A DNA stretch of 64,000 nt, from NCBI RefSeq assembly GCF_035989285.1, contig NZ_CP108513.1:10540001-10604000 (forward strand), in the 5' to 3' direction. The stretch is from Streptomyces sp. NBC_01235. Its GTDB lineage: Bacteria; Actinomycetota; Actinomycetes; Streptomycetales; Streptomycetaceae. Shown here piece after piece: positions 1 through 64,000 of this stretch. The notes under the pieces were generated by a model. The model was not told where the DNA came from. It saw nothing but the letters and a program-made list of their open reading frames with translations, and did no database searches. How positions within the stretch are numbered: the first letter of the stretch is position 1; every line of letters starts with the position of its first letter. Both the position numbers and the translations under genes were made by a program.

Positions 1-1
1 C

Positions 2-1700
2 ATGGTGGACAAGTTCGACATCGACCTGTGCGACGGCGCGGGCCGGGTGACCGCCCGGGTGAGCGGCCTGGTCCAAAGGGCCGTCGGAGCCCGGGCGGCG
101 GCCCCGCACGGACAGGACGTCGTCACGGCCACCCCCGACTGGGTGCCCGTGCCGCTCTCCCCGCGAGGGGCCGCGAGCGCCCGCCGTACCGTCCTGCACG
201 GCTACCTCGCCGGTGCGCGGGTCTCCGGCACCGCCGACACGGGCGGCGCGTCGTTCGAACGCCTGCCGCGGGTGCGGCGCACCCAGGTGGCCGACGGCGT
301 GGGGGAGGTGCTGGACGTCGTCTTCGGCGCGCTGCGGACCGTACTGAGCGGCAGACCGAAGGAGGACCACCGCTTCGTCGTCCTGGTCGACGACCGGGTG
401 CCGCGACACTTCCACGCGCCGCTCACCGGTCTGTTCAGGACCGTCGCCCTGGAGAACCCGGCGGTTGGAGGACGCGTGGTCCGGGTGGCGGGGCTGGACA
501 CCGCCGACGCGGAACACATCGAGCGGATCCTGCGCGACGAGGCCGCCGACGGGTCGGCCGACGCGGAGGTCCGCTACGACGCGGACGGCTCACGCCACGT
601 CCGGCGCGTCGTGGAGAGCGCGGAGCGGGTCCGGGGCCCCGAGGCGCCCGCGCTGAAGGACGGCGGCGTGTACTGGGTGACGGGCGGCCTCGGGGGCCTG
701 GGGCGCCACGTCGCGCGGTACTTCGCGCGCCGGGAAGGCGTCACCGTGGTGCTGAGCGGCCGTTCGGCATCCGGACCGGACACCGACGCCGCGCTGCGTG
801 CCCTGCGCGGCGAGGGAGTCGACGCGCACTACCTGGCCGTCGACGTCACCTGCGCGCAGGACGTGGCAGGAGCGGTCCAAGCCATCGTGCGCGCCCACGG
901 CTCGCTGGACGGTGTCGTCCACGCGGCGGGTGTGCTGCGGGACGGGTACGCGTTGCGCAAGGACCACGAGGACCTGCACACCGTGCTCGCTCCGAAGCTG
1001 GGCGGAACGATCCACCTCGACGCGGCGACCCGCGACCTCGACCTCGACTTCTTCGTCCTGTTCTCCTCCGTCGCGGGCGTCCACGGCAATCCGGGACAGT
1101 CGGACTACGCGGCGGCGAACGCCTTCCTCGACGCCTTCGCCGGCCACCGCCAGGCTCTCGTCGAAGCCGGCGAGCGCACCGGCGCGACCTTCGCGGTGAG
1201 CTGGCCGCTGTGGGCCGAGGGCGGGATGACGGTCGACGACGTGACGCGCGCGTCGATGCGCGAACGGCACGGCTGGGAGCCGCTGCCCACGGAGGCGGGC
1301 GTCCGCGCGCTGGGACACGTACTGGCCCATGGACCCCACCACGTCGTGGTGGCCTACGGCCGCGACGCCACCCTCACGGACACCGTCGCGGCGCCGGAAC
1401 CCGAGCGCACGGCAACGCCCCGGGACGAGGCCGCGGCGGACCGCGTCCCGCTCCCCGAGGACGGCCTCCGCTCGGGCACGACGGCGCTGCTGACGAGGCT
1501 CCTGGCGGAGGTGCTGCACCACGAGCCGGACGCCGTCGACCCCACCGTGAACCTGGTCGAGTACGGGATCGACTCCCTCGGCATCCTCGACATGACCGCT
1601 CGTCTCGAGCAGCTGTTCGGCCCACTGTCCAAGACGATCTTCTTCGAGTACCTGAACGTGGCCGATGTGGCCGGGTACTTCATCGCCACCCACCGGGAGA
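2..1700 (+). other. PKS module end: DH (last residues)-KR-ACP
   Basis: The first ~25 residues match the end of a dehydratase domain, followed by the KR structural subdomain, the NADPH-binding GGLGGLG motif (about residue 228) and an active-site set Ser/Tyr369/Asn373. The ACP carries its phosphopantetheine serine in GIDSLG (Ser525). A DH plus KR would deliver an alpha,beta-unsaturated (enoyl) thioester to the next KS, which matters for the branching interpretation of the following module. The KS of this module lies upstream of the window. Confidence 0.85.
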
Positions 1701-4700
1701 AACTGGAGAAGGTCCTGGCCGGACAGGACGCACCGCCGCCGCCCGACCCGCCCCGGGAGGAGGCCACTGCCCCGCCCCGCCCCGTCGCCCCGCGCGGAAG
1801 GACGGACACGCGCGAAGGAACGGACTCGCGCGAAGGGACGCAGCCGCCCGCCGCGCCCGACGACCGCCACGACATCGCGATCATCGGCATCTCCGGCCGC
1901 TACCCCGGAGCCCGCACCATGGACGAGCTCTGGGCGCTCCTGGAGGAGGGGCGCGACTCCTTCGAAGAGGTCCCGCGCGACCGCTGGAACCACGACGCCA
2001 TCTACAGCCGCGACCGGGCCGAGCCGGGCAAGAGCGTCATCCGCACCGGCACCTTCCTGCGGGACATCGACACGTTCGATCCGCGCTACTTCCGCATTTC
2101 CAAGCGGGACGCGGAGCAGATGTCGCCGGAGGTCAGGCTCTTCCTCCAACTCGGCGTGGAAGCCCTGGAGGACGCCGGGTACTCGCGTGAGCAGATCCAG
2201 CGGCAGTACCAGGGAGATGTCGGCGTGCTGGCCGGCACCATGAGCAACCACTACGGCCTGTACGGGTTCCAGAACGGCCTGGTGCGCGGTGCCCGGCAGA
2301 GCGGCAGTTACAACGCGACGATGCCCAACATGCTCTCGTACTTCTATGGGCTGACCGGACCCTCGATCTTCCTGGACACCATGTGCTCGACGTCCTCGAC
2401 GTGCGTGCACCAGGCCGTGCAGATGCTGCGCGCCGGTGACTGCGAGATGGTCGTCGCCGGCGGTGTGAACCTCCTGCTGCACCCGTACAACCTCATCACC
2501 TCCTCCCAGGAGCACTTCACGACGGCCACCTCGGACGTCATCCGCAGTTACGGTCTCGGCGTCGACGGAACCATCCTGGGCGAAGGCGCAGGCGTGGTGG
2601 TCCTCAAGTGCCTCGCCGACGCGGAGCGGGACGGCGACCACGTCCACGCGGTCATCAGGGGAACGGCGATCACCAACGCGGGGACGCGCAACGGCTTCAC
2701 CGTGCCCAGTGTGGCGATGCAGGCCCGCGCGGTGGAGAAGGCCCTGGACGACGCGGGCGTGGACCCCCGGACCATCAGCTATGTCGAGGGGCACGGCTCC
2801 GGGACCTCGCTCGGCGACCCCATCGAGGTCAAGGCGCTGACCGACGCGTTCCGCGCGTCCACCGCGGACACCGGCTTCTGCGCTCTGGGCTCCGTCAAGT
2901 CCAACATGGGGCACCTTCTCGCGGCGGCGGGTGTGGTCGGTATCGCCAAGGTCGTCCTGCAGCTCCGCGAGGGCAAGATCGCGCCCTCGCTGCACAGCGA
3001 CGATCTCAACCGGGACATCCCGTTCGGGGACACCCCCTTCCACGTCCCACGCCGGCTCACCGACTGGCGGAGGCCGGTCACGGTCGTGGAGGGGCGGCGC
3101 GTCGAGCACCCCCGCCGGGCCGGGATCACCTCGATCGGCGCCGGCGGGATGAACTCGCACCTGATCGTGGAGGAGTACACGGCCGCCCCGACGGCGCACC
3201 ACGACGGGCGCCACGAGCTCTTCGTCTTCTCGGCGATGACCGACGAGGCGCTGGAGACCTACCTGCTCCGCTTCCGCGCGTTCATGGCCACGCGGGACGA
3301 CACCGACCTGGCGTCCATCGCCTTCACACTCCGCGTGGGCAAGAACGAACTGCCCCGGCGCTGGGCCTTCCTCGCCAAGGACCACCGGGGTGTCGTCGAG
3401 GCCATCGACCGGTACCTGGCGGGAGACCGCGACGTCGAACGCGCCCTCGTCGGGGACGGCCCGGGAACCGCGGTCGCACGGGACACCGGCATCGCCTGGA
3501 CCAACGGCCGGAGCGTCGACTGGACCGTGCTGAGCGACGGCCGTGGACTGCGCCGTCTGCCCCTGCCGGCCTACCCCTTCGCCGAGGTCCGCTGCTGGGT
3601 GGAGGAGGACCCGGACGCCCCCTCGGTGATCGCACCGCTGGCGTTCCGGGGCGCGCTCCACCCCTTCCTCGGGCAGAACGAGTCCGACCTCGACGGGCTG
3701 CGCTACGGGCTGGACGTCCACCTCGACGACCTCCTCGACTACGGGTACCAGCAGGACAAGGAACCCCGCATCGTCCCGACGTTCGCCGTCGACGCGGCGT
3801 TGGCCTGTGCCCGTGTCTCCGGGTTCGCGGGCAGTGCGCGGATCCGCGGGCTGCGGCTGCCTGGGCGTATCGACTGGGCCAAGGCGGCGCGGCTCGTCAC
3901 GACCTTCTCGGCCGCCGGCCGGACCGGCACCGGCACCGTGTTCGTCCAGGAGGAGTCGGGCACCCGTACACCGGTCGCGGGGTTCACCGTGCACGCCGGC
4001 GACGGCCCCGACGCGGAACGCTGGGGAACCGTGCCCGGTCTGGGCACCGACGAGCTCGCCCGCGAGGCCCTCGGCGTTCTCACCCGGGCGCGGTTCCTGG
4101 CGGAACTGGCGGAAGGAGGGATCGAGCGCCCGCAGATGTTCGACGGCGTCCAGGCGGCGTACTGGCTGCCGGGCGGGCGCCTGGTGTTCGACATGACTGC
4201 GCCGGACTTCCAGCAGAACCACGTCAAGCGGAACGTCTGCATCGAGCCGTCCGTCCTGGCGGCGATCGCCCACGGCGTCCAGCTCGTGGCGAAGCGGGCC
4301 GGTGTGCCCCGCTGGGCGCGTCTGGTGCCGCACCGGATCGACGAGGCCGGTGTGTCGGCCGACATCGCCGACGTGACCCGCGTCGTCTTCGACCTCACCG
4401 CCGAGGACGGCGGACTCGGCGGACGCATCCGGCTGGTGAACCGGACGGGCCGGCTCGTCGGCGAACTCACCGACGTGTGGTGGGGCGACGAGAACGCCGT
4501 CGTGCGTCAGGACCGGGCCACCGGACGGGACACCCCGGCCGCCTCCGCGCCGGAGCCCGACAACGTGGCCCGGCCGGCCCCCGCGACCGAGGCCCGGCCC
4601 TCCGACACCGCGGCCGTCGCCTTCGTCGCCGACGAGCTGCGCGCCCTCGCGGCGGGCATCCTGGGCTTCGAGCCGGACGAACTCGACACCACCACCGGCT

Positions 4701-7700
4701 TCTACGCCTTCGGCTTCGACTCCGTCACCCTGGTCACCCTCGCCGACCTGGTGCGTGAGCGGTTCGGCGTGCCGATCAGCCCGGCGGTCTTCTTCGACCT
4801 GGACACGCTCGACGCGCTGGCAGGGCACCTGGTGGAGGAGTTCGGGGAGCGGATCCCGTCAGGGGAGCGCCCGTCCCCGCCGGAGCGCCCGTCCCCGCCG
4901 GAGCGGGTGGCCCCCCGGACCGTGGCCGGAGAGGACGAGGAGCCGGCCGAGCGGCCCACGGCACCGACCGCCGCGGCACCGACCGCCGCGGCACCGACCG
5001 CCGCGGCACCGACCGCCGCGGCGTCGGCGGCTGTGGCGCCGCTCGCCGTGGCGTCGGCGGCTGTGGCGCCGCTCGCCGTGGCGTCGGCGGCTGTGGCGCC
5101 GCTCGTCGAGGCGCCGACCGCCGCGGCACCGCTCGCCGAAGCGGCGGACGCCGCGCGGACGCCGATGCCCGTCGCGGTCGTCGGCGCGGCCGGCCGCTTC
5201 CCCGGGGCCCGCGACCTCGACGAGTACTGGACGAACCTCGTCAGCGGTGTGGACTCGGTCGCGGAGTTCCCGGTCCACCGGTACGACGACACATATGCCC
5301 GGGTCGTCGAGGCGGCGGACTTCCCGCGCCACGCCGGAGTCCTGGACGACGTGGACGCGTTCGACGCGGGCTTCTTCCGCATCTACCCGAGGGAGGCGGA
5401 ACTGCTGGACCCACAGCACCGTCTCGCCCTGGAGACCGTCTGGAGCGCACTGGAGGACAGCGCCTACCGACCCGCCGACCTGCCGGTCGACACCGGCGTG
5501 TTCCTCGGCGTCTCGGGGACCGACTACGCGACCCTGCTCAGCGCGCACGGCGTCGAGCCGGACGCCTTCACCGCGACGGGCAACGCGCACTCCATGCTCG
5601 CCAACCGCGTCTCCTTCGTGCTGGACGTACGAGGACCGAGCGAGCCGATCGACACGGCCTGCTCCAGCTCACTGGTCGCCGTCCACCGCGCGCTCGAGGC
5701 CATCCGGTCCGGGGCCTGTGCCATGGCCATCGCGGGCGGCGTGAACCTGCTGCTCAGCACGGACACGTTCGTCAGCGCCCACCGGGCGGGCATGCTCAGC
5801 CCCGACGGACGGTGCAAGACCTTCTCCCGCGACGCGAACGGATACGTGCGGGGCGAGGGCGTCGGTGCCGTCGTCCTCAAACCCCTGGCGGCTGCCGAAC
5901 GGGACGGTGACGCCATCCTCGGGGTGCTGCTCGGAAGCGCCGAGAACCACGGGGGCCGGGCGAACTCGCTGACCGCCCCCAACGCCGACGCCCAGGCCGA
6001 CGTCGTGTCGGCGGCCATCGGCGGCACCGACCCGGACACGATCGGCTACATCGAGACCCACGGGACCGGTACCGCCCTGGGCGATCCGGTCGAGGTGCGG
6101 GCCCTGCGCTCCGCCTTCCGGCGCCTGGACGCCGCCGGACGCGGCATGTGCGGCCTGGGGTCCGTCAAGACGAACATCGGCCATCTGGAGGCCGCCGCCG
6201 GTGTCGCGAGCCTGCTGAAGGTGCTGCTGGCGATGAAACACGGCGTCCTGCCCGCGACGCTGCACTGCCGTGAGGTCAACCCCTACATCGAGCTGGACGA
6301 CAGCCCGTTCCACCTCGTGCGCGATAACGAGACCTGGCGGCGCCCGCCCGGTCGCGACGGCACGCCGGCACCGCGGCGCGCGGGTGTCAGCAGCTTCGGC
6401 TTCGGTGGCGCCAACTGCCATGTGGTCGTGGAGGAGTACGTCGACCCGAACGCCGACCGGGCCGGCGACGGCGCTGCGGTCGGTGCTGTGGTCGTCCCCC
6501 TCTCCGCCCGCACGGAGGGACAACTGCGCGACGTCGCACGGAACCTGCTGACCCATCTGGAGGACGAGCGCCACGCTTCCGTCCCGCTCGGCTCCATCGC
6601 CTGGACGCTTCAGGCGGGGCGGGAGGCGATGCCGGAGCGCGTCGGCTGGGTGGTCGAGTCCCGCGCGCAACTCGTACGCGTCCTACGGGCGTTCGTCACC
6701 GACGGCCAGGTCGGCGAGGGCGGTGCCCGGGGCACCGCGGTACGCTCCGGTGCCGCGAGTGCGCCGCACGGCGTCGAGCCGGCCGACGACCTCCGGCGGA
6801 TCCTGCTGCACTGGACGCGGGGTGCCGAACCCGACTGGCGGGTACTGCACGGAGTTCGCGCGCCGAGGCGCGCGCACCTTCCGACGTACCCCTTCGCACG
6901 CGAGAGCCACTGGATCCCCGGCCACGCGCCACGCCGCGACCTCCCGGTGGCCCCGTCGGGCTCTGCCGCCGGTTCCGCCACCGCTCCCCCCGGCGTGGGA
7001 ACCGCCCTTCTCGTGCCCCGGTGGACACCGGAGCCCATCGGACCGGACCGTGACGGCACGGCCGCCCCCACCCGTCGCGTCGTGGTGCTCCACGAAGCGG
7101 TCGGCTTCGCGCGAGACGCCATCGAGCGCCGGGACCCGACCGTGCGGTGTGTCACCGTCACGTCGCGGAGGAAGCGGCTCGACGCCTGGTTCCGCGATGT
7201 CACGGGCCAGTACCTGGAGATCGTCCGTGAGCTGGCCGCCGACGACCACCGGGGCAGGACACTCGTACAGGCGGTCGTACCCGCCCACGGCTCGCAGGCC
7301 GTCGCCTTCGCCCTCACCGGGCTGATGCGGACCGCCACGCTCGAAGCCCCCCAACTCATGGGCCAGGTCATCGGGTTCGAGGAGTTCCCGCAGCAGGACG
7401 GCGTCCTGAGGGATGTCCTCGAGGCGGAGGCCCGCGGCGGCGACGACGTCGTGCTGTACCGCGACGGACTCCGCCTGGTGCGTACATGGGAGTCGGTCAC
7501 GGCACCGCCGCGTGGGGAGGACGGGTTGCTGCGCCCCGGAGGCGTGTACCTGATCACGGGTGGTGCGGGGGGCGTCGGCGCCGTCGTGGCGCGCTGGATC
7601 GCGAACGCGACCACGAACCCCACCGTCGTCCTGGTCGGCCGGTCACCGCGGGACGAGGCCGTCGACGCGCTCCTCGGCGAACTGCGTGCCGCCGGCGCCG

Positions 7701-10700
7701 TCGCCCGGTACGACCGGGCCGACGTCTCACGCTGGGAAGAGGCACGCCACCTGGTGGCGGACATCAGCGCGCAAGCCGGCCCGATCGACGGCGTCCTCCA
7801 CGCGGCCGGCGTGATCCACGACGCCTCGCTGACCACCAAGACGACCCAGGAGTGGGAGGACGTCCTCGCGCCCAAGGCAGACGGTCTGGTCAACCTCGAC
7901 CGGGCCATCGGTGGCGCGCCGCTCGACTTCCTGATCGCCTTTTCGTCGGGGGCGGCGGTCACGGGGAACGCGGGACAGTCCGACTATGCCACCGCCAACG
8001 CCTTCCTCGACGAGTTCGCGGCGATCCGCAACGCGCGGGTGGCAGCCGGGGAACGCTCCGGACGCACCGTGTCGATCGCCTGGCCGTTGTGGGCGGCCGG
8101 CGGGATGCCGGTGTCCCGGACCGCCCTCGAATCCCTGTGGCACAGCCGTGGTCTGACGCCGATGTCCTCGGCCGACGGTGTCGCCGCGCTGTCCGACGCG
8201 TGGCGGCTGGGCGAGGACCGGGTGTGGGTTCACCACGGTCGGCTGTCCGGGACACCCGCCACACGGAGCCGACGAGATGATGCGGTCACGACGACCGAGC
8301 CCCAGGAACCCGCTCCCCGTGGGAACGGTTCCGGGGAGACCCTGCGTCATCTCGTCCAGACCTTCGCCAACGTCACGAAGATGCCCGTGCACGGCGTCGA
8401 CGTGGACCAGCCGCTCGGCTCGGCCGCGCTCGACTCGATCATGGTCGTCCAGCTGAACAGGGAACTCGCCCTGGCCTACGACGACGTGCCCTCGACCCTC
8501 TTCTACGACCTGCCCACGCTGCGGGCCATCGCGCAGCGGCTCGCGTCCCTCGGGCCCGCCGCACCGTCGAGGCCCACGCCGTCCACGCCGTATGCCGAGG
8601 AGGCGCATCGGGAACCTCGCGCCGCGGCGGTGGTGACCGTCCGGCAGCCGGAACCGCGGGAGGCGGCGACACCCACGCCGCCGGTGCGCGAACCCATCGC
8701 CATCATCGGAATCAGCGGGCGCTATTCGCACGCGGAGAACCCCGACGAGTTCTGGGCGAACCTGAGGGACGGGCGGGACTGCATCAGCGAGGTTCCCGGC
8801 GACCGGTGGCCGCTGACGGGCTTCTACGAGCCCGACCGCCGGGCGGCGGTCGCAGGCGGCCTCAGCTACAGCAAGTGGGGCGGATTCGTCGACGACTTCG
8901 CCTCGTTCGATCCGCTCTTCTTCCAGATCGCACCACGCGACGCCTACGCGATGGACCCGCAGGAGCGGCTCTTCCTGCAGGCATCGTGGGAGGTGATCGA
9001 GGACGCGGGATACACGCGTGAGTCGCTCGGCCGCCGCCACGGAGGGCGTGTCGGAGTCTTCGCGGGAGTCACCAAATCCGGCCACGCACGCCACGGAGCC
9101 GGCCGCCTGCCATCCGGTGAGACGGTGGTTCCGGCGCTCTCGTTCGCCTCGCTGAGCGCGCGCACGTCGTACCTGTTGGATCTCAACGGCCCGAGCATGA
9201 CCATCGACACCATGTGCTCGGCATCGCTGACCGCGGTGCACGAAGCGTGTGAGCACCTGTACCAGGGCGCCTGCGACGTGGCCGTCGCGGGTGGTGTCAA
9301 CCTGTACCTCCACCCCCTCGACTACGTCGAACTCTGCCACTCGGGCATGCTGTCGCAGGACCGTCACTGTCGCAGTTTCGGCAGCGGCGGCCACGGTTTC
9401 GTCCCGGGCGAGGGCGTGGGCTGTGTCCTGCTGAAGCCGCTGTCGAAGGCCGTGGCCGACGGCGACCGGATCCTGGCGGTCATCCGCGGCACGAGCATCA
9501 ACCACGGCGGGCGGTCCAACGGGTACACGGTGCCGCGCTCCGGCGCCCAGGCGGAACTGATCCGCCAGACCCTGACCCGCGCCGGCGTGTCGGCTCGCGA
9601 CATCGGTTACGTCGAGGCCCACGGCACCGGCACAGAACTGGGCGATCCGATCGAGATCCAAGGTCTGACGACCGCGTTCGAACAAGACACCGGCGACAGG
9701 CAGTTCTGCGCGATCGGATCGGCGAAGTCCGGCATCGGGCACCTGGAGGCGGCGGCGGGCATAGCCGGGCTCACCAAGGTGGTCCTCCAGCTCCGGCACC
9801 GGCAGATCGCGCCGAGCCTGCACGCCGAGAGCCTGAACCCGAACATCCGGTTCGAACGGACGCCGTTCTTCGTCCAGCGCGAGCTGACCCCCTGGCACTC
9901 CGAAGGCCGGCCGCGGATCGCGTCCGTCTCCTCCTTCGGCGCCGGAGGGTCGAACGCCCACGTGATCGTCGAGGAGTACACGCCACCGCAGACCGAGGAG
10001 CACGCCCCAGCAATGGCACAGTCTTCCGCCGACGGCACCGAGCACCTGGTCGTCCTCTCGGCGCGCACCCCCGAACAGCTCGCCGACGGCGCCGCGCGTC
10101 TTGCGGAGTTCGTCGAACACGGCGACGTCGACCTCGCCGACCTCGCCTTCACCCTGCAGACCGGCCGCGAGGCCATGCGCGAACGCCTGGCGATCGCCGT
10201 CTCCTCGACGCCGGCCCTGCTGAGCGCCCTGCGTGACTTCCTGGCCGAAGCCACCGGAGACATCCGTGTTCCGGGCCTGCACCGGAGCAGCACCTCGGGT
10301 GCCGCCTCCGGGCTGGTCGCCGAGATGGCCGACGAGGACGTGCGGGAACTGCTGGTCGAGCGTTGGGCACGGGCGGGAAAGCTCTCGAAACTGGCCGCTG
10401 TGTGGGTCGAGGGGCTGGAGGTCGACTGGCACCTGCTGCACTCAGGAGCCACACGCAGGCGCATCGCCCTGCCCACCTACCCGTTCGCCCGTGACCGGTT
10501 CTGGATCGGAGACCTCGACCCGGCCACCGCGAGCAGAAGCGAGAAGGAGCAGGTCGCGACTGCTCAGCAGCCTGTTCCGCTTCCGGCCGCACCGCCCGGG
10601 CGGCGGTCCGGCGCGGCGGAGCGCGCGAGGAAGCCGTCGCCTGTGCCGCTCGAGGAACAGGTACCGAACCTCGTACGCGCCGTCCTGGCGAAGGCCCTGG

Positions 10701-13700
10701 CCATGCGGGAGGACGACATCGTCGGCACCTCCGCTTTCGCCGACTACGGACTGGACTCCATCCTCGCGGTACGGGTGGCGCACGAACTCGGCGAAGCCCT
10801 GTCGCTCGACCTCGACACGGGCATCCTGTTCGACTACAGCTCGGCGGACCGCCTGACCGAACACCTGCTCACGGCCTACCGCGACACCATCGAGGTCACC
10901 CGGCCCACCGGCCGGCTGCCGGACCCGCCGGCCGCAGAGCCCGTGTCCGGGACCGCGCGGTCCGCGACGGCACCGCTCGCCGGTACGGCGCCCCAGGGGC
11001 CCAGGAGCCTGTCGGCCGGAGGGCGACCGCCCATCGCTGTCATCGGCATGAGTGGCCGGTTCGCCGGCTCGGACTCCCTCGACGAACTGTGGACGCACCT
11101 GGCCGACGGGGATGACCTCGTCACCACCACGACCCGGTGGAGCGACGGCACCGCTGACGCGACGACACCGCGCCCGCTGCGCGGTGGCTTTCTGGACCGC
11201 ATCGACGAGTTCGACTCGCTGTTCTTCAACATCTCGGGTGTCGAGGCGGCCGGTATGGACCCACAGCAGCGCCTGTTCATGGAGGAGGCGTGGAAGGCCC
11301 TCGAAGACGCGGGATACCCGGCCCGGGCGATGGACGAACGACGCTGCGGTGTCTACGTCGGGTGCTGGGCCGGCGACTACCCGGGAGGTGAGGGGGAATC
11401 AGCCCCCGTACAGGGACTGTGGGGGAACATGGGATCCGTCATTCCGGGACGGATCTCCTACTTCCTCAACCTCAGGGGACCGGCTCTGGCGGTCGACACG
11501 TCCTGTTCCAGTTCCCTGGTGGCGATCGACCTGGCCTGCAAGGACCTCTGGTCGGGCGAGACGACGATGGCGCTGGCGGGCGGAGTCTTCGTCCAGTCGA
11601 CACCGCGGCTGTACGGGCTCGCGGAACGTGGCGGGATGCTGTCGCCCTCCGGCCGCTGCCACACTTTCGACCACCGCGCCGACGGCTTCGTACCCGGCGA
11701 AGGTGTCGGTGTCGTGGTGCTCAAGCGCCTCGAGGACGCCCTCGCCGACGGTGACCACATCCACGGTGTCGTCCGCGGCTCCGGCGTGAACCACGACGGT
11801 GCCACCAACGGGCTCACGGCGCCGAGTTCCCTCTCGCAGGAACGCCTGCTGCGGGACGTCTACGACACCTTCGGCATCGACGTACGGCGCATCGGCATGG
11901 TCGAGGCGCACGGCACGGGCACGAAGCTGGGGGACCCGATCGAGTTCGGTGCGCTGACCCGTGCGTTCCGCGAGGACACCGACAGGTCGGGATACTGCGC
12001 CGTGGGTTCCGTCAAGAGCAACCTGGGCCACACGCAGTTCGCGGCGGGAATCGCCGGAGTGCTCAAGGTGCTCCTGGCGTTCCGGCATCGGCAGATCCCG
12101 GCGTCGCTCCACTTCGAGGCCCCCAACGAGGCGATTCCCCTGGAGGGCAGCCCCTTCTACGTCAGTACGCGCACCCACCCGTGGGAGACCTCCGACGGGG
12201 TGCCGCGCTGCGGCGCCGTGAGCGCGTTCGGTGCGAGCGGGACCAATGTCCACCTGGTCCTGGAAGAGCTGCCGGCCGAGCCGCGAACCTCCGGTGCGCA
12301 ACGCCCGGCGCTTCTCGTCGTGCTCTCGGCCCACTCGCGTGACCAGCTCAGCGAGCAGGTGGCACGGCTGGCGGCACACTGTCGTCGTCAACCGCACCAG
12401 GACATCGGCGACATCGCGCACACTCTCATGGTGGGACGAGAGCACTTCCGATACCGCTTCGCGTGTGTCGTACGGGATCACGATGACCTGATCCGAGTGC
12501 TGGAAGCCGACCTCGCCGGACCCCGCGCCCTCGTCGGCGACGCCGCGGAACGGCGTGGGGACCAGGAGGCTGCGCGCAGGGGCCGGGAGTTGCTGCGCCG
12601 GTGTGCGGACTCCGAAACCGGAGATCTCCCCGCCCTGCGCGCGGATCTGGAAGCACTGGCCGACCTGTACGTGACGGGCGCAGCCCTCGACTACGACGAC
12701 GTGTTCGCCTCCGGTGGGCACCGCCGCGTGCCGCTGCCCACCTACCCGTTCGCCCGGGTGCGCCACTGGGCCGGAGAGGACCTCCGCTCACAAGCCCCGC
12801 GCCGCACGCCTGACACGGCCGGCCGGGAGATCGCATCGGTTCAGGGCGAACCCGGCGTGCTGCGCTCCCCCGTGATGTTCGCGGACACCGGACGGTTCCT
12901 GGACGACCACGTGGTCCAGGGGAAGCGCGTCCTGCCCGGTGTCGTGTATCTCGAGATGGCGAGGGAAGCGGCGGCACGCTTCCTCGGCGCCTCCCCGGCC
13001 AGGGCGCTGCGCCTGCGCAACGTCACCTGGGTGCAGCCGATCGCGGTGGACGGCACCCCGGCGGACGGCACCCCGGCGGACGTGGAGCTCCTCGTGCGAC
13101 CCGCGTCCGACGGCGTCGCCTTCGAGTTCCGTTCGACGGGTGAGGAGCCCACTCTGTTCTGCGAGGGAAGGGTCGCCCTGTCCGACGCACCGCGCCCGCC
13201 CAGGACCGACCTGGCGGCCCTCCGCGGCCTCTGCCGCACGACGGTGTCGGGCGAGCGCATCCACGAGGCGCTGGTGTCCCGCGGCATCGACCACGGCCCG
13301 GCCCTCCGCGCCGTCCGCCAAGCGCACACGGGTTCCGCTGTGGTGGTGGCACGACTCCAGGTACCCACCGCCGCGCCTCGGCCGGCGGCCCCCTTCGTGC
13401 TGCACCCGTCGCTGCTGGACTCGGCCATCCAGTCCTCGGTCGCGCTTCACCTGGCGGGAAGCGGGATGCCGCAGGAGACCACCGTTCCCTTCGCCCTGGA
13501 GCAGCTTGACGTCTTCGGGCCGTGTGCGGAGTCCATGTGGGCCGTCGTCCGCCCCTCGGACAGGTCGGGGACGGACGAGTCACTCAGCCGGCTCGACATC
13601 GACCTGGTCGACGACGCGGGGGAGGTATGCGTCCGCATGACCGGTTACACCGCGCGCCGGGTGACGGCTGCGCCCCCGTCTCTCTTCGCGCCGATATGGG

Positions 13701-16700
13701 AAGTGCTGCCCCCTCAATCCCTCACCGAGGCCGTCCCCGGCCGCGGCGACCATGTGCTGGTCGTGGGAGGCAGCGCCGAGCAGCGCTCCCTCCTCACGCG
13801 CCAGTGCCCTCGTACCACCCTGTGGCACCTCGGACCCGCTGCCACGATCGACGAAGTGGCCGACGCCCTGCGCTCGGTGGCGCCGGTCGACCACCTGGTG
13901 TGGATAGCACCGGACTCCGAGCCGGCGGCGACCGACGCGGCCGGCTTCGCCGCCGCCCAGCTGGAAGGCGTGGTGGCCGCTTTCCGCATGACCAAGGGCC
14001 TGCTGCGCGCGGAGTACGACCGGAGCCCCCTCGGCATCACCCTGGTCACCCGACGCGCCCTTGCCACCCACTCCGCCGAGCGGACTCGGCCCGCCCACGC
14101 CGGGCTGCACGGGCTGTTCGGCTCGCTCGGACAGGAGTACCCGAGCTGGACCGTGCGGCGGGTCGACCTGGCGGACACCCGGTGGCCGGCGGACCTCACG
14201 GCGCTCCCGGCGCGGGTCCGGGCGGACTCCTGGGTCCACCGCGCGGGCCAGTGGCTGACCCGAAGGTGGGCTCCCTGCGAGGTCGAAGGGGCGCAGCCGA
14301 CCAGATACCGCGAGGGGGGCGTCTACGTCGTGATCGGTGGTGCCGGCGGCCTCGGCACCGCGTGGACGCGGCACGTGGTGGAGGACTTCGGCGCCCACGT
14401 GGTCTGGCTCGGGCGCAGTCCGCACGACGCGTCACTCGATGCCAAGCTGGCGTCTGTCCGCGGGCGCGGCAGCGTGCGCTACATCGAGGCCGACGCGGCG
14501 GACCACTCGTCACTGCGTGGCGCCTACCACCGGATCAAGTCCGAGTTCCCCAGGATCCACGGCGTCGTGCACGCGGCACTCGTGCTCCGCGACCAGACAC
14601 TCGCCACGATGGACGAGGCGACGCTGCTCGCGAGTCTGTCGGCGAAGGTCGACGCCGCCGTCACCACGGCGCAGGTGTTCGGCGGCGAGGACCTGGACTT
14701 CGCCCTGTTCTTCTCGTCCATCCAGTCCTTCGCGACGACGGCCGGGCAGAGCAACTACGCCGCGGGCAGCGTGTTCGTCGACGCCTACGCCCGCCTGCTG
14801 GCCGGGCACTGGCAGTGCCCGGTGAAGGTCATGAACTGGGGCTGGTGGGGGAGCCAGGGCAGCGTCTCGTCCGACTACTACCGGCAGCGCATGACCCGGG
14901 CGGGACTCGTCTCCATCGAGGCTCCCGAGGCGATGGAGGCCATCGACGTCCTGTTGGGCGGCCCGTACGACCAGTTGGGATTCGTCAAGCTCACCGGACT
15001 CGACGCGCTGAGCACCGTCGAACCGGCGGCAAGGACGACCGTGCGTCCGCGGGCCCTCTCGCGGGTGCCCGCGCACGTGCTCACCGCTCACGAGACGGAT
15101 CCGGGTGAGTACCGGCTGCTGCGTGCCGTCGCCGAATGGCGCGGGAAGGAACGCGACCCGATGCTCCGCCGGCTACTGCGCGCGCACCTCGTGGCGCTCG
15201 GGGCGGTGGCTCCCGGCGAGGGCGCTCCCGCGGACGCGGACGCCGATGCACGGTGCAAGCAGGCAGGCGTCCTGGAGCGGTACAGGCCCTGGCTCGATCA
15301 GGCACTGCGGGTGATCCCGGACGCCGCGCCGCCCTTGGACACGGCCATGCGCGAGTGGGACGAACGCCGGCAGGCGTGGTCCTCGGACCCTTGCGTCAAG
15401 GCGGAACTGGAGCTGGTGGACGCCACGCTCCGAGCCCTGCCCGACATCCTGACGGGCGTCGAGCGACCGACCGATGTCATGTTCCCCCGCGGCTCCTTCG
15501 AGCTCGTCGAGGGCTGCTACCGCGACACCCCGGTGGCGGACGCGTTCAACCGAGCCGTGCAGGACACGGTCGTCGACCTGGTGACCGAACGGCTGCGCCA
15601 CGACCCGAACGCGCGGATCCGCATCCTGGAGATCGGAGCCGGCACAGGTGGTACGAGCGTCGGCCTGTTCAGGGCACTGCGGCCCTTCCAGGACAGCATC
15701 GAGACGTACACGTACACAGACCTGTCCAAGGCATTCCTCAACAACGCGCGCGACACCCACGGCCCCGATGTGCCCTACCTGAGCTGCGCGTTGTTCAACG
15801 TCGAACAGCCACTGGCCGGTCAGGGCATCGAGGAGGGCGGCTACGACATCGTCGTGGCCGCGAACGTCCTGCACGCGACCGCGAACATCCGCAACACGCT
15901 GCGCAATGCCAAGGCGGCACTGTGCGACGGCGGTTGGCTGGTGCTGAACGAGCTGTCGACATTCGACGTCTTCAGCCACCTCACCTTCGGTCTGCTGGAG
16001 GGGTGGTGGCTCTCCGAGGACACTCCGCTGCGCATCCCCGGATCCCCGGCACTGTCCCCCGACGGCTGGCGCGAGGTTCTGGAGGGCGAGGGTTTCCGGA
16101 CGGTCGTCTCCGTGCTGCCGCAGGCCGGCGAACTCGGCCAGCAGATCATCGCCGCGGAGAGCGACGGGACCGCGAGGCAGATCGTCCTGGGCCGGGCACC
16201 GCGCCCGGTCGTTCCGGAAGCGGTGTCGCAGGGGGCGGTGGTGGCGGGCCCGGTGTCGGCAGGGGCCGGTGCCGGCGAGGTGCTTGCGGGTTACCTGCGG
16301 GAGAAGGCGGCGCAGGTGTTGGGGGTGCCGCGGGAGCGGATCGAGGGTGCGGTGCCGCTGGCGTCGTACGGGTTGGACTCGTTGCTGGTTCTGCAGTTGA
16401 CCAACGTGATCCGTGCGGATCTGGGGGACGACGTGTCGTCGACGCTGTTGTTCGACGTGGAGTCCTTGGACGGGCTGGTGGAGTATTTCCTGGCCCAGCG
16501 CGCGGCGGCCGTCGACGCCCTCGTGGCGTCCCGGCGGCAGGCGAACGGCGCCGAGCGCTGGGCTCTGTCACGCAGCCAGAGCAGGCTGTGGCAGAGGCAC
16601 AAGCGCCACCCGAGCGCGTCCACCTACAACATCCCCCTTCTGTTCGAGATCCACGGCGCTTTCGACGAGCACGCGCTGGAAGAAGCATGCCGTTCGCAAT

Positions 16701-17968
16701 CGCGGTCGCACCCGATTCTGGGAGCCGTCTTCCGGGAGGTGGATGGCACGCCCTGCATGGAGATCGACACATCGCGCGGCATCTCCTTCCAGAAGACGCA
16801 CATCGCGGCACAGTCCCGGGCGGACCAGCTCGACGGCCTGCGGGAGCTGGCGAACCGCCCGTTCGACCTGGCGGCGGGCCCACTGGCACGGGCACACCTC
16901 GTGACCCTGGAGTCCGGCTCCGCGCACCGGCGCCACCTGCTGCTCGTCACGGTTCATCACATCGTCGTCGACGGTACGTCCGCAGCGGTCCTGGTGCGGT
17001 CGCTGAAGGATGCCTACGGCGCGGCCCTGCGGTCGCACGAGACCCCGAGTGCCGATCAGGACGATGTGACCTATGCCGACTTCGTGGCCTGGGAATCCGC
17101 ACTGCTGGAGAGCCCCGCGGCGGAAAGCCATCGGGCCTACTGGCTGGGCGAACTGCGGGGGCCGCGAAGCGAACTCGCGCTGCCACGCGACCGGCGGGAC
17201 ACGGCGGGACTCGTCCCGCGCAGCGGTATCGTCCTCGCGAACCTGACAGCGGAGGTCACGGAGGCGTTCAGCGCACGGGCGCGTTCCCATCGGGTCGGCG
17301 TGGCAACGCTCTTCCTCGCCACCTACGCGGTCTTCCTCCACTCCCTGACCGGTCAGTCGGACCTTGTCGTCGGGTTTCCCACGGTCGCCCGGTACGAGGA
17401 GCGCTTCAAGAACGTGATCGGCCAGTTCGTCAACTGCCTTCCGATCCGCTGTTCCGTGTTCGAGGGCGAGGACTTCGGCACGCTCCTCGGCCGTATCGGT
17501 CGCGCGGTCGTACGCGGCATCGAACACGGCGCCTATCCCGCGCTGGAGATCGAGCGGGCGCTCGCCGAGGAGGAAGGCGGTGCGGGGCCCGAACTGGTCG
17601 TCACGAACCTGCTCTTCCAGAACTTCGACGGGGCGTCCCTGTTCACCGGCGCGGCCGGCACGGCACCCGGCCCGCTCGACCTCAGGCCCTTCGACGACCT
17701 GCCGGACTCCGGGGAGATGCCGGTCACGGTCGAGATCTACCAGGGGCCGGACGGCTACAAGGTCTTCCTGAAGTACGACGCGAACGCCTTCGAGGCGTCG
17801 ACGGCCCAGGCCATGTCGGACGAGTTGAGCCTCGTCATCGAGCACGTGGCGCACGCGCCGGACTTCCCGATCGGTGAGGCGCCGTGGCGCGGGAGCCGGG
17901 GGCGTCGCGTGAGGACCACCGCGCCCCCGACCGGGGTCGACCCACAAGAAGGGAACGGGCACGCATGA
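2..17968 (+). CDS. trans-AT modular polyketide synthase, C-terminal part (5' partial)
   Basis: This is the 3' end of an AT-less modular type I PKS. The window opens mid-gene, so the ATG at 2 is internal. Numbering residues from position 2, the domains are: the last ~25 residues of a DH; KR (Ser355/356, Tyr369, Asn373); ACP (Ser525); KS (Cys795, His931, His971); a DH-fold domain without catalytic residues; ACP (Ser1574); KS (Cys1887, His2020, His2061); KR; ACP (Ser2812); KS (Cys3072, His3207, His3247); ACP (Ser3586); KS (Cys3835, His3970, His4010); DH (His4303, Asp4473); KR (Tyr4919); C-methyltransferase (SAM motif GAGTGG near 5212); ACP (Ser5460); and a condensation domain (His5652, His5653, Asp5657). 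No acyltransferase domain occurs, so malonyl units must come from a separate AT outside the window. The stop overlaps the thioesterase start in ATGA. Domain calls are from motifs; the product is not known. Confidence 0.95.
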   Translation: MVDKFDIDLCDGAGRVTARVSGLVQRAVGARAAAPHGQDVVTATPDWVPVPLSPRGAASARRTVLHGYLAGARVSGTADTGGASFERLPRVRRTQVADGVGEVLDVVFGALRTVLSGRPKEDHRFVVLVDDRVPRHFHAPLTGLFRTVALENPAVGGRVVRVAGLDTADAEHIERILRDEAADGSADAEVRYDADGSRHVRRVVESAERVRGPEAPALKDGGVYWVTGGLGGLGRHVARYFARREGVTVVLSGRSASGPDTDAALRALRGEGVDAHYLAVDVTCAQDVAGAVQAIVRAHGSLDGVVHAAGVLRDGYALRKDHEDLHTVLAPKLGGTIHLDAATRDLDLDFFVLFSSVAGVHGNPGQSDYAAANAFLDAFAGHRQALVEAGERTGATFAVSWPLWAEGGMTVDDVTRASMRERHGWEPLPTEAGVRALGHVLAHGPHHVVVAYGRDATLTDTVAAPEPERTATPRDEAAADRVPLPEDGLRSGTTALLTRLLAEVLHHEPDAVDPTVNLVEYGIDSLGILDMTARLEQLFGPLSKTIFFEYLNVADVAGYFIATHREKLEKVLAGQDAPPPPDPPREEATAPPRPVAPRGRTDTREGTDSREGTQPPAAPDDRHDIAIIGISGRYPGARTMDELWALLEEGRDSFEEVPRDRWNHDAIYSRDRAEPGKSVIRTGTFLRDIDTFDPRYFRISKRDAEQMSPEVRLFLQLGVEALEDAGYSREQIQRQYQGDVGVLAGTMSNHYGLYGFQNGLVRGARQSGSYNATMPNMLSYFYGLTGPSIFLDTMCSTSSTCVHQAVQMLRAGDCEMVVAGGVNLLLHPYNLITSSQEHFTTATSDVIRSYGLGVDGTILGEGAGVVVLKCLADAERDGDHVHAVIRGTAITNAGTRNGFTVPSVAMQARAVEKALDDAGVDPRTISYVEGHGSGTSLGDPIEVKALTDAFRASTADTGFCALGSVKSNMGHLLAAAGVVGIAKVVLQLREGKIAPSLHSDDLNRDIPFGDTPFHVPRRLTDWRRPVTVVEGRRVEHPRRAGITSIGAGGMNSHLIVEEYTAAPTAHHDGRHELFVFSAMTDEALETYLLRFRAFMATRDDTDLASIAFTLRVGKNELPRRWAFLAKDHRGVVEAIDRYLAGDRDVERALVGDGPGTAVARDTGIAWTNGRSVDWTVLSDGRGLRRLPLPAYPFAEVRCWVEEDPDAPSVIAPLAFRGALHPFLGQNESDLDGLRYGLDVHLDDLLDYGYQQDKEPRIVPTFAVDAALACARVSGFAGSARIRGLRLPGRIDWAKAARLVTTFSAAGRTGTGTVFVQEESGTRTPVAGFTVHAGDGPDAERWGTVPGLGTDELAREALGVLTRARFLAELAEGGIERPQMFDGVQAAYWLPGGRLVFDMTAPDFQQNHVKRNVCIEPSVLAAIAHGVQLVAKRAGVPRWARLVPHRIDEAGVSADIADVTRVVFDLTAEDGGLGGRIRLVNRTGRLVGELTDVWWGDENAVVRQDRATGRDTPAASAPEPDNVARPAPATEARPSDTAAVAFVADELRALAAGILGFEPDELDTTTGFYAFGFDSVTLVTLADLVRERFGVPISPAVFFDLDTLDALAGHLVEEFGERIPSGERPSPPERPSPPERVAPRTVAGEDEEPAERPTAPTAAAPTAAAPTAAAPTAAASAAVAPLAVASAAVAPLAVASAAVAPLVEAPTAAAPLAEAADAARTPMPVAVVGAAGRFPGARDLDEYWTNLVSGVDSVAEFPVHRYDDTYARVVEAADFPRHAGVLDDVDAFDAGFFRIYPREAELLDPQHRLALETVWSALEDSAYRPADLPVDTGVFLGVSGTDYATLLSAHGVEPDAFTATGNAHSMLANRVSFVLDVRGPSEPIDTACSSSLVAVHRALEAIRSGACAMAIAGGVNLLLSTDTFVSAHRAGMLSPDGRCKTFSRDANGYVRGEGVGAVVLKPLAAAERDGDAILGVLLGSAENHGGRANSLTAPNADAQADVVSAAIGGTDPDTIGYIETHGTGTALGDPVEVRALRSAFRRLDAAGRGMCGLGSVKTNIGHLEAAAGVASLLKVLLAMKHGVLPATLHCREVNPYIELDDSPFHLVRDNETWRRPPGRDGTPAPRRAGVSSFGFGGANCHVVVEEYVDPNADRAGDGAAVGAVVVPLSARTEGQLRDVARNLLTHLEDERHASVPLGSIAWTLQAGREAMPERVGWVVESRAQLVRVLRAFVTDGQVGEGGARGTAVRSGAASAPHGVEPADDLRRILLHWTRGAEPDWRVLHGVRAPRRAHLPTYPFARESHWIPGHAPRRDLPVAPSGSAAGSATAPPGVGTALLVPRWTPEPIGPDRDGTAAPTRRVVVLHEAVGFARDAIERRDPTVRCVTVTSRRKRLDAWFRDVTGQYLEIVRELAADDHRGRTLVQAVVPAHGSQAVAFALTGLMRTATLEAPQLMGQVIGFEEFPQQDGVLRDVLEAEARGGDDVVLYRDGLRLVRTWESVTAPPRGEDGLLRPGGVYLITGGAGGVGAVVARWIANATTNPTVVLVGRSPRDEAVDALLGELRAAGAVARYDRADVSRWEEARHLVADISAQAGPIDGVLHAAGVIHDASLTTKTTQEWEDVLAPKADGLVNLDRAIGGAPLDFLIAFSSGAAVTGNAGQSDYATANAFLDEFAAIRNARVAAGERSGRTVSIAWPLWAAGGMPVSRTALESLWHSRGLTPMSSADGVAALSDAWRLGEDRVWVHHGRLSGTPATRSRRDDAVTTTEPQEPAPRGNGSGETLRHLVQTFANVTKMPVHGVDVDQPLGSAALDSIMVVQLNRELALAYDDVPSTLFYDLPTLRAIAQRLASLGPAAPSRPTPSTPYAEEAHREPRAAAVVTVRQPEPREAATPTPPVREPIAIIGISGRYSHAENPDEFWANLRDGRDCISEVPGDRWPLTGFYEPDRRAAVAGGLSYSKWGGFVDDFASFDPLFFQIAPRDAYAMDPQERLFLQASWEVIEDAGYTRESLGRRHGGRVGVFAGVTKSGHARHGAGRLPSGETVVPALSFASLSARTSYLLDLNGPSMTIDTMCSASLTAVHEACEHLYQGACDVAVAGGVNLYLHPLDYVELCHSGMLSQDRHCRSFGSGGHGFVPGEGVGCVLLKPLSKAVADGDRILAVIRGTSINHGGRSNGYTVPRSGAQAELIRQTLTRAGVSARDIGYVEAHGTGTELGDPIEIQGLTTAFEQDTGDRQFCAIGSAKSGIGHLEAAAGIAGLTKVVLQLRHRQIAPSLHAESLNPNIRFERTPFFVQRELTPWHSEGRPRIASVSSFGAGGSNAHVIVEEYTPPQTEEHAPAMAQSSADGTEHLVVLSARTPEQLADGAARLAEFVEHGDVDLADLAFTLQTGREAMRERLAIAVSSTPALLSALRDFLAEATGDIRVPGLHRSSTSGAASGLVAEMADEDVRELLVERWARAGKLSKLAAVWVEGLEVDWHLLHSGATRRRIALPTYPFARDRFWIGDLDPATASRSEKEQVATAQQPVPLPAAPPGRRSGAAERARKPSPVPLEEQVPNLVRAVLAKALAMREDDIVGTSAFADYGLDSILAVRVAHELGEALSLDLDTGILFDYSSADRLTEHLLTAYRDTIEVTRPTGRLPDPPAAEPVSGTARSATAPLAGTAPQGPRSLSAGGRPPIAVIGMSGRFAGSDSLDELWTHLADGDDLVTTTTRWSDGTADATTPRPLRGGFLDRIDEFDSLFFNISGVEAAGMDPQQRLFMEEAWKALEDAGYPARAMDERRCGVYVGCWAGDYPGGEGESAPVQGLWGNMGSVIPGRISYFLNLRGPALAVDTSCSSSLVAIDLACKDLWSGETTMALAGGVFVQSTPRLYGLAERGGMLSPSGRCHTFDHRADGFVPGEGVGVVVLKRLEDALADGDHIHGVVRGSGVNHDGATNGLTAPSSLSQERLLRDVYDTFGIDVRRIGMVEAHGTGTKLGDPIEFGALTRAFREDTDRSGYCAVGSVKSNLGHTQFAAGIAGVLKVLLAFRHRQIPASLHFEAPNEAIPLEGSPFYVSTRTHPWETSDGVPRCGAVSAFGASGTNVHLVLEELPAEPRTSGAQRPALLVVLSAHSRDQLSEQVARLAAHCRRQPHQDIGDIAHTLMVGREHFRYRFACVVRDHDDLIRVLEADLAGPRALVGDAAERRGDQEAARRGRELLRRCADSETGDLPALRADLEALADLYVTGAALDYDDVFASGGHRRVPLPTYPFARVRHWAGEDLRSQAPRRTPDTAGREIASVQGEPGVLRSPVMFADTGRFLDDHVVQGKRVLPGVVYLEMAREAAARFLGASPARALRLRNVTWVQPIAVDGTPADGTPADVELLVRPASDGVAFEFRSTGEEPTLFCEGRVALSDAPRPPRTDLAALRGLCRTTVSGERIHEALVSRGIDHGPALRAVRQAHTGSAVVVARLQVPTAAPRPAAPFVLHPSLLDSAIQSSVALHLAGSGMPQETTVPFALEQLDVFGPCAESMWAVVRPSDRSGTDESLSRLDIDLVDDAGEVCVRMTGYTARRVTAAPPSLFAPIWEVLPPQSLTEAVPGRGDHVLVVGGSAEQRSLLTRQCPRTTLWHLGPAATIDEVADALRSVAPVDHLVWIAPDSEPAATDAAGFAAAQLEGVVAAFRMTKGLLRAEYDRSPLGITLVTRRALATHSAERTRPAHAGLHGLFGSLGQEYPSWTVRRVDLADTRWPADLTALPARVRADSWVHRAGQWLTRRWAPCEVEGAQPTRYREGGVYVVIGGAGGLGTAWTRHVVEDFGAHVVWLGRSPHDASLDAKLASVRGRGSVRYIEADAADHSSLRGAYHRIKSEFPRIHGVVHAALVLRDQTLATMDEATLLASLSAKVDAAVTTAQVFGGEDLDFALFFSSIQSFATTAGQSNYAAGSVFVDAYARLLAGHWQCPVKVMNWGWWGSQGSVSSDYYRQRMTRAGLVSIEAPEAMEAIDVLLGGPYDQLGFVKLTGLDALSTVEPAARTTVRPRALSRVPAHVLTAHETDPGEYRLLRAVAEWRGKERDPMLRRLLRAHLVALGAVAPGEGAPADADADARCKQAGVLERYRPWLDQALRVIPDAAPPLDTAMREWDERRQAWSSDPCVKAELELVDATLRALPDILTGVERPTDVMFPRGSFELVEGCYRDTPVADAFNRAVQDTVVDLVTERLRHDPNARIRILEIGAGTGGTSVGLFRALRPFQDSIETYTYTDLSKAFLNNARDTHGPDVPYLSCALFNVEQPLAGQGIEEGGYDIVVAANVLHATANIRNTLRNAKAALCDGGWLVLNELSTFDVFSHLTFGLLEGWWLSEDTPLRIPGSPALSPDGWREVLEGEGFRTVVSVLPQAGELGQQIIAAESDGTARQIVLGRAPRPVVPEAVSQGAVVAGPVSAGAGAGEVLAGYLREKAAQVLGVPRERIEGAVPLASYGLDSLLVLQLTNVIRADLGDDVSSTLLFDVESLDGLVEYFLAQRAAAVDALVASRRQANGAERWALSRSQSRLWQRHKRHPSASTYNIPLLFEIHGAFDEHALEEACRSQSRSHPILGAVFREVDGTPCMEIDTSRGISFQKTHIAAQSRADQLDGLRELANRPFDLAAGPLARAHLVTLESGSAHRRHLLLVTVHHIVVDGTSAAVLVRSLKDAYGAALRSHETPSADQDDVTYADFVAWESALLESPAAESHRAYWLGELRGPRSELALPRDRRDTAGLVPRSGIVLANLTAEVTEAFSARARSHRVGVATLFLATYAVFLHSLTGQSDLVVGFPTVARYEERFKNVIGQFVNCLPIRCSVFEGEDFGTLLGRIGRAVVRGIEHGAYPALEIERALAEEEGGAGPELVVTNLLFQNFDGASLFTGAAGTAPGPLDLRPFDDLPDSGEMPVTVEIYQGPDGYKVFLKYDANAFEASTAQAMSDELSLVIEHVAHAPDFPIGEAPWRGSRGRRVRTTAPPTGVDPQEGNGHA
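1865..4850 (+). other. PKS module KS-DH*-ACP, candidate branching (B/X) module
   Basis: The KS is complete (Cys795 in DTMCSTS, His931, His971). Between the post-KS linker (ending near LPAYPF) and the ACP lies a ~290-residue double-hotdog-like segment starting at HPFLGQ. Where a dehydratase has DHxVxGxxxLPG this domain reads LDYGYQQDKEPRIVP, so Tyr1247 replaces the catalytic His. Where a dehydratase has HPxLLDxxxQ it reads EPSVLAAIAHG, so Ala1420 replaces the catalytic Asp. It therefore cannot be an ordinary dehydratase. KS-X-ACP modules of this form are known for vinylogous chain branching in rhizoxin and in glutarimide PKSs (iso-migrastatin, cycloheximide and streptimidone families). That assignment here is inference from architecture. 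Confidence 0.6.
4961..5125 (+). repeat. Ala-rich in-frame tandem repeats in PKS linker
   Basis: Four perfect copies of a 15-bp unit (gcaccgaccgccgcg, 4961-5020, encoding APTAA) are followed by three copies of a 30-bp unit (5021-5050, 5051-5080, 5081-5110, the last one diverged in its final third) and one imperfect copy of the 15-bp unit (5111-5125). All lengths are multiples of three, so the frame is kept. They lie in the flexible linker between the DH*-module ACP and the next KS. Slippage or unequal crossing-over would change linker length without breaking the gene. Confidence 0.9.
5160..8550 (+). other. PKS module KS-KR-ACP
   Basis: KS with DTACSSS (Cys1887), ETHGTGT (His2020) and KTNIGH (His2061); KR with GGAGGVG nucleotide-binding motif and Ser-Tyr-Asn in a QSDYATANAF context, so it looks active; ACP serine in ALDSIM (Ser2812). 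Expected result: one C2 extension with the new beta-keto group reduced to a hydroxyl. Confidence 0.9.
8690..10890 (+). other. PKS module KS-ACP (no reductive domains)
   Basis: KS with DTMCSASL (Cys3072), EAHGTGT (His3207) and KSGIGH (His3247), a post-KS linker ending in LPTYPFARDRFW, then directly an ACP (Ser3586 in GLDSIL). Nothing lies between linker and ACP, so the beta-keto group should be kept unless a trans-acting enzyme modifies it. Confidence 0.9.
11025..16510 (+). other. PKS module KS-DH-KR-MT-ACP
   Basis: KS (Cys3835, His3970, His4010); DH with intact HxxxGxxxLP (His4303) and HPSLLDSAIQ (Asp4473); KR with GGAGGLG and QSNYAAGSVF, where Ser4923 sits in the usual Asn position; a SAM-dependent C-methyltransferase (ILEIGAGTGG from about 5208); ACP Ser5460. 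Expected product: an alpha-methyl, alpha,beta-unsaturated thioester. The last ACP coding stretch differs in codon style from the rest of the gene (see findings). Confidence 0.88.
16545..17920 (+). other. Terminal NRPS-type condensation domain of the PKS
   Basis: About 430 residues after the last ACP contain the condensation-family active site HHIVVDG (His5652, His5653, Asp5657) and downstream family features such as the YADFVAWE-like region and the GQFVNCLPIR region. No adenylation or carrier domain follows; the protein ends ~20 residues later. Terminal C domains in trans-AT PKSs can release the chain onto a free amine or alcohol, or onto an amino acid loaded elsewhere. Which applies here cannot be read from the window. 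Confidence 0.85.
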
Positions 17969-18732
17969 CAGGCGCATCCACCACCTCGGCCGCCTCATGG
18001 CTGAGGCGATTCCATCCCCGGCCGAAGGACGGTCCGCGGCTGATCTGCTTCCCGCACGCCGGGGGATCGGCGTCGTACTACTTCAGGATGTCGCGTGTGC
18101 TGCACCTCTCCATGGAGGTGGCGGCGGTCCAGTATCCCGGGCGGCAGGACCGGCGCATGGAGCCGCCCGTCGAGGACATCACACAGCTCGCCGACCTGAT
18201 CACCCGTGAGCTGCGGGACGCCGAACCACGCCCCACGGTCCTGTTCGGCCACAGCATGGGCGCCATGGTCGCCTTCGAAGTGGCGCGACGCCTGGAGCGC
18301 GACGGGAACCTTCCCCTCGCCCTGTTCGCCTCGGGGCGCCGCGCGCCCTCGACCGTGCGTGCCGCTTCCCAGCCGATGCACCTGCGCGACGACGCCCACA
18401 TCGTGACCGAGCTGCGCGCTCTGAGCGGTACGGACAACCAGATACTCGAGGACGAACAACTTCTGGCGATGATCCTGCCGGTGCTGCGGAGCGACTACCG
18501 GGCGGTCGAGACGTACGAGTACGTGCCGGGTCCGCTCCTGCGCTGCCCGATCGTCTCCCTCGTCGGGACGGACGATCCCCAGGCGACGATCGCCGAGGTA
18601 CAGGCATGGGCCGGGCACACCACCGGCGGCTTCGACCTGCGGGTCTTCGACGGCGGGCACTTCTACCTGGACACCCGGACGGATGAGGTGGCCGGCGTGA
18701 TCCAGAAGCGATACTCGGCAGGCGTGTCATGA
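17965..18732 (+). CDS. type II thioesterase (alpha/beta hydrolase)
   Basis: A stand-alone editing thioesterase that would hydrolyse aberrant or stalled acyl groups from PKS carrier proteins in the cytoplasm. The 255-residue protein has the nucleophile in GHSMG (Ser97), an Asp in the VGTDDPQA segment and a C-terminal His in GGHFYL (His232), the standard triad, and the N-terminal CFPHAGGSAS motif of the family. The ATG at 17965 is chosen because it overlaps the PKS stop (ATGA), has GGGAAC just upstream, and gives the usual family N-terminus; an upstream in-frame start at 17884 would lie inside the PKS gene. Translational coupling to the PKS is expected. The PKS lacks a terminal TE, but a type II enzyme normally does not replace one. 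Confidence 0.93.
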   Translation: MTGASTTSAASWLRRFHPRPKDGPRLICFPHAGGSASYYFRMSRVLHLSMEVAAVQYPGRQDRRMEPPVEDITQLADLITRELRDAEPRPTVLFGHSMGAMVAFEVARRLERDGNLPLALFASGRRAPSTVRAASQPMHLRDDAHIVTELRALSGTDNQILEDEQLLAMILPVLRSDYRAVETYEYVPGPLLRCPIVSLVGTDDPQATIAEVQAWAGHTTGGFDLRVFDGGHFYLDTRTDEVAGVIQKRYSAGVS

Positions 18733-19037
18733 GTCGCAAGGAACACGTGGTCCACGTGGCTTCGCCGACCAGGACGCGTCCGTGATCGACGGCCGGCCGG
18801 GGCGTCTCGGGCTGGGTGCACCGCGCCCGGCGGGAAAAGGCCCGGTGCCAACTCAAGAGCGTCAGGGGTCCGGACGTCCACCCCGCGTCGGTCGAGCGGA
18901 CGCGCCCGTGATCATGGACTCGAACGGCGTCGAGGCAGAGGTGCTCGACCAGCCGGAGCCGTAACCGCCCGGACGCCCCTTGCTCGGCAGCGCACCCGCG
19001 CCGAACGGCGCCCCACCACACGGAGGATGGATACCCC
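18733..19037. other. intergenic region after the PKS operon
   Basis: About 305 bp separate the thioesterase stop from the flavin reductase start. No convincing gene was found: a 60-codon reading frame at 18782-18964 has no ribosome-binding site, low-complexity composition and no recognisable family. I see no clear terminator hairpin with a T-run. A ribosome-binding site (CGGAGGA) precedes the next gene at its 3' edge. Confidence 0.5.
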
Positions 19038-19550
19038 ATGGCAGCTTCGGCAACGGCCGGTGCCGACGACGCGGTCTCTCCCGAGACGCTGCGCTCGGTG
19101 TTCCGGCAGCATGCGGCCGGCGTTGCGGTGATCACGGCGCAGGGTGACGAGCCCGTGGGTTTCACTGCCACATCGCTCAACTCGGTCGCCCTGGATCCGC
19201 CGCTCGTCTCGTTCGGCATCGCCACGTCGAACTCGTGCTGGCCGGTCATCGAGGAGGCGGAGTATGTGGGAGTGCATGTCCTCGCCGAACATCAGCGGGC
19301 ACTGGGGGCCACGTTCGCCCACAGCGGTGCCGACCGCTTCGCCGCGCCGACGGCCTGGCGCCGCGGATACGGAGGCGTTCCCCTTCTGGACGGTGTCCTG
19401 GCCCGGCTCGTCTGCCGCGTGGTCGCCCGGGTACCCGCGCCCGGTCACCGGATCGTCCTGGCCGAAGCCCTCGTCGGCGGACTCGCCGGCCACGGCCAAC
19501 CGCTGATCTACCACGACGGCGGTTTCACCGCGTTGAGCCGTCGCTCCTGA
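19038..19550 (+). CDS. flavin reductase domain protein (HpaC/ActVB type)
   Basis: Predicted NAD(P)H:flavin oxidoreductase that supplies reduced FMN or FAD to a two-component monooxygenase. The 170-residue protein matches the flavin-reductase split-barrel family through its N-terminal FRQHAAGVAVITA and the following GFTATSLNSVALDPPLVSFGI regions, where the flavin phosphate and isoalloxazine are held. The ATG at 19038 follows CGGAGGATGG at suitable distance. Its partner oxygenase is not obvious nearby: the oxygenases in the window are Rieske enzymes with their own reductase. It could serve a tailoring oxygenase of the PKS cluster or an enzyme elsewhere. It ends one base before the stop of a convergent pseudogene. 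Confidence 0.88.
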   Translation: MAASATAGADDAVSPETLRSVFRQHAAGVAVITAQGDEPVGFTATSLNSVALDPPLVSFGIATSNSCWPVIEEAEYVGVHVLAEHQRALGATFAHSGADRFAAPTAWRRGYGGVPLLDGVLARLVCRVVARVPAPGHRIVLAEALVGGLAGHGQPLIYHDGGFTALSRRS

Positions 19551-19918
19551 TCACCACGCCCTGGCCCGACCTCGCGGGTCCGCGGTCGGCGCGTACGGGG
19601 GCTCCCTGAACGCCTCGTACATCGACTCGGCCACGGCCTGGGCGGTGTCGAGGCCGACGAGGTCGAGCAGACGCGGCGGCCCCATGGGGTGCGCGTAGCG
19701 GTCGGGCGCCTGAACGGCCCTTCGCCCAACTGCTCGGCGAAGTCACGGGTGCGCCGTGCGGTCTCCTGGCTGGTGGTGAGGAGGCGGCGGCCGGCCTCGA
19801 CGGCGTCGGGCGCGGACTCGGCGACACGGATGCCGATACCGCTGCGGGCGGCGACTTCGACGATGCCGGAGCCCATGAAGCAGCATCCGACGACGCCGAG
19901 ACGGGCAACGGGATCCAC
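19551..19918 (-). pseudogene. 3-hydroxyacyl-CoA dehydrogenase remnant (internal deletion)
   Basis: Reading leftward from a GTG at 19918 (preceded by AAGGGA), the protein begins like 3-hydroxybutyryl-CoA dehydrogenases, with the NAD-binding segment LGVVGCCFMGSGIVEVAA, and runs in frame to about QLGEGPF. It then changes frame into the family's C-terminal segment RYAHPMGPPRLLDLVGLD and ends near 19551. Roughly 150 central residues are missing, including the NAD-domain catalytic region. A fuller homologue lies at 63380-64000, whose C-terminal segment AHPMGPLRLADLIGLDT is closely similar. This copy cannot make a working enzyme. Confidence 0.82.
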
Positions 19919-20084
19919 CGGCGGTCCCTTCCGACGAGTCGCCGCGGTGTGGTCCTCGGGGGCTGGGTCGGACCTTGCGGCGGTATGGGCCGCCCACCTG
20001 ACCATGAGGACGGCGAAGCCGTGGGGCCGGTCGTGGTGGCGAGTCCGGAAGCCCCGCGCGCGTCCGCGTCTGAGGTGATCGCCG

Positions 20085-21062
20085 TCACAGATCGAGGACC
20101 AGGCGAGGCCCGCACGAGCGGGAGACGCAGATGAGCATGGTGTCGCCGGCGGCCCGCTCGTCCTCGGTCAGCAGCGAGTCGCGGTGGTCGGGCCTGCCGT
20201 CGAGTACGTCCGTCTCGCAGGTGCCGCACGTACCTTCCCGGCAGGAGAAGTCCACCACGACGCCGGCCTCCTCCACGATTTCGAGCACCGAACGGTCCGG
20301 CGGCACAGTGAGGGTGAGCCCGGAACGGGCGAGCTCCAGCTCGAAGGCCTCGGTCGGGCCGGACCCGGGTGTCTGCGCCGGGGCGAACCGCTCGACGCCC
20401 AGCGTGCCGGGGGGCCAGCCCGCGCACCGCTCCTGCACCGCTCGCAGCAGGGGTTCGGGGCCGCAGGCGTGCACCAGCGTGCCCTCCTCGGGTACGCCGA
20501 GATGGGCGGCGAGGTCCAGCAGGCCGTGCTCGTCCTGCGGACGGATGAGCACGCGGTCCCCGTGCGGGGCGAGACGGTCGAGGAACGCCATGGAGGTGCG
20601 GGTGCGGCCGCCGTACAGCAGACGCCAGTCGGCCCCCGCTGCCTCGGCGGCCTCGACCATGGGAAGTATGGGCGTGATACCGACGCCGCCGGCGACGAAC
20701 AGATGGCGGGCGGCCGGCCGCAGAGGGAAGGTGTTGCGCGGTCCGCGGACCCGCACGGTGGTGCCTTCGCGCAGGTGGTCGTGGACGTACGCGGAGCCGC
20801 CGCGGCCCCGCGGCTCGCGCAGCACGGCGATCTGCCAGGCCCCGCGTTCGGCCGGGTGTCCGCACAGTGAGTACTGACGGATCAGCTCGCCGTCGCGGCC
20901 GTCTGCGCCGTCCAGGAGCACGTCGATGTGGGCGCCCGGCGTCCAGGCGGGGAGCATCCCGCCGTCGGGGCGGCGCAGGGTGAGGGAGACGACGCCGTCG
21001 GCCGCGAGGGTGCGGGCGGCCACCGTGAGAGTCGTCGGGGCAAAGGGAAGCGGGTCGTTCAT
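20085..21062 (-). CDS. PDR/VanB-type oxygenase reductase (FMN, NAD, [2Fe-2S])
   Basis: Electron-transfer component expected to pass electrons from NAD(P)H to a Rieske non-heme iron oxygenase. The 325-residue protein has the phthalate dioxygenase reductase order: an N-terminal flavin-binding barrel with QYSLCG, a nucleotide-binding domain with [10 protein letters not shown], and a C-terminal plant-type [2Fe-2S] domain with CREGTCGTC and a fourth Cys in MLICVSRS. It is the last gene of a minus-strand operon with thiolase, histidine phosphatase and acyl-CoA ligase (21 bp after the thiolase stop). Two Rieske oxygenase genes lie at 32.8 and 40.3 kb; one has its own ferredoxin, so this reductase may serve both. 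Confidence 0.93.
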
Positions 21063-21082
21063 GGCGGTTCAGCTCCGGGAGG

Positions 21083-22273
21083 TCAGGCCTGCGTCGGCAC
21101 ATGCAGCAACAGCGCGTCGCCCTGGCCGCCGCCCCCGCACAGGGCCGCCGCTCCGCTGCCGCCTCCGCGCCGCCGCAGTTCCGCCGCGAGGGTCAGCACC
21201 AGCCGGGCTCCGGTCATGCCGACCGGGTGGCCGAGCGCGATCGCTCCGCCGTTGACGTTCACCTTGTCCAGAGGGATGTCCAGCTCCCGCACGGAAGCCA
21301 GGGCCACTCCGGCGAACGCCTCGTTGATCTCGAACAGGTCCAGGTCGGCGGCCTTCAGCCGGCCGTCCCGGGACAGGGCGTCGCGGACCGCGCCGGCCGG
21401 CTGGACGAGCAGCGAGGGGTCGGGGCCCGCGACCGTGCCGTAGGCGCCGATCCCGGCGAGCGGGGTCAGGCCCTCCCGGCGGGCGCGCTCGGCGCTCATC
21501 ACGACGACGGCCGCGGCGCCGTCGGAGAGCTGCGAGGAGTTGCCCGCGGTGATCGTGCCCGTCCTGGAGAAGGCCGGCTTCAGCCGCCCCAGGCTCTCTG
21601 CGGTGCTCCCCGGCCGAATGCCCTCGTCGGTGTCGACCACCGTCTCGCCCCGGCGCCCGGCCACGGTGACGGGGACGATCTCCTCGCACAGCGCACCCGA
21701 CTCCTGCGCGTGGGCGGCCCTTTGATGGGACAGCGCGCTGTACTCGTCCTGCTCCTCGCGGGTCAGGGCGTACGGCTGCTGGTGCCGCTCGGTGGCAGCT
21801 CCCATGGAGACGCCGTCGAAGGCGCAGACGAGGGCGTCACGGTCGAGGGCGTCCTCCACCGCGGTCGAGCCGTACTTCCAGCCGGTGCGGGCTCCGCGCA
21901 GCAGGTGCGGGGCGCCCGACATGGACTCCATGCCGCCGGCGACGACCACCTCGTGACGGCCGGAGGCGATCAAGAGGTCGGCCAGGGCGATGGCGTGCAG
22001 CCCGGACAGGCAGAGCTTGTTGACGGTGCTCGCGGGGACGGAGAACGGAATGCCGGCGCGGACCGCGGCCTGCCGTGCCGAGTTGGGGCCGGCCCCGGCC
22101 TGCACGACATGGCCCATGACGACGGCTTCCACGGCTGCCGGGTCCAGGTGCACGGCGGCCAGCGCCGCGCCGATCGCGTGGGCGCCGAGGTCGACCGCGG
22201 ACAGGGTGCTCAGGGCGCCCATCAGTTTGCCGAGGGGCGTCCTGGCCCCGGCGACGATGACGGATCCGGGCAT
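21083..22273 (-). CDS. acetyl-CoA acetyltransferase / 3-ketoacyl-CoA thiolase
   Basis: Thiolase of 396 residues, expected to cleave a 3-ketoacyl-CoA with CoA at the end of a beta-oxidation cycle. The nucleophilic Cys lies in [13 protein letters not shown], the second active-site region is [17 protein letters not shown], and the C-terminal Cys is in [11 protein letters not shown], so all three family motifs are intact. The ATG is preceded by CAGGAGGT. The gene sits between the histidine phosphatase (33 bp) and the oxygenase reductase in an apparently single transcript. Confidence 0.95.
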
Positions 22274-22306
22274 GGCCGGGACCTCCTGGGGTGGGGGACG
22301 GGACGG

Positions 22307-22912
22307 TCAGACGGACGCGTCGACGGCACGTTCGGCGGTCATGTGGGCCGTCTCGTTCACCGAGTGCAGAACGATCCGGCCGCCGGGCATGCGCCGTACC
22401 CGGCTGACGGAGGTGTAGCCGGGGTGGAACCAGAACATCGTGGGCAGGCCGAGCACCGTCGCCAGGTAGGTGTTGGTGATGCCGCCGTGGCACACGGCCG
22501 CGACCCGCCCGCCGGGATGGGCGTCGAGGATGGTGTCCATGGCCCGTACGGCACGCGCGCGGAAGGCGTCCCAGTCCAGGTCGGGCACGAAGTCCTCGTA
22601 GCGTCCCTCGGCGAGCGCCGCCGCGCGGGGATCCTCCGCGCCGATCTGCTCCGGTGGCGTGTAGGGGTGCGAGACGTCCGTGTCCCACTCGCGCAGGTCG
22701 TCAAGGACGGTGGCGGTGATGCCGGTGAGCCGTTCCAGGGGTGCCACCGTCTCTCGGGCACGCTGGTACGGACTGGAGTACAGGGCGTCGACGTCCTCGT
22801 GCGCGAGCCAGGTGGCGAGGCGCTCCGCCTGGGCGCTGCCCTCCGGCGACAGCCCGGGATCGAACACGCCCGCCAGGGGGAGGCCGTGCCGGATGAGGAG
22901 GAGTTCGGTCAT
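22307..22912 (-). CDS. histidine phosphatase superfamily protein
   Basis: The 201-residue protein begins with the phosphohistidine motif LLIRHG, has the second-site signature SSPYQRARET, and the late catalytic His in AVCHGG. These are the three active-site landmarks of the phosphoglycerate-mutase-like phosphatases. The ATG is preceded by GAAGGATC. A phosphatase inside a CoA catabolic operon is unusual. It may remove phosphate from a phosphorylated intermediate made by the PEP-dependent enzymes encoded further on, or be a general housekeeping phosphatase. The substrate cannot be predicted. Confidence 0.9.
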   Translation of the reverse strand: MTELLLIRHGLPLAGVFDPGLSPEGSAQAERLATWLAHEDVDALYSSPYQRARETVAPLERLTGITATVLDDLREWDTDVSHPYTPPEQIGAEDPRAAALAEGRYEDFVPDLDWDAFRARAVRAMDTILDAHPGGRVAAVCHGGITNTYLATVLGLPTMFWFHPGYTSVSRVRRMPGGRIVLHSVNETAHMTAERAVDASV

Positions 22913-22951
22913 GGGTGATCCTTCGTACGCGTGAGGGACGGGCGGGTCGGC

Positions 22952-24490
22952 TCAGCCGGCGATGGTCCGTTCCGAGCTCCAATAGGGGCGGCGCATCGCA
23001 CGTTTGTCGAGCTTGCCCATCGCGTTGCGCAGCAGCTCGGGGACGAACTCGTACGACTTCGGGCACTTGTAGGCGGCGAGGCGGTCTCGGCAGAACCGGT
23101 CCAGCTCCTCGGCCGGCGGCTCGTCGGCCGCGGCCACGACCAGCGCCCGCAGCGACTCGCCGAAGTCCGGGTCGGGCACGCCGATGACCGCGACCTCGGC
23201 GACCGCCCGGTGCTGCCGCAGGACCGCCTCGCTCTCGGCCGGGTACAGGTTCACGCCGCCGGAGACCACGACGTCCGCGGCCCGGTCGGTGACGAAGATG
23301 TAGCCGTCTCCGTCGACGTAGCCGATGTCGCCGAGCGTGAAGACGCCGGGGGAGAGATAGGCGGACCTGGTCTTGTCCGGGTCCGCGTGATAGCGGACGC
23401 CCTGGTCCTCCGGAGCCCGGAAGGCCAGCAGTCCGCGTTCGCCGGGCGGCAGTTGCCGGCCGTCGTCGTCGGTGACCAGGACCTCGAACGGGGGCCGGAC
23501 ACGCCCGACCGAGCCCGGGTGCGCCAGCCACTCGGCGCTGCTGATGCGGGCCACGGTTCCCGCCTCGCTGGCGCCGTACGACTCGGTCAGCACCGGGCCG
23601 AACCACTCGATCATGGCTCGCTTCACGTCCGGCGGGCACGCGGAGCCGGTGTGCGACACCTGCCGCAGGCTGGAGACGTCGTAGCGGGCGCGGACCTCTT
23701 CCGGGAGAGCGAGCAGCCGTTGGAAGTGGGTGGGCACCATCACCGTCGAGGAGACCCGCCACTTCTGCACACGGCTGAGGAACGTCTCCGCGTCGTACCT
23801 GTCGAGGACGACCACCGGCTGACCGGCCGTCAGGTGCCGCAGCGAGGTCAGCGGCGCGTTGTGCTGCAGCGGGCCGCACACCAGGTGCGGTCCCGGCGGG
23901 AATCCGGGGCGGGCGGCCATCGCGGCGAGGTAGGCGGAGCTGTCGGCGACCGGGCCGCTCACCCAGCGCACCTCGGTGCCGCGCGCCCGTCCGGTGGTTC
24001 CCGAGGTGTAGACGAGCGGAGGCCGGGCCGGCCGGCCCGTCGGGACGGTGCGCCCGGCGGGCGCGGCCGCGAGCCACGGGGCCCAGTCGAAGGCGTGCCC
24101 GATCGCCGGGGTTCCGTGCATCACGACCGGAAGGCCCAGTTCCCGGGCCGCGTCGAGGGCGGCACCCGCGCCCACCGGTCCGGCGATGATTCCGGTCACG
24201 CCCGCGTCGATGATCTGGTCGACGAGTTCGCCCGACGTGAGGTTGCGGGACGTGGCCACGGTCCCCACTCCGGCACGCAGGCCCGCCAGATGGGCGACCA
24301 GTGTCGGTATCGCGTTGTCGCCGAGGACGGCGACCCGGTCGTCGGGGCCGGGCGCGAGCTCCAGCAGCCGTGTCGTCGCCCGCGCCACCTGGTCGGCAAG
24401 GCCCGACCAGGACAGCACGCCCAGGTCGTCCGCCAGGGCGGGCTCGTCGGGTGTGTCCTGGGCGCGACGGTCGAGTGGCAGCAGCGACAT
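22952..24490 (-). CDS. AMP-dependent acyl-CoA ligase (class I adenylate-forming)
   Basis: Activates a carboxylic acid to its CoA thioester through an acyl-AMP. The 512-residue protein contains the P-loop signature YTSGTTGRARGTE, the motif ESYGASEAG, the hinge region FTLGDIGYVDGDGY and the C-terminal lysine motif NAMGKLDK, so both half-reactions look intact. It is the first gene of the minus-strand operon reading toward 20.1 kb, with GGAGGAG before the ATG. A 194-bp intergenic region separates it from a divergent acyl-CoA dehydrogenase gene and carries a candidate operator (24645-24667). This is the likely entry step for an acid substrate of the cluster. Confidence 0.93.
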   Translation of the reverse strand: MSLLPLDRRAQDTPDEPALADDLGVLSWSGLADQVARATTRLLELAPGPDDRVAVLGDNAIPTLVAHLAGLRAGVGTVATSRNLTSGELVDQIIDAGVTGIIAGPVGAGAALDAARELGLPVVMHGTPAIGHAFDWAPWLAAAPAGRTVPTGRPARPPLVYTSGTTGRARGTEVRWVSGPVADSSAYLAAMAARPGFPPGPHLVCGPLQHNAPLTSLRHLTAGQPVVVLDRYDAETFLSRVQKWRVSSTVMVPTHFQRLLALPEEVRARYDVSSLRQVSHTGSACPPDVKRAMIEWFGPVLTESYGASEAGTVARISSAEWLAHPGSVGRVRPPFEVLVTDDDGRQLPPGERGLLAFRAPEDQGVRYHADPDKTRSAYLSPGVFTLGDIGYVDGDGYIFVTDRAADVVVSGGVNLYPAESEAVLRQHRAVAEVAVIGVPDPDFGESLRALVVAAADEPPAEELDRFCRDRLAAYKCPKSYEFVPELLRNAMGKLDKRAMRRPYWSSERTIAG

Positions 24491-24644
24491 GGCTCCTCCG
24501 GCGGCTCCTCGGCCTCTCCCGATTCGAGGGGAGAGGGGATGCGGGGACTGTAGCGTTTATCAAGAAAGTACGGAACACTCTGGTCTCGGACGGAGTCATT
24601 CCCCCAAGGTTCAGGGGTTGGGAAGGCGCACTCCCCGATCACTG

Positions 24645-24667
24645 TTACTGAAACTGTCATCTGGTAA
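24645..24667. promoter_or_regulatory. candidate operator, arms TTAC/GTAA (site 1)
   Basis: A 23-bp site with perfect 4-bp inverted arms TTAC and GTAA separated by 15 bp, beginning TTACTGAA. It lies between the divergent acyl-CoA ligase and acyl-CoA dehydrogenase genes, about 18 bp before the dehydrogenase ATG. It is the best-matching member of a set of seven similar sites in this block. Chance occurrence of such short arms is possible. Confidence 0.4.
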
Positions 24668-24684
24668 GTGTCCGAGGAGGAGCC

Positions 24685-25923
24685 ATGTCCCAGCCCGATC
24701 CGGACGCATGGCGTACGCAGGTCAGGCAGTGGCTGGCCGGTGTGCTCGAACCGGCGCGGGTGCCGGAGTCCGCCGGAGGGGCCGCCGATCTCGCCGTGTT
24801 CCACAACCTCCCGGAGGACGAGGAGCGCCTGCTCCTGGAGCGCTGCCGTGTCTACCAGCGAGCCCGCTTCGACGCCGGGTACCAGGCGCTGACCCTCCCC
24901 GAGGACAAGGGCGGCGCGGGCCTGACCGCCGCCCATGTGGCCGTCTTCGCCGAGGAGGAGTCGGCCTTCGAGGTGCCGCCGTCCACCGAGCTGATCAGTG
25001 TCACCGTGCGCCTGGTCGCGATGGCCGTCTCCCTGTTCGGGACGGCCGAGCAGCGTGATGCGTACGCGCGCGCGTTCCTGCGCACCGACCTGCTGGCCTG
25101 CCAGCTCTTCAGCGAGCCCGGTGCCGGGTCCGACCTCGCGGCCCTGCGCACCCGTGCCCGGCGGGAGGGTGAGGGCTGGGTGATCGACGGTCAGAAGGTG
25201 TGGACCTCGGGCGCCCAGTTCGCCGACTACGGTCTGCTGCTCGCCCGCACCGACCCGGACGTGGTCAAACAGGCCGGTATCACCGCCTTCCTGGTCCCGT
25301 TGGACGCCAACGGCGTCGAGGTGCGCCCCATCCGCCAGATGAGCGGCGGCGCCTCCTTCAACGAGGTCTTCCTCAGCGGCGTACGTGTTCCGGACCGGCT
25401 GCGGATCGGGCGACCGGGCCAGGGCTGGGAGGTCGCCACCACCACCCTCGCCCTCGAGCGGACGGCCTCCGGCGGCGGCAACCGTCGCAAGGGCGGCACT
25501 TTCGCGGACGTCCTCGCACTCGCCCGCTCCCTCGGCCGCACCGGAGAGCCGCTGGTCCGCCAGCGCCTCGCCGACCTGTACGTACGCGCCGCCCTGCGCG
25601 CGGCCACCGTGGACCGCGTCGCCAGGACCAGCGCAGCCGGCGGCCGGCCGGGCCCGGAGGCGTCGCTGACCAAACTCATGGCCTCCGACCTGCTCACCCG
25701 CACAGGGCAGGTCGCCGCCGAGCTGATGGGGGCGCGGATCAGCGCCGACACCGGGGAGGCAGGCACCTTCGCCTGGGCGCAGCACCTGCTCGGCGCCCCG
25801 GGTTACCGGCTGGCCGGAGGCACCGATCAGATCCAGCGCAACCTGATCGGCGAACGGGTGCTGAAGCTGCCGCCGGAGCCGCGCGCGGACCGGGCGCCGT
25901 TCTCCCAGCTTCCCGGCAACTGA
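24685..25923 (+). CDS. acyl-CoA dehydrogenase
   Basis: FAD enzyme of 412 residues, expected to introduce an alpha,beta double bond into an acyl-CoA. Family landmarks are CQLFSEPGAGSDLAAL and KVWTSGAQFADY in the flavin-binding middle domain and GGTDQIQRNLIGERVL near the C-terminus. The usual catalytic Glu of the YEGT motif is replaced (AGGT), so the base must come from another position, such as the ALER helix, or from a partner subunit as in heterotetrameric steroid-type enzymes. CGAGGAGG precedes the ATG. It starts a plus-strand run with an SDR and a ThuA-like gene and is divergent to the acyl-CoA ligase. Confidence 0.92.
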   Translation: MSQPDPDAWRTQVRQWLAGVLEPARVPESAGGAADLAVFHNLPEDEERLLLERCRVYQRARFDAGYQALTLPEDKGGAGLTAAHVAVFAEEESAFEVPPSTELISVTVRLVAMAVSLFGTAEQRDAYARAFLRTDLLACQLFSEPGAGSDLAALRTRARREGEGWVIDGQKVWTSGAQFADYGLLLARTDPDVVKQAGITAFLVPLDANGVEVRPIRQMSGGASFNEVFLSGVRVPDRLRIGRPGQGWEVATTTLALERTASGGGNRRKGGTFADVLALARSLGRTGEPLVRQRLADLYVRAALRAATVDRVARTSAAGGRPGPEASLTKLMASDLLTRTGQVAAELMGARISADTGEAGTFAWAQHLLGAPGYRLAGGTDQIQRNLIGERVLKLPPEPRADRAPFSQLPGN

Positions 25924-26004
25924 GCGACTTCCCCGGCGCGTGAAGGACCTTCCGGGCCTGGGAGCCACCGGGACCGTTTCGGCAATCACAAAGGAGTGAC
26001 ATCG

Positions 26005-26769
26005 ATGGATCTGGGACTGACAGGCGCGAAGGCGCTGGTGACCGGCGCGAGCCGGGGCATCGGCCGGGCGATCGCCACGACCCTGGCGGCCGAGGGCTGC
26101 GCGCTGGCGCTGTGCGCCCGGGGCGAGGAGGGGCTCGCCAAGGCCGCCGCCGAGCTGCGCGGCGAGGGGGCCACGGTGTTCGCGGAACCGGTCGACGTCA
26201 CCGACTCGGCCGCCCTCGCGGGCTTCGTGGAGCGGGCGGCCGGCGAACTCGGCGGCCTGGACCTGGTGGTGTCCAACGTGTCGGCGGGCAACGTGAAGGG
26301 CCCCGAATCCTGGGAGGCCAGTCTGCGCGGCGACCTCATCCCGTTCGCGGGACTCGTCGAGGCGGCTCTTCCGTACCTTCAGGCCTCCGACCGGGCCGCC
26401 GTCGTGGCCATCGGCACCACCAACGCCTCCGACACCGCGCGCCCGGCCGGAGCGAACTCGTACTCCGCGCTCAAGGCGGCCGTCGTCCAGCACGCGTCGG
26501 CCCTCGCGCACGCCCTCGCGCCCAAGGGCATCCGCGTCAACACCGTCTCGCCCGGCCCGATCGACTTCCCCGGCGGCGCCTGGGAGACCATCCGCACCAG
26601 CCGCCCCGAGGTGTACGAGGAGGTGCTCGCCAAGCTGCCGATCGGCCGCTACGGCACCGCGGAGGACGTGGCGGCGGCGGCGGCGTTCCTGCTCGGCCGA
26701 ACCGGCTCCTTCTGCGTCGGTGTCAACCTCGTGGTGGACGGCGGGCTGCTCACCCGCGTCCAGTACTGA
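26005..26769 (+). CDS. short-chain dehydrogenase/reductase
   Basis: NAD(P)-dependent oxidoreductase of 254 residues. The cofactor motif TGASRGIG is at the N-terminus and the catalytic Tyr-Lys lies in YSALKAAV; the C-terminal region LVVDGG is typical of classical SDRs. The catalytic Ser position reads GTTNAS, so Thr or Ser variants act there. ATG 26005 is chosen because AAAGGAG (25990-25996) is well spaced for it; the in-frame GTG at 25996 overlaps that site. It probably oxidises a hydroxyacyl-CoA in the pathway. The next gene starts 3 bp after its stop. Confidence 0.9.
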   Translation: MDLGLTGAKALVTGASRGIGRAIATTLAAEGCALALCARGEEGLAKAAAELRGEGATVFAEPVDVTDSAALAGFVERAAGELGGLDLVVSNVSAGNVKGPESWEASLRGDLIPFAGLVEAALPYLQASDRAAVVAIGTTNASDTARPAGANSYSALKAAVVQHASALAHALAPKGIRVNTVSPGPIDFPGGAWETIRTSRPEVYEEVLAKLPIGRYGTAEDVAAAAAFLLGRTGSFCVGVNLVVDGGLLTRVQY

Positions 26770-26772
26770 GCC

Positions 26773-27570
26773 GTGGGGGGCCCGGCCGGCCGCCTGGACG
26801 CCGTACTGGTCTGCGGCGGCCGGTGGCACGACGTCGACTACGCGCGGCTCCGGCTGCTGGAGCTGCTCGGTGAGCATCCACGGGTGCGCACCACCGTGTA
26901 TCAGGACTACGACTGCGTGGCCGCGCTCGAGAAGGCCGACCTGCTGGTCACCTACACCTGTGACGTCCGGCCCCGCCCGGCGCAGCGGGCCGCACTGGCC
27001 CGGTTCGTCGAGCGGGGCGGGCACTGGCTCGCCCTGCACGGCACCAACTCGGTGATCGAGCCGTCGACGAGTGGCGGGCCGAGGGTGTTCACCACTCCGC
27101 GGCTGCTCGGGGATGTGGCGCAGGTGCTCGGCAGCCAGTTCCTCGCCCACCCGCCGATCGAGCCGTACGAGGTGCTGGTGACCCGGCCCGGCCACCCCCT
27201 GGTCGCGGGGATCAGGCCTTTCACGGTCACCGACGAGCTGTACGTGTGCGAGCTGCACGGGGAGCTGGAGGTGCTGCTGCACGCCGAGTACACGGGGCCG
27301 TGCCGCGGTTTCGCCGAGGGCGACACGGCGGCCCGCGACCGCGCGCCCCGTCCGGTGCTGTACCTCAGGCGGCACGGCCTCGGCGAGGTCTGCTACTTCA
27401 CCCTCGGCCACTGCCGGGGCCGCTACGACATCCAGGACCTCGGCGTGGACGACACCGGGCGAGTGGATCGCGGGCCATGGGAGACACCGGAGTTCCTGAC
27501 GGTGCTGCGGCGCTGCGTGGAGCGCGCGGTGGGCGGGCGCAGCCCGGCGGGGGAGCGGGCCGGCGCCTGA
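26773..27570 (+). CDS. ThuA-like domain protein (class I glutamine-amidotransferase fold)
   Basis: A 265-residue protein with the ThuA (trehalose-utilisation) family pattern: LVTYTCD, a GGHWLALHG turn and a C-terminal VCYFTLGHCRG segment containing the family His. No amidotransferase Cys-His-Glu triad is evident. GTG 26773 follows the SDR stop closely, so the two are probably co-translated. ThuA proteins are linked to sugar oxidation, and the adjacent sugar-type ABC importer gives loose support for a polyol- or sugar-like ligand. Its role in an acyl-CoA pathway is unknown. The reading frame ends inside a strong hairpin. Confidence 0.85.
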   Translation: MGGPAGRLDAVLVCGGRWHDVDYARLRLLELLGEHPRVRTTVYQDYDCVAALEKADLLVTYTCDVRPRPAQRAALARFVERGGHWLALHGTNSVIEPSTSGGPRVFTTPRLLGDVAQVLGSQFLAHPPIEPYEVLVTRPGHPLVAGIRPFTVTDELYVCELHGELEVLLHAEYTGPCRGFAEGDTAARDRAPRPVLYLRRHGLGEVCYFTLGHCRGRYDIQDLGVDDTGRVDRGPWETPEFLTVLRRCVERAVGGRSPAGERAGA

Positions 27571-27589
27571 GCGAGGCTCGGGCGCCGGC
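27559..27589. terminator. convergent-gene terminator hairpin
   Basis: Inverted repeat gccggcgcc (27559-27567) / ggcgccggc (27581-27589), extended inward by GAGC/GCTC around a 3-base loop. It overlaps the ThuA stop codon and lies just before the convergent alcohol dehydrogenase stop. No long T-run follows, as is common in streptomycetes. Confidence 0.65.
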
Positions 27590-27606
27590 CCCTCTACGAT
27601 CGCGGC

Positions 27607-28650
27607 TCAGGCGTGCGGCAGTACCACCGCGCGGCCGTTGATGTCCCCGGTGTGCAGACGCTCGTACGCCTCGGGCGTCTGTTCCAGCGTGAAGGTCTCG
27701 ACGTGGGAGGACACGAGACCCTGCCGCGCGAGCTCGAGGACCTCCATGAGCTCCGTCCGGCTGCCCCAGTAGGGGAAGGAGGCCGACACCTCGAACGGCA
27801 GCCCGCCCCCGAAGCCGACGGCCAGCGTCCCCCCGCCGAGGCCGACGACCGTGACGTCGCCCTCCACCGCCACCGACGCGGCGGCCACGGCCAGGGTCGC
27901 CTCGGCTCCGACGAAGTCCAGGACGGCCTCCGCTCCCGTGCCGCCGGTGAGTTCCCGGATCCGTGCCGCCGCCTCGCCGTCGGAGAGCAGCGTCTCATGG
28001 GCGCCGACCTTCCCTGCCAGCTCCAGCTTCTCCTCGCTCACGTCGAGGGCGACGACCCGGGCCGGGGTCAGCACGCGCAACAACTGCACGGCGAGATGAC
28101 CCAGCCCACCGACGCCGATCACCACCGCCGTGCTGCCGGGCAGCAGTTTCGGCAGCGACCTGCGGATCGCGTGATACGGGGTCAGTCCGGCGTCGGTGAG
28201 GGGGGCCGCCTGCACAGGATCGAGCCCGTTCAGCGGGACCAGGTGGCGGGGCGAGTCCACCAGCATGTACTCGGCCAGGGCACCGGGTGAGCCGAGCCCC
28301 GGCGGCAGGATGCCGAGGCCGGCGGAGTGCGGACAGCAGTTCTCCTTGCCCTCGGCACACGGGTGGCAGCGCCCGCAGCCCCACGGACCGTACACCGCCA
28401 CCGCCTCGCCCTCCGCGACGGCCGTGACACCGGCGCCCACGTCCGCCACCGTCCCGACACCCTCGTGACCGAGTGTCATCGGCAGAGCGTAGGGAAACTG
28501 CTGCTCGGGCCAGCCCATCACCGCGAGGTCGGAGTGGCAGAGTCCCGCCGCCGTCACCTTCAACAGCACCTGCCCCGGGCCGGGTTCGGGTACCGGGACC
28601 TCCGCGACCTCGGGGGCGTGCCCCACCCGCCGGTACTGAACCGCCTTCAT
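27607..28650 (-). CDS. zinc-dependent alcohol dehydrogenase (MDR family)
   Basis: NAD(P)-dependent medium-chain alcohol dehydrogenase of 347 residues. Catalytic zinc ligands are in GLCHSDL and GHEGVG; the four-cysteine structural zinc site is in CGRCHPCAEGKENC; the cofactor-binding turn is VIGVGGLGHLAVQLL. All are intact. The ATG at 28650 has an ideal AAGGAGG and overlaps the permease stop in ATGA, so it is the last gene of the ABC operon. It may oxidise the imported alcohol or polyol directly after uptake. Confidence 0.95.
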   Translation of the reverse strand: MKAVQYRRVGHAPEVAEVPVPEPGPGQVLLKVTAAGLCHSDLAVMGWPEQQFPYALPMTLGHEGVGTVADVGAGVTAVAEGEAVAVYGPWGCGRCHPCAEGKENCCPHSAGLGILPPGLGSPGALAEYMLVDSPRHLVPLNGLDPVQAAPLTDAGLTPYHAIRRSLPKLLPGSTAVVIGVGGLGHLAVQLLRVLTPARVVALDVSEEKLELAGKVGAHETLLSDGEAAARIRELTGGTGAEAVLDFVGAEATLAVAAASVAVEGDVTVVGLGGGTLAVGFGGGLPFEVSASFPYWGSRTELMEVLELARQGLVSSHVETFTLEQTPEAYERLHTGDINGRAVVLPHA

Positions 28651-29747
28651 CCTCGGGCCTCCTTGTTCGTCATGGGATCCGGCCGGGTCCCCGTCCGGCG
28701 CCGCAGTACGGCGGGCAGGGCGATCCGGCCGCCCGTGAGGACCAGCGCCACGATGAGGACCGAGCCGGTGAACAGGCTCGCCGCCCACTGCGCGCTGGTG
28801 GCGAGCCCGAGTCCCGTGATGCCCGTGCCGAGCAGGAGGACCGCGAGTACCGTTCCCCAGGCGTTGAAGCGGCCCGCGCGCAACTGGGTCGCCCCGACGA
28901 ACGCGGCGGCGTACGCCGACAGCAGATACGGGGTGCCCGCGGTCGGCGATCCGGATCCGACCGAGGACGCGAAGACGACGCCGGCGAAACCGGAGAGCAG
29001 GGCGGAGGCCACCAGCGTCAGAAAACGCAGCCGGTCGGTGCGCACCCCCTGCAGCCGGGCCGCGTCGGCGTTGAAGCCGGTCGCGTACAACCGCCGCCCG
29101 GTGGCGGTGTGTTCCAGCAGGAACCAGATGGCGAGGGCGGCGAGCAGCAGATACAGCACCGGCAGGGTGATGCCGCCGACGTCCAGCTGGGCGATGCTCG
29201 CGAACGGCTTCGCGAGCAACTGCACACCGGTGATCGAGCTGTCGTTGGTGACCATGGTGATCAGGGACTGGATCAGCGCGCCGGTGGCCAGGGTGGCGAT
29301 GAACGAGTCGACGCGCAGGACCACCACCACGATTGCGTTGACGACTCCGACCAGCAGTGCCGCGGTCATCGCCAGGGCGATGGCCGTGCCGGGCCCGAGT
29401 CCGGCGGAGGCCAGGAAACGGGCGGTCAGCACGCTGGTGAGCGACATGGTGTAGGCGATCGAGAGGTCGAAGACACGTGCGGCCAGCGGCGGTACGACGC
29501 TGAGCGCCACCAGGCCTGCCACGGCGTTGCCGTTCAGCACCTGCTTGACCGTGATGGTGGTCGGGAACGTGTCGGGCGCCCAGACGGAGAAGAGCACGAC
29601 GATGACCAGCCACACGTACACGGCGCCGATGTTCCGGAACGACAGGGCGGCCGCCGCCCGTCGGACCGGTGTCCCCGGTGGGGACACCTCGGATCTCTCC
29701 GGTACGGACGGCGGGAGCTCCGTCGCCCGGGTCGGGGTGGACGTCAT
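28647..29747 (-). CDS. sugar-type ABC transporter permease (RbsC family)
   Basis: Integral membrane protein of 366 residues with about nine hydrophobic segments and the RbsC-family features VLTARFLASAG and RLYATGFNADAARLQGV (the coupling loop contacting the ATPase). The first ~45 residues are hydrophilic and Pro/Ser-rich. It forms the transmembrane channel of an importer with the neighbouring ATPase and lipoprotein. Only one permease gene is present, so it should act as a homodimer. It overlaps the alcohol dehydrogenase start by 4 bp. Confidence 0.93.
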   Translation of the reverse strand: MTSTPTRATELPPSVPERSEVSPPGTPVRRAAAALSFRNIGAVYVWLVIVVLFSVWAPDTFPTTITVKQVLNGNAVAGLVALSVVPPLAARVFDLSIAYTMSLTSVLTARFLASAGLGPGTAIALAMTAALLVGVVNAIVVVVLRVDSFIATLATGALIQSLITMVTNDSSITGVQLLAKPFASIAQLDVGGITLPVLYLLLAALAIWFLLEHTATGRRLYATGFNADAARLQGVRTDRLRFLTLVASALLSGFAGVVFASSVGSGSPTAGTPYLLSAYAAAFVGATQLRAGRFNAWGTVLAVLLLGTGITGLGLATSAQWAASLFTGSVLIVALVLTGGRIALPAVLRRRTGTRPDPMTNKEARG

Positions 29748-29803
29748 GTCACTCGGTTCCTTCCAGGGCTCATGCCAGGGCTCATGTCACTCGGTTCCTT
29801 CCA
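29744..29803. repeat. 38-bp tandem duplication at ATPase-permease junction
   Basis: A 22-bp identical sequence (beginning tcatgtcactcggttcc) occurs at 29744-29765 and 29782-29803, with the related gggctcatgcc segments between, so a 38-bp unit has been duplicated. The repeated unit contains the end of the ATPase gene with its stop codon and the permease start context. Before duplication the two genes probably overlapped or touched. Confidence 0.8.
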
Positions 29804-31319
29804 TGGCGTGCACGAGCGCGGGCTCGGTGATGTCCTGTCCGCTGATCTCCCGTGCGATCCGGCCGTCCCGCACCACCAGGACGCGTGTGCACAGCGCGAG
29901 CAGGTCCTGGGTGTCGGAGGACGACACGAGGACGCCCATGCCCTCATCGGCCTGACGCTCTATCAGGTCGTACAGCTGGAGGCGGGTGGCGATGTCCACT
30001 CCCGCCGTGGGTTCGCACAGCGTCAGCACCGGAGGGCGCTGGGCCAGACAGCGGGCCATGACGACCTTCTGCTGGTTGCCGCCGCTCAGTGTGGTGATCC
30101 GGGCGCCGGCCGGATGGCGGTCGGCCGTACGCACGCCGACCCGCCGGATCCACTCCTCCGCCAGGGCGGACTCGCGGCGTCTGCGCAGCCGGCCGGAACG
30201 GGCGCGCAGCCGGTCCAGGAGTGGCAGGGTGAGGTTCTCGCGGACCGAGAAGCCGCCTATCACCCCCTGGAGCGCCCGGTCCGCCGGGACCAGGGGCAGG
30301 CCCAGGCCGTCGGCGTCACGTGCCCGGGTCCACCGCTCGGAGCGTTCCGGCAGCCGCAGCGTGCCGCTCACCTGCCCGGTATGGGCCCCGCACACCGCGT
30401 ACGGCACGATCTCGTGGCCGGAGCCGACCAGACCGGTGATGCCCAGGCGTTCGCCCCTGGCCAGGTCGAAGCCGACTCCCCGCAGCGGTCCGGCCCACAG
30501 GTCGCGGACCTCCAGCACGGGGTCGGTACGGCCGGAAGGGGGCGCCGGACGGTGCTCGGTCTCCATCTCCTCGCCCGCCATCAGCTCCGCCAGCGAACGC
30601 GGCGTGAGCTCGGCGACCGGGCGGGTGGCGATCCGGCGTCCGCCGCGGATCACGGTGACCCGGTCGGCGAGCGCGAAGATCTCGTCCATCCGGTGCGAGA
30701 CGTACAGCACCCCGGCGCCGGCGTCGCGGACCTCCCGCACGATGTCGAAGAGGCGGGCCACTTCGCCGGGCGGCAGCACGGCGGTGGGCTCGTCGAGCAC
30801 CAGGACACCGCGGCGGCCTTCCCAGCCCTGGAGCGCAGCGGCGATGGCCACCACCGTGCGCTGGACCGGGGTCGCCGTCGCCAGGGGCCGGCGCACGTCG
30901 ATGCCGAGACCGAACCGTTCGACGAGGGCGTTGGTCCGCCTCTCCATCTCCGGCCAGCGGATGTTGCCGAGGGCCGTGCGGGCGAAGCCGTGACTGAGGG
31001 CGAGGTTGTCGATGGCGCTCAACTCGCCCACCAGACCCAGCTCCTGGTGGACGAAGCGGAGCCGGTCGTGCCGGGAGGCCGAGACCTGGCCGAGGTCGAA
31101 GGGCTCGCCGTCGAGTTCGGCCACCGCGCCCGGCTCCGCGTGGTGGTAGCCGGCGAGGATCTTGATGAGGGTGGACTTTCCGGAGCCGTTGGGCCCGATC
31201 AGGGCGTGGATCTCGCCTGGCGACACCTCGAGGTCGACGTCCTTCAGCGCCTGGGTGCCGCCGAATCTCTTCGACAGGGCGGCCACCCGCAGCAGCGGCC
31301 CGGTCAACTCAGTCCCCAC
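29787..31319 (-). CDS. sugar-type ABC transporter ATP-binding protein (RbsA/MglA family)
   Basis: 510-residue ATPase with two nucleotide-binding halves. The first has Walker A GPNGSGKST and a D-E pair in VLVLDEPTAVL; the second has a degenerate Walker A (GLVGSGHE) but a clear LSGGNQQK signature and CEPTAGVD, the usual RbsA asymmetry. It powers import with the single permease and the lipoprotein. Translation likely starts at GTG 31319, which overlaps the end of the binding-protein gene by 16 bp, so the two are coupled. Confidence 0.93.
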   Translation of the reverse strand: MGTELTGPLLRVAALSKRFGGTQALKDVDLEVSPGEIHALIGPNGSGKSTLIKILAGYHHAEPGAVAELDGEPFDLGQVSASRHDRLRFVHQELGLVGELSAIDNLALSHGFARTALGNIRWPEMERRTNALVERFGLGIDVRRPLATATPVQRTVVAIAAALQGWEGRRGVLVLDEPTAVLPPGEVARLFDIVREVRDAGAGVLYVSHRMDEIFALADRVTVIRGGRRIATRPVAELTPRSLAELMAGEEMETEHRPAPPSGRTDPVLEVRDLWAGPLRGVGFDLARGERLGITGLVGSGHEIVPYAVCGAHTGQVSGTLRLPERSERWTRARDADGLGLPLVPADRALQGVIGGFSVRENLTLPLLDRLRARSGRLRRRRESALAEEWIRRVGVRTADRHPAGARITTLSGGNQQKVVMARCLAQRPPVLTLCEPTAGVDIATRLQLYDLIERQADEGMGVLVSSSDTQDLLALCTRVLVVRDGRIAREISGQDITEPALVHAMEGTE

Positions 31320-32446
31320 AGCGCCTCGAACTGCTTCTGGTAGTCCTCGACGATCGGGAAGTCACCGAGCTGCGGCGGGAGGTTGTCCTTGGTGATCAGC
31401 ATGTTGGGCAGCACCGCCTTCTGGTCCACGTCCATGGACTGGCCGGTGAAGTGGCGGGCCAGCGCGTCGACCTGGAGCCACGCGGCCTCGTGCGAGTTCA
31501 GTGCCATCGCGGCGTCGCTGAGGCCGCTCTGGATGTACTGGTAGTTCTGCGCGTCACCGACGTTCACGGCGATGTGCTTTCCGGTGATGCCGGCGGTCTT
31601 CAACGCGGCCGGGACACCCACGTTGAGCAGCCCCAGTGAGAAGACGACGTGGGTCACCTTCGGGTGCGAGCGGAGGTACGACACCACCCGGTCCGGTATG
31701 TCCTTGCCGATCGAGGTGATCGGCACGTCGACGGTGTCCAGCGCGCAGCCCTCGCACCACTCCTTGTACTTGGCCGCGAACGTGTCCTTGACGGGCTTGA
31801 GGATGGTGTAGGCGGGCAGGTCGAAGTAGACGGCGTCGGCCTGGGCGTTGCTGTCGGACACCACCCAGGAGGCGAGCATCTCGCCCTGGACGGCGACATC
31901 GTCGGGCGCGTTCTTGAGCAGGGAGATGCCGTCGCCCACCACGTCGTCGGCGTTCGACTGGATGACCGGGATGCCCGCCGCCTTCAGCTGCGCCAGCTGC
32001 TTGGCGTACACCGCGCGCGGGAATCCGGAGGAGACGACGGCGTCCGGCTTGTCGCGCAGCACCTGTTCGTAGGCGGCCTGGACGGACTCCGGCGTGCCCT
32101 GGGTGGCGATCTGCTTCACCTGCCAGCCGAGCTGGTTGGCGCCGGCGGTGAAGAAGTTGGCCAGGTCCTGGCAGGACTGCACGCCGCACAGAATGAAGTC
32201 GATCTTCTTGTCCGAGGGGATCTTCTTGCCCACCGGCTCGGTGACCGGGATCCGGTCCGGGTGCTCGGAGTACGTCTCCACGGCCTTGCGGGCGGCGATC
32301 AGGCCGGGGGAGTCCGAGGCCGCCGCCTTGGCGGAATCGGCGGCCGGAGTCGCCTCGGTGCCGCACGCCGCCAGGGCGAGCAGGGCACTGACGGGGACGA
32401 TCGAGGTGAGCGCGCGACGGACCGCGCGGCCGGGTCTGGAACTCAT
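31304..32446 (-). CDS. ABC transporter substrate-binding lipoprotein (periplasmic-binding-protein fold)
   Basis: 380-residue extracellular lipoprotein. The N-terminus has an Arg-rich n-region, a hydrophobic stretch and the lipobox LALAAC, whose Cys would be lipidated. The mature part resembles sugar-type (Peripla_BP_4) receptors, with IPVIQSNADD and VVFSLGLLNVGVPAALK typical of the ligand cleft hinge. ATG 32446 is chosen because it gives a proper signal peptide and has GGGAG upstream; an upstream in-frame extension to 32686 lacks one. It is the first gene of the importer operon, divergent from a Rieske oxygenase. Ligand is unknown. Confidence 0.92.
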   Translation of the reverse strand: MSSRPGRAVRRALTSIVPVSALLALAACGTEATPAADSAKAAASDSPGLIAARKAVETYSEHPDRIPVTEPVGKKIPSDKKIDFILCGVQSCQDLANFFTAGANQLGWQVKQIATQGTPESVQAAYEQVLRDKPDAVVSSGFPRAVYAKQLAQLKAAGIPVIQSNADDVVGDGISLLKNAPDDVAVQGEMLASWVVSDSNAQADAVYFDLPAYTILKPVKDTFAAKYKEWCEGCALDTVDVPITSIGKDIPDRVVSYLRSHPKVTHVVFSLGLLNVGVPAALKTAGITGKHIAVNVGDAQNYQYIQSGLSDAAMALNSHEAAWLQVDALARHFTGQSMDVDQKAVLPNMLITKDNLPPQLGDFPIVEDYQKQFEALWGLS

Positions 32447-32816
32447 CGTTGAGTACTCCCGAGGTGTGTCGCCCGAGCTGCCGCGACCCGCGTCGCTCCC
32501 GCGTCCGCGGCGGTCGGCTCCTGTCAGGCGGATCGATTCTGTGTCGCCCCGGGGCGGGGGGCCCGCGGTGCTGGGGCCGGGACGGGCAAAGATCGTCCCG
32601 GGACGGAGAAACTTATGAGGCACTACAGCCTCAAGTGGGTCGGAGTGTGACATGACCCGGCGGGCTTGGGGAGAGGGTCGCCGCAAGAAAATCCAGCCCC
32701 ACGGTGAAATTGCGTGGTGACCTGGAGGGAACGGGGCTCGTTCGCCGACGAGACTGTTGCTCCCGGCTGCGCCTGATAACTACACTCACTCTAAAGTTTC
32801 TGCCGGAGGAGAGATG
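32447..32816. promoter_or_regulatory. divergent promoter region of ABC importer and Rieske oxygenase
   Basis: About 370 bp without a gene, between divergent start codons. The half near the oxygenase is clearly less GC-rich (around 32755-32800) and contains the candidate operator at 32777-32799. The rest shows no reading frame with family resemblance. Confidence 0.6.
32777..32799. promoter_or_regulatory. candidate operator (site 2)
   Basis: 23-bp site with arms TAAC/GTTT (AAC/GTT inverted) separated by 15 bp, in the divergent importer/oxygenase promoter. Its right half (AAAGTTTCTG) resembles the site at 56321 (CAGTTTCTAG). Weaker member of the proposed set. Confidence 0.25.
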
Positions 32817-34223
32817 ATGGACGAAACATCGGAGCTGGGCACGGCGCGGTGCCCCGGGCCCAGCGTCCAGGACTACCTCGACCAGGACAGCCGCCCCGTT
32901 CCCCCCGCCCTGCGGTACGAGCGCAACGACTTCCTCGGCAGCGAGGACATCGACACCGCCCGCTTCACCTCCCGCGAGTGGGCCGAACGCGAGATGCGGC
33001 AGGTCTGGCGGCGCGTCTGGCAGTTCGCCTGCCTGGAGAGCGAGATTCCCGAGGTCGGCGACCACGAGGTCTACGAGATCGGCGACGACTCCCTCATCGT
33101 CGTCCGCACCGCCCCCGGCGAGATCCGCGCCTTCGTCAACGTCTGCCTGCACCGCGGACGCAAACTGCGCACCGGTGGCGGCAACGTCAGCGAGTTCCGC
33201 TGCTCCTTCCACGGCTTCGCCTGGAACCTCGACGGCACGATGCGGACCCCGCCCTGCGCCTGGGACTTCCCGCACGTCACCCCGGAGAAGTTCGCCCTTC
33301 CCGAGGCCCAGGTGGCCACCTGGCGCGGCTTCGTCTTCATCAACATGGACCCGTACGCCGAATCCTTCGACAACTACCGAGGCACCTTCGACGACTACTA
33401 CATCTGGCCGCTGGAGAACCGCTACAAGTCGCTGCACATCGGCAAGGTGCTGCCCTGCAACTGGAAGATCGCACAGGACGCGTTCATCGAGTCCTTCCAT
33501 GTGATCGCCACACACCCGCAGATGCTGCCGTGGCTCGCCGACGCCAACTCGCAGTACGACGTCATGGCGGATCAGCCGAACTGGAACCGGATGATCAACA
33601 TCCAGGGCGCGCCCAGCCCGCACGTGGCGGACTCCGTCACGGAGGAGGACGTCCTGGAGACCTTCTACGACTCACGCGCGTTCTATGCCGCCGCCCAGGG
33701 CCGTGACCTGGTGATGCAGGAGGGCGACGAACTGCCGGCGATCCCGCCCGGCGGCACCGCCCGTCAGGTCCTGGCCGCGCGGATGCGCGAGCAACTGGAG
33801 GCCACCTCGCACCAGGACTTCTCGCGGACCCCCGACACCGAACTGCTGGACGCCATCAACTACTTGCTGTTCCCCAATTTCAACCCCTGGGGCGGCGCCA
33901 AGTCGAACATCGTCTACCGGTTCCGGCCCCACGGCCTCGATCCCGACTCCTGCACCGCCGAGATCATCTTCATGTCGTCCCCGAAGCAGCCCGGCGAGAT
34001 CCCGCCCCCGGCGAAGATTCGCTGGGTGCCGGAGGACATGCTCTTCGCCGACATCCCCGAACTCGGCGTGCTCGGACCCGTCTTCGACCAGGACTGCGAG
34101 AACCTGCCCTACGTCCAGCAGGGCCTGAAGGCGATGCGCAAGCCGGGCATCACGCTGGCCAACTATCAGGAGAGCCGCATCCGCCACTTCAACCGGACGC
34201 TCGACCAGTGGATGGACAAGTGA
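32817..34223 (+). CDS. Rieske non-heme iron oxygenase, alpha subunit
   Basis: Terminal oxygenase of 468 residues expected to hydroxylate or dihydroxylate an aromatic or alicyclic substrate with O2. The Rieske [2Fe-2S] ligands are in NVCLHRG and RCSFHGF (Cys-X-His and Cys-X2-His). The mononuclear iron site is in QDAFIESFHVIATHPQ, with two His and a bridging acidic residue. ATG 32817 is preferred over the adjacent ATG 32814 because GGAGGAG ends 5 bases before it. A ferredoxin gene overlaps its stop. No small beta subunit is encoded nearby, so it belongs to the alpha-only group. Confidence 0.94.
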   Translation: MDETSELGTARCPGPSVQDYLDQDSRPVPPALRYERNDFLGSEDIDTARFTSREWAEREMRQVWRRVWQFACLESEIPEVGDHEVYEIGDDSLIVVRTAPGEIRAFVNVCLHRGRKLRTGGGNVSEFRCSFHGFAWNLDGTMRTPPCAWDFPHVTPEKFALPEAQVATWRGFVFINMDPYAESFDNYRGTFDDYYIWPLENRYKSLHIGKVLPCNWKIAQDAFIESFHVIATHPQMLPWLADANSQYDVMADQPNWNRMINIQGAPSPHVADSVTEEDVLETFYDSRAFYAAAQGRDLVMQEGDELPAIPPGGTARQVLAARMREQLEATSHQDFSRTPDTELLDAINYLLFPNFNPWGGAKSNIVYRFRPHGLDPDSCTAEIIFMSSPKQPGEIPPPAKIRWVPEDMLFADIPELGVLGPVFDQDCENLPYVQQGLKAMRKPGITLANYQESRIRHFNRTLDQWMDK

Positions 34224-34534
34224 CCCACCGGGTGGCGGTCAGACCCTCCGGCGTCGAGCTCGAAGTCCTTGCCGGCGAGGACCTGTTCACCGCCGCCCGG
34301 CGGCTCGGCTATCGCTGGCCCACCGTCTGCGGCGGCCAGGGCACCTGCCGTACCTGCTTCGTCCAGGTCGACGAGGGCGCCGAGAACTGTTCCCCCGTGG
34401 GCCCGTTGGAGCGCGAGGGCATCGAGTCCCTGCGCAGGCCGGTGGACGGCCTGACCCGGCTCGCCTGCCGGCTCCGGGTCGAGGGCCCGGTGACCGTGAC
34501 CAAGCGCGGCGTGCGCCGCCGAGTGCAGGAGTGA
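34220..34534 (+). CDS. [2Fe-2S] ferredoxin
   Basis: 104-residue ferredoxin with ligand pattern CGGQGTCRTC (Cys-X5-Cys-X2-Cys) and a fourth Cys in LACRL. It would pass electrons from a reductase to the preceding Rieske oxygenase. GTG 34220 overlaps the oxygenase stop (GTGA), so translation is coupled; an in-frame GTG at 34208 is possible. The cluster is of the plant/vertebrate type rather than the Rieske type that many three-component systems use. Confidence 0.9.
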   Translation: MTHRVAVRPSGVELEVLAGEDLFTAARRLGYRWPTVCGGQGTCRTCFVQVDEGAENCSPVGPLEREGIESLRRPVDGLTRLACRLRVEGPVTVTKRGVRRRVQE

Positions 34535-34541
34535 GGCCCCC

Positions 34542-34757
34542 ATGGCCAAGCAAGTGATCCACCCGCTGACCGGGCATGTGTACCGGCTCACCGAGGACGG
34601 ACTGGTCGAGGTGACCGACCCCGGGACGGGGGCGCGGGGCGTCTTCGACTTCCAGGCCCGGTGGCAGTCGGGCGAACTGCGCCACGCGGACCTCCAGATG
34701 GCCGGCTGGGTCGGCCGCCTCGCCCAGCGGCGCACCGCGCCCCAGCCGGAGGAGTGA
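34542..34757 (+). CDS. small protein of unknown function in Rieske oxygenase operon
   Basis: 71-residue, soluble, with ATG 34542 7 bp after the ferredoxin stop. I do not recognise a family. It starts with a beta-rich segment (HPLTGHVYRLTEDGLVEV) and ends in a charged, Pro-rich tail, without Cys or membrane segments. Tight spacing on both sides makes expression with the oxygenase and reductase likely. It may be an assembly or regulatory factor of the oxygenase, but this is inference from position only. Confidence 0.7.
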   Translation: MAKQVIHPLTGHVYRLTEDGLVEVTDPGTGARGVFDFQARWQSGELRHADLQMAGWVGRLAQRRTAPQPEE

Positions 34758-34761
34758 CCCA

Positions 34762-35793
<1,032 letters not shown>

Positions 35794-35804
35794 AGGCACG
35801 GAAA

Positions 35805-35831
35805 ACGGCGCCCCCTGTCGGAGGGCGCCGT
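35805..35831. terminator. bidirectional rho-independent terminator
   Basis: Perfect 9-bp stem acggcgccc (35805-35813) / gggcgccgt (35823-35831) with a 9-base loop, T-rich (tcttt) on the plus side and AAAA before it for the minus side. It lies between the convergent MDR reductase and ABM-domain genes. Confidence 0.85.
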
Positions 35832-35834
35832 CTT

Positions 35835-36158
35835 TCAGCGCATGGGGCGTGACGCGGCGACGGTGTGGGCCGTCAGGGAGACCCCGACCCGGGTCAGCCC
35901 CGCCACGGCCGCCCGGAAGTCCTTGATGTGCGGGGTGGCGAAGTGCTCGTCGAGCGACTGCCGCGAGGTCCAGTGCTCGTACACCCGGATGCGCCGCTCG
36001 TCGGTGGGATCGGCGGTCATGGCGTAGTCGAGACAGCCGGGTTCCTCCTCGCGGGTTCGCCGGCCCAGCTCGACGAGGGCCTCCAGCATCGTGCCGCGGT
36101 CGCCGGGTTCGTAGTCCATCCAGCCGGCGACGATGATTTCCTCAGCCACGGAGGTCAC
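35835..36158 (-). CDS. ABM-domain (antibiotic biosynthesis monooxygenase fold) protein
   Basis: 107-residue dimeric ferredoxin-like fold protein. The pattern EEPGCLDYAM, IRVYEHWTSRQSLDEHFATPHIKDF is typical of small ABM/YgiN quinol monooxygenases, which act without cofactor on electron-rich aromatics. GTG 36158 has AAGGAA just upstream. The region upstream of its start is occupied by an IS110 element beginning about 20 bp away, so its native promoter is probably lost. It may now be silent or transcribed from the element. Confidence 0.87.
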   Translation of the reverse strand: MTSVAEEIIVAGWMDYEPGDRGTMLEALVELGRRTREEEPGCLDYAMTADPTDERRIRVYEHWTSRQSLDEHFATPHIKDFRAAVAGLTRVGVSLTAHTVAASRPMR

Positions 36159-36199
36159 GGGTTTCCTTACGTTGTAGGTGGGTTGGTTTCGGTCACTCG

Positions 36200-36390
36200 T
36201 AGGATCGAAAGACCCAGGGATGCCGGGTGTGGCTCATGGGTTTCCGCCCGTTGGTGGCTTGAAAGGATTGGCCGCCCGGCATCCCGCGACGACTCGACCA
36301 CTCATTGGGATGCGCGGCACAAGATCGCTTGGTAAGGACACGCTGGCGAGGTCGTCTGCTGGGCTGTGAACGGATACGACTTCGGAGGTG
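36200..36390 (+). ncRNA. candidate bridge RNA in IS110 left end
   Basis: The non-coding left end contains a perfect 11-bp inverted repeat, gggatgccggg (36217-36227) and cccggcatccc (36275-36285), enclosing a 47-base loop, followed by further unstructured sequence up to the transposase start. In IS110-group elements a structured RNA from this position guides target and donor recognition. The position and strong helix support that, but the loop-to-target matches were not established. Confidence 0.45.
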
Positions 36391-36393
36391 GCC

Positions 36394-37599
36394 GTGCCCG
36401 AACTGTGGGCTGGTACGGATGCGGGCAAAGCCGCGCATCACTGCACGGTGATCGACACCGACGGCACGCGGCGGCTGTCGCGGCGGGTGGACAACGACGA
36501 AACCGCGCTGCTCAAACTGATCGCCGATGTGCTGGAGTTGAGCGACGGCGATCCGGTGACCTGGGCGATCGACCTCAACGCCGGCGGGGCCGCGCTGCTG
36601 ATCGCGCTGCTGACCGACAACGGCCAGCAGGTCCTCTACATCCCCGGCCGTACCGTCCACCACGCTTCCGGCTCCTACCGGGGCGACGGCAAGAGCGACG
36701 CCAAAGACGCCTTCGTCATCGCCGACCAGGCCCGCATGCGCCGCGATCTGGAGCCGCTGCACCGGGGCGACGGCATCGCCGTGGACCTGCGGATCCTCAC
36801 CTCGCGGCGCCTGGACCTGGCCGCCGACCGCACCCGGGCGATCAACCGGCTGCGGGCCCAGATGCTGGAGTACTTCCCCGCCCTGGAACGCGCCTTCGAC
36901 TACAAGACGTCCAAAGCGGCCCTGGTCCTGCTGACCCACTACCAGACGCCGGCCGCCCTCCGGCGGACCGGCGGAAACCGGCTCGCGACCTGGCTGAAGA
37001 ACCGCAAGGTCCGCAACTACCAGCTCATCGCCGCCACCGCGGTGGAGGCCGCCGAGGCCCAGCACACCGCCGTCGCCGGGGAGAAGCTGGCCGCCACCAT
37101 GGTGGCCAGGCTCGCGAGGGAGGTGATGGCCCTCGATGAGGAAATCGCCGAGACCGACGCCCTGATCGAGGGCCGGTTTCGCGACCACCCGCACGCCGAG
37201 GTCATCCTGAGCATGCCCGGCCTCGGCCCCGTCCTGGGCGCCGAGTTCATCGCCCACACCGGCGGCGACCTGAGCGTCTTCGCCAGCGCCGACCGCCTCG
37301 CCGGCGTCGCCGGCCTGGCCCCGGTCCCCAAGGACTCCGGGCGCATCAGCGGCAACATGCGCCGACCACGGCGCTACTGCCGCCGCCTGTTGCGGGTCTT
37401 CTACATGTCCGCCATGGTCGCCGCCCGCTCCTGCCCCGTCTCCAGAGCCTTCTACGAACGCAAGCGAGCCGAGGGCAAGGGCCACAAGCAGGCGATCATC
37501 GCCCTCGCGAGGCGCCGCCTGAACGTCCTGTGGGCCCTCATACGCGACGGCCGCCCCTTCGAGCTCGCAGCACCACAGACGCCCGTCGAGCTGGGCTGA
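36394..37599 (+). CDS. IS110-family transposase (DEDD recombinase)
   Basis: 401-residue RNA-guided-type recombinase. The N-terminal RuvC-like domain has the first Asp in WAGTDAGK and the SDAKDAF pair; the C-terminal Tnp domain has MPGLGPVLGAEF, ADRLAGVAGLAPVPKDSG (with the Ser of the catalytic region) and the following Arg-rich NMRRPRRYCRR. Length matches the family. GTG 36394 is chosen since CGGAGG (36383-36388) is well spaced for it; the GTG at 36388 overlaps that site. It appears intact, so the element may be active. Confidence 0.93.
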   Translation: MPELWAGTDAGKAAHHCTVIDTDGTRRLSRRVDNDETALLKLIADVLELSDGDPVTWAIDLNAGGAALLIALLTDNGQQVLYIPGRTVHHASGSYRGDGKSDAKDAFVIADQARMRRDLEPLHRGDGIAVDLRILTSRRLDLAADRTRAINRLRAQMLEYFPALERAFDYKTSKAALVLLTHYQTPAALRRTGGNRLATWLKNRKVRNYQLIAATAVEAAEAQHTAVAGEKLAATMVARLAREVMALDEEIAETDALIEGRFRDHPHAEVILSMPGLGPVLGAEFIAHTGGDLSVFASADRLAGVAGLAPVPKDSGRISGNMRRPRRYCRRLLRVFYMSAMVAARSCPVSRAFYERKRAEGKGHKQAIIALARRRLNVLWALIRDGRPFELAAPQTPVELG

Positions 37600-37713
37600 C
37601 ACGCTCACAACGAGTCACCAACCCGGGTTGACAACTCCATTGGGAATCCTTTCGCGGTCGTGCCCGCGGGCCCGCCGCTCCGGTGCAGGGGAAGCGACGG
37701 GCCCGCGGAGTTC

Positions 37714-39450
37714 TCAGCTGCCGAGCGGTGCGGGGACGCTGTCCACGGTGACCGTGCCCCGGTCGCCGTCGACCGTGATCACCATGCCGTCCCGCAGCCG
37801 TCGCGTACCGCCCTCGACGGAGATCACAGCCGGGATGCCCAGCTCACGGCAGACCACCACGGCGTGACTGTTGAGCGCGCCCACGTCCACGACGGCCGCT
37901 CCGGCGACCAGGAACAACGGGGTCCAGGCCGCATCCGTGATCGGCGCGACCAGCACCTCCCCGGGCTCCAGCGCCTCGCACGAGGCCGGGTCGGTGACCA
38001 CCCGCACCCTGCCGGTGTACGTGCCGTGGCTGCCGCCCACACCCCCGAGCACATCACCCCCGACAGCCGCCGGAGTCCGCTCCTCGGCGCGTCGCGGCCA
38101 GCTGTCGATGTCGGTCCGCGCGTCGTCGGCGACGAAGAACGGCGGCTCCAGGTCGTGCAGGCCCGCGTACTCCTCGAGCCGCTGCGCGATCACGGGGCCG
38201 AAGGACTCCGGGGCGGCGACATAGTCGTCGAGTTCGGTGTCCAGCAGCATCATCACGTCCTCGGGCCGGGCGAAGAGCCCCGCCTCGACGCCGCGGCGAC
38301 CGAGCTCCCGTACGGCCATGCGGATCTCGTTGACGACGGTGACACAGTTCGCCTTGGTGCGCTCGCGGGCCGGGATCCACACCTGGGAGGCGTGCATGCC
38401 GGCGTCGAACATGGGCTGCGTCTCCTCGGGCAGCGCGGCCCGGATCTCCCGCTCCGTCCGCTCACGCCCCTCGGTCAGCCGCTTTCGGCGGGCGGCCGGG
38501 GAGTCGTCGTCGGGACTGTGCCGGATCCGGTCGACCAGGGCCAGCGCCTGGACGGGCGCGGCCTCCCAGGACAGCGCGTGGATGTCCCACTCGTTGGGGC
38601 CACGGTCGCCGGACTCCGCCAGGAACTCCTCGAAGGAGTCACGGAACGCCTTCACGTCCCCGGTCGCGGCGTCGAGCGCCTGCTCCACCGCGGCCGGACC
38701 CCGGTCGAACAGCGCGCTCAGCTCGGCCGAGGCCGCCACCTGGCGGGACAGCGTCCACAGCCCGGTCGAGGGGGAGGCGGAGTCGACGTCGCCGAGACCG
38801 CCGATCAGGTCGAGCATGGCGCCGGGGCGGTCCACGCTCGCGCACAGCGGGCCGAGGATCGCCGGTCCGACGGACGCGGGCAGCGACGACTCGACGTGCC
38901 GCTGGAAGGTCGTCTCCACCTCGTCCAGCAACGACCGTGCGTGCGCCACCAGTTCGGCGTCGGACAGCTGCGTCGGGTCGGGGCGCGAGCGGCGCAGGGC
39001 GCGCAGCCGTTCCCGGTCGGCGTCGGCCTCCGGGAAGCCGGCCTGGCCGAGCATCCGCTGAAGCGTCGCGCCCGCCTTGGCGGTCAGCTCCTCGTCCTGG
39101 TCGTCCGGGTGTGCCACGTACTCCGGCGTGTCGGAACGCTGACCGACGAAGGCCGTGTCGATCTGGTCCGCCGTCTGGCCCATCCGGATGCCGAACAGCC
39201 GCATGTGGGACAGATTGAGGTAGAAGTGGCCGCCGAACATCCCGACGAACGGCGGCCGGGGACCGGCCACCTCCTCCTCGCGGTAGATGCCGAACCCGAC
39301 GAAGCCCTTGCGCCAGCCCTGCAGTCCCCGCCCCCAGACGAGGGTCCAGCCCAGCGGGCTTGCGGGGTCCGGCAGGGTCTCGCCCGCGTTGGCCCGGGTG
39401 TAGTGCGGCAGCCGCTCACTGCGCTGCCAGTCCGTGATCCAGCTCTTCAT
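37714..39450 (-). CDS. PEP-utilising (swivelling phosphohistidine domain) protein lacking ATP-grasp
   Basis: 578 residues: a long, mostly helical region (about 1-460) followed by a PEP-utilising mobile domain whose phosphohistidine lies in GALNSHAVVVCRELGIPAV. This matches the acceptor-binding plus His domains of rifampin phosphotransferase-like proteins, but the ~310-residue ATP-grasp domain that normally precedes them is absent, and there is no PEP-binding barrel. Phosphorylation of its His would need a partner protein in trans. It lies with an SDR and a Rieske oxygenase on the minus strand, just beyond the IS110 element. A small-molecule phosphotransferase subunit is the likely role. Confidence 0.82.
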   Translation of the reverse strand: MKSWITDWQRSERLPHYTRANAGETLPDPASPLGWTLVWGRGLQGWRKGFVGFGIYREEEVAGPRPPFVGMFGGHFYLNLSHMRLFGIRMGQTADQIDTAFVGQRSDTPEYVAHPDDQDEELTAKAGATLQRMLGQAGFPEADADRERLRALRRSRPDPTQLSDAELVAHARSLLDEVETTFQRHVESSLPASVGPAILGPLCASVDRPGAMLDLIGGLGDVDSASPSTGLWTLSRQVAASAELSALFDRGPAAVEQALDAATGDVKAFRDSFEEFLAESGDRGPNEWDIHALSWEAAPVQALALVDRIRHSPDDDSPAARRKRLTEGRERTEREIRAALPEETQPMFDAGMHASQVWIPARERTKANCVTVVNEIRMAVRELGRRGVEAGLFARPEDVMMLLDTELDDYVAAPESFGPVIAQRLEEYAGLHDLEPPFFVADDARTDIDSWPRRAEERTPAAVGGDVLGGVGGSHGTYTGRVRVVTDPASCEALEPGEVLVAPITDAAWTPLFLVAGAAVVDVGALNSHAVVVCRELGIPAVISVEGGTRRLRDGMVITVDGDRGTVTVDSVPAPLGS

Positions 39451-39481
39451 GACCGAGGTCTCCCGCTTTCCGTACCCGCGC

Positions 39482-40273
39482 CTACCACTGCGCCGTTCCG
39501 CCGTCGACGCTGATCAGCGCGCCGGTGATACCCGCCCCGACCTCGCTCGCGAGCAGTGAGGCGACCGCCGCGATCTGCTCCACCGTGGTGATCTTCTTCG
39601 TGGCGGCGTGCTCGGCGAAGCGGCTCAGCCATTCCTCGTAACCGATGCCCTCGGCCTCGGCGGCGGCCGGCCCGGCGGCACGCATCAGATCGGTGTCGAC
39701 GGCGCCGGGACAGATGGCGTTGCAGGTGACGCCCTGGGTGCCGTACTCGAAGGCGGTCGCCTTGGTGAGGCCGTGGATGGCGTGCTTGTTGGTGATGTAG
39801 TGGCTGATCCCCGGCTTGTTGGCCTGCTTGCCCTCGACGGAGGAGATGTTGATGATGCGGCCCCAGCCGCCCTCCAGCATCTTGGGCAGCGCCCGCCGGG
39901 TGCCGTAGAAGTAGTTGTTGACGTTCAGGTTGAGGGCGTCGTGCCAGGCCTCGTCGCTGAGCTGGTGGATCGGGGCGAAGCCGGAACTGCCGCCGACGTT
40001 GTTGACCCAGATGTCGAGCCTGCCGAAGCGTTCGGCGGCGAAGTCGGCGAGGCCCTCGATGTCCTCCTGGCTGCCTGCGTCACAGGGGTGGAAGACGGCC
40101 CGGTCCCCGGCGCCCATCTCCTCCAGGGCCTGCTTGCCCTTGACCTCGGAACGGCCGCTGACGACGACCGTGGCGCCGTCCGCCAGGAACTGCTCGGCGA
40201 TGGCGCGGCCGATGCTGCGCGTGCTGCCCGTGATCACCGCGACACGTCCGTCGAGGCTGCCCGTAGCCACCAT
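39482..40273 (-). CDS. short-chain dehydrogenase/reductase
   Basis: 263-residue classical SDR: cofactor motif TGSTRSIG, NNVGG, catalytic Ser in INISSVEG and Tyr-Lys in HYITNKHAI, C-terminal GALISVDGG. ATG 40273 is chosen for its CGGGAG at good distance; an in-frame GTG at 40306 overlapping the Rieske stop has only a weak site. It may oxidise the cis-diol or alcohol produced by the oxygenase encoded immediately upstream. Confidence 0.92.
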   Translation of the reverse strand: MVATGSLDGRVAVITGSTRSIGRAIAEQFLADGATVVVSGRSEVKGKQALEEMGAGDRAVFHPCDAGSQEDIEGLADFAAERFGRLDIWVNNVGGSSGFAPIHQLSDEAWHDALNLNVNNYFYGTRRALPKMLEGGWGRIINISSVEGKQANKPGISHYITNKHAIHGLTKATAFEYGTQGVTCNAICPGAVDTDLMRAAGPAAAEAEGIGYEEWLSRFAEHAATKKITTVEQIAAVASLLASEVGAGITGALISVDGGTAQW

Positions 40274-40302
40274 GGTGTTCTCCCGCGAGTGTTGTTGGTT
40301 GC

Positions 40303-41598
40303 TCACCTGGCGGCTCTTGCGCCGGTGGCGCCGTTTTCCAGGTGTTCGTGGATGGTGCGGTGGAAGTGCTGGAGTCCGGGCTCGTTGCGTCCGAAGACGA
40401 AGTCGGTCCCGTCGAGGGCCTTCAGGCCCTGCTGGACTCCGTAGGTGGTCGCGTAGTCCTCGTCACGGACCACCTCGTGGAACCACTCGCCGAACCGGTC
40501 GGCGGCCTGGCGTTCCTCCTCGGTGACCGCCGGTTCCCGCAGCAGGATGATCTGCTGGGTCACCGACTCGGTCGCCGTGCGGGGGAGCACCAGGGAGACG
40601 GCGATCTTCTGGCGCCAGCCGCCGGCGATCGCGAGGCCGGGGTAGAGCCAGTAGATGGGCCCGACACAGTCGCCGGGGTCGCGTCGGTCCGGCGGCAGCT
40701 CGACCGCCTGCGCGATGGGGCGCAGGGCCGGTGCGATGCGCTGATGGGGGCCCCAGGTGTCGTGGGCCATCATGTTCGAGAGGTTCGTCTCGAACACCGT
40801 CTTCGGGTGCAGCGAGGCGAAGTGGTACGTCTCCAGGTACCCGTCCAGGGTGACCTTCCAGTTGGGACTGGTCAGCTCGCTGGTGGCGTAGTGGTGGCAC
40901 TCCGCCAGCCGCAGGCCCTCCAGCAGGGGCTGCAGATCGCCCAGCCAGCCGTCCAGGTCGGGCTCGGACGCCGGGTCCAGCGAGACGAAGACGATTCCCG
41001 CGCGCTCCCCGGCCGGGAGCCCGACGAGGCTGCGGCCCTCGCGCGGGACCTCGCCGAAGGTCTTCTCGGCGTACACGCCCCGCAACTCCCCGGCCAGGTC
41101 GTAGGACCAGGAGTGATAGGGGCAGGTGAGCCGCTTCGACACCCCGCAGCCGGGTTCGAGGAGCTTGGCCCCCCGGTGCCGGCACGCGTTGATCATCGCG
41201 TGCACGGCGCCCTGTCGGTCGCGGGTGATCAGCACGGGGATGCCGAGCACGTCGATCGCCTTGTAGGTGTTCGGCCCGGGAAGCTCGCAGGACATGGCGA
41301 GCGGCAGCGGGACGCTCCGGTGGACGGCGTCCGTCTCGCGCTGCCAGCGGTCGGCGTCGAGGTAGTTGGCCACGGGTTCCGTCCACTGGCCGTCCGCCTC
41401 GTGCGTCGTGTTGTCGCGGTAGTGCGCCATCACCCGCTCGACGAGTTCGGCGGCCTCCCGCCGCATCGTCAGGGACGCGGCGTCGGTGGAGCGGTCCTGG
41501 CTGATCCATGAGGAGTATTCGGGAGCCGAGGGGGTCGGGGCCGGCGTTCGGCGCGCGGCATCTGTTTCCCGAATCTCCGGCGAACTGGTCTGGACCAC
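40303..41598 (-). CDS. Rieske non-heme iron oxygenase, alpha subunit (second)
   Basis: About 431 residues. Rieske ligands lie in NACRHRGAKL and TCPYHSWSYD; the mononuclear iron site is DGYLETYHFASLHP with its two His. GTG 41598 is the tentative start, since GAGGAC precedes it and the upstream in-frame extension to 41700 would cover the AT-richer promoter. The two Rieske enzymes of the window share only family motifs, so they are probably different steps rather than duplicates. No dedicated ferredoxin is adjacent. The gene is divergent to a glyoxalase-fold gene across a candidate operator. Confidence 0.92.
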   Translation of the reverse strand: MVQTSSPEIRETDAARRTPAPTPSAPEYSSWISQDRSTDAASLTMRREAAELVERVMAHYRDNTTHEADGQWTEPVANYLDADRWQRETDAVHRSVPLPLAMSCELPGPNTYKAIDVLGIPVLITRDRQGAVHAMINACRHRGAKLLEPGCGVSKRLTCPYHSWSYDLAGELRGVYAEKTFGEVPREGRSLVGLPAGERAGIVFVSLDPASEPDLDGWLGDLQPLLEGLRLAECHHYATSELTSPNWKVTLDGYLETYHFASLHPKTVFETNLSNMMAHDTWGPHQRIAPALRPIAQAVELPPDRRDPGDCVGPIYWLYPGLAIAGGWRQKIAVSLVLPRTATESVTQQIILLREPAVTEEERQAADRFGEWFHEVVRDEDYATTYGVQQGLKALDGTDFVFGRNEPGLQHFHRTIHEHLENGATGARAAR

Positions 41599-41683
41599 GA
41601 TGTCCTCACAATCCTCCCAGCCGCGAGCCGGTGACGGGCTTGGGAATGCGACGGCTGGGTTGTGTCCGAAACTGCAACAGGAC

Positions 41684-41706
41684 TTAGTGTGCTCTGTCAA
41701 TAGAAA
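41684..41706. promoter_or_regulatory. candidate operator (site 3)
   Basis: 23-bp site beginning TTAGTG and ending AGAAA, arms TTAG/GAAA at 15-bp spacing, in the divergent promoter of the second Rieske oxygenase and the glyoxalase-fold gene. It has the same arms and spacing as the site at 55422-55444. Confidence 0.3.
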
Positions 41707-41747
41707 GTGGCGAAGTAGCCGCTCGACGTCCCGTGGGGGTGGGCGCG

Positions 41748-42200
41748 ATGGTCATGACCCTGCCGTTCGAGGTGGGCGTGGTGGTGCGGGACCTGGAGCT
41801 CATGGAGCGCTTCTACTGCGACGTGCTCGGCTGCCGCGCCGGGCACCGCTCGCGCGTCCCGGAGTCCATCGGCGGCCCGGCCGGGCTCGGCGGCGAGCTG
41901 GTGGTCGTCTGGCTGGACGTGCCCTCCGGGGGGCGCGTCAAGTTGATCCTTCCCCGGTCGTCCCCAGTGGCGGCACCTGTGCCGGCCGTGCCGACCGGGC
42001 GCCTGGGCCTGTCGTATCTCACCTTCCATCTCGACGACATGGACCCCGTGGTGGCGGAGTTGCGGGCCGTGGGTGCCCGGCCGCTGTCGGAACCGGCCGT
42101 CGTCCCGGCGCGCGGCCGGCGGATCAGCTTCTGGGGCGACCCGGAGGGCAATGTCGTGGAGTTGGTGGACGAGCGCGGACCGACCCGGCCGGGGGCATAG
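41748..42200 (+). CDS. glyoxalase/extradiol dioxygenase-fold (VOC) protein
   Basis: About 150 residues with two beta-alpha-beta-beta-beta modules: FEVGVVVRDLELMERFYCDVLGC opening the first, split by a short loop, and the closing FWGDPEGNVVELVD. A metal-binding Glu is present in the last strand; the first His position reads Val-Val, so metal binding is uncertain. Possible roles are extradiol cleavage, epimerisation of an acyl-CoA, or isomerisation in the pathway. ATG 41748 follows GGGGGTGGG; GTG 41733 is an alternative. Confidence 0.82.
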   Translation: MVMTLPFEVGVVVRDLELMERFYCDVLGCRAGHRSRVPESIGGPAGLGGELVVVWLDVPSGGRVKLILPRSSPVAAPVPAVPTGRLGLSYLTFHLDDMDPVVAELRAVGARPLSEPAVVPARGRRISFWGDPEGNVVELVDERGPTRPGA

Positions 42201-42223
42201 TAATTAGAGACGCTCTTCAGTAA
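42201..42223. promoter_or_regulatory. candidate operator (site 4)
   Basis: On the minus strand this 23-bp segment begins TTACTGAAGAG, close to the sites at 24645 and 56321, though its other arm is poor. A separate inverted pair CAGTAA (42218-42223) / TTACTG (42238-42243) overlaps it. It lies about 80 bp upstream of the E1alpha start in an AT-richer stretch. Confidence 0.3.
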
Positions 42224-42301
42224 GGTGCCCGTGCTGGTTACTGTAGACCGGCACAAGAAAGTCCGATTGCTTGGCAACCTCCCTCGGGCGAAGGGGCGGA
42301 C

Positions 42302-43294
42302 ATGGCCCAACGAGCTTCAACGGCGTCGAAGGAATCCCCGCAGGTCATCATGGATCTGCATGAGCGCATGGTGCGCATCCGGCTGTTCGAGACCGAAGCG
42401 GGAAAGCTCATGGAGGCGGGCAGACTGCCCGGTTTCCTGCACCTGTATGTCGGCCAGGAAGCCGTGGCCGCCGGCGTGATGGCGGCCCTGCGCGACGACG
42501 ACCAGATCACCTCCACCCACCGCGGCCACGGACACGCCGTGGCCAAGGGCGTGGGCTTCCGCGAGATGTACTCCGAGCTCTACGGCCGGGTCACCGGCGC
42601 CTGCCTCGGCCGCGGCGGCAGCATGCACATCAACGACCCCACCCGCGGCATGCTCGGCGCCAACGGCATCGTCGGGGCGGGCGTCCCGATCGCCGTGGGC
42701 GCCGCCTTCGCCGCCCGGTACAAGGGCGAGGACAGCGTCGCCGTGACCTTCTTCGGCGACGGCGCGACCAATATCGGCGCCTTCCACGAGGGTGCCAACA
42801 TGGCCGCGATCCTGGGCCTGCCCGTGGTCTTCGTCTGCGAGAACAACGGCTACGCGGAGTTCACCCCGCAGTCCGGGCACATGCTGCTCACCGACGTCGC
42901 AGACCGGGCCGCCTCCTACGGCATGCCCAGCGTGATCGTCGACGGCATGGACGCCGTCGCCGTCCACCGCGCCGCCACGGAAGCCGTCGAACGGGCCCGG
43001 GCAGGCGCGGGCCCGATGATGATCGAGGCCAAGACCTACCGCTATTACGACCATCAGGGCGTCAAGGGCCTGCGTCACCCCTACCGCTCGGACGACGAGG
43101 TCGCCGAGTGGAGGTCCCGCGACCCCATCGACCTGATCGAGGCCCGGGCGGTCGCCGAAGACACCGCGACCCGTGCGGAGCTGGACGACGTGTGGCGGCG
43201 CACGCGCGAGGAGATCGCCGAGGCCATCGCCCACGCCGAGGCGAGCCCGCTGCCCGACCCCGCCGACCTGCTGCTCAACGTCTACTCGGGTTGA
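42302..43294 (+). CDS. 2-oxoacid/acetoin dehydrogenase E1 component, alpha subunit
   Basis: 330-residue TPP-dependent subunit. The thiamine diphosphate motif runs from FFGDGATN to the Asn pair in CENNGYAEF, and the RGHGHAVAKG region contains the active-site His used in E1 enzymes. With E1beta and E2 it forms a complex that decarboxylates or cleaves a keto compound and transfers the acyl group to CoA. Size and sequence pattern resemble acetoin dehydrogenase AcoA. The gene is separated from E1beta by an inserted TnpB element; its stop codon falls at the element edge, so the last residue may not be native. Confidence 0.92.
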   Translation: MAQRASTASKESPQVIMDLHERMVRIRLFETEAGKLMEAGRLPGFLHLYVGQEAVAAGVMAALRDDDQITSTHRGHGHAVAKGVGFREMYSELYGRVTGACLGRGGSMHINDPTRGMLGANGIVGAGVPIAVGAAFAARYKGEDSVAVTFFGDGATNIGAFHEGANMAAILGLPVVFVCENNGYAEFTPQSGHMLLTDVADRAASYGMPSVIVDGMDAVAVHRAATEAVERARAGAGPMMIEAKTYRYYDHQGVKGLRHPYRSDDEVAEWRSRDPIDLIEARAVAEDTATRAELDDVWRRTREEIAEAIAHAEASPLPDPADLLLNVYSG

Positions 43295-44519
43295 CTTCCT
43301 CCCCCGCCTGAAGGCGGGGGGTTCCAGCGGTCGCCCGCTGGGTTTCCTGCTTCACCGACGACTGCCCCGTCCGGGAGGGCTCCCGTTGAGGTCTTACACC
43401 GTCTCCACAGGCAGACGCCGCCAGCCCGGCGGCCAGGATGTTGCGTGCCGCGTTCGCGTCGCGGTCGTGCACTGCACCGCAGTTGTCGCACGCCCACTCG
43501 CGGACGTTCAGCGGCAGCTTCTCGCGGACCGTGCCGCAGTTCTCGCACAGCTTGCTGCTGGGGAAGAAGCGGTCGATCATGACGAGTTCGCGCCCGTACC
43601 AGGCGCACTTGTACTCCAGCATCGACCGGAGTTCCGTCCACGACGCATCGGAGATGGCGCGCGCGAGCCTGCCGTTCTTCAGCAGGTTGCGGACGGTGAG
43701 GTCCTCGATCACGACCGTGTGGTTCTCACGGACGAGTCGAGTCGACAGCTTGTGGAGGAAGTCCCGCCGGCGGTCGGTGATCCGCGCGTGGACGCGGGCG
43801 ACCTTGCGGCGGGCTTCCTCCCGGTTGGCGGAGCCCTTCGCTTTGCGCGACAGCTCCCGCTGGGCGCGGGCGAGGCGGGCCCGGTCTCGGCGCTCGTGCC
43901 GGGGGTTGGTGATCTTCTCCCCGGTGGACAGGGTCACCAGGGAGGTGATCCCGGCGTCCAGGCCGACCGCCGCCCCGGTGGCGGGAGCCGGGGTGATGGC
44001 GTCCTCGCAGAGCATCGTGACGAACCAGCGCCCCGTGCTGTCGCGGGACACGGTCACCGTAGTGGGCTCCGCGCCCTCAGGAAGGGGGCGCGACCAGCGG
44101 ATGTCCAGGGGCTTCGCCATCTTCGCCAGCGTCAGCTTCCTGTCACGCCACTTGAAGGCGCTGCGGGTGTACTCGGCCGACGCGCGGGACTTCTTCCGGC
44201 TCTTGTAGCGCGGGTACTTGGCCCGCTTGGCGAAGAAGTTCCCGAACGCCGTCTGGAGATGCCGCGGTGCCTGCTGGAGCGGGACGGAGGACACCTCCGC
44301 CGGGAAAGCGAGTTCCCCGGTCTTCTTCCACTCCGTCAGCGCGGCGGACGACTGCACGTAGGAGACCCGGCGCTGCTCGCCGTACCAGGCGCGCGTGCGC
44401 TCCTCCAACGCCTTGTTGTATACGAGGCGGACGCAGCCGAACGTGCGGGACAGCTCGACCGCCTGCTCGTCCGTGGGGTGGAAGCGGTACTTGAAAGCAC
44501 GCTTGACCTGCTGCGTCAC
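43275..44519 (-). CDS. tnpB: TnpB RNA-guided nuclease (IS200/IS605 type)
   Basis: 414-residue OrfB/TnpB protein. The RuvC catalytic residues are visible in VGLDAGITS (Asp), VVIEDLTVRN (Glu) and DRDANAARN (Asp), with a zinc finger of two Cys-X2-Cys pairs (CENC, CDNC) between the last two. It looks intact. Its reading frame runs through the right-end hairpin and ends 20 bases inside the convergent E1alpha gene, so the C-terminal ~35 residues are encoded by element end and target DNA. No TnpA transposase gene accompanies it, so movement would need TnpA in trans. Confidence 0.93.
   Translation of the reverse strand: MTQQVKRAFKYRFHPTDEQAVELSRTFGCVRLVYNKALEERTRAWYGEQRRVSYVQSSAALTEWKKTGELAFPAEVSSVPLQQAPRHLQTAFGNFFAKRAKYPRYKSRKKSRASAEYTRSAFKWRDRKLTLAKMAKPLDIRWSRPLPEGAEPTTVTVSRDSTGRWFVTMLCEDAITPAPATGAAVGLDAGITSLVTLSTGEKITNPRHERRDRARLARAQRELSRKAKGSANREEARRKVARVHARITDRRRDFLHKLSTRLVRENHTVVIEDLTVRNLLKNGRLARAISDASWTELRSMLEYKCAWYGRELVMIDRFFPSSKLCENCGTVREKLPLNVREWACDNCGAVHDRDANAARNILAAGLAASACGDGVRPQREPSRTGQSSVKQETQRATAGTPRLQAGEEVNPSRR
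43291..43430 (-). ncRNA. candidate omega RNA (right-end RNA) of TnpB element
   Basis: The 3' end of tnpB and the right-end hairpin (43301-43320, stem of 8 bp with TGAA loop) form the position from which TnpB guide RNAs arise. The bases just beyond the element end on the minus strand (cccgagtagacgttgag) are the 3' end of the E1alpha gene and would act as guide. Extent is approximate. Confidence 0.35.
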
Positions 44520-44684
44520 ATCTCACACGCTCTCAGATTCCATGTGAGCGAGGGGTGTCGGTCGGTGACTGGCGGACTCAGAATCGCCCTGGCGGCGACT
44601 CGGCTCTCCCCACTCCGCTCCGCAGGAGTCCGTTTCTTCCCCGCAAGCGGGAGGAGCCCCCACCCAGGCCCGAAGGCCGGGGTA
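43295..44684 (-). mobile_element. IS200/IS605-type element, TnpB only
   Basis: Bounded by a perfect hairpin at the right end (43301-43320, cccccgcc/ggcggggg) and a second GC-rich hairpin at the left end (44663-44682, ggcc-cgaa-ggcc with flanking C/G pairs). Only tnpB lies inside. It separates the E1alpha and E1beta genes, which normally adjoin in one operon. The E1beta ribosome-binding site GGAGGA (44690-44695) survives just outside the left end. Confidence 0.8.
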
Positions 44685-44701
44685 TCCACGGAGGAAGCCC
44701 G
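44520..44701. other. non-coding left end of TnpB element and E1beta leader
   Basis: About 180 bp between tnpB and E1beta start codons. It contains an inverted pair ctcaca/tgtgag near the tnpB start, a small hairpin ccccgc-aa-gcggg around 44638-44650, the terminal hairpin at 44663-44682 and the E1beta ribosome-binding site. No gene is visible. Confidence 0.6.
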
Positions 44702-45715
44702 ATGACCACCACCACCGAAACACCGGCCGTCGCCACGCGGAAACTCACTTACGTCAAGGCCTTCAACGAGGGTCTCGCGCAGGCCATGCGCGAGGACGAC
44801 AACGTCTTCGTCGCCGGCGAGGACGTGGCCGGATACGGCGGCGTGTTCCGCATGTTCGACAACCTGCTCGACGAGTTCGGACCCCGCCGCATGATCGACA
44901 CCCCGATCTCCGAAGCCGCCCTGGTCGGCCTCGGCGTGGGAGCCGCCGCCCGGGGGCTGCGCCCCGTCGTGGACCTGATGTTCATGGACTTCATCGGCGT
45001 CTGCCTCGACCAGATCGTCAACCAGGCGGCGAAGATGAAGTACATGTTCGGCGGCGCGCTGTCCGTGCCGCTCACCATCACCACCGCCTCCGGAGCGGGC
45101 CTCGGCGCGGCGGCCCAGCACAGCCAGAGCCTGGAGGCCTGGCTGGCCCACGTGCCCGGCCTCAAGGTGGTGATGCCGTGCGACGCGTACACCGCCAAGG
45201 GCCTGACCGTCTCGGCCATCCGGGACGACAACCCGGTCGTCGTCATGCTCAACAAGGTCCTGCTCGGCAGCACCGGCGAGGTGCCCGAGGAGATCTACGG
45301 CATCCCGCTGGGCCAGGCGCACACCGCGCGGCAGGGCTCCGACGTCACCGTGATAGCCCTCGGCCGCATGGTCGGGGAGGCCCTCGCGGCGGCCGACGAA
45401 CTCGCCGCCGAGGGCGTGGAGATCGAGGTGATCGACCCCCGCACCGTGCAGCCGCTGGACACCGAGACGATGTTCGCCTCCGTCCGCCGCACCAACCGGG
45501 TGCTCGTGGTGCACGAGGCCGTCACCTTCGGCGGGCTCGGAGCGGAGATCGCCGCCCAGATCCAGGACACCGTCTTCGACTACCTGGACGCGCCGGTCCT
45601 GCGTATTGGCGCCCCCTTCTCCCCGGTGCCCTTCTCCCCGGTCCTGGAGAAGGCGTACGTGCCCGATCGCGCCCGTATCTCCCAGGGCTGCCGGCGCCTC
45701 CTCGAAAGGTCGTGA
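44702..45715 (+). CDS. 2-oxoacid/acetoin dehydrogenase E1 component, beta subunit
   Basis: 337-residue partner of E1alpha. Typical patterns: VFVAGEDVAGYGGVFR at the N-terminus, DTPISEAALVGLGVGAA, and VVHEAVTFGGLGAEIAAQIQ in the C-terminal transketolase domain. ATG 44702 follows CGGAGGAAG. It overlaps the E2 start in GTGA. An in-frame duplication PFSPVPFSPV occurs near the C-terminus. If E1alpha transcription no longer reads through the inserted element, subunit balance could be disturbed. Confidence 0.94.
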   Translation: MTTTTETPAVATRKLTYVKAFNEGLAQAMREDDNVFVAGEDVAGYGGVFRMFDNLLDEFGPRRMIDTPISEAALVGLGVGAAARGLRPVVDLMFMDFIGVCLDQIVNQAAKMKYMFGGALSVPLTITTASGAGLGAAAQHSQSLEAWLAHVPGLKVVMPCDAYTAKGLTVSAIRDDNPVVVMLNKVLLGSTGEVPEEIYGIPLGQAHTARQGSDVTVIALGRMVGEALAAADELAAEGVEIEVIDPRTVQPLDTETMFASVRRTNRVLVVHEAVTFGGLGAEIAAQIQDTVFDYLDAPVLRIGAPFSPVPFSPVLEKAYVPDRARISQGCRRLLERS

Positions 45716-47190
45716 CCGACGTGGCGGTCGAGGTTCTGCTGCCGAAGATCGGCCTGACCATGCAGGAGGGCACGATCGACGAATGGCTGGTGCCCACCGG
45801 TGCCGCCGTCGCGGAGGGCGACGCCCTGCTGCGACTGGCCACCGACAAGGTCGACGTGGACGTCGAGGCGGAGGCCGGGGGACTGTTCCACCCGGTGGTC
45901 CCCGCGGGCGCCACCGTCCCGGCCGGGGCCCTCATCGGCTGGCTGCTGGCCGACGGCGAGCAGCCACCGGACCCGGCGGGTACGCCGATGCCCGCCGGGT
46001 CCGGGTCCGGTGCGGGTGTGCCGGTGCCTGCCGGGTCCGGTGCGGGTACGCCGATGCCCGCCCGGTCCGGGTCCGGTGCGGGTGTGCCGGTGCCTGCCGG
46101 GTCCGGGTCCGGTGCGGGTACGGCCGCCGTGGCCGCCGCCGTCGGCGCCGGCGCGGTGCCCCCCGTCAACGGCACGGGCGACCGGCTGCTGTCCTCGCCG
46201 AATGCCCGGCGGGTCGCCGCGGCCGCCGGCGTCGGCCTCACCGCCGTGCGCGGCACGGGACCGGGCGGGCGCATCGTCTCCGAGGACGTGGAGGAGTTCC
46301 TCGCCGCCCTCCCCGGCGACCCCGTCCCGCAGGACCCGCCGGGTGTCGACACCCCTTCCTCGCCGCTGGTCCGCAAGCTGGCGAAGGAGCGGGGTATCGA
46401 CCTGTCCGAGGTGAACGGCACCGGGCCGGGCGGCCGGATCCGCCGCTCCGACCTCGACGCCGTCGCTCCGGCGCCTCGTCGCCGGGACGCCGTACCCCAG
46501 CCCGGCGACATCCTCCCGCTCACCGGGATGCGCGGCACCATCGCCCGCAGGATGCACGCCAGCCTCCAGGAGATGGCACAGCTGACGCACGGCTACGAGG
46601 TGCGGATGGACGCCGTGGTGTCCCTGCGGGAGCGGCTCAAGGAGGAGTGGGCCGACGGCGAACTGCCGGTGCCCAGCCTGGGAGACTTCCTGCTGAAGGC
46701 CGCGGCCCTGGCCCTGCGCGAGCACCCGCTGCTCAACGCGACGGTGCGGGAGGACGGTGTCCATCTGCTCGACGGCATTCACCTGGGCTTCGCGGTGGCC
46801 GTTGCGGGCGGCCTCATGGTCCCCGTCATCGAGGACGCCGCGGCGCTGCCGTTGCCTGAGATCGCACACCGGTCGAAGGCCCTGGCCCAGGCCGCGCGTG
46901 AGGGGCGGATCTCCCCCGCACAGCTGGAAGGGGCCACCTTCACCGTCACCTCGCTGGGCGGATACGGCGTCGACTTCTTCACCCCCGTGATCAACCCCGG
47001 CAATGTCGCGATCCTCGGGGTGGGCAGGCTCAGGGACGGTGTCGAATGGGTGGACGACCGGCCCCTGCGGACAAGGGTGCTCACCCTGAGCCTCACCTTC
47101 GACCACCGTGCCGTCGACGGGGCGCCCGCCGCCGAATATCTGCGCACGGTCGGTGAGTTGCTGAGCAAGCCCCTCCGCCTGCTGGTGTGA
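45712..47190 (+). CDS. dihydrolipoamide acyltransferase (E2) with two subunit-binding domains
   Basis: 492-residue E2 core. Order: lipoyl domain (about 1-78, lipoyl-lysine in LATDKVDVDV), a repetitive Pro/Gly/Ser linker, a first peripheral subunit-binding domain (SPNARRVAAAAGVGLTAVRG), a second one (SPLVRKLAKERGIDLSEVNG), then the catalytic domain ending with SLTFDHRAVDG (His-X3-Asp). Most E2 proteins have one binding domain, so the second is notable. GTG 45712 overlaps the E1beta stop. No E3 (lipoamide dehydrogenase) gene is nearby, so the general cellular E3 is probably used. Confidence 0.94.
   Translation: MTDVAVEVLLPKIGLTMQEGTIDEWLVPTGAAVAEGDALLRLATDKVDVDVEAEAGGLFHPVVPAGATVPAGALIGWLLADGEQPPDPAGTPMPAGSGSGAGVPVPAGSGAGTPMPARSGSGAGVPVPAGSGSGAGTAAVAAAVGAGAVPPVNGTGDRLLSSPNARRVAAAAGVGLTAVRGTGPGGRIVSEDVEEFLAALPGDPVPQDPPGVDTPSSPLVRKLAKERGIDLSEVNGTGPGGRIRRSDLDAVAPAPRRRDAVPQPGDILPLTGMRGTIARRMHASLQEMAQLTHGYEVRMDAVVSLRERLKEEWADGELPVPSLGDFLLKAAALALREHPLLNATVREDGVHLLDGIHLGFAVAVAGGLMVPVIEDAAALPLPEIAHRSKALAQAAREGRISPAQLEGATFTVTSLGGYGVDFFTPVINPGNVAILGVGRLRDGVEWVDDRPLRTRVLTLSLTFDHRAVDGAPAAEYLRTVGELLSKPLRLLV
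45982..46119 (+). repeat. 66/72-bp in-frame tandem repeat in E2 linker
   Basis: Two copies of an in-frame unit, 45982-46047 (66 bp) and 46048-46119 (72 bp, with one extra 6-bp ggtccg step), encode alternating TPMPAGSGSGAG and VPVPAGSGSGAG segments. They lengthen the flexible swinging-arm linker after the lipoyl domain. Confidence 0.88.
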
Positions 47191-47197
47191 TCCGACG

Positions 47198-47803
47198 CTA
47201 GGGGGCCGGGTCGGCGATCCGCTCCGCGAGATCGCCGACCTCGCGGACGAAGGAGCGGTGCCCCAGCGACCGGTAGACGTCGTCGCCCCGGACCTGCGAG
47301 ATCGTCGCGGTCTCCAGCAGCGCGAGCAGGCCCAGGCCGATCACCGCCGCCTCGGCGTCGGAGACCGACGCGCGGGCCTTGCGGATCAGCCGTACCAGTT
47401 CGTCCAGCAACTCCGTGCGGCTCTCCTGGCGCAGCGCCTCCGCTTCCTGGCTCATGCCGGCCGACGACACGAAGAACACGGTGGCGGCGGACCGGTGTTC
47501 GCCCATCCAGGACAGCAGCGCGGTGACAGCCGCTCCGATGTCCGAGCCGGGTTCACGGGCCTCCGCGAGTGCCCGCAACTGCTCGCGCAGCGCGGCGGCG
47601 AACACCCGCATTCCCTCGGCCAGGACCTGGTCCTTGGAGGAGAAGTGGTAGTACACCGCTGCCGAGGTCATCTCGGCACGAGCGGCGATGTCGGCCACCG
47701 TCACCTCGTCCGGCGGCTGGGTGGCGAACAGCTCCGTGGCTGCCTCGATGACCCACTGCTTGCGCGAGGGACGGTGAGCGGCGCGGGTCCGGGATGTCGT
47801 CAT
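47198..47803 (-). CDS. TetR-family transcriptional regulator
   Basis: 201-residue repressor. The N-terminal helix-turn-helix runs through VTVADIAARAEMTSAAVYYHFSSK (broken here by family-typical turns), and the remaining helical part is the ligand-binding domain. It is divergent from a second TetR gene across 140 bp that contain the best palindromic candidate operator. In similar catabolic clusters TetR proteins respond to a CoA thioester intermediate; that is expected, not shown. It converges on the E2 gene with only 7 bp between stops. Confidence 0.93.
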   Translation of the reverse strand: MTTSRTRAAHRPSRKQWVIEAATELFATQPPDEVTVADIAARAEMTSAAVYYHFSSKDQVLAEGMRVFAAALREQLRALAEAREPGSDIGAAVTALLSWMGEHRSAATVFFVSSAGMSQEAEALRQESRTELLDELVRLIRKARASVSDAEAAVIGLGLLALLETATISQVRGDDVYRSLGHRSFVREVGDLAERIADPAP

Positions 47804-47878
47804 GATGTCAAGTATGCCGGGACCCTGGTGCCCCGGAGGCCCGTGTGTAGCAGGAATTATGCGGACGGGTGGTTGGAG

Positions 47879-47901
47879 TTACTGGATAGAATGGTCAGTA
47901 C
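47879..47901. promoter_or_regulatory. candidate operator (site 5), between divergent TetR genes
   Basis: Contains the perfect inverted pair TACTG (47880-47884) / CAGTA (47896-47900) with 11 bp between, within the 23-bp TTAC...GTAC frame of the other sites. It lies 43 bp upstream of the second TetR ATG and about 76 bp from the first, a standard autoregulation position. Confidence 0.45.
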
Positions 47902-47943
47902 GCAGGGCCCGCGGACGCGGGTCCACGGCAGCGGGCAGGGAGC

Positions 47944-48654
47944 ATGATGGCCACCACGAAGAACGGCAAGCAGCCCGCCCACCGACCCTCGCGGCGGCAG
48001 CACATCATCACCGCCGCCGTGCGGGTGTTCGGCCGCAACGGCTTCGCGGAGACCAGCATCCAGGACATCGCGGACGAGGCCCAGGTGGTGCCCACGGCCG
48101 TCTACTACCACTTCGACGGCAAGGAGGAGTTGCTCGAACTCGCCATGCGCCGGGTCTTCGACCAGCTGAACGCGGTCGTGGAAGCGGCCCGGCCGGAGTC
48201 CGAGCCGGGTGATGCGGAGGGGCTGGTCCGTGTCATCGACGCCGTGTGGGAGTGGGTGGAGCAGAACCCGGACGAGGCCCGGCTGTACCAGGTCCAGGTC
48301 GCCTCCGCCAACGGCAACGTGAAGGTGCTGCGGGACGAGTTCGAGCAGCGCCACATCCAGCGTGGCTACGACTATCTGCCCGAGGGCACCACGCGCAGCC
48401 CCCGCGCGGCGAAGGCCCGGCACGCGGCGCAGGCCCTCGCGGTCCGCACACTGATCAGTACGACCATGCTTGTCACCGCGCTGCGGGCGGAGGGCGGACC
48501 GCTGTCCCAGATGCCCTCCCGGTCCGTCCTCGAGGCGGTCAGGGAGCTGGCGCTGCGCATCGTCGCCGCCGATGAGAAGCCGGAGAAGCCGGAGAATCCG
48601 GAGAAAACGGAGAAGACGGAGAAGCCGACGAAGTCCGCCGCGTCACCGACCTGA
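47944..48654 (+). CDS. TetR-family transcriptional regulator with charged C-terminal tail
   Basis: 236 residues with the TetR helix-turn-helix in SIQDIADEAQVVPTAVYYHF (residues ~37-56). The C-terminal domain is helical. The last ~30 residues are an unusual low-complexity tail of KPEKPEN and KTEKTEKP repeats that lies outside the normal fold. ATG 47944 or 47947 both fit GGGAGC. It converges with an SDR gene, leaving 6 bp between stops. Two TetR genes back-to-back suggest either two effectors or activator/repressor division. Confidence 0.92.
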   Translation: MMATTKNGKQPAHRPSRRQHIITAAVRVFGRNGFAETSIQDIADEAQVVPTAVYYHFDGKEELLELAMRRVFDQLNAVVEAARPESEPGDAEGLVRVIDAVWEWVEQNPDEARLYQVQVASANGNVKVLRDEFEQRHIQRGYDYLPEGTTRSPRAAKARHAAQALAVRTLISTTMLVTALRAEGGPLSQMPSRSVLEAVRELALRIVAADEKPEKPENPEKTEKTEKPTKSAASPT

Positions 48655-48660
48655 GCCGCA

Positions 48661-49365
48661 TCACCAGGGCAGTGGCCGGCGGTCGGCGAACAGCCCGCCC
48701 GTCGTCCCGTCGCCCTCGGGAAGGGTCGCCAGCCAGACCGGGGTGTCCGCCCCCTCCTCCGGACCGCGCGGGGCGGACGGCCCGCCCATTGCGCTGCGGG
48801 TCCAGCCGGGGTCGGCCGCGTTGACCAGCACACCCGTGCCGGCCAGCTCGGCCGCGAGCATACGGGTCAGGGCGTTGAGCGCCGTCTTGGAGATCCGGTA
48901 GGCGGGATGCCGGCCGGAGTCCATCAGCGACAGGGAACCGTACGAGCTGGTGACGTTCACGACCCGGCCGTAGCCGGCTTCCACCATGGCCGGGACGACG
49001 GCCTGCGTCACGCGCCAGGCGCCGGTGAGGTTCGTGTCCAGCGTCGCGCGCAGGATGTCCTCATCGATGTACGGAGGCCGCAGCTCCCCGTCCAGGGACA
49101 CTCCCGCGCTGTTCACCAGGACGTCGATCCCGCCGGTCAGCTCCCGTGCCTCCCGGACCGCTTCGCCGACGCTCTTCGCGGAGGTCACGTCCAGGGCCAG
49201 CGGCAGTGCCGCAGGGCCGATGGCGCGGCACGCCTCCTCGGCAGCCTCTCGCCTACGTGCCGCGACCAGGACCCGCAGCCCCCGGTCCGTGAGCTGTCGG
49301 CACATCTCCAGGCCGATTCCGCGTGCCCCGCCCGTGACGAGCGCGGTTCTGCTGCCGTGCCGCAT
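48661..49365 (-). CDS. short-chain dehydrogenase/reductase
   Basis: 234-residue SDR with TGGARGIG, the N-N-x-G equivalent VNSAGVS, Ser in NVTSSYGS and Tyr-Lys in YRISKTAL. ATG 49365 is preceded by AGGGGCGG. It is the last gene of the minus-strand operon that starts with the enoyl-CoA hydratase, 16 bp after the Ltp2-like gene. It could oxidise the beta-hydroxyacyl-CoA or reduce the aldehyde/ketone released by the aldolase. Confidence 0.92.
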   Translation of the reverse strand: MRHGSRTALVTGGARGIGLEMCRQLTDRGLRVLVAARRREAAEEACRAIGPAALPLALDVTSAKSVGEAVREARELTGGIDVLVNSAGVSLDGELRPPYIDEDILRATLDTNLTGAWRVTQAVVPAMVEAGYGRVVNVTSSYGSLSLMDSGRHPAYRISKTALNALTRMLAAELAGTGVLVNAADPGWTRSAMGGPSAPRGPEEGADTPVWLATLPEGDGTTGGLFADRRPLPW

Positions 49366-49381
49366 GGCGTGTCCGCCCCTT

Positions 49382-50536
49382 TCACACCGTGAGGACCGAG
49401 CAGGCGCTGATCCCGGGCGCCCCGTACACATGGGTGAAGCCCACCCGGGGAGCGCCCGGCACCTGCACACCCGGCGCCCGGCCCTGCAACTGTCGTACGA
49501 CCTCGTGGAACTGACGAAGCCCGGAGGCGCCGACGGGCTCCCCGCCGGCCAGACAGCCGCCGTCGGTGTTGACCGGAATCCGGCCCGTGGGATCGGTGGC
49601 CCCGGCGGCCAGCAGCTCCTCCTGCTCGCCGTGGCCGCACAGCCCGGTCTCCGCCAGGTGGATCAGCTCCGATCCGCTGTCGGTGTCCTGCAACTGGGCG
49701 ACCTGGACGTCGGCGGGCCGCACCCCCGCCGTGCGGAAGACCGCCTCCGCGGCGTCGACGCTGGGGCTGTGGTGCGGTCCCGGCGGCAGCCAGGGCGAGA
49801 ACACCTCGAACGAACCGAACCGCCGGGTCCGGAAGGCCAACGACGCCAGCCTGACCGGCCGTTCGCACAGGTCGAACGCCCGGTCGCCGAGCGCGAGCAC
49901 CAAGGCCGCCGCGCCCTGTCCGGGCGAGCAGAACATGTACTGGGTGAGCGGGGGACTGACCTCGGCGGAGTCCAGGATCTCCTGCTCAGTCAGCGGCTTG
50001 CGCCGCCAGGCCAGGGGGTGGTGCGAGCCGTTGCGGAAGGCCCGCGCCGCCACCGTCGCCAGCGCCCGCTCCGAGATCCCGTGCTCGTACAGGTACCGCT
50101 GGGTCTTCAACGCGAAGAACTGGGTCGTGAGCATCATGCCGGTCTCGGCGTACCAGTCGCCCAGGCCGTAGCGGGCGGCGGAGACGTGGAACGCGCCCCG
50201 CTCGTGCTTGTCGAACCCCACCGCAAGGCCCAGGGAGGCCTCGCCCGCGCGCAGCGCGTTGGCCACCGCGAGCACGGTGGAGGCACCGGTCGCGCAGCCG
50301 TTCTGCACATTGACGAACGGCACTCCGGTCAGGCCCAGCCGGCCCACCAGTGTGTCGGGCTTGCCGGACACGTCGGAGCCGCCGGCCGCGTAGCCGATGT
50401 CCTCCCAGGCGGCACCGGCGTCGGCCAGCGCCTCGCGTACCGCACGCTCGGCCATGTCCATTCCGGTGACGCTCTCGTCGCGGCCGAAGGGATGCATGCC
50501 GCATCCGACCACGTACACGTCGTCGGTCCCGCTCAT
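49382..50536 (-). CDS. SCP-x/Ltp2-like thiolase-fold protein (candidate CoA-dependent retro-aldolase)
   Basis: 384-residue thiolase-fold protein of the lipid-transfer-protein group. It has the Cys region NVQNGCATGAS and C-terminal VNTDGGCLAGGEPVGASGL, but lacks the GHP motif of degradative thiolases. It is encoded directly after, and overlapping by 4 bp, a DUF35 protein. In actinobacterial steroid side-chain degradation, Ltp2 with a DUF35 partner cleaves a beta-hydroxyacyl-CoA by retro-aldol reaction. The same pairing here supports that reaction type; the substrate is unknown. Confidence 0.85.
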   Translation of the reverse strand: MSGTDDVYVVGCGMHPFGRDESVTGMDMAERAVREALADAGAAWEDIGYAAGGSDVSGKPDTLVGRLGLTGVPFVNVQNGCATGASTVLAVANALRAGEASLGLAVGFDKHERGAFHVSAARYGLGDWYAETGMMLTTQFFALKTQRYLYEHGISERALATVAARAFRNGSHHPLAWRRKPLTEQEILDSAEVSPPLTQYMFCSPGQGAAALVLALGDRAFDLCERPVRLASLAFRTRRFGSFEVFSPWLPPGPHHSPSVDAAEAVFRTAGVRPADVQVAQLQDTDSGSELIHLAETGLCGHGEQEELLAAGATDPTGRIPVNTDGGCLAGGEPVGASGLRQFHEVVRQLQGRAPGVQVPGAPRVGFTHVYGAPGISACSVLTV

Positions 50537-50982
50537 CGCTCACCGTCCCGCTCCGGGCGGAACGCGAAGGTCACCACCTCGGTCCTGTCCTCGTCCTGGT
50601 ACGCGGGCACCGTGGTGAGCCGGACCGGCAGACCGATCCGGATCTCCGCTCGGGGAACCGCCAGCAGCGCCTCGACCAGTACCTCGCCGAGGTCCACATA
50701 GCCCACGTGGTACGGCCGGTGGCCACCGGACGGCGGCCGGTACGGCGGTTTCGGCGGGAACGCCTGGAGCGTCCACGACCACACGCGCCCGCTGACCGGC
50801 AGCACGTGCGCGGCCATGGTCCTGCCCGCACACCTGGGGCACGAGTTCTGCCGGGGGAAGACCACGGTCGCGCACGCGGAGCAGCGGGCGCCCGCGAGCC
50901 GCGGTGGATCCCCGCCGTCGAACGCCTCGTCCCCGAACTCCCGATCCTCGAACAAGGACTCGTCGATGACCCTGGTGGTCAT
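50533..50982 (-). CDS. DUF35 OB-fold, zinc-ribbon protein (Ltp2 partner)
   Basis: 149-residue protein: an N-terminal helix, a rubredoxin-like zinc ribbon with CSAC and CPRC, then an OB fold. In ChsH2/Ltp2-type complexes the DUF35 part docks onto the thiolase fold and is needed for aldolase activity. The 4-bp ATGA overlap with the Ltp2-like gene fits a fixed-stoichiometry complex. The ribbon is complete, with two Cys-X2-Cys knuckles. Confidence 0.9.
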   Translation of the reverse strand: MTTRVIDESLFEDREFGDEAFDGGDPPRLAGARCSACATVVFPRQNSCPRCAGRTMAAHVLPVSGRVWSWTLQAFPPKPPYRPPSGGHRPYHVGYVDLGEVLVEALLAVPRAEIRIGLPVRLTTVPAYQDEDRTEVVTFAFRPERDGER

Positions 50983-51003
50983 GCCGTTCCGCCTTCCACA
51001 ACG

Positions 51004-52122
51004 TCACCAGGCCAGCAGCCCGGCCAGCCGTTCCCGATGATGTGCGGCGCCGCCCAGCAGGACCGCGTCGGACTGGGCGCGCCGGAAGTACAGGTGCGCG
51101 TCGTGCTCCCAGGTGAAGCCCATCCCTCCGTGGAACTGCACGCACTCGGCGGCGACGGAGACGAACGCCTCGCCGCACCACGCCTGTGCCACGGCCGCCG
51201 CCTCGGCCAGCGCCTTCGGCGAGCCGTCCGCCCGGACCGCGCGCACCACGGCCGACCGTGCGGCCTCGACCTGGAGCAGCATGTCGGCGCAGGCGTGCTT
51301 GACCGCCTGGAAGCCTCCGATCGCCCTGCCGAACTGGGTACGGTCGCGCACATGGGCCACCGTCATGTCCAAGGCGGCCTGTGCTCCGCCCAGTTGCTCG
51401 GCGGCCAGCGCCACCAGGGCCACGTCCAGGGCGCCGGAGACGACGTCCGCCCCCTCGCCGCCGGCGGTCAGCGCCCGGGCCCGGGCGCCGGAGAAGGTGA
51501 CCACCGCCTGGCCCCGGCTGAGGTCCAGGGTGGGCACCCGGCGCACCGTGATCCCCGGCTCGCGCGGGTCGGCCAGGAAGAGGTCCACGCCGTCGGTCCC
51601 GGCCGCGGCCACCACCAGCGCCTCGGCGTCGGCGCCGTCGAGCACGAAGGGTGCGGTGCCGTGCAGCAGGGGGACGCTGCCCTGCCAGGAGACGGCCACC
51701 GGCACGGCGTCGGGTCGCCATGTCCCGTCGGGCGCGGCCACCGCCAGGCCATGCACGGTGCCCCCGGCCAGCTCGGCCAGCGCGGTGTCGGCCGTACCGC
51801 AGCCGGCCAGCACCTGCCCGGCCAGCACGGTGGAGGACAACAGCGGGACCGGCGCCAGGGTCCTGCCCAGCTCCTCGCAGACCACGGCGATCTCGGCGAG
51901 GCCCCCGATGCCTCCCGCCGACTCGGGCAGGCCGAGGCCCGCGAGGCCCACCTGCCGGCCGAGCGCGTCCCACAACCCGGCGTCGATGCCGGGAGCCTCC
52001 TCGGACAGCCGGCGTACCGCGCTGGTGCCGCCGGCGTCCGCGCACACCGACCGAACGGTCTCGCGCAGGTCCTCGAGCTCGGTGTCGGACGGGGCCGTGC
52101 CGTCGGTCACGGTGCTTGTCAT
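51004..52122 (-). CDS. acyl-CoA dehydrogenase
   Basis: 372-residue flavoprotein of the group ending in HGGMGFTWEHDAHLYFRR, common among steroid and branched-acyl dehydrogenases; the flavin-binding middle domain is weakly conserved. It lacks the YEGT Glu, as usual in this group, where activity may need a second subunit. Its start overlaps the PPDK-like stop by 4 bp, and the DUF35 gene follows after 21 bp. It probably forms the enoyl-CoA that is hydrated before aldol cleavage. Confidence 0.9.
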   Translation of the reverse strand: MTSTVTDGTAPSDTELEDLRETVRSVCADAGGTSAVRRLSEEAPGIDAGLWDALGRQVGLAGLGLPESAGGIGGLAEIAVVCEELGRTLAPVPLLSSTVLAGQVLAGCGTADTALAELAGGTVHGLAVAAPDGTWRPDAVPVAVSWQGSVPLLHGTAPFVLDGADAEALVVAAAGTDGVDLFLADPREPGITVRRVPTLDLSRGQAVVTFSGARARALTAGGEGADVVSGALDVALVALAAEQLGGAQAALDMTVAHVRDRTQFGRAIGGFQAVKHACADMLLQVEAARSAVVRAVRADGSPKALAEAAAVAQAWCGEAFVSVAAECVQFHGGMGFTWEHDAHLYFRRAQSDAVLLGGAAHHRERLAGLLAW

Positions 52123-54713
52123 CGTGCGCTCCCGCTCTCGTCGCGCCGCTCCCGCAGGGCACTGTGCGCGGCCGCCATCCGGGCCACCGGCACACGGTGT
52201 GCGGAACAGGAGACGTAGTCGAGGCCGAGGTCGTCGCAGAACGCGATCGACTCCGGATCCCCGCCGTGCTCACCGCACACCCCCAGCTTGATGCCGGGCC
52301 GTACGCCCCGTGCCCGCTCGGCCGCCAGGCCGACCAGGGCGCCCACCCCGTGCGGGTCGAGCCGGGCGAACGGGCTGGCGGTCAGGAACCCGCGCTCCTG
52401 GTAGTTGGCGAGCACCTGGCGCTCGACGTCGTCCCGGGAGAACCCGTAGGTGAGCTGGGTGAGGTCGTTGGTGCCGAAGGAGAAGAACTCGGCGTGCTCG
52501 GCGAGTTCGCCGGCCAGCAGTGCGGCGCGCGGGGTCTCGATCATCGTGCCGAGCCGGTAGGGGACCTCCACCCCGGTGCGGGCGGCGACCGCGTCGGCGG
52601 CACCGCGTACGTATGCGGCCGCGGCGGCCAGTTCCTCCGGCAGGCTGACGAGCGGGATCATCACCTCCAGCTCCGGCCGGATCCCGGTGGCGGCGACATC
52701 GGCCCAGGCGGTGAAGAGCGCCTCGGCCTGCGCCGGGTAGAGCCTCTCGTGCAGCAAGGCCAGCCGCACCCCGCGCAGCCCGAGCATCGGGTTCGCCTCG
52801 CGCAGCGCGGCGGCCTGCTGCTCCTCGGCCGCGTCCAGGGCCTGCCCGGGGGCGGGCAGGAATTCGTGCAGCGGGGCGTCCAGCAGGCGCACGGTCACGG
52901 GGCGGTTGCCCACGGCGGCCAGCAGTGCCGTGAAGTCCTCGTGCTGGGCGTGCTCGAGTGCCAGCAGCCCCTCGTCGCGGGCGGCCGGGTCGGCGGCCAG
53001 GAGTACCCGGCGGATCAGCGGCAACCGCTCGCCGAGGAACTGGTGCTCCGTCCTGCACAGCCCGACACCCTCCGCGCCCAGGGCGAGGGCGGTCTCCACC
53101 TCGGTGGCCGTGTCGGCGTTGACCCGCACGCCCAGCCGGCGCATACCGTCCGCCCACTCCAGCAGGGTGGACAGTTCGGGCGGCGGTCCGGCGACACTGA
53201 CGTCCAGCGTCCCCGCGTAGACGGCGCCGGTACGGCCGTCCAGCGAGACCGGGTCGCCCTCGCGCACCACGCGCTCCCCGCAGCGAACCGTTCCGGCTGC
53301 CAGGTCCACGCGCAGCCCGTCGGCGCCGCACACCGCGGGCTTGCCGGCGCCCCGCGCCACCACGGCGGCATGCGAGGCGATGCCTCCGCTGCCGGTCAGC
53401 ACGGCTACGGAGGCCAGCATCCCGGGCACGTCCGCCGGGGTCGTCTCGGCAGCCACGAGCACCACCCGAGTACCGTCCGCGGCCAGTTCGAGGGCACGCC
53501 CACTGGACAGCACGACCACTCCGGTAGCCGCCCCCGGCGATGCGGGCAGTCCCCTCACCAGGAGCTCCTCCCCGCCGGTCAGCCGGAGCTGGGGGTGCAG
53601 CAGTTCCTGCACCTGCGCCGGGGTGATACGCCGTACGGCCTCCTCGCGGCCGAGCGCCCCGTCGCGGGCCAGGTCGGCGGCCAGACACACCGAGGCCCGA
53701 AGCGGCGGGCGGAGTTGTGCCGAGGCGGCGAGCAGGGAGATCTCGTCGTCGCGCACCTCGAAGTCGACCGACACCGGCGCGCGCAGATGCCGCTCCAGGG
53801 TGAGCAGGGAGTGCTCCAGCAGCGCGGTGCCGCCCGCGATCCTGTCCAGCGGTTCACCGGTGTGCGGCGGCGGGGCGCTGCGGCGCACACCCCGGAAGAA
53901 GGAGCCCTGGGGGGAGAGGCGCCCGGTCTCGGGATCGCGGCTCACCGCCGTGCCGTAGCCGGAGTGGTCCGCCGGGCCGATGCGCAGGGCCTGCACATGC
54001 AGGGCGACCGCCAGCTCGGCGGGGAGCCGCTGGGCCCGGCGGGACCTTCTCGCGCGCGGTGAGTCCCACCGGCCCAGGAGGGCACGGGCGGCCAGCGCGA
54101 GCTGCTGCGCCGGGTCGTCGGGGAAGGGCCGGGAGCCGTGCTCCGCCGCCAGGGACAGCAGCACGTCCACCCGTGCCCGCGGCCCGGGCGTGTCCAGGAG
54201 AGCGTCGTCGAGCACCGCGCCGGGCACGTCGAGGGCGTACTCGGCGATCATCCGTACGGTGGCGGCCCACACCTCGTAGAGAGCGTCTTCCCGCCCGATG
54301 ACGGCGCACAGGTCGTCGGCACGGGCGGGGGCGACGCCGAGACAGGCCAGGTCGGGCGGCAGGCCGGCGATCTCGGTCGGCGCGCTCGCCGACACACGCA
54401 GCAACAGCGGCCGGGTCGCGTCGCCGATCCGCCGCCCGGAGAGCTGTTCGACCAGGGCTACGGCGGCTTCGGCGGTGTCGGGTTCGCACAGCGAGGCGGC
54501 GGCGCCGGCGGGCACGGTGAGCCCCGGCACGACCGGCAGCCCGAGGGCCACCAGCCCGTCCATCGCGGCGCCGTGCGCGCCCAGCTCGTCGGCGTCGAGG
54601 CCCCGGATCCGTCCCTGCCCGAAGGGCACCAGGACGCGGCCGGGGGCCCCGGAGAGGGCGAGGGGAGCCCCGGACCGGGCGACCGTGCCCGCCTCGCGGT
54701 CGGTGACACTCAA
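52119..54713 (-). CDS. pyruvate phosphate dikinase-like PEP enzyme with degenerate ATP domain
   Basis: 864 residues in PPDK order. The C-terminal PEP/pyruvate barrel is well kept: LDAPLHEFLP, GVGLCRTEH, GTMIETPRAALLAGELA, SFGTNDLTQLTYGFSRDD and GVCGEHGGDP (proton-donating Cys). The swivelling domain keeps its phosphohistidine in GGIASHAAVVARG. In contrast, the N-terminal nucleotide domain has lost PPDK landmarks: GGKG reads FGQG, the VRSGA segment reads LRVSAS, and the metal/ATP-binding ...LQTR end reads LLAASAQLR. PEP to His transfer looks possible, ATP/AMP chemistry does not. It overlaps the 210-residue gene upstream and the dehydrogenase downstream, so it is part of the pathway. Confidence 0.87.
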   Translation of the reverse strand: MSVTDREAGTVARSGAPLALSGAPGRVLVPFGQGRIRGLDADELGAHGAAMDGLVALGLPVVPGLTVPAGAAASLCEPDTAEAAVALVEQLSGRRIGDATRPLLLRVSASAPTEIAGLPPDLACLGVAPARADDLCAVIGREDALYEVWAATVRMIAEYALDVPGAVLDDALLDTPGPRARVDVLLSLAAEHGSRPFPDDPAQQLALAARALLGRWDSPRARRSRRAQRLPAELAVALHVQALRIGPADHSGYGTAVSRDPETGRLSPQGSFFRGVRRSAPPPHTGEPLDRIAGGTALLEHSLLTLERHLRAPVSVDFEVRDDEISLLAASAQLRPPLRASVCLAADLARDGALGREEAVRRITPAQVQELLHPQLRLTGGEELLVRGLPASPGAATGVVVLSSGRALELAADGTRVVLVAAETTPADVPGMLASVAVLTGSGGIASHAAVVARGAGKPAVCGADGLRVDLAAGTVRCGERVVREGDPVSLDGRTGAVYAGTLDVSVAGPPPELSTLLEWADGMRRLGVRVNADTATEVETALALGAEGVGLCRTEHQFLGERLPLIRRVLLAADPAARDEGLLALEHAQHEDFTALLAAVGNRPVTVRLLDAPLHEFLPAPGQALDAAEEQQAAALREANPMLGLRGVRLALLHERLYPAQAEALFTAWADVAATGIRPELEVMIPLVSLPEELAAAAAYVRGAADAVAARTGVEVPYRLGTMIETPRAALLAGELAEHAEFFSFGTNDLTQLTYGFSRDDVERQVLANYQERGFLTASPFARLDPHGVGALVGLAAERARGVRPGIKLGVCGEHGGDPESIAFCDDLGLDYVSCSAHRVPVARMAAAHSALRERRDESGSAR

Positions 54714-55342
54714 CCCCGGCTCCTGGTGACCAGTTCCTCTTCACGTGCCTCGTCCTCGGCCCGGCTGATCCCCAGGACGAGCAGCAGCTCCTGGTGCAGC
54801 CGCATCCACACCGTGTGGTACGAGTCGCACAACGGTGAGGCCAGCCACGCCGGCGCGCCGTCGTCGAAGCGGTCGAGGGCGTCCTCCAGGGCCGTCAGGT
54901 ACTGCCCGCTCCCAGTGAGCACCCCGTCCAGCCTGCGCAGCACGGGCTGGATGGCCTCGTGCACGTCTTCCAGCGACTCGCGCACCCCGGCGTCGTAGAC
55001 GTCGTCGGAGTGGTCGTTGGCGGTGCCGTCGGGGCGGCACTGCCAGGCCGTGCACACGTCCCGGATCTTCCGGTTGACCGGCAGGAACGCCTCGTACGCC
55101 GAGGTGATCCGCTCCTCCTGCTCGGAGCCGGCGGGCACCCGCAGGAGCTGCGCGGCGGCGGCCTTGGCACGTTCGGTCGGCAGCACCACGGGCCCCTTCG
55201 CCATTGCCAGCCCGGCCTCGACCAGCGGACGGTGCTCGCACTCCGGCCGGCCGCGCCACATACCCCGCAGAACGAGGTCGACGACGGCTTCGGCGAGGGG
55301 CTCGTCGGATGCGTCCGGAAGGTCCACGGCAGCAGGTTGCAT
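54710..55342 (-). CDS. 210-residue helical protein encoded with PPDK-like enzyme
   Basis: I do not recognise a named family. The N-terminal ~75 residues (LVEAGLAMAKGPVVLPTERAKAAA) look like a winged-helix wing and recognition region; the rest is predicted helical, with CTAWQCRPDG and the conserved-looking NDHSDDVYDAGVRESLEDVH and SYHTVWMRLHQELL segments. ATG 55342 follows AAAAGG; GTG 55348 is possible. It overlaps the PPDK-like start by 4 bp (ATGA), implying equal production. It could be an acceptor-binding subunit, or a regulator of the enzyme. Confidence 0.75.
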   Translation of the reverse strand: MQPAAVDLPDASDEPLAEAVVDLVLRGMWRGRPECEHRPLVEAGLAMAKGPVVLPTERAKAAAAQLLRVPAGSEQEERITSAYEAFLPVNRKIRDVCTAWQCRPDGTANDHSDDVYDAGVRESLEDVHEAIQPVLRRLDGVLTGSGQYLTALEDALDRFDDGAPAWLASPLCDSYHTVWMRLHQELLLVLGISRAEDEAREEELVTRSRG

Positions 55343-55421
55343 CGCCACACCTTTTCCCCGGTTCTGTGGTGACCGGTTCCTCGGTTCTGTGTTGCCCGGA
55401 GGTTACGCCCCGGCAGGCTGG

Positions 55422-55444
55422 TTAGTGAAGAGGGACTCAAGAAA
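55422..55444. promoter_or_regulatory. candidate operator (site 6)
   Basis: 23-bp site starting TTAGTGAAGAG and ending GAAA, with the same TTAG/GAAA arms and 15-bp spacing as site 3. It overlaps the 3' end of the enoyl-CoA hydratase gene and lies 80 bp upstream of the 210-residue gene, in the AT-richer 95-bp gap, so an internal promoter is plausible. Confidence 0.3.
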
Positions 55445-56273
55445 CACTTTCAGACTGCCTGGCCCCGGCCCGGCTGTCGTCCACCTTCGGGCGGCCTCGC
55501 GCGGCGAGGAACGACGCCATGCGGTCCTGCGCCTCCCGGCCGTCCGCCAGGGCGGCGATCGACCGCGCCTCTTCGGCGAGGTGGCGGCGCAGCTCGTCAC
55601 CGGCGCCGGCGCGCAGCAGGCTCTTCGCGGCGCGCAGCGCGTCACCGGCGCCGGCGGCCAGATCGGCCGAGGTCCGATACGCCGCGTCGTCCAGTTCATC
55701 GTCGTCCACGCACCGGGAGACCAGGCCCCACGCCTCGGCGTCGCCGCCGGTCAGGACCCTGTTGGTGAGGATCAGGTCCGCCGCCCTGCGGGGACCCACC
55801 AGGCGTGGCAGGAACCACGAGGCCCCGCAGTCCGGCGTGAGCCCGATCGCCGTGTACGCCAGCCGCAACCGCGCGGACCGGGCGGCCAGGACGATGTCGC
55901 CCACGAGGGCGAGGCCGATCCCGCCGCCCGCGGCCGCGCCGCGCACGGCGGTCACCACCGGCACCGGCACCTCGTGCAGCGCCTGTATCGCGGCGTGCGC
56001 GGCGGTCGCCACGGCGTGCACATAGGGGCCGGTCTGCGCGCCCCGGCCGGCGAATGCGCGCAGGTCACCACCCACGCAGAAGCTGCCGCCCGTCGCCCGC
56101 AGGAGCACCGCGCCGCCCGGGTCCGCGGCCACCTCGCGGGCCGTGTCCCGCAGCGCCTCGGCCGTCCTCAGGTCCAGGGCGTTGCCCCGCCCGGGATCGT
56201 CCAGCCTCAGCTCGACGACTCCGTCGGGGTGGCGCACGATCCGGACCGGCTCGGTGGTGGGGGAAAGGCTCAT
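55437..56273 (-). CDS. enoyl-CoA hydratase/isomerase family protein
   Basis: 278-residue crotonase-fold enzyme. The oxyanion-hole regions are SFCVGGDLRAFAG and AAAGGGIGLALVGDI, and the later TAIGLTPDCGASWFLPRLVG is typical of the family. One of the two hydratase Glu positions is Asp (TPDCG), a pattern also seen in isomerase members, so hydratase and isomerase are both possible. ATG 56273 has AGGAG at good distance. First gene of the minus-strand operon leading to the PPDK-like and aldolase genes. Confidence 0.92.
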   Translation of the reverse strand: MSLSPTTEPVRIVRHPDGVVELRLDDPGRGNALDLRTAEALRDTAREVAADPGGAVLLRATGGSFCVGGDLRAFAGRGAQTGPYVHAVATAAHAAIQALHEVPVPVVTAVRGAAAGGGIGLALVGDIVLAARSARLRLAYTAIGLTPDCGASWFLPRLVGPRRAADLILTNRVLTGGDAEAWGLVSRCVDDDELDDAAYRTSADLAAGAGDALRAAKSLLRAGAGDELRRHLAEEARSIAALADGREAQDRMASFLAARGRPKVDDSRAGARQSESVS

Positions 56274-56320
56274 GGGTGGTTCTCCTGTCGTCTTCCCGTC
56301 GCCGGGTGCTTCCCGGCAAG

Positions 56321-56343
56321 ATACTGAAGACGCTATACAGTTT
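56321..56343. promoter_or_regulatory. candidate operator (site 7)
   Basis: Contains TACTG (56322-56326), an 11-bp spacer and CAGTT (56338-56342), one base off the perfect palindrome of site 5. It sits between the divergent hydratase and acyl-CoA dehydrogenase starts, 48 bp from the first and about 50 bp from the second. Confidence 0.4.
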
Positions 56344-56393
56344 CTAGGAAGCGACGGGACCCGATGCCCGTACGCCCGTCGGCGGGAGGTCCC

Positions 56394-57611
56394 GTGCCCA
56401 TCCAGTTCGATGTCGATCCGACTGTCGCTCAACTCGCCGCGTCCACGGCGGAGTTCGTGCGCGAGGTGGTCGTTCCCGCCGAGCGCGAGTGCGGCGGGTC
56501 CGTGCACGACGCCCCTGAGGACCTGCGGGAAACCCTGCAGAAGGCCGCCCGTGACGCGGGAGTGTTCGCTCCGCACGTGCCGACCCGGTGGGGCGGACAC
56601 GGCCTCGACCTGCGAGGGCAGGCGGTGGTCTTCGAAGCGGCCGGCTACTCCCTGCTCGGGCCGCTGGCGCTGAACTGCGCGGCCCCCGACGAGGGAAACA
56701 TGCACCTGCTGGAGAACGTGGCCACCGAGGAGCAGAAGCAGAGGTATCTGCGTCCGCTCGCCGCGGGCGACACACGCTCCTGCTTCGCCATGACCGAACC
56801 CGCTCCGGGAGCGGGCGCCGACCCCCGCTCCCTGCGGACCACCGCGACCCGGGTTCCCGGCGGCTGGCGCATCGACGGGCGCAAGTGGTTCATCACCGGG
56901 GCGGACGGAGCCGGCTTCGCCATCGTCATGGCCCGCACCTCCGGCAGCCCCGGCGACCCGGGCGGCGCCACCATGTTCCTGGTCGACGCCGGCACCACCG
57001 GCATGCGTCTCGTCCGGACCATCGAGACCTTGGACGAGTCGCTCTTCGCCGGGCACAGCGAGATCGTCTTCGAGGAGTGCGTGGTGGGGGACGAGCAGGT
57101 GCTCGGCGCGGTGGACCGCGGCTTCGAAGGCGCACAGGTCCGGCTCGGTCCCGCCCGGATGACCCACTGCATGCGCTGGCTCGGAGCGGCCCGCCGCGCC
57201 CAGGACGTCGCGCTGCAACGGGCGGGGAGCCGGATGGCGTTCGGCTCGGCGCTGGGAGACCTCGGCATGGTCCAGCAGATGCTGGCCGACTCCGAGATCG
57301 ACATCGAGGCGAGCCGCGCCCTGATCCTGCGCACCGCCTGGGAGCTGGACACCCGCTCCGCCGCCGCCTCGCAGCTCACCTCGGTGTCCAAGACCTTCGT
57401 GGCGGAGGCGGTGAACCGGGTGGTCGACCGGGCGGTGCAGATCTGCGGAGCCCTCGGCATCTCGGCCGCCGACGCCCCGCTGGCCCGTCTGTACCGGGAG
57501 GTGCGGCCGTTCCGGATCTACGACGGCCCGTCGGAGACGCACCGTTTCGCCATCGCGCGCCGCGCGGTGCGGCCCTACCGGCAGCCGTGCACGGAAGCCG
57601 CCGACGGCTGA
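56394..57611 (+). CDS. acyl-CoA dehydrogenase, ACAD10/11-like subfamily
   Basis: 405-residue flavoprotein with FAMTEPAPGAGADP and KWFITGADGAGFAIV in the flavin domain and the C-terminal motif RIYDGPSETHRFAIARR. Asp in DGP-SE-TH replaces the usual Glu, a pattern of ACAD10/ACAD11 and bacterial LvaC-type proteins, which act on 4-hydroxyacyl-CoAs by way of a phosphorylated intermediate. GTG 56394 follows GGGAGGT and gives the typical PIQFDV start; ATG 56364 is an alternative. It is divergent to the hydratase/PPDK-like operon, so it could use a phosphorylated acyl-CoA made there. Confidence 0.88.
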   Translation: MPIQFDVDPTVAQLAASTAEFVREVVVPAERECGGSVHDAPEDLRETLQKAARDAGVFAPHVPTRWGGHGLDLRGQAVVFEAAGYSLLGPLALNCAAPDEGNMHLLENVATEEQKQRYLRPLAAGDTRSCFAMTEPAPGAGADPRSLRTTATRVPGGWRIDGRKWFITGADGAGFAIVMARTSGSPGDPGGATMFLVDAGTTGMRLVRTIETLDESLFAGHSEIVFEECVVGDEQVLGAVDRGFEGAQVRLGPARMTHCMRWLGAARRAQDVALQRAGSRMAFGSALGDLGMVQQMLADSEIDIEASRALILRTAWELDTRSAAASQLTSVSKTFVAEAVNRVVDRAVQICGALGISAADAPLARLYREVRPFRIYDGPSETHRFAIARRAVRPYRQPCTEAADG

Positions 57612-57913
57612 TGACGGCGTCGACGTGGAAGGCCTCCCGGGGCCGTCCCCGCCCGGAATCCGCATCCGTGACCGAACTACCGCGCGCGCGGATGAGACCG
57701 TGTCCGGCTCGATGCCCGAGGACGCCTGGTACGCCGACCCGTGCTGTTCGACCTGGTCGTCGGTCAGCGTATGGCTCGCGCAGCGCCGTGCTCGAAGAGG
57801 CGGGGTTCCTGATGGCTCGGACATCGCAGGCTCGTCCACCTGGCCGGCTCGCGGCCGGCGTGGTGGGACCAGGAACGCCGACGGGCTGACGAATCGCCCT
57901 GGCACGTCGGTGC
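57612..57913. other. no recognisable gene
   Basis: About 300 bp after the dehydrogenase stop. Short frames exist on both strands, but none has a ribosome-binding site or family pattern I can support. It probably holds eroded DNA next to the truncated transposase; the missing transposase C-terminus is not found here. Confidence 0.5.
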
Positions 57914-58680
57914 CGATTCGACGGCGAACGCGGCGGTGTCGTGGTCGGTGCCCACGTCGACCCAGCCGGTGCTCGCGGCGACGTCGTAGATGCCGTAGGG
58001 CACCGCCCTGCCCAGCTCGCGGTCGGGGAAGTCGTGGGTGTCGACTCGCACCGGCTCGCCTCTCGGCTCCCCTTCACGGCCGTTGTTCTTGAACGGGCCG
58101 ACCAGTTCCTTCTTCTTCGTGTCCACGCTGATCACCGGAGCCCCGCAGTCCTGGTGGTCGCGGGCCCGCTCGTTGAGGTGGTGGAACTGCGCGTCCCGGT
58201 CGGGGTGCTGCTTGCCTTCCAGGGGCTTGGCGTTGCTCTGCAGGCTGAAGCCCTCCTCGCGCAGCAGGTCGCCCACCGTGCCCGCGCAGATCCGGTGGCC
58301 CTGCCGGGTCAGCTGCTCGGCGAGCTTGCGGGTGGATTTGGTGGTCCAGCGCAGCGGCGACATCGGGTCCCCGCGGACGTCGGGCTCGACCAGGGCGAGG
58401 AGTGCCTCCCGAACGGCTGGGTTCCGGTCGACGACGTGTTTGCGGCCGGCGCCGGGCCGGCGGATGCGTCCCAAGGGGGCCTCTCCGGAGTCGAGTTCCC
58501 GCACTCCGACAGACACAGTGGCCTCACGGACACCGGCGGCGCGGGCGACTGCTCTGATCCCGCCGTGGCCGAGGGACTGGGCCTCCGCCCCTGTCAGCAG
58601 GCGATTCTGCCGCTCGTCGAGGTGCGGCAGAATCGCCCGAACTTGGCTGCCGGCACGGCCCGTTGCCCATCCAACCCGCT
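57914..58680 (-). pseudogene. ISAzo13-family transposase, C-terminally truncated
   Basis: Reading leftward, the family pattern is clear: LPHLDERQNRLL, GHGGIRAVARAAGV, GDPMSPLRWTTKSTRKLAEQL, the first catalytic Asp in VISVDTKKKELVG, and VGTDHDTAAFAVES. Similarity stops there, so the second half of the DDE domain, with the remaining catalytic residues, is missing. The N-terminal start is also unclear. No terminal inverted repeats could be identified. The element is dead. Confidence 0.8.
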
Positions 58681-58914
58681 CACGCCGGGCCAACGAACCA
58701 CCGAGCGGAAAGCCACAAGTCGAAGATCTGCACGCCCTAAGGGAGCGTAGCGCGAGGAAACCGGCTCTGACCTCAGCGAATGGAGCGTATTGCGCGCACA
58801 AAGATGCGTCAGTACGTCGTTGACCGGCGATCCGCGACAGGGCCAGGGTGAGGGAGCCACATCGGATCCCGACCACCCCTTTTCCGGTCACCGGACTGCG
58901 TGCAGGAGGCCGTG
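58681..58914. other. region upstream of second DUF35 gene
   Basis: About 230 bp between the transposase remnant and the DUF35 start. An open frame continues the transposase strand but without family resemblance. An AGGAGG ribosome-binding site lies at its right edge; none of the candidate operators of this block is evident. Confidence 0.45.
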
Positions 58915-59349
58915 ATGCTCCAGACGGACACCCATGAACACACCGAGTTCGCAGACGATCATGAGGCCGTTGCTGCAGCCACGGCCACGGCCGTCACGCC
59001 GAACGCACCGGCGGTCTGCCGCGAACTCCTCTTCCAGCGGTGCCTTTGGTGCGGCACGCCGGCCTACCGCCGTTCGTTCTGCCGTGCCTGCGGGTCCACG
59101 GCCTTCAAACCGGAGCGCAGCGAGGGTTCCGGGGTCGTCGTGCGCCGGAACGGCCATGCCCCGCACAACACGTGGTTCGTCGCGATGGACGAGGGCTTCA
59201 ACCTGCTCTGTCAGGTCACCGGGACGGCGCCGGTCGCGGTCGCGGTGGGGGCACGGGTGAACGTCGTACGGTCCGTCGCCCCCCTCGGCCAGGGCCTGCC
59301 GCTCGTCGAACTCACCCACCCGGCGCGGCTTGTGGAGCGCTGGTGGTGA
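58915..59349 (+). CDS. DUF35 OB-fold, zinc-ribbon protein (second copy)
   Basis: 144 residues: a ~35-residue Ala/Thr-rich leader, a zinc ribbon with CLWC and CRAC, and an OB-fold part. Unlike the copy at 50533 it has no thiolase or Ltp2 gene beside it. ATG 58915 has AGGAGG at ideal spacing; GTG 58900 overlaps that site. It starts a plus-strand run with CoA-transferase and dehydrogenase genes. It may serve an Ltp2-like partner encoded elsewhere, or have lost its partner through the adjacent transposon damage. Confidence 0.85.
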   Translation: MLQTDTHEHTEFADDHEAVAAATATAVTPNAPAVCRELLFQRCLWCGTPAYRRSFCRACGSTAFKPERSEGSGVVVRRNGHAPHNTWFVAMDEGFNLLCQVTGTAPVAVAVGARVNVVRSVAPLGQGLPLVELTHPARLVERWW

Positions 59350-59408
59350 CGGGAAACGGCCGAGACGCAGTCACCTCGCACACACAGGATGATCAGAGAG
59401 GAGGGTGC

Positions 59409-60662
59409 GTGGGCACCCAGCACAACGCACCGGACGGATGGGCCGACGTTCTCGACGGAGCGGGGCGCGGCGCGCTGGACGGTCTGCGCATCGCCGACTT
59501 CTCCCGGGTTCTCGCGGGGCCCTACGCCACGATGCTCCTCGCCGACCTCGGCGCCGACGTGGTGAAGGTGGAACGGCCGGGCATCGGGGACGACACCCGG
59601 GCCTGGCACCCTCCGGCCGACCACGACGGCACGTCGACCTATTTCCTCGGCGTCAACCGGAACAAGAAGTCCGTCGTGCTGGACCTCACGACCGACGCCG
59701 GCGTCGAACAGGCCCGCGCCCTGGTCGCCGAGTCCGACGTGCTGGTGGAGAACTTCCGTCCCGGCACGATGGAACGGCTGGGGCTCGGCCGGCGCGAACT
59801 CCGTGCCCGGCACCCGGGGTTGATCTACTGCTCGATCAGCGGTTTCGGCAGCGGCGAGGGCGCGGAGATCCCGGGATACGACCTGCTCGTGCAGGCCGTC
59901 GGCGGTCTGATGAGCGTGACCGGCGACGCGGCCGGAGAGCCGGCGAAGGCGGGCGTGGCCCTGGTCGATGTGATCACCGGCCTGCACGCCTCGCTCGGCA
60001 TCCTCGCGGCCCTGCGGCACCGGGACGCCACCGGGGAGGGGCAGTGTGTGGAGGTGAACCTGCTCGGCTCGCTGCTGTCGGCCATGGTCAACCAGGCGTC
60101 GGCGTTCGCCGTCGCCGGTGTGGTTCCGGGCCGCATGGGCAACGCGCACCCGAGTATCGCTCCGTACGAGACCTTCCCGGCGGCCGATCGCCCGATCGCG
60201 ATCGCTGTGGGCAACGACCGGCAGTTCGCGGCGCTCGCCGAGGTTGTCGGGGATCCCGGTCTTGCTGCCGACGACCGCTTCCGCACCAATGCCGACCGAG
60301 TCGCACACCGCGCCGCCCTGCGGGACATCCTGACCGAACGGCTGAGGAGCGCCGGCGCGGACCGCTGGTCGGCCGTCCTGCTGGCCGCGGGGGTGCCCGC
60401 CGGAGCGGTCAACACCCTCGACGAGGCATTCGCCTTCGCCCAGAAGCTCGGCCTTCCGGGCGTCGTCGACATCCCCGCCGCACCCGCTGACAGAGCGGAC
60501 GGAGCACAGGGCACGTCCTCCCGCCAGGTCGCGAACCCCATCGCGCTGAGCGGCACACCCGCGCAGTACCGCCTGCCGCCGCCGCGCCTGGGCCAGCACA
60601 CCGCGGAGATTCTCCACCGCCTTTCCGACCACGTCTCCGCACCGAACGAAGCGGTCACCTGA
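59409..60662 (+). CDS. class III (CaiB/BaiF) CoA-transferase
   Basis: 417-residue CoA-transferase expected to move CoA from one acyl-CoA to a pathway acid. The N-terminal signature RIADFSRVLAGPYATMLLADLG leads the Rossmann-like part; the catalytic Asp is in GVALVDVITGLHA. GTG 59409 follows GAGGAGGG. The next gene, a glutaryl-CoA-dehydrogenase-like enzyme, starts 58 bp later; together they resemble dicarboxylate (glutarate-type) activation and oxidation pairs. Confidence 0.94.
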   Translation: MGTQHNAPDGWADVLDGAGRGALDGLRIADFSRVLAGPYATMLLADLGADVVKVERPGIGDDTRAWHPPADHDGTSTYFLGVNRNKKSVVLDLTTDAGVEQARALVAESDVLVENFRPGTMERLGLGRRELRARHPGLIYCSISGFGSGEGAEIPGYDLLVQAVGGLMSVTGDAAGEPAKAGVALVDVITGLHASLGILAALRHRDATGEGQCVEVNLLGSLLSAMVNQASAFAVAGVVPGRMGNAHPSIAPYETFPAADRPIAIAVGNDRQFAALAEVVGDPGLAADDRFRTNADRVAHRAALRDILTERLRSAGADRWSAVLLAAGVPAGAVNTLDEAFAFAQKLGLPGVVDIPAAPADRADGAQGTSSRQVANPIALSGTPAQYRLPPPRLGQHTAEILHRLSDHVSAPNEAVT

Positions 60663-60720
60663 CCTTTCCCGGCGCGGACACCGCGACCGAACCGATCACC
60701 ACTACCTCCAGGAGCTCACG

Positions 60721-61902
60721 ATGAACGGCGCCAAGCCGATGAAGGACCCTCTCGACCTGCTCGACCTCTCCTCCACACTCAGTGACGAGGAGCGCGAGAT
60801 CCAGGCGACCGTCGCCAAGTTCCTCGCCGACCGGGTGCGACCGCACATCGGTGAGTGGTTCGAGAACGCCCACTTCGCCCGCGAACTCGCCCCGGAACTT
60901 GGCAAGTTGGGCGTGCTCGGCATGCATCTCGAAGGGTACGGCTGCGCCGGCACCAACGCCGTCAGCTACGGACTGGCCTGCCTGGAGCTGGAGGCGGCGG
61001 ACTCCGGCTTCCGCAGCTTCGTCTCCGTGCAGGGCTCGCTGTCGATGTTCTCCATCTGGAAGTGGGGCTCGGAGGAGCAGAAGCAGGAGTGGCTGCCCCG
61101 GCTCGCCGCCGGTGAGGCCATCGGCTGCTTCGGCCTGACCGAGCCCGACTTCGGCAGCAACCCCTCCGGGATGCGCACCAGGGCCGTCCGCGACGGTGGG
61201 GGAGACTGGATCCTCAACGGATCCAAGATGTGGATCACCAACGGCGGTATCGCCGATGTGGCCACTGTCTGGGCACAGACCGAGGACGGCATCCGCGGCT
61301 TCCTCGTGCCCCGCGGGACGCCTGGCTTCACCACGCAGGACATCAAGCAGAAGATGTCGCTGCGCGCCTCCATCACCTCGGAGCTCCACTTCGACAACGT
61401 ACGGCTGCCCGACTCGGCGCGGCTGCCTCTCGCGGAGGGCTTGCGCGGACCGCTGTCCTGTCTGAACGAGGCCCGCTTCGGCATCCTGTTCGGCGCGGTC
61501 GGAGCGGCCCGCGACTCGCTCCAGGCAGCCATCGAGTACGCCGACTCCCGAGTCCAGTTCGACAAGCCGATCAGCGCCTTCCAGCTCACCCAGAAGAAGC
61601 TCGCTGACATGAGCGTGTCCGTGGGCAATGCCGCACTGCTCGCCGTGCACCTGGGCCGGCTCAAGGACCAGCACCGCATCAGGCCCGAGCAGATCAGCGT
61701 CGGCAAGCTCAACAACGTACGGGAAGCGATCGCCATCGCACGGGAGTGCCGCACCGTCCTGGGTGCCAACGGCATCTCCCTGGAGTACTCGCCGCTGCGC
61801 CACGCCAACAACCTGGAGTCCGTCCTCACCTACGAAGGCACGAGTGAGATGCACACGCTGGTCATCGGCCAGGCGATCACCGGCCAGGTGGCGTTCCGCT
61901 GA
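60721..61902 (+). CDS. glutaryl-CoA dehydrogenase-like acyl-CoA dehydrogenase
   Basis: 393 residues with the glutaryl-CoA dehydrogenase pattern: FGLTEPDFGSNPSGM, KMWITNGGIADV, QKKLADM and the catalytic Glu in YEGTSEMHTLVIG. The enzyme would oxidise, and perhaps decarboxylate, a dicarboxyl-CoA with electrons passed to electron-transfer flavoprotein. ACGATG is preceded by CAGGAGC. The adjacent etfB gene is broken, so ETF must come from another locus. Pairing with a class III CoA-transferase supports a dicarboxylate substrate. Confidence 0.92.
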   Translation: MNGAKPMKDPLDLLDLSSTLSDEEREIQATVAKFLADRVRPHIGEWFENAHFARELAPELGKLGVLGMHLEGYGCAGTNAVSYGLACLELEAADSGFRSFVSVQGSLSMFSIWKWGSEEQKQEWLPRLAAGEAIGCFGLTEPDFGSNPSGMRTRAVRDGGGDWILNGSKMWITNGGIADVATVWAQTEDGIRGFLVPRGTPGFTTQDIKQKMSLRASITSELHFDNVRLPDSARLPLAEGLRGPLSCLNEARFGILFGAVGAARDSLQAAIEYADSRVQFDKPISAFQLTQKKLADMSVSVGNAALLAVHLGRLKDQHRIRPEQISVGKLNNVREAIAIARECRTVLGANGISLEYSPLRHANNLESVLTYEGTSEMHTLVIGQAITGQVAFR

Positions 61903-61928
61903 TCACCGAAGGCTGAAGGAAGACACCC

Positions 61929-62280
61929 GTGAACATCGTCGTACTCGTCAAGCAGGTCCCGGACTCCGGTGCCGAGCGCACCCTGTCCCGGGCCGACCAC
62001 ACCCTCGACCGCGAGGACGCCGAACTCGTCCTGGACGATCAACGAGCGCGCGGCTGAAGAGGCCCTGACGCTGAAGGAGACGGCGGACGTCCATGTCACC
62101 GTCGTCTCCATGGGACCCGACTCCGCGCTCGACGTCATCCGCAAGGTCCTGGCGATGGGCGGCGACCGGGGAATCCACATCTGCGACGACCGACTGCACG
62201 GCGCCGACGTGCTGACCACCACGAAGGCGGTGGCTTCCCAGCTCACGCAGGAGATGGCCGCCCTCCGCACAGTCGGCTGA
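61929..62280 (+). pseudogene. electron-transfer flavoprotein beta subunit remnant (etfB)
   Basis: From GTG 61929 (GGAAG upstream) the frame reads MNIVVLVKQVPDSGAERTL, the EtfB N-terminus, up to VLDD near 62040. It then shifts frame into INERAAEEALTL and MGPDSALDVIRKVLAMG, so about two bases have been lost near 62036-62042. The second frame stops at 62280 after ~115 residues in total, less than half of a normal EtfB (~260), so the AMP/FAD-binding C-terminal part is gone too. No etfA follows. Confidence 0.88.
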
Positions 62281-62340
62281 GACAGACGCCTGAGACGGAC
62301 GCCGTTCTTGAGGTCCGGACCGTCCGGCCGGACCAAGAGG

Positions 62341-62580
62341 AGGATCGCCCTACGGTACGCCGAGGGGCCGAGGGTCCGCTGTGACGTTCACGTCGCGGCG
62401 GACCCCTCCCGGGTGTGGGGCCTGGTGGCGGACATCGGTCTGCCGGCCCGCCTGAGCCCTGAACTGCCGCGCGCGGAATGGCTCGACGGCGCGGAGGTGC
62501 CCGCGCGAGGGGCGCGTTGCGCGGGGTGCAACCGCCGTCGGACTGTCGGCGAGTGGTGGACCGTCTCGTACGTCGTCCGG
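62341..62580 (+). pseudogene. SRPBCC/polyketide-cyclase-like fragment
   Basis: Frame with RVRCDVHVAADPSRVWGLV and DIGLPARLSPELPRAEWLDG, typical of the N-terminal half of START-like SRPBCC ligand-binding proteins. Similarity ends near 62580 and the remaining frame is unrelated. No good start signal. It is a truncated remnant. Confidence 0.65.
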
Positions 62581-62707
62581 ACCCCGCGAAGCCCCGGGCC
62601 ACCTGAAGAAGCCGACCAGGGACTGTCGGGCTGCTCAGGTCGCAGGAGATCGTCGGTGCCTGATCAGCGCCGGTGAGGGGCCGTTGGGGCCCCGCCGGAT
62701 CGCACAA

Positions 62708-63043
62708 GCTGATCGGCTCAGAGGCCGGTCACGACCCGCCCGGGGCGGCTGGACCCCCTCGCCAGGCCGTACCGCGCAGCTTCGCGCGCATCCGCCGGCA
62801 CATCGGCTCGGACGCGGCTGACTTCTTCCAGCCGACTCTCCAGCGCACCGGGCATGGGTCGCTCACCCAGAAGGACCGCCAGGCTTTCTGTACGGGTTGG
62901 CCCGGCAGATGGAGTACCTGAAGTCCCGTGGCACGCTTCGCCTCGCCGACAACGTGGTCGCGGGCGAGGACGAACGCCCGGGCCTGCTCACCCGGCATCC
63001 TCGTTCACATGGAGCAGCGGCTCGCCGACTCCGGCTGAGCCCC
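62708..63043 (+). pseudogene. remnant of an unidentified gene (frameshifted)
   Basis: Three consecutive frames appear to form one former protein: DAADFFQPTLQRTGHGSL, then LYGLARQMEYLKSRGTLRL and ADNVVAGEDERPGLL, then ILVHMEQRLADSG ending at 63043. The pieces are helical and compositionally protein-like, but I do not recognise the family. Confidence 0.45.
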
Positions 63044-63044
63044 G

Positions 63045-63290
63045 GGGTGCCGCGGCCGCACACCGCATCTGCCGCCGCCACCTGTACACGTCGCCGGCGG
63101 AGCAGGGCTGCACCGTCCCGGGCCGGATCCGGGAACGGCGTCTCGCGCGGTGCCGGCGCGGCCTCGCCGATCCCGCCCTGCACCACCTGCCGTCGGCGTC
63201 GTCGGCAGGCGCTGGGGTTTCCCGGACCCGGCCCATGTCAGCCACGCCAAAAGACGGCCTACGGCATGAGTTCCCGGGAGGCGGCCTGCG
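63045..63290 (+). pseudogene. AraC-family regulator C-terminal remnant
   Basis: The segment AHRICRRHLYTSPAEQG, then GRIRERRLARCRRGLADP, matches the first and linker helices of an AraC double helix-turn-helix. After a frame change near 63200, WGFPDPAHVSHA and TAYGMSSREA continue the second helix-turn-helix. The N-terminal effector domain is absent. Non-functional. Confidence 0.7.
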
Positions 63291-63379
63291 GCCCGTCGAC
63301 GACGTTCAGCGGGTGTTCCGTGACGACGGTGGACGTAGGGTGCCCCGGGCACGCGGGGACACCGCGTCGCCCCAGGCCC

Positions 63380-64000
63380 TCAGGCCGCCTGGTAGCTGAA
63401 GAATCCCTGTCCTGACTTACGGCCCAGCAGCCCCGACTCGACCATGCGGCGCAGCAGCGGGGGAGGGGCGTACAGCGGTTCCCGGTACTCCTCGTACAGC
63501 GCCTCGCCTATCGCCGCGACCGTGTCCAGGCCGATGAGGTCGGCGAGGCGCAGCGGGCCCATGGGGTGAGCGCAGCCGGCGGTCATCCCCGTGTCGATGT
63601 CCTCCGCCGTCGCGGTGCCGGAGCCGACCATCCGCACCGCTGCCAACAGGTAGGGAACCAGCAGGGAGTTCACCACGAAGCCCGCGCGGTCCTCCGTGAC
63701 GATCGTCTTCTTGCCCAGGATCTCGCCCGCGAAAGCACGCACACGCAGCTCCGTGGCCTTGGAGGTCTGCAACGACGGGATGACCTCGACCAGTGGCATG
63801 ACGGGAACCGGGTTGAAGAAGTGCAGGCCGACCACCGCCTCCGGCCGTCCGGTCGCCGCCGCGAGCCGGGCGATGGGGATCGAGGAGGTGTTGCTGGCCA
63901 GGATGGCGGCCGGGTCGGTGACGATCTCGTCCAGCTGCCGAAACAGCGCCGTCTTCGCCTGCTCGTCCTCGACGGCGGCCTCGATGACCAGGTCAGCACG
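63380..64000 (-). CDS. 3-hydroxybutyryl-CoA dehydrogenase (partial, 5' end beyond window)
   Basis: The last ~206 codons of an NAD-dependent 3-hydroxyacyl-CoA dehydrogenase. Visible: LVIEAAVEDEQAKTALF, ASNTSSIPI, the catalytic His in GLHFFNPVP, DRAGFVVNSLLVPYL and the C-terminal dimerisation part HPMGPLRLADLIGLDT ending SGQGFFSYQAA. The frame is open to the window edge. It would oxidise the 3-hydroxyacyl-CoA of the pathway, and is a fuller version of the deleted copy at 19551-19918. Confidence 0.93.
   Translation of the reverse strand, partial: RADLVIEAAVEDEQAKTALFRQLDEIVTDPAAILASNTSSIPIARLAAATGRPEAVVGLHFFNPVPVMPLVEVIPSLQTSKATELRVRAFAGEILGKKTIVTEDRAGFVVNSLLVPYLLAAVRMVGSGTATAEDIDTGMTAGCAHPMGPLRLADLIGLDTVAAIGEALYEEYREPLYAPPPLLRRMVESGLLGRKSGQGFFSYQAA

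Follow-up and report, generated by a model that had tools for sequence, protein, structure and literature searches.

Is a polyketide synthase (PKS) domain with the fold of a dehydratase (DH) and neither of its catalytic residues a dehydratase that has decayed, or does it belong to a module that branches the growing chain? This question is raised by a 64,000-nucleotide stretch of DNA (hereafter the window; G000:C1:10540001-10604000) within the 11.09-Mb single-contig genome of Streptomyces sp. NBC_01235. A preliminary description, made from the letters alone, had proposed a chain-branching (B/X) domain in a KS-DH*-ACP module and, as the product, a glutarimide or delta-lactone polyketide. We are highly confident that the domain is the B (X) domain of the chain-branching module in a glutarimide synthase. 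Such synthases are a known kind, and the B domain is their standard component. Gene content, domain order, residues, phylogeny, and predicted fold were computed here. The chemistry of each step is taken from published work on RhiE, of the rhizoxin PKS, and on sister clusters, while we infer expression and the exact chain.

The PKS gene and its starter genes

The AT-less PKS gene encodes five modules and a terminal condensation (C) domain. Its 3' part forms the open reading frame at 2..17968 (+ strand, as are all features of the PKS below); the full-length protein of 6863 amino acids starts at window position -2623, outside the window, and the 5' end of the gene overlaps the end of an amidotransferase gene. 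The domain order is KS1-DH1-KR1-ACP1, KS2-B-ACP2, KS3-KR3-ACP3, KS4-ACP4, KS5-DH5-KR5-MT-ACP5, C. The window begins inside DH1, with KS1 and most of DH1 lying upstream, and this first module is the DH-KR-ACP module that had been expected to feed the branching module. KR1 (665..1216; Pfam KR, 179.7 bits) is followed by ACP1 (1484..1681; PP-binding; limits set by eye), in which the serine of the GIDSLG motif (1562-1582) is present. The branching module consists of the ketosynthase KS2 (1871..3160), the B domain (3617..4492; window residues 1206-1497), and ACP2 (4631..4831; PP-binding), which has its GFDS serine. Short protein repeats (PTAAA and SAAVAPLAVA) occur in the ACP2-KS3 linker, at about 4950-5130.

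The later modules were delimited by domain search. Module 3 comprises KS3 (5168..6268), KR3 (7541..8095), which predicts a hydroxyl at C8, and ACP3 (8351..8542). Module 4 has KS4 (8693..9826; start set by eye) and ACP4 (10670..10867); it carries no reductive domains, so that the ketone would be kept, and no methyltransferase (MT) domain was found in it. Module 5 comprises KS5 (11030..12140; end set by eye), DH5 (12884..13678; catalytic His and Asp intact), KR5 (14318..14851), an MT domain (15626..15940; Methyltransf_12), and ACP5 (16292..16486). These domains match the CH(OH), kept ketone, and methylated alkene that the preliminary description had predicted in this order. The terminal C domain (16562..17878; Pfam Condensation, 253 bits) has an intact HHIVVDG motif. 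It is followed by a type II-like thioesterase (17965..18732, +; Pfam Thioesterase, 196 bits; start codon chosen by eye in a frame open from 17884), with homologues in two related loci, L013 and L014. Genes for AMP-binding, Rieske, and acyl-CoA dehydrogenase proteins at 20-34 kb of the window look catabolic and were excluded from the cluster by judgement. Downstream of the cluster lie an IS110-type transposase (36388-37599, +) and an OrfB/TnpB-like gene (43275-44519, -).

The malonamyl starter set is complete in the stretch directly upstream of the window (L009; G000:C1:10520001-10540000). It comprises a malonyl transacylase, or trans-AT (L009 14257-15105; TIGR00128, 271 bits), a standalone ACP recognized by eye (L009 15110-15361), and an AsnB-like amidotransferase (L009 15377-17380; TIGR01536, 440 bits), followed by KS1-DH1. 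Homologues of the amidotransferase and the AT precede the PKS in 20 of 21 related loci; the remaining one (L027) is a contig of 13.7 kb that starts within the PKS. The amidotransferase of this cluster is 68-85% identical to those of the 20. A search of 392 genomes of the genus found a B domain in 17, counting the window's own, and the amidotransferase in every one of these. An amidotransferase and a trans-AT gene are what the preliminary description had suggested looking for upstream. The raw sequence, read without tools, had been enough to identify a branching domain and to foresee genes that lie beyond the window.

This five-module plan is one described for glutarimide PKSs (PMC4853412, PMC7756379). 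Both its first unit (KS-DH-KR-ACP-KS-B-ACP) and its three conserved later modules are present here, and the PKS has matches in 21 loci. As those sources describe them, the chx (cycloheximide), smd (9-methylstreptimidone), mgs (iso-migrastatin), and ltm (lactimidomycin) PKSs share the AT, ACP, AsnB-like amidotransferase, five modules, and single MT in the last module; they end in a TE or continue into further modules, whereas the window PKS ends in a C domain. These four systems were compared by description, and the sequence comparison covers the 21 similarly built loci, among them L015 from Kitasatospora mediocidica, a species reported to carry a glutarimide PKS-NRPS (PMC4853412). The Gram-negative gladiofungin/gladiostatin and sesbanimide PKSs are reported to share the malonamyl start and the branching module but to differ in their downstream modules and release, with an AfsA-like domain or, in sesbanimide R, an NRPS module with arginine (PMC7756420, PMC7756379, PMC8262917).

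Kinship of the B domain and its ketosynthase

The domain at 3617-4492 has the DH fold, lies within KS2-B-ACP2 of a trans-AT PKS, and lacks the catalytic His and Asp by which dehydratases are recognized. Of the two replacements named in the preliminary description, Ala1420 stands at the Asp position, but the residue aligned (MAFFT) with the catalytic His is Tyr1249 rather than Tyr1247. Tyr1247 is invariant across 22 B domains and matched in RhiE; it is thus a conserved family residue and not the His replacement. RhiE has Tyr and Thr at the His and Asp positions, and five of the 22 B domains (L022, L024, L029, L031, and L032) have His in the catalytic-His column with Thr replacing Asp. This variation fits a domain without catalytic constraint. 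The predicted structure is a DH-like double hotdog. Fold comparison was dropped as a means of telling B domains from DHs, since DHs and RhiE tie, as was Pfam, where PS-DH matches the B domain below its cut-off; an NCBIfam search of the B domain reported no family.

Sister domains were gathered from two collections. A pattern scan of the genome collection with a four-row alignment yielded 193 candidate stretches and, from these, 18 loci with a B domain (16 Streptomyces and two Kitasatospora), and three records came from the plasmid collection, with E values of up to 1 admitted. Together with the window, 22 PKSs were compared, and every one has a single B domain, a count that excludes 10 weak B-profile matches (≤23.7 bits) in ordinary DHs. 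Three DH-like matches shorter than 230 residues and DH-profile matches overlapping B domains were dropped before counting, and the gDH5 row is absent for L022 and L032. A divergent glutarimide-type cluster was also seen (L054/L055/L056, G367:C487), in which the B domain scores only 97 bits on the profile, the amidotransferase is about 57% and the AT 51% identical, a thioesterase-like stretch lies in the AT frame, and the PKS is encoded by more than one gene.

In an 81-row tree, the 22 B domains and RhiE B are separated from 58 DHs by a branch with 100/99 support. The RhiE row forms a long branch in this tree, and its position was therefore rechecked by profile scores, without a tree. On the B profile, built from 22 rows, RhiE B reaches 38.4 bits, whereas the profiles of DH1, DH5, other DHs, and all DHs give it 7.3, -1.7, 0.2, and 7.3 bits, respectively. 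The first 21 phmmer matches of RhiE B are all B domains, and one DH5 precedes the last B domain. Conversely, RhiE is the best PDB match both of a single B sequence (E 1e-3; best DH 5.5e-3) and of the B profile (E 5e-8; best DH 6e-7, a margin of only one order of magnitude). Judged from sequence, the window domain is a B/X-type domain of branching modules, kin to RhiE B rather than to DHs. The proposed branching identity is upheld by its joining 21 sister domains and RhiE B; grouping with inactive DHs of unrelated modules and the lack of an amidotransferase or branching logic upstream, which together would have spoken against it, were not seen.

RhiE (PDB 4kc5, 8oii) has the same KS-B-ACP order, and its KS-B-ACP aligns end to end with KS2-B-ACP2 of the window. 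It differs in that RhiE B is at most 23% identical to any B row, and in that a delta-lactone is formed in rhizoxin, as reported in PMC4979870. According to the same source, both the Michael addition and the closure of the ring are the work of the KS alone, while the B domain is required for structural reasons. RhiE B can be exchanged for the X domain of the 9-methylstreptimidone PKS, and B and X domains are described as interchangeable and non-catalytic. The preliminary description needs amending here: in published work, branching is catalyzed by the KS, with the B domain as a scaffold.

Given this published role of the KS, we examined KS2, whose catalytic Cys-His-His is intact. Its best single-domain PDB match is RhiE KS (592 bits; next 488); the two-KS chain 7zma has a higher total, but one made up of two domain scores, 408 and 467 bits. 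In a tree of 82 of the 149 KS rows, a branch with SH-aLRT 100 sets the 22 branching KSs and RhiE KS apart from the rest. Two motifs are common to KS2 and RhiE: SPEVRLFLQ, found in 21 of the 22 branching KSs, and GGMNxH, found in all 22. Neither occurs in any of the 126 other KSs (87 from the same PKSs and 39 unrelated). The motifs were picked from the window-RhiE alignment, so the other 21 loci serve as the test, and counts used all 149 rows. Weaker motifs are EGHG (15/22) and GHLLAA (13/22, and also 3/39 unrelated KSs). Within this data set, SPEVRLFLQ and GGMNxH provide a simple KS signature of branching modules.

The terminal C domain and neighboring genes

Terminal C domains that replace the TE have been reported in three cycloheximide-like clusters, those of S. 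noursei ATCC 11455, Streptomyces sp. 769, and Saccharopolyspora flava, together with chxG-J tailoring genes (PMC4853412). Thus, the C domain as such is already known. Among the 16 other B-positive genomes, C domains 48-54% identical to that of the window share an open frame with the B domain in four (G060, G111, G175, and G303). In G149 and G100, a related C domain is found in a separate frame about 15 kb from the B domain; in G019 it is on a different contig. Further C domains follow the related one in G060 and G111, so the C domain there opens an NRPS.

Unlike the three reported clusters, the window cluster has genes for an ATP-grasp protein, a carbamoyltransferase, and an alkanesulfonate-monooxygenase-like protein beside the PKS. 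The ATP-grasp protein (L009 12804-14111, +) is L-amino-acid-ligase-like, its nearest solved protein being the L-amino acid ligase 4wd3 (E 4e-15). Further upstream lie a NodU-type carbamoyltransferase (L009 10730-12520, -) and an MFS exporter (L009 9422-10726, -). The alkanesulfonate-monooxygenase-like gene (L009 8242-9375, -) is 89-90% identical in L013 and L014, and a 63% relative lies beside the glutarimide PKS-NRPS cluster of G111 (L060, about 16275-17000).

Orthologues of the ATP-grasp and carbamoyltransferase genes occur near the PKS in L013 (38048-41257) and L014 (37839-41048), at 56% and 74-75% identity, and in these two relatives, too, a condensation domain ends the PKS. No match was found in the other 19 loci, most of which cover just 10 kb to each side of the B domain. 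The pair is upstream of the PKS here and downstream in L013 and L014, yet the two genes stand together in all three, which argues for their membership in the pathway. Among the 17 B-positive genomes, the window's own alone has the carbamoyltransferase at E 1e-60; six of the others have ATP-grasp matches at E 1e-20, which are 31-39% identical and lie away from the B domain. Close homologues of either protein were thus absent from the other 16 B-positive genomes among the 392. In the literature covered, with most subscription journals outside its scope, we found no described glutarimide cluster with a carbamoyltransferase or an ATP-grasp protein, and among the listed titles on glutarimides and condensation-domain release we recognized no further cluster of such build.

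The proposed route and its alternatives

In the route we consider most likely, the trans-AT would malonylate the standalone ACP, and the AsnB-like amidotransferase would convert malonyl-ACP to malonamyl-ACP. Module 1 would then extend the malonamyl unit to an alpha,beta-unsaturated thioester. Holding this chain, KS2 would catalyze the Michael addition of malonate bound to ACP2 onto the beta-carbon of the chain. Attack of the terminal amide on the KS thioester would close the glutarimide and leave 2-(2,6-dioxopiperidin-4-yl)acetyl-ACP2. The B domain would be the double-hotdog scaffold of the module, a role for which dehydratase residues are not needed. Modules 3-5 predict glutarimide-CH2-CH(OH)-CH2-CO-CH2(or CHMe)-CH=C(Me)-CO-. 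In Streptomyces lines, the single MT of the last common module seems to act on two intermediates, but in gladiostatin on only one (PMC7756379), so methylation of the module-4 carbon is not predictable here.

An ordinary dehydratase that had decayed in place, in a module that simply elongates the chain without branching, would likewise combine the predicted double-hotdog fold with a lost catalytic pair. Decay, however, would yield neither a conserved family, with one B domain in each of the 22 PKSs and set apart with RhiE from the DHs used, nor a partner KS of branching type. On the evidence of tree, profile, and KS, we reject this reading as very improbable. Branching toward a delta-lactone or lactam, as in rhizoxin, has in its favor that RhiE is the nearest solved relative and that in vitro the rhizoxin module is reported to accept hydroxy, amino, and carboxamide groups as nucleophiles (PMC4979870). 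The AsnB-like amidotransferase and standalone ACP directly upstream speak against it, and with a single module before the branch, the amide would be the nucleophile in reach. We consider a lactone or lactam very unlikely; of the earlier pair of predicted products, the amidotransferase points to the glutarimide.

Granting a glutarimide synthase, the cluster could still make cycloheximide or streptimidone with tailoring genes located elsewhere in the genome, as Streptomyces sp. 2AW is reported to do for cycloheximide. The shared five-module plan and the terminal C domains of the three cycloheximide-like clusters (PMC4853412) are in keeping with this. However, the ATP-grasp and carbamoyltransferase genes recur in the two nearest relatives, while the 16 other B-positive genomes contain no close homologue of either. 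The clusters of G175 and G149 encode a carboxylic acid reductase (NF041592; 1735 and 1804 bits). An SDR, an Oxidored_FMN protein, and a P450 are each present in at least one of the two, as in cycloheximide-like clusters. In the cycloheximide cluster itself, chxG encodes an enoylreductase, chxH a ketoreductase, and chxI a P450. The G175 reductase had no full-length match in the window's genome, the best being 32% identical over 442 of 1153 amino acids. Given this result for the reductase and the C domain at the end of the PKS, cycloheximide is probably not the product, and we regard this alternative as a whole as unlikely.

We tentatively suggest, as one possibility among others, that the glutarimide cluster of the window and those of Streptomyces sp. 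NBC_01483 and NBC_01450 form a new glutarimide subclass. Either the C domain or the type II-like thioesterase would release the chain; the ATP-grasp enzyme would join the carboxylate, which is reduced to an aldehyde in cycloheximide producers, to an amine or amino acid; and a hydroxyl would undergo NodU-type carbamoylation. This end of the pathway, with a ligase joining an amine to the released acid together with carbamoylation, is our guess. The surrounding cluster may represent a new chemical variant. Its release and tailoring genes differ from those of clusters in the literature covered, and the product may therefore have a new scaffold within a class of inhibitors of eukaryotic translation.
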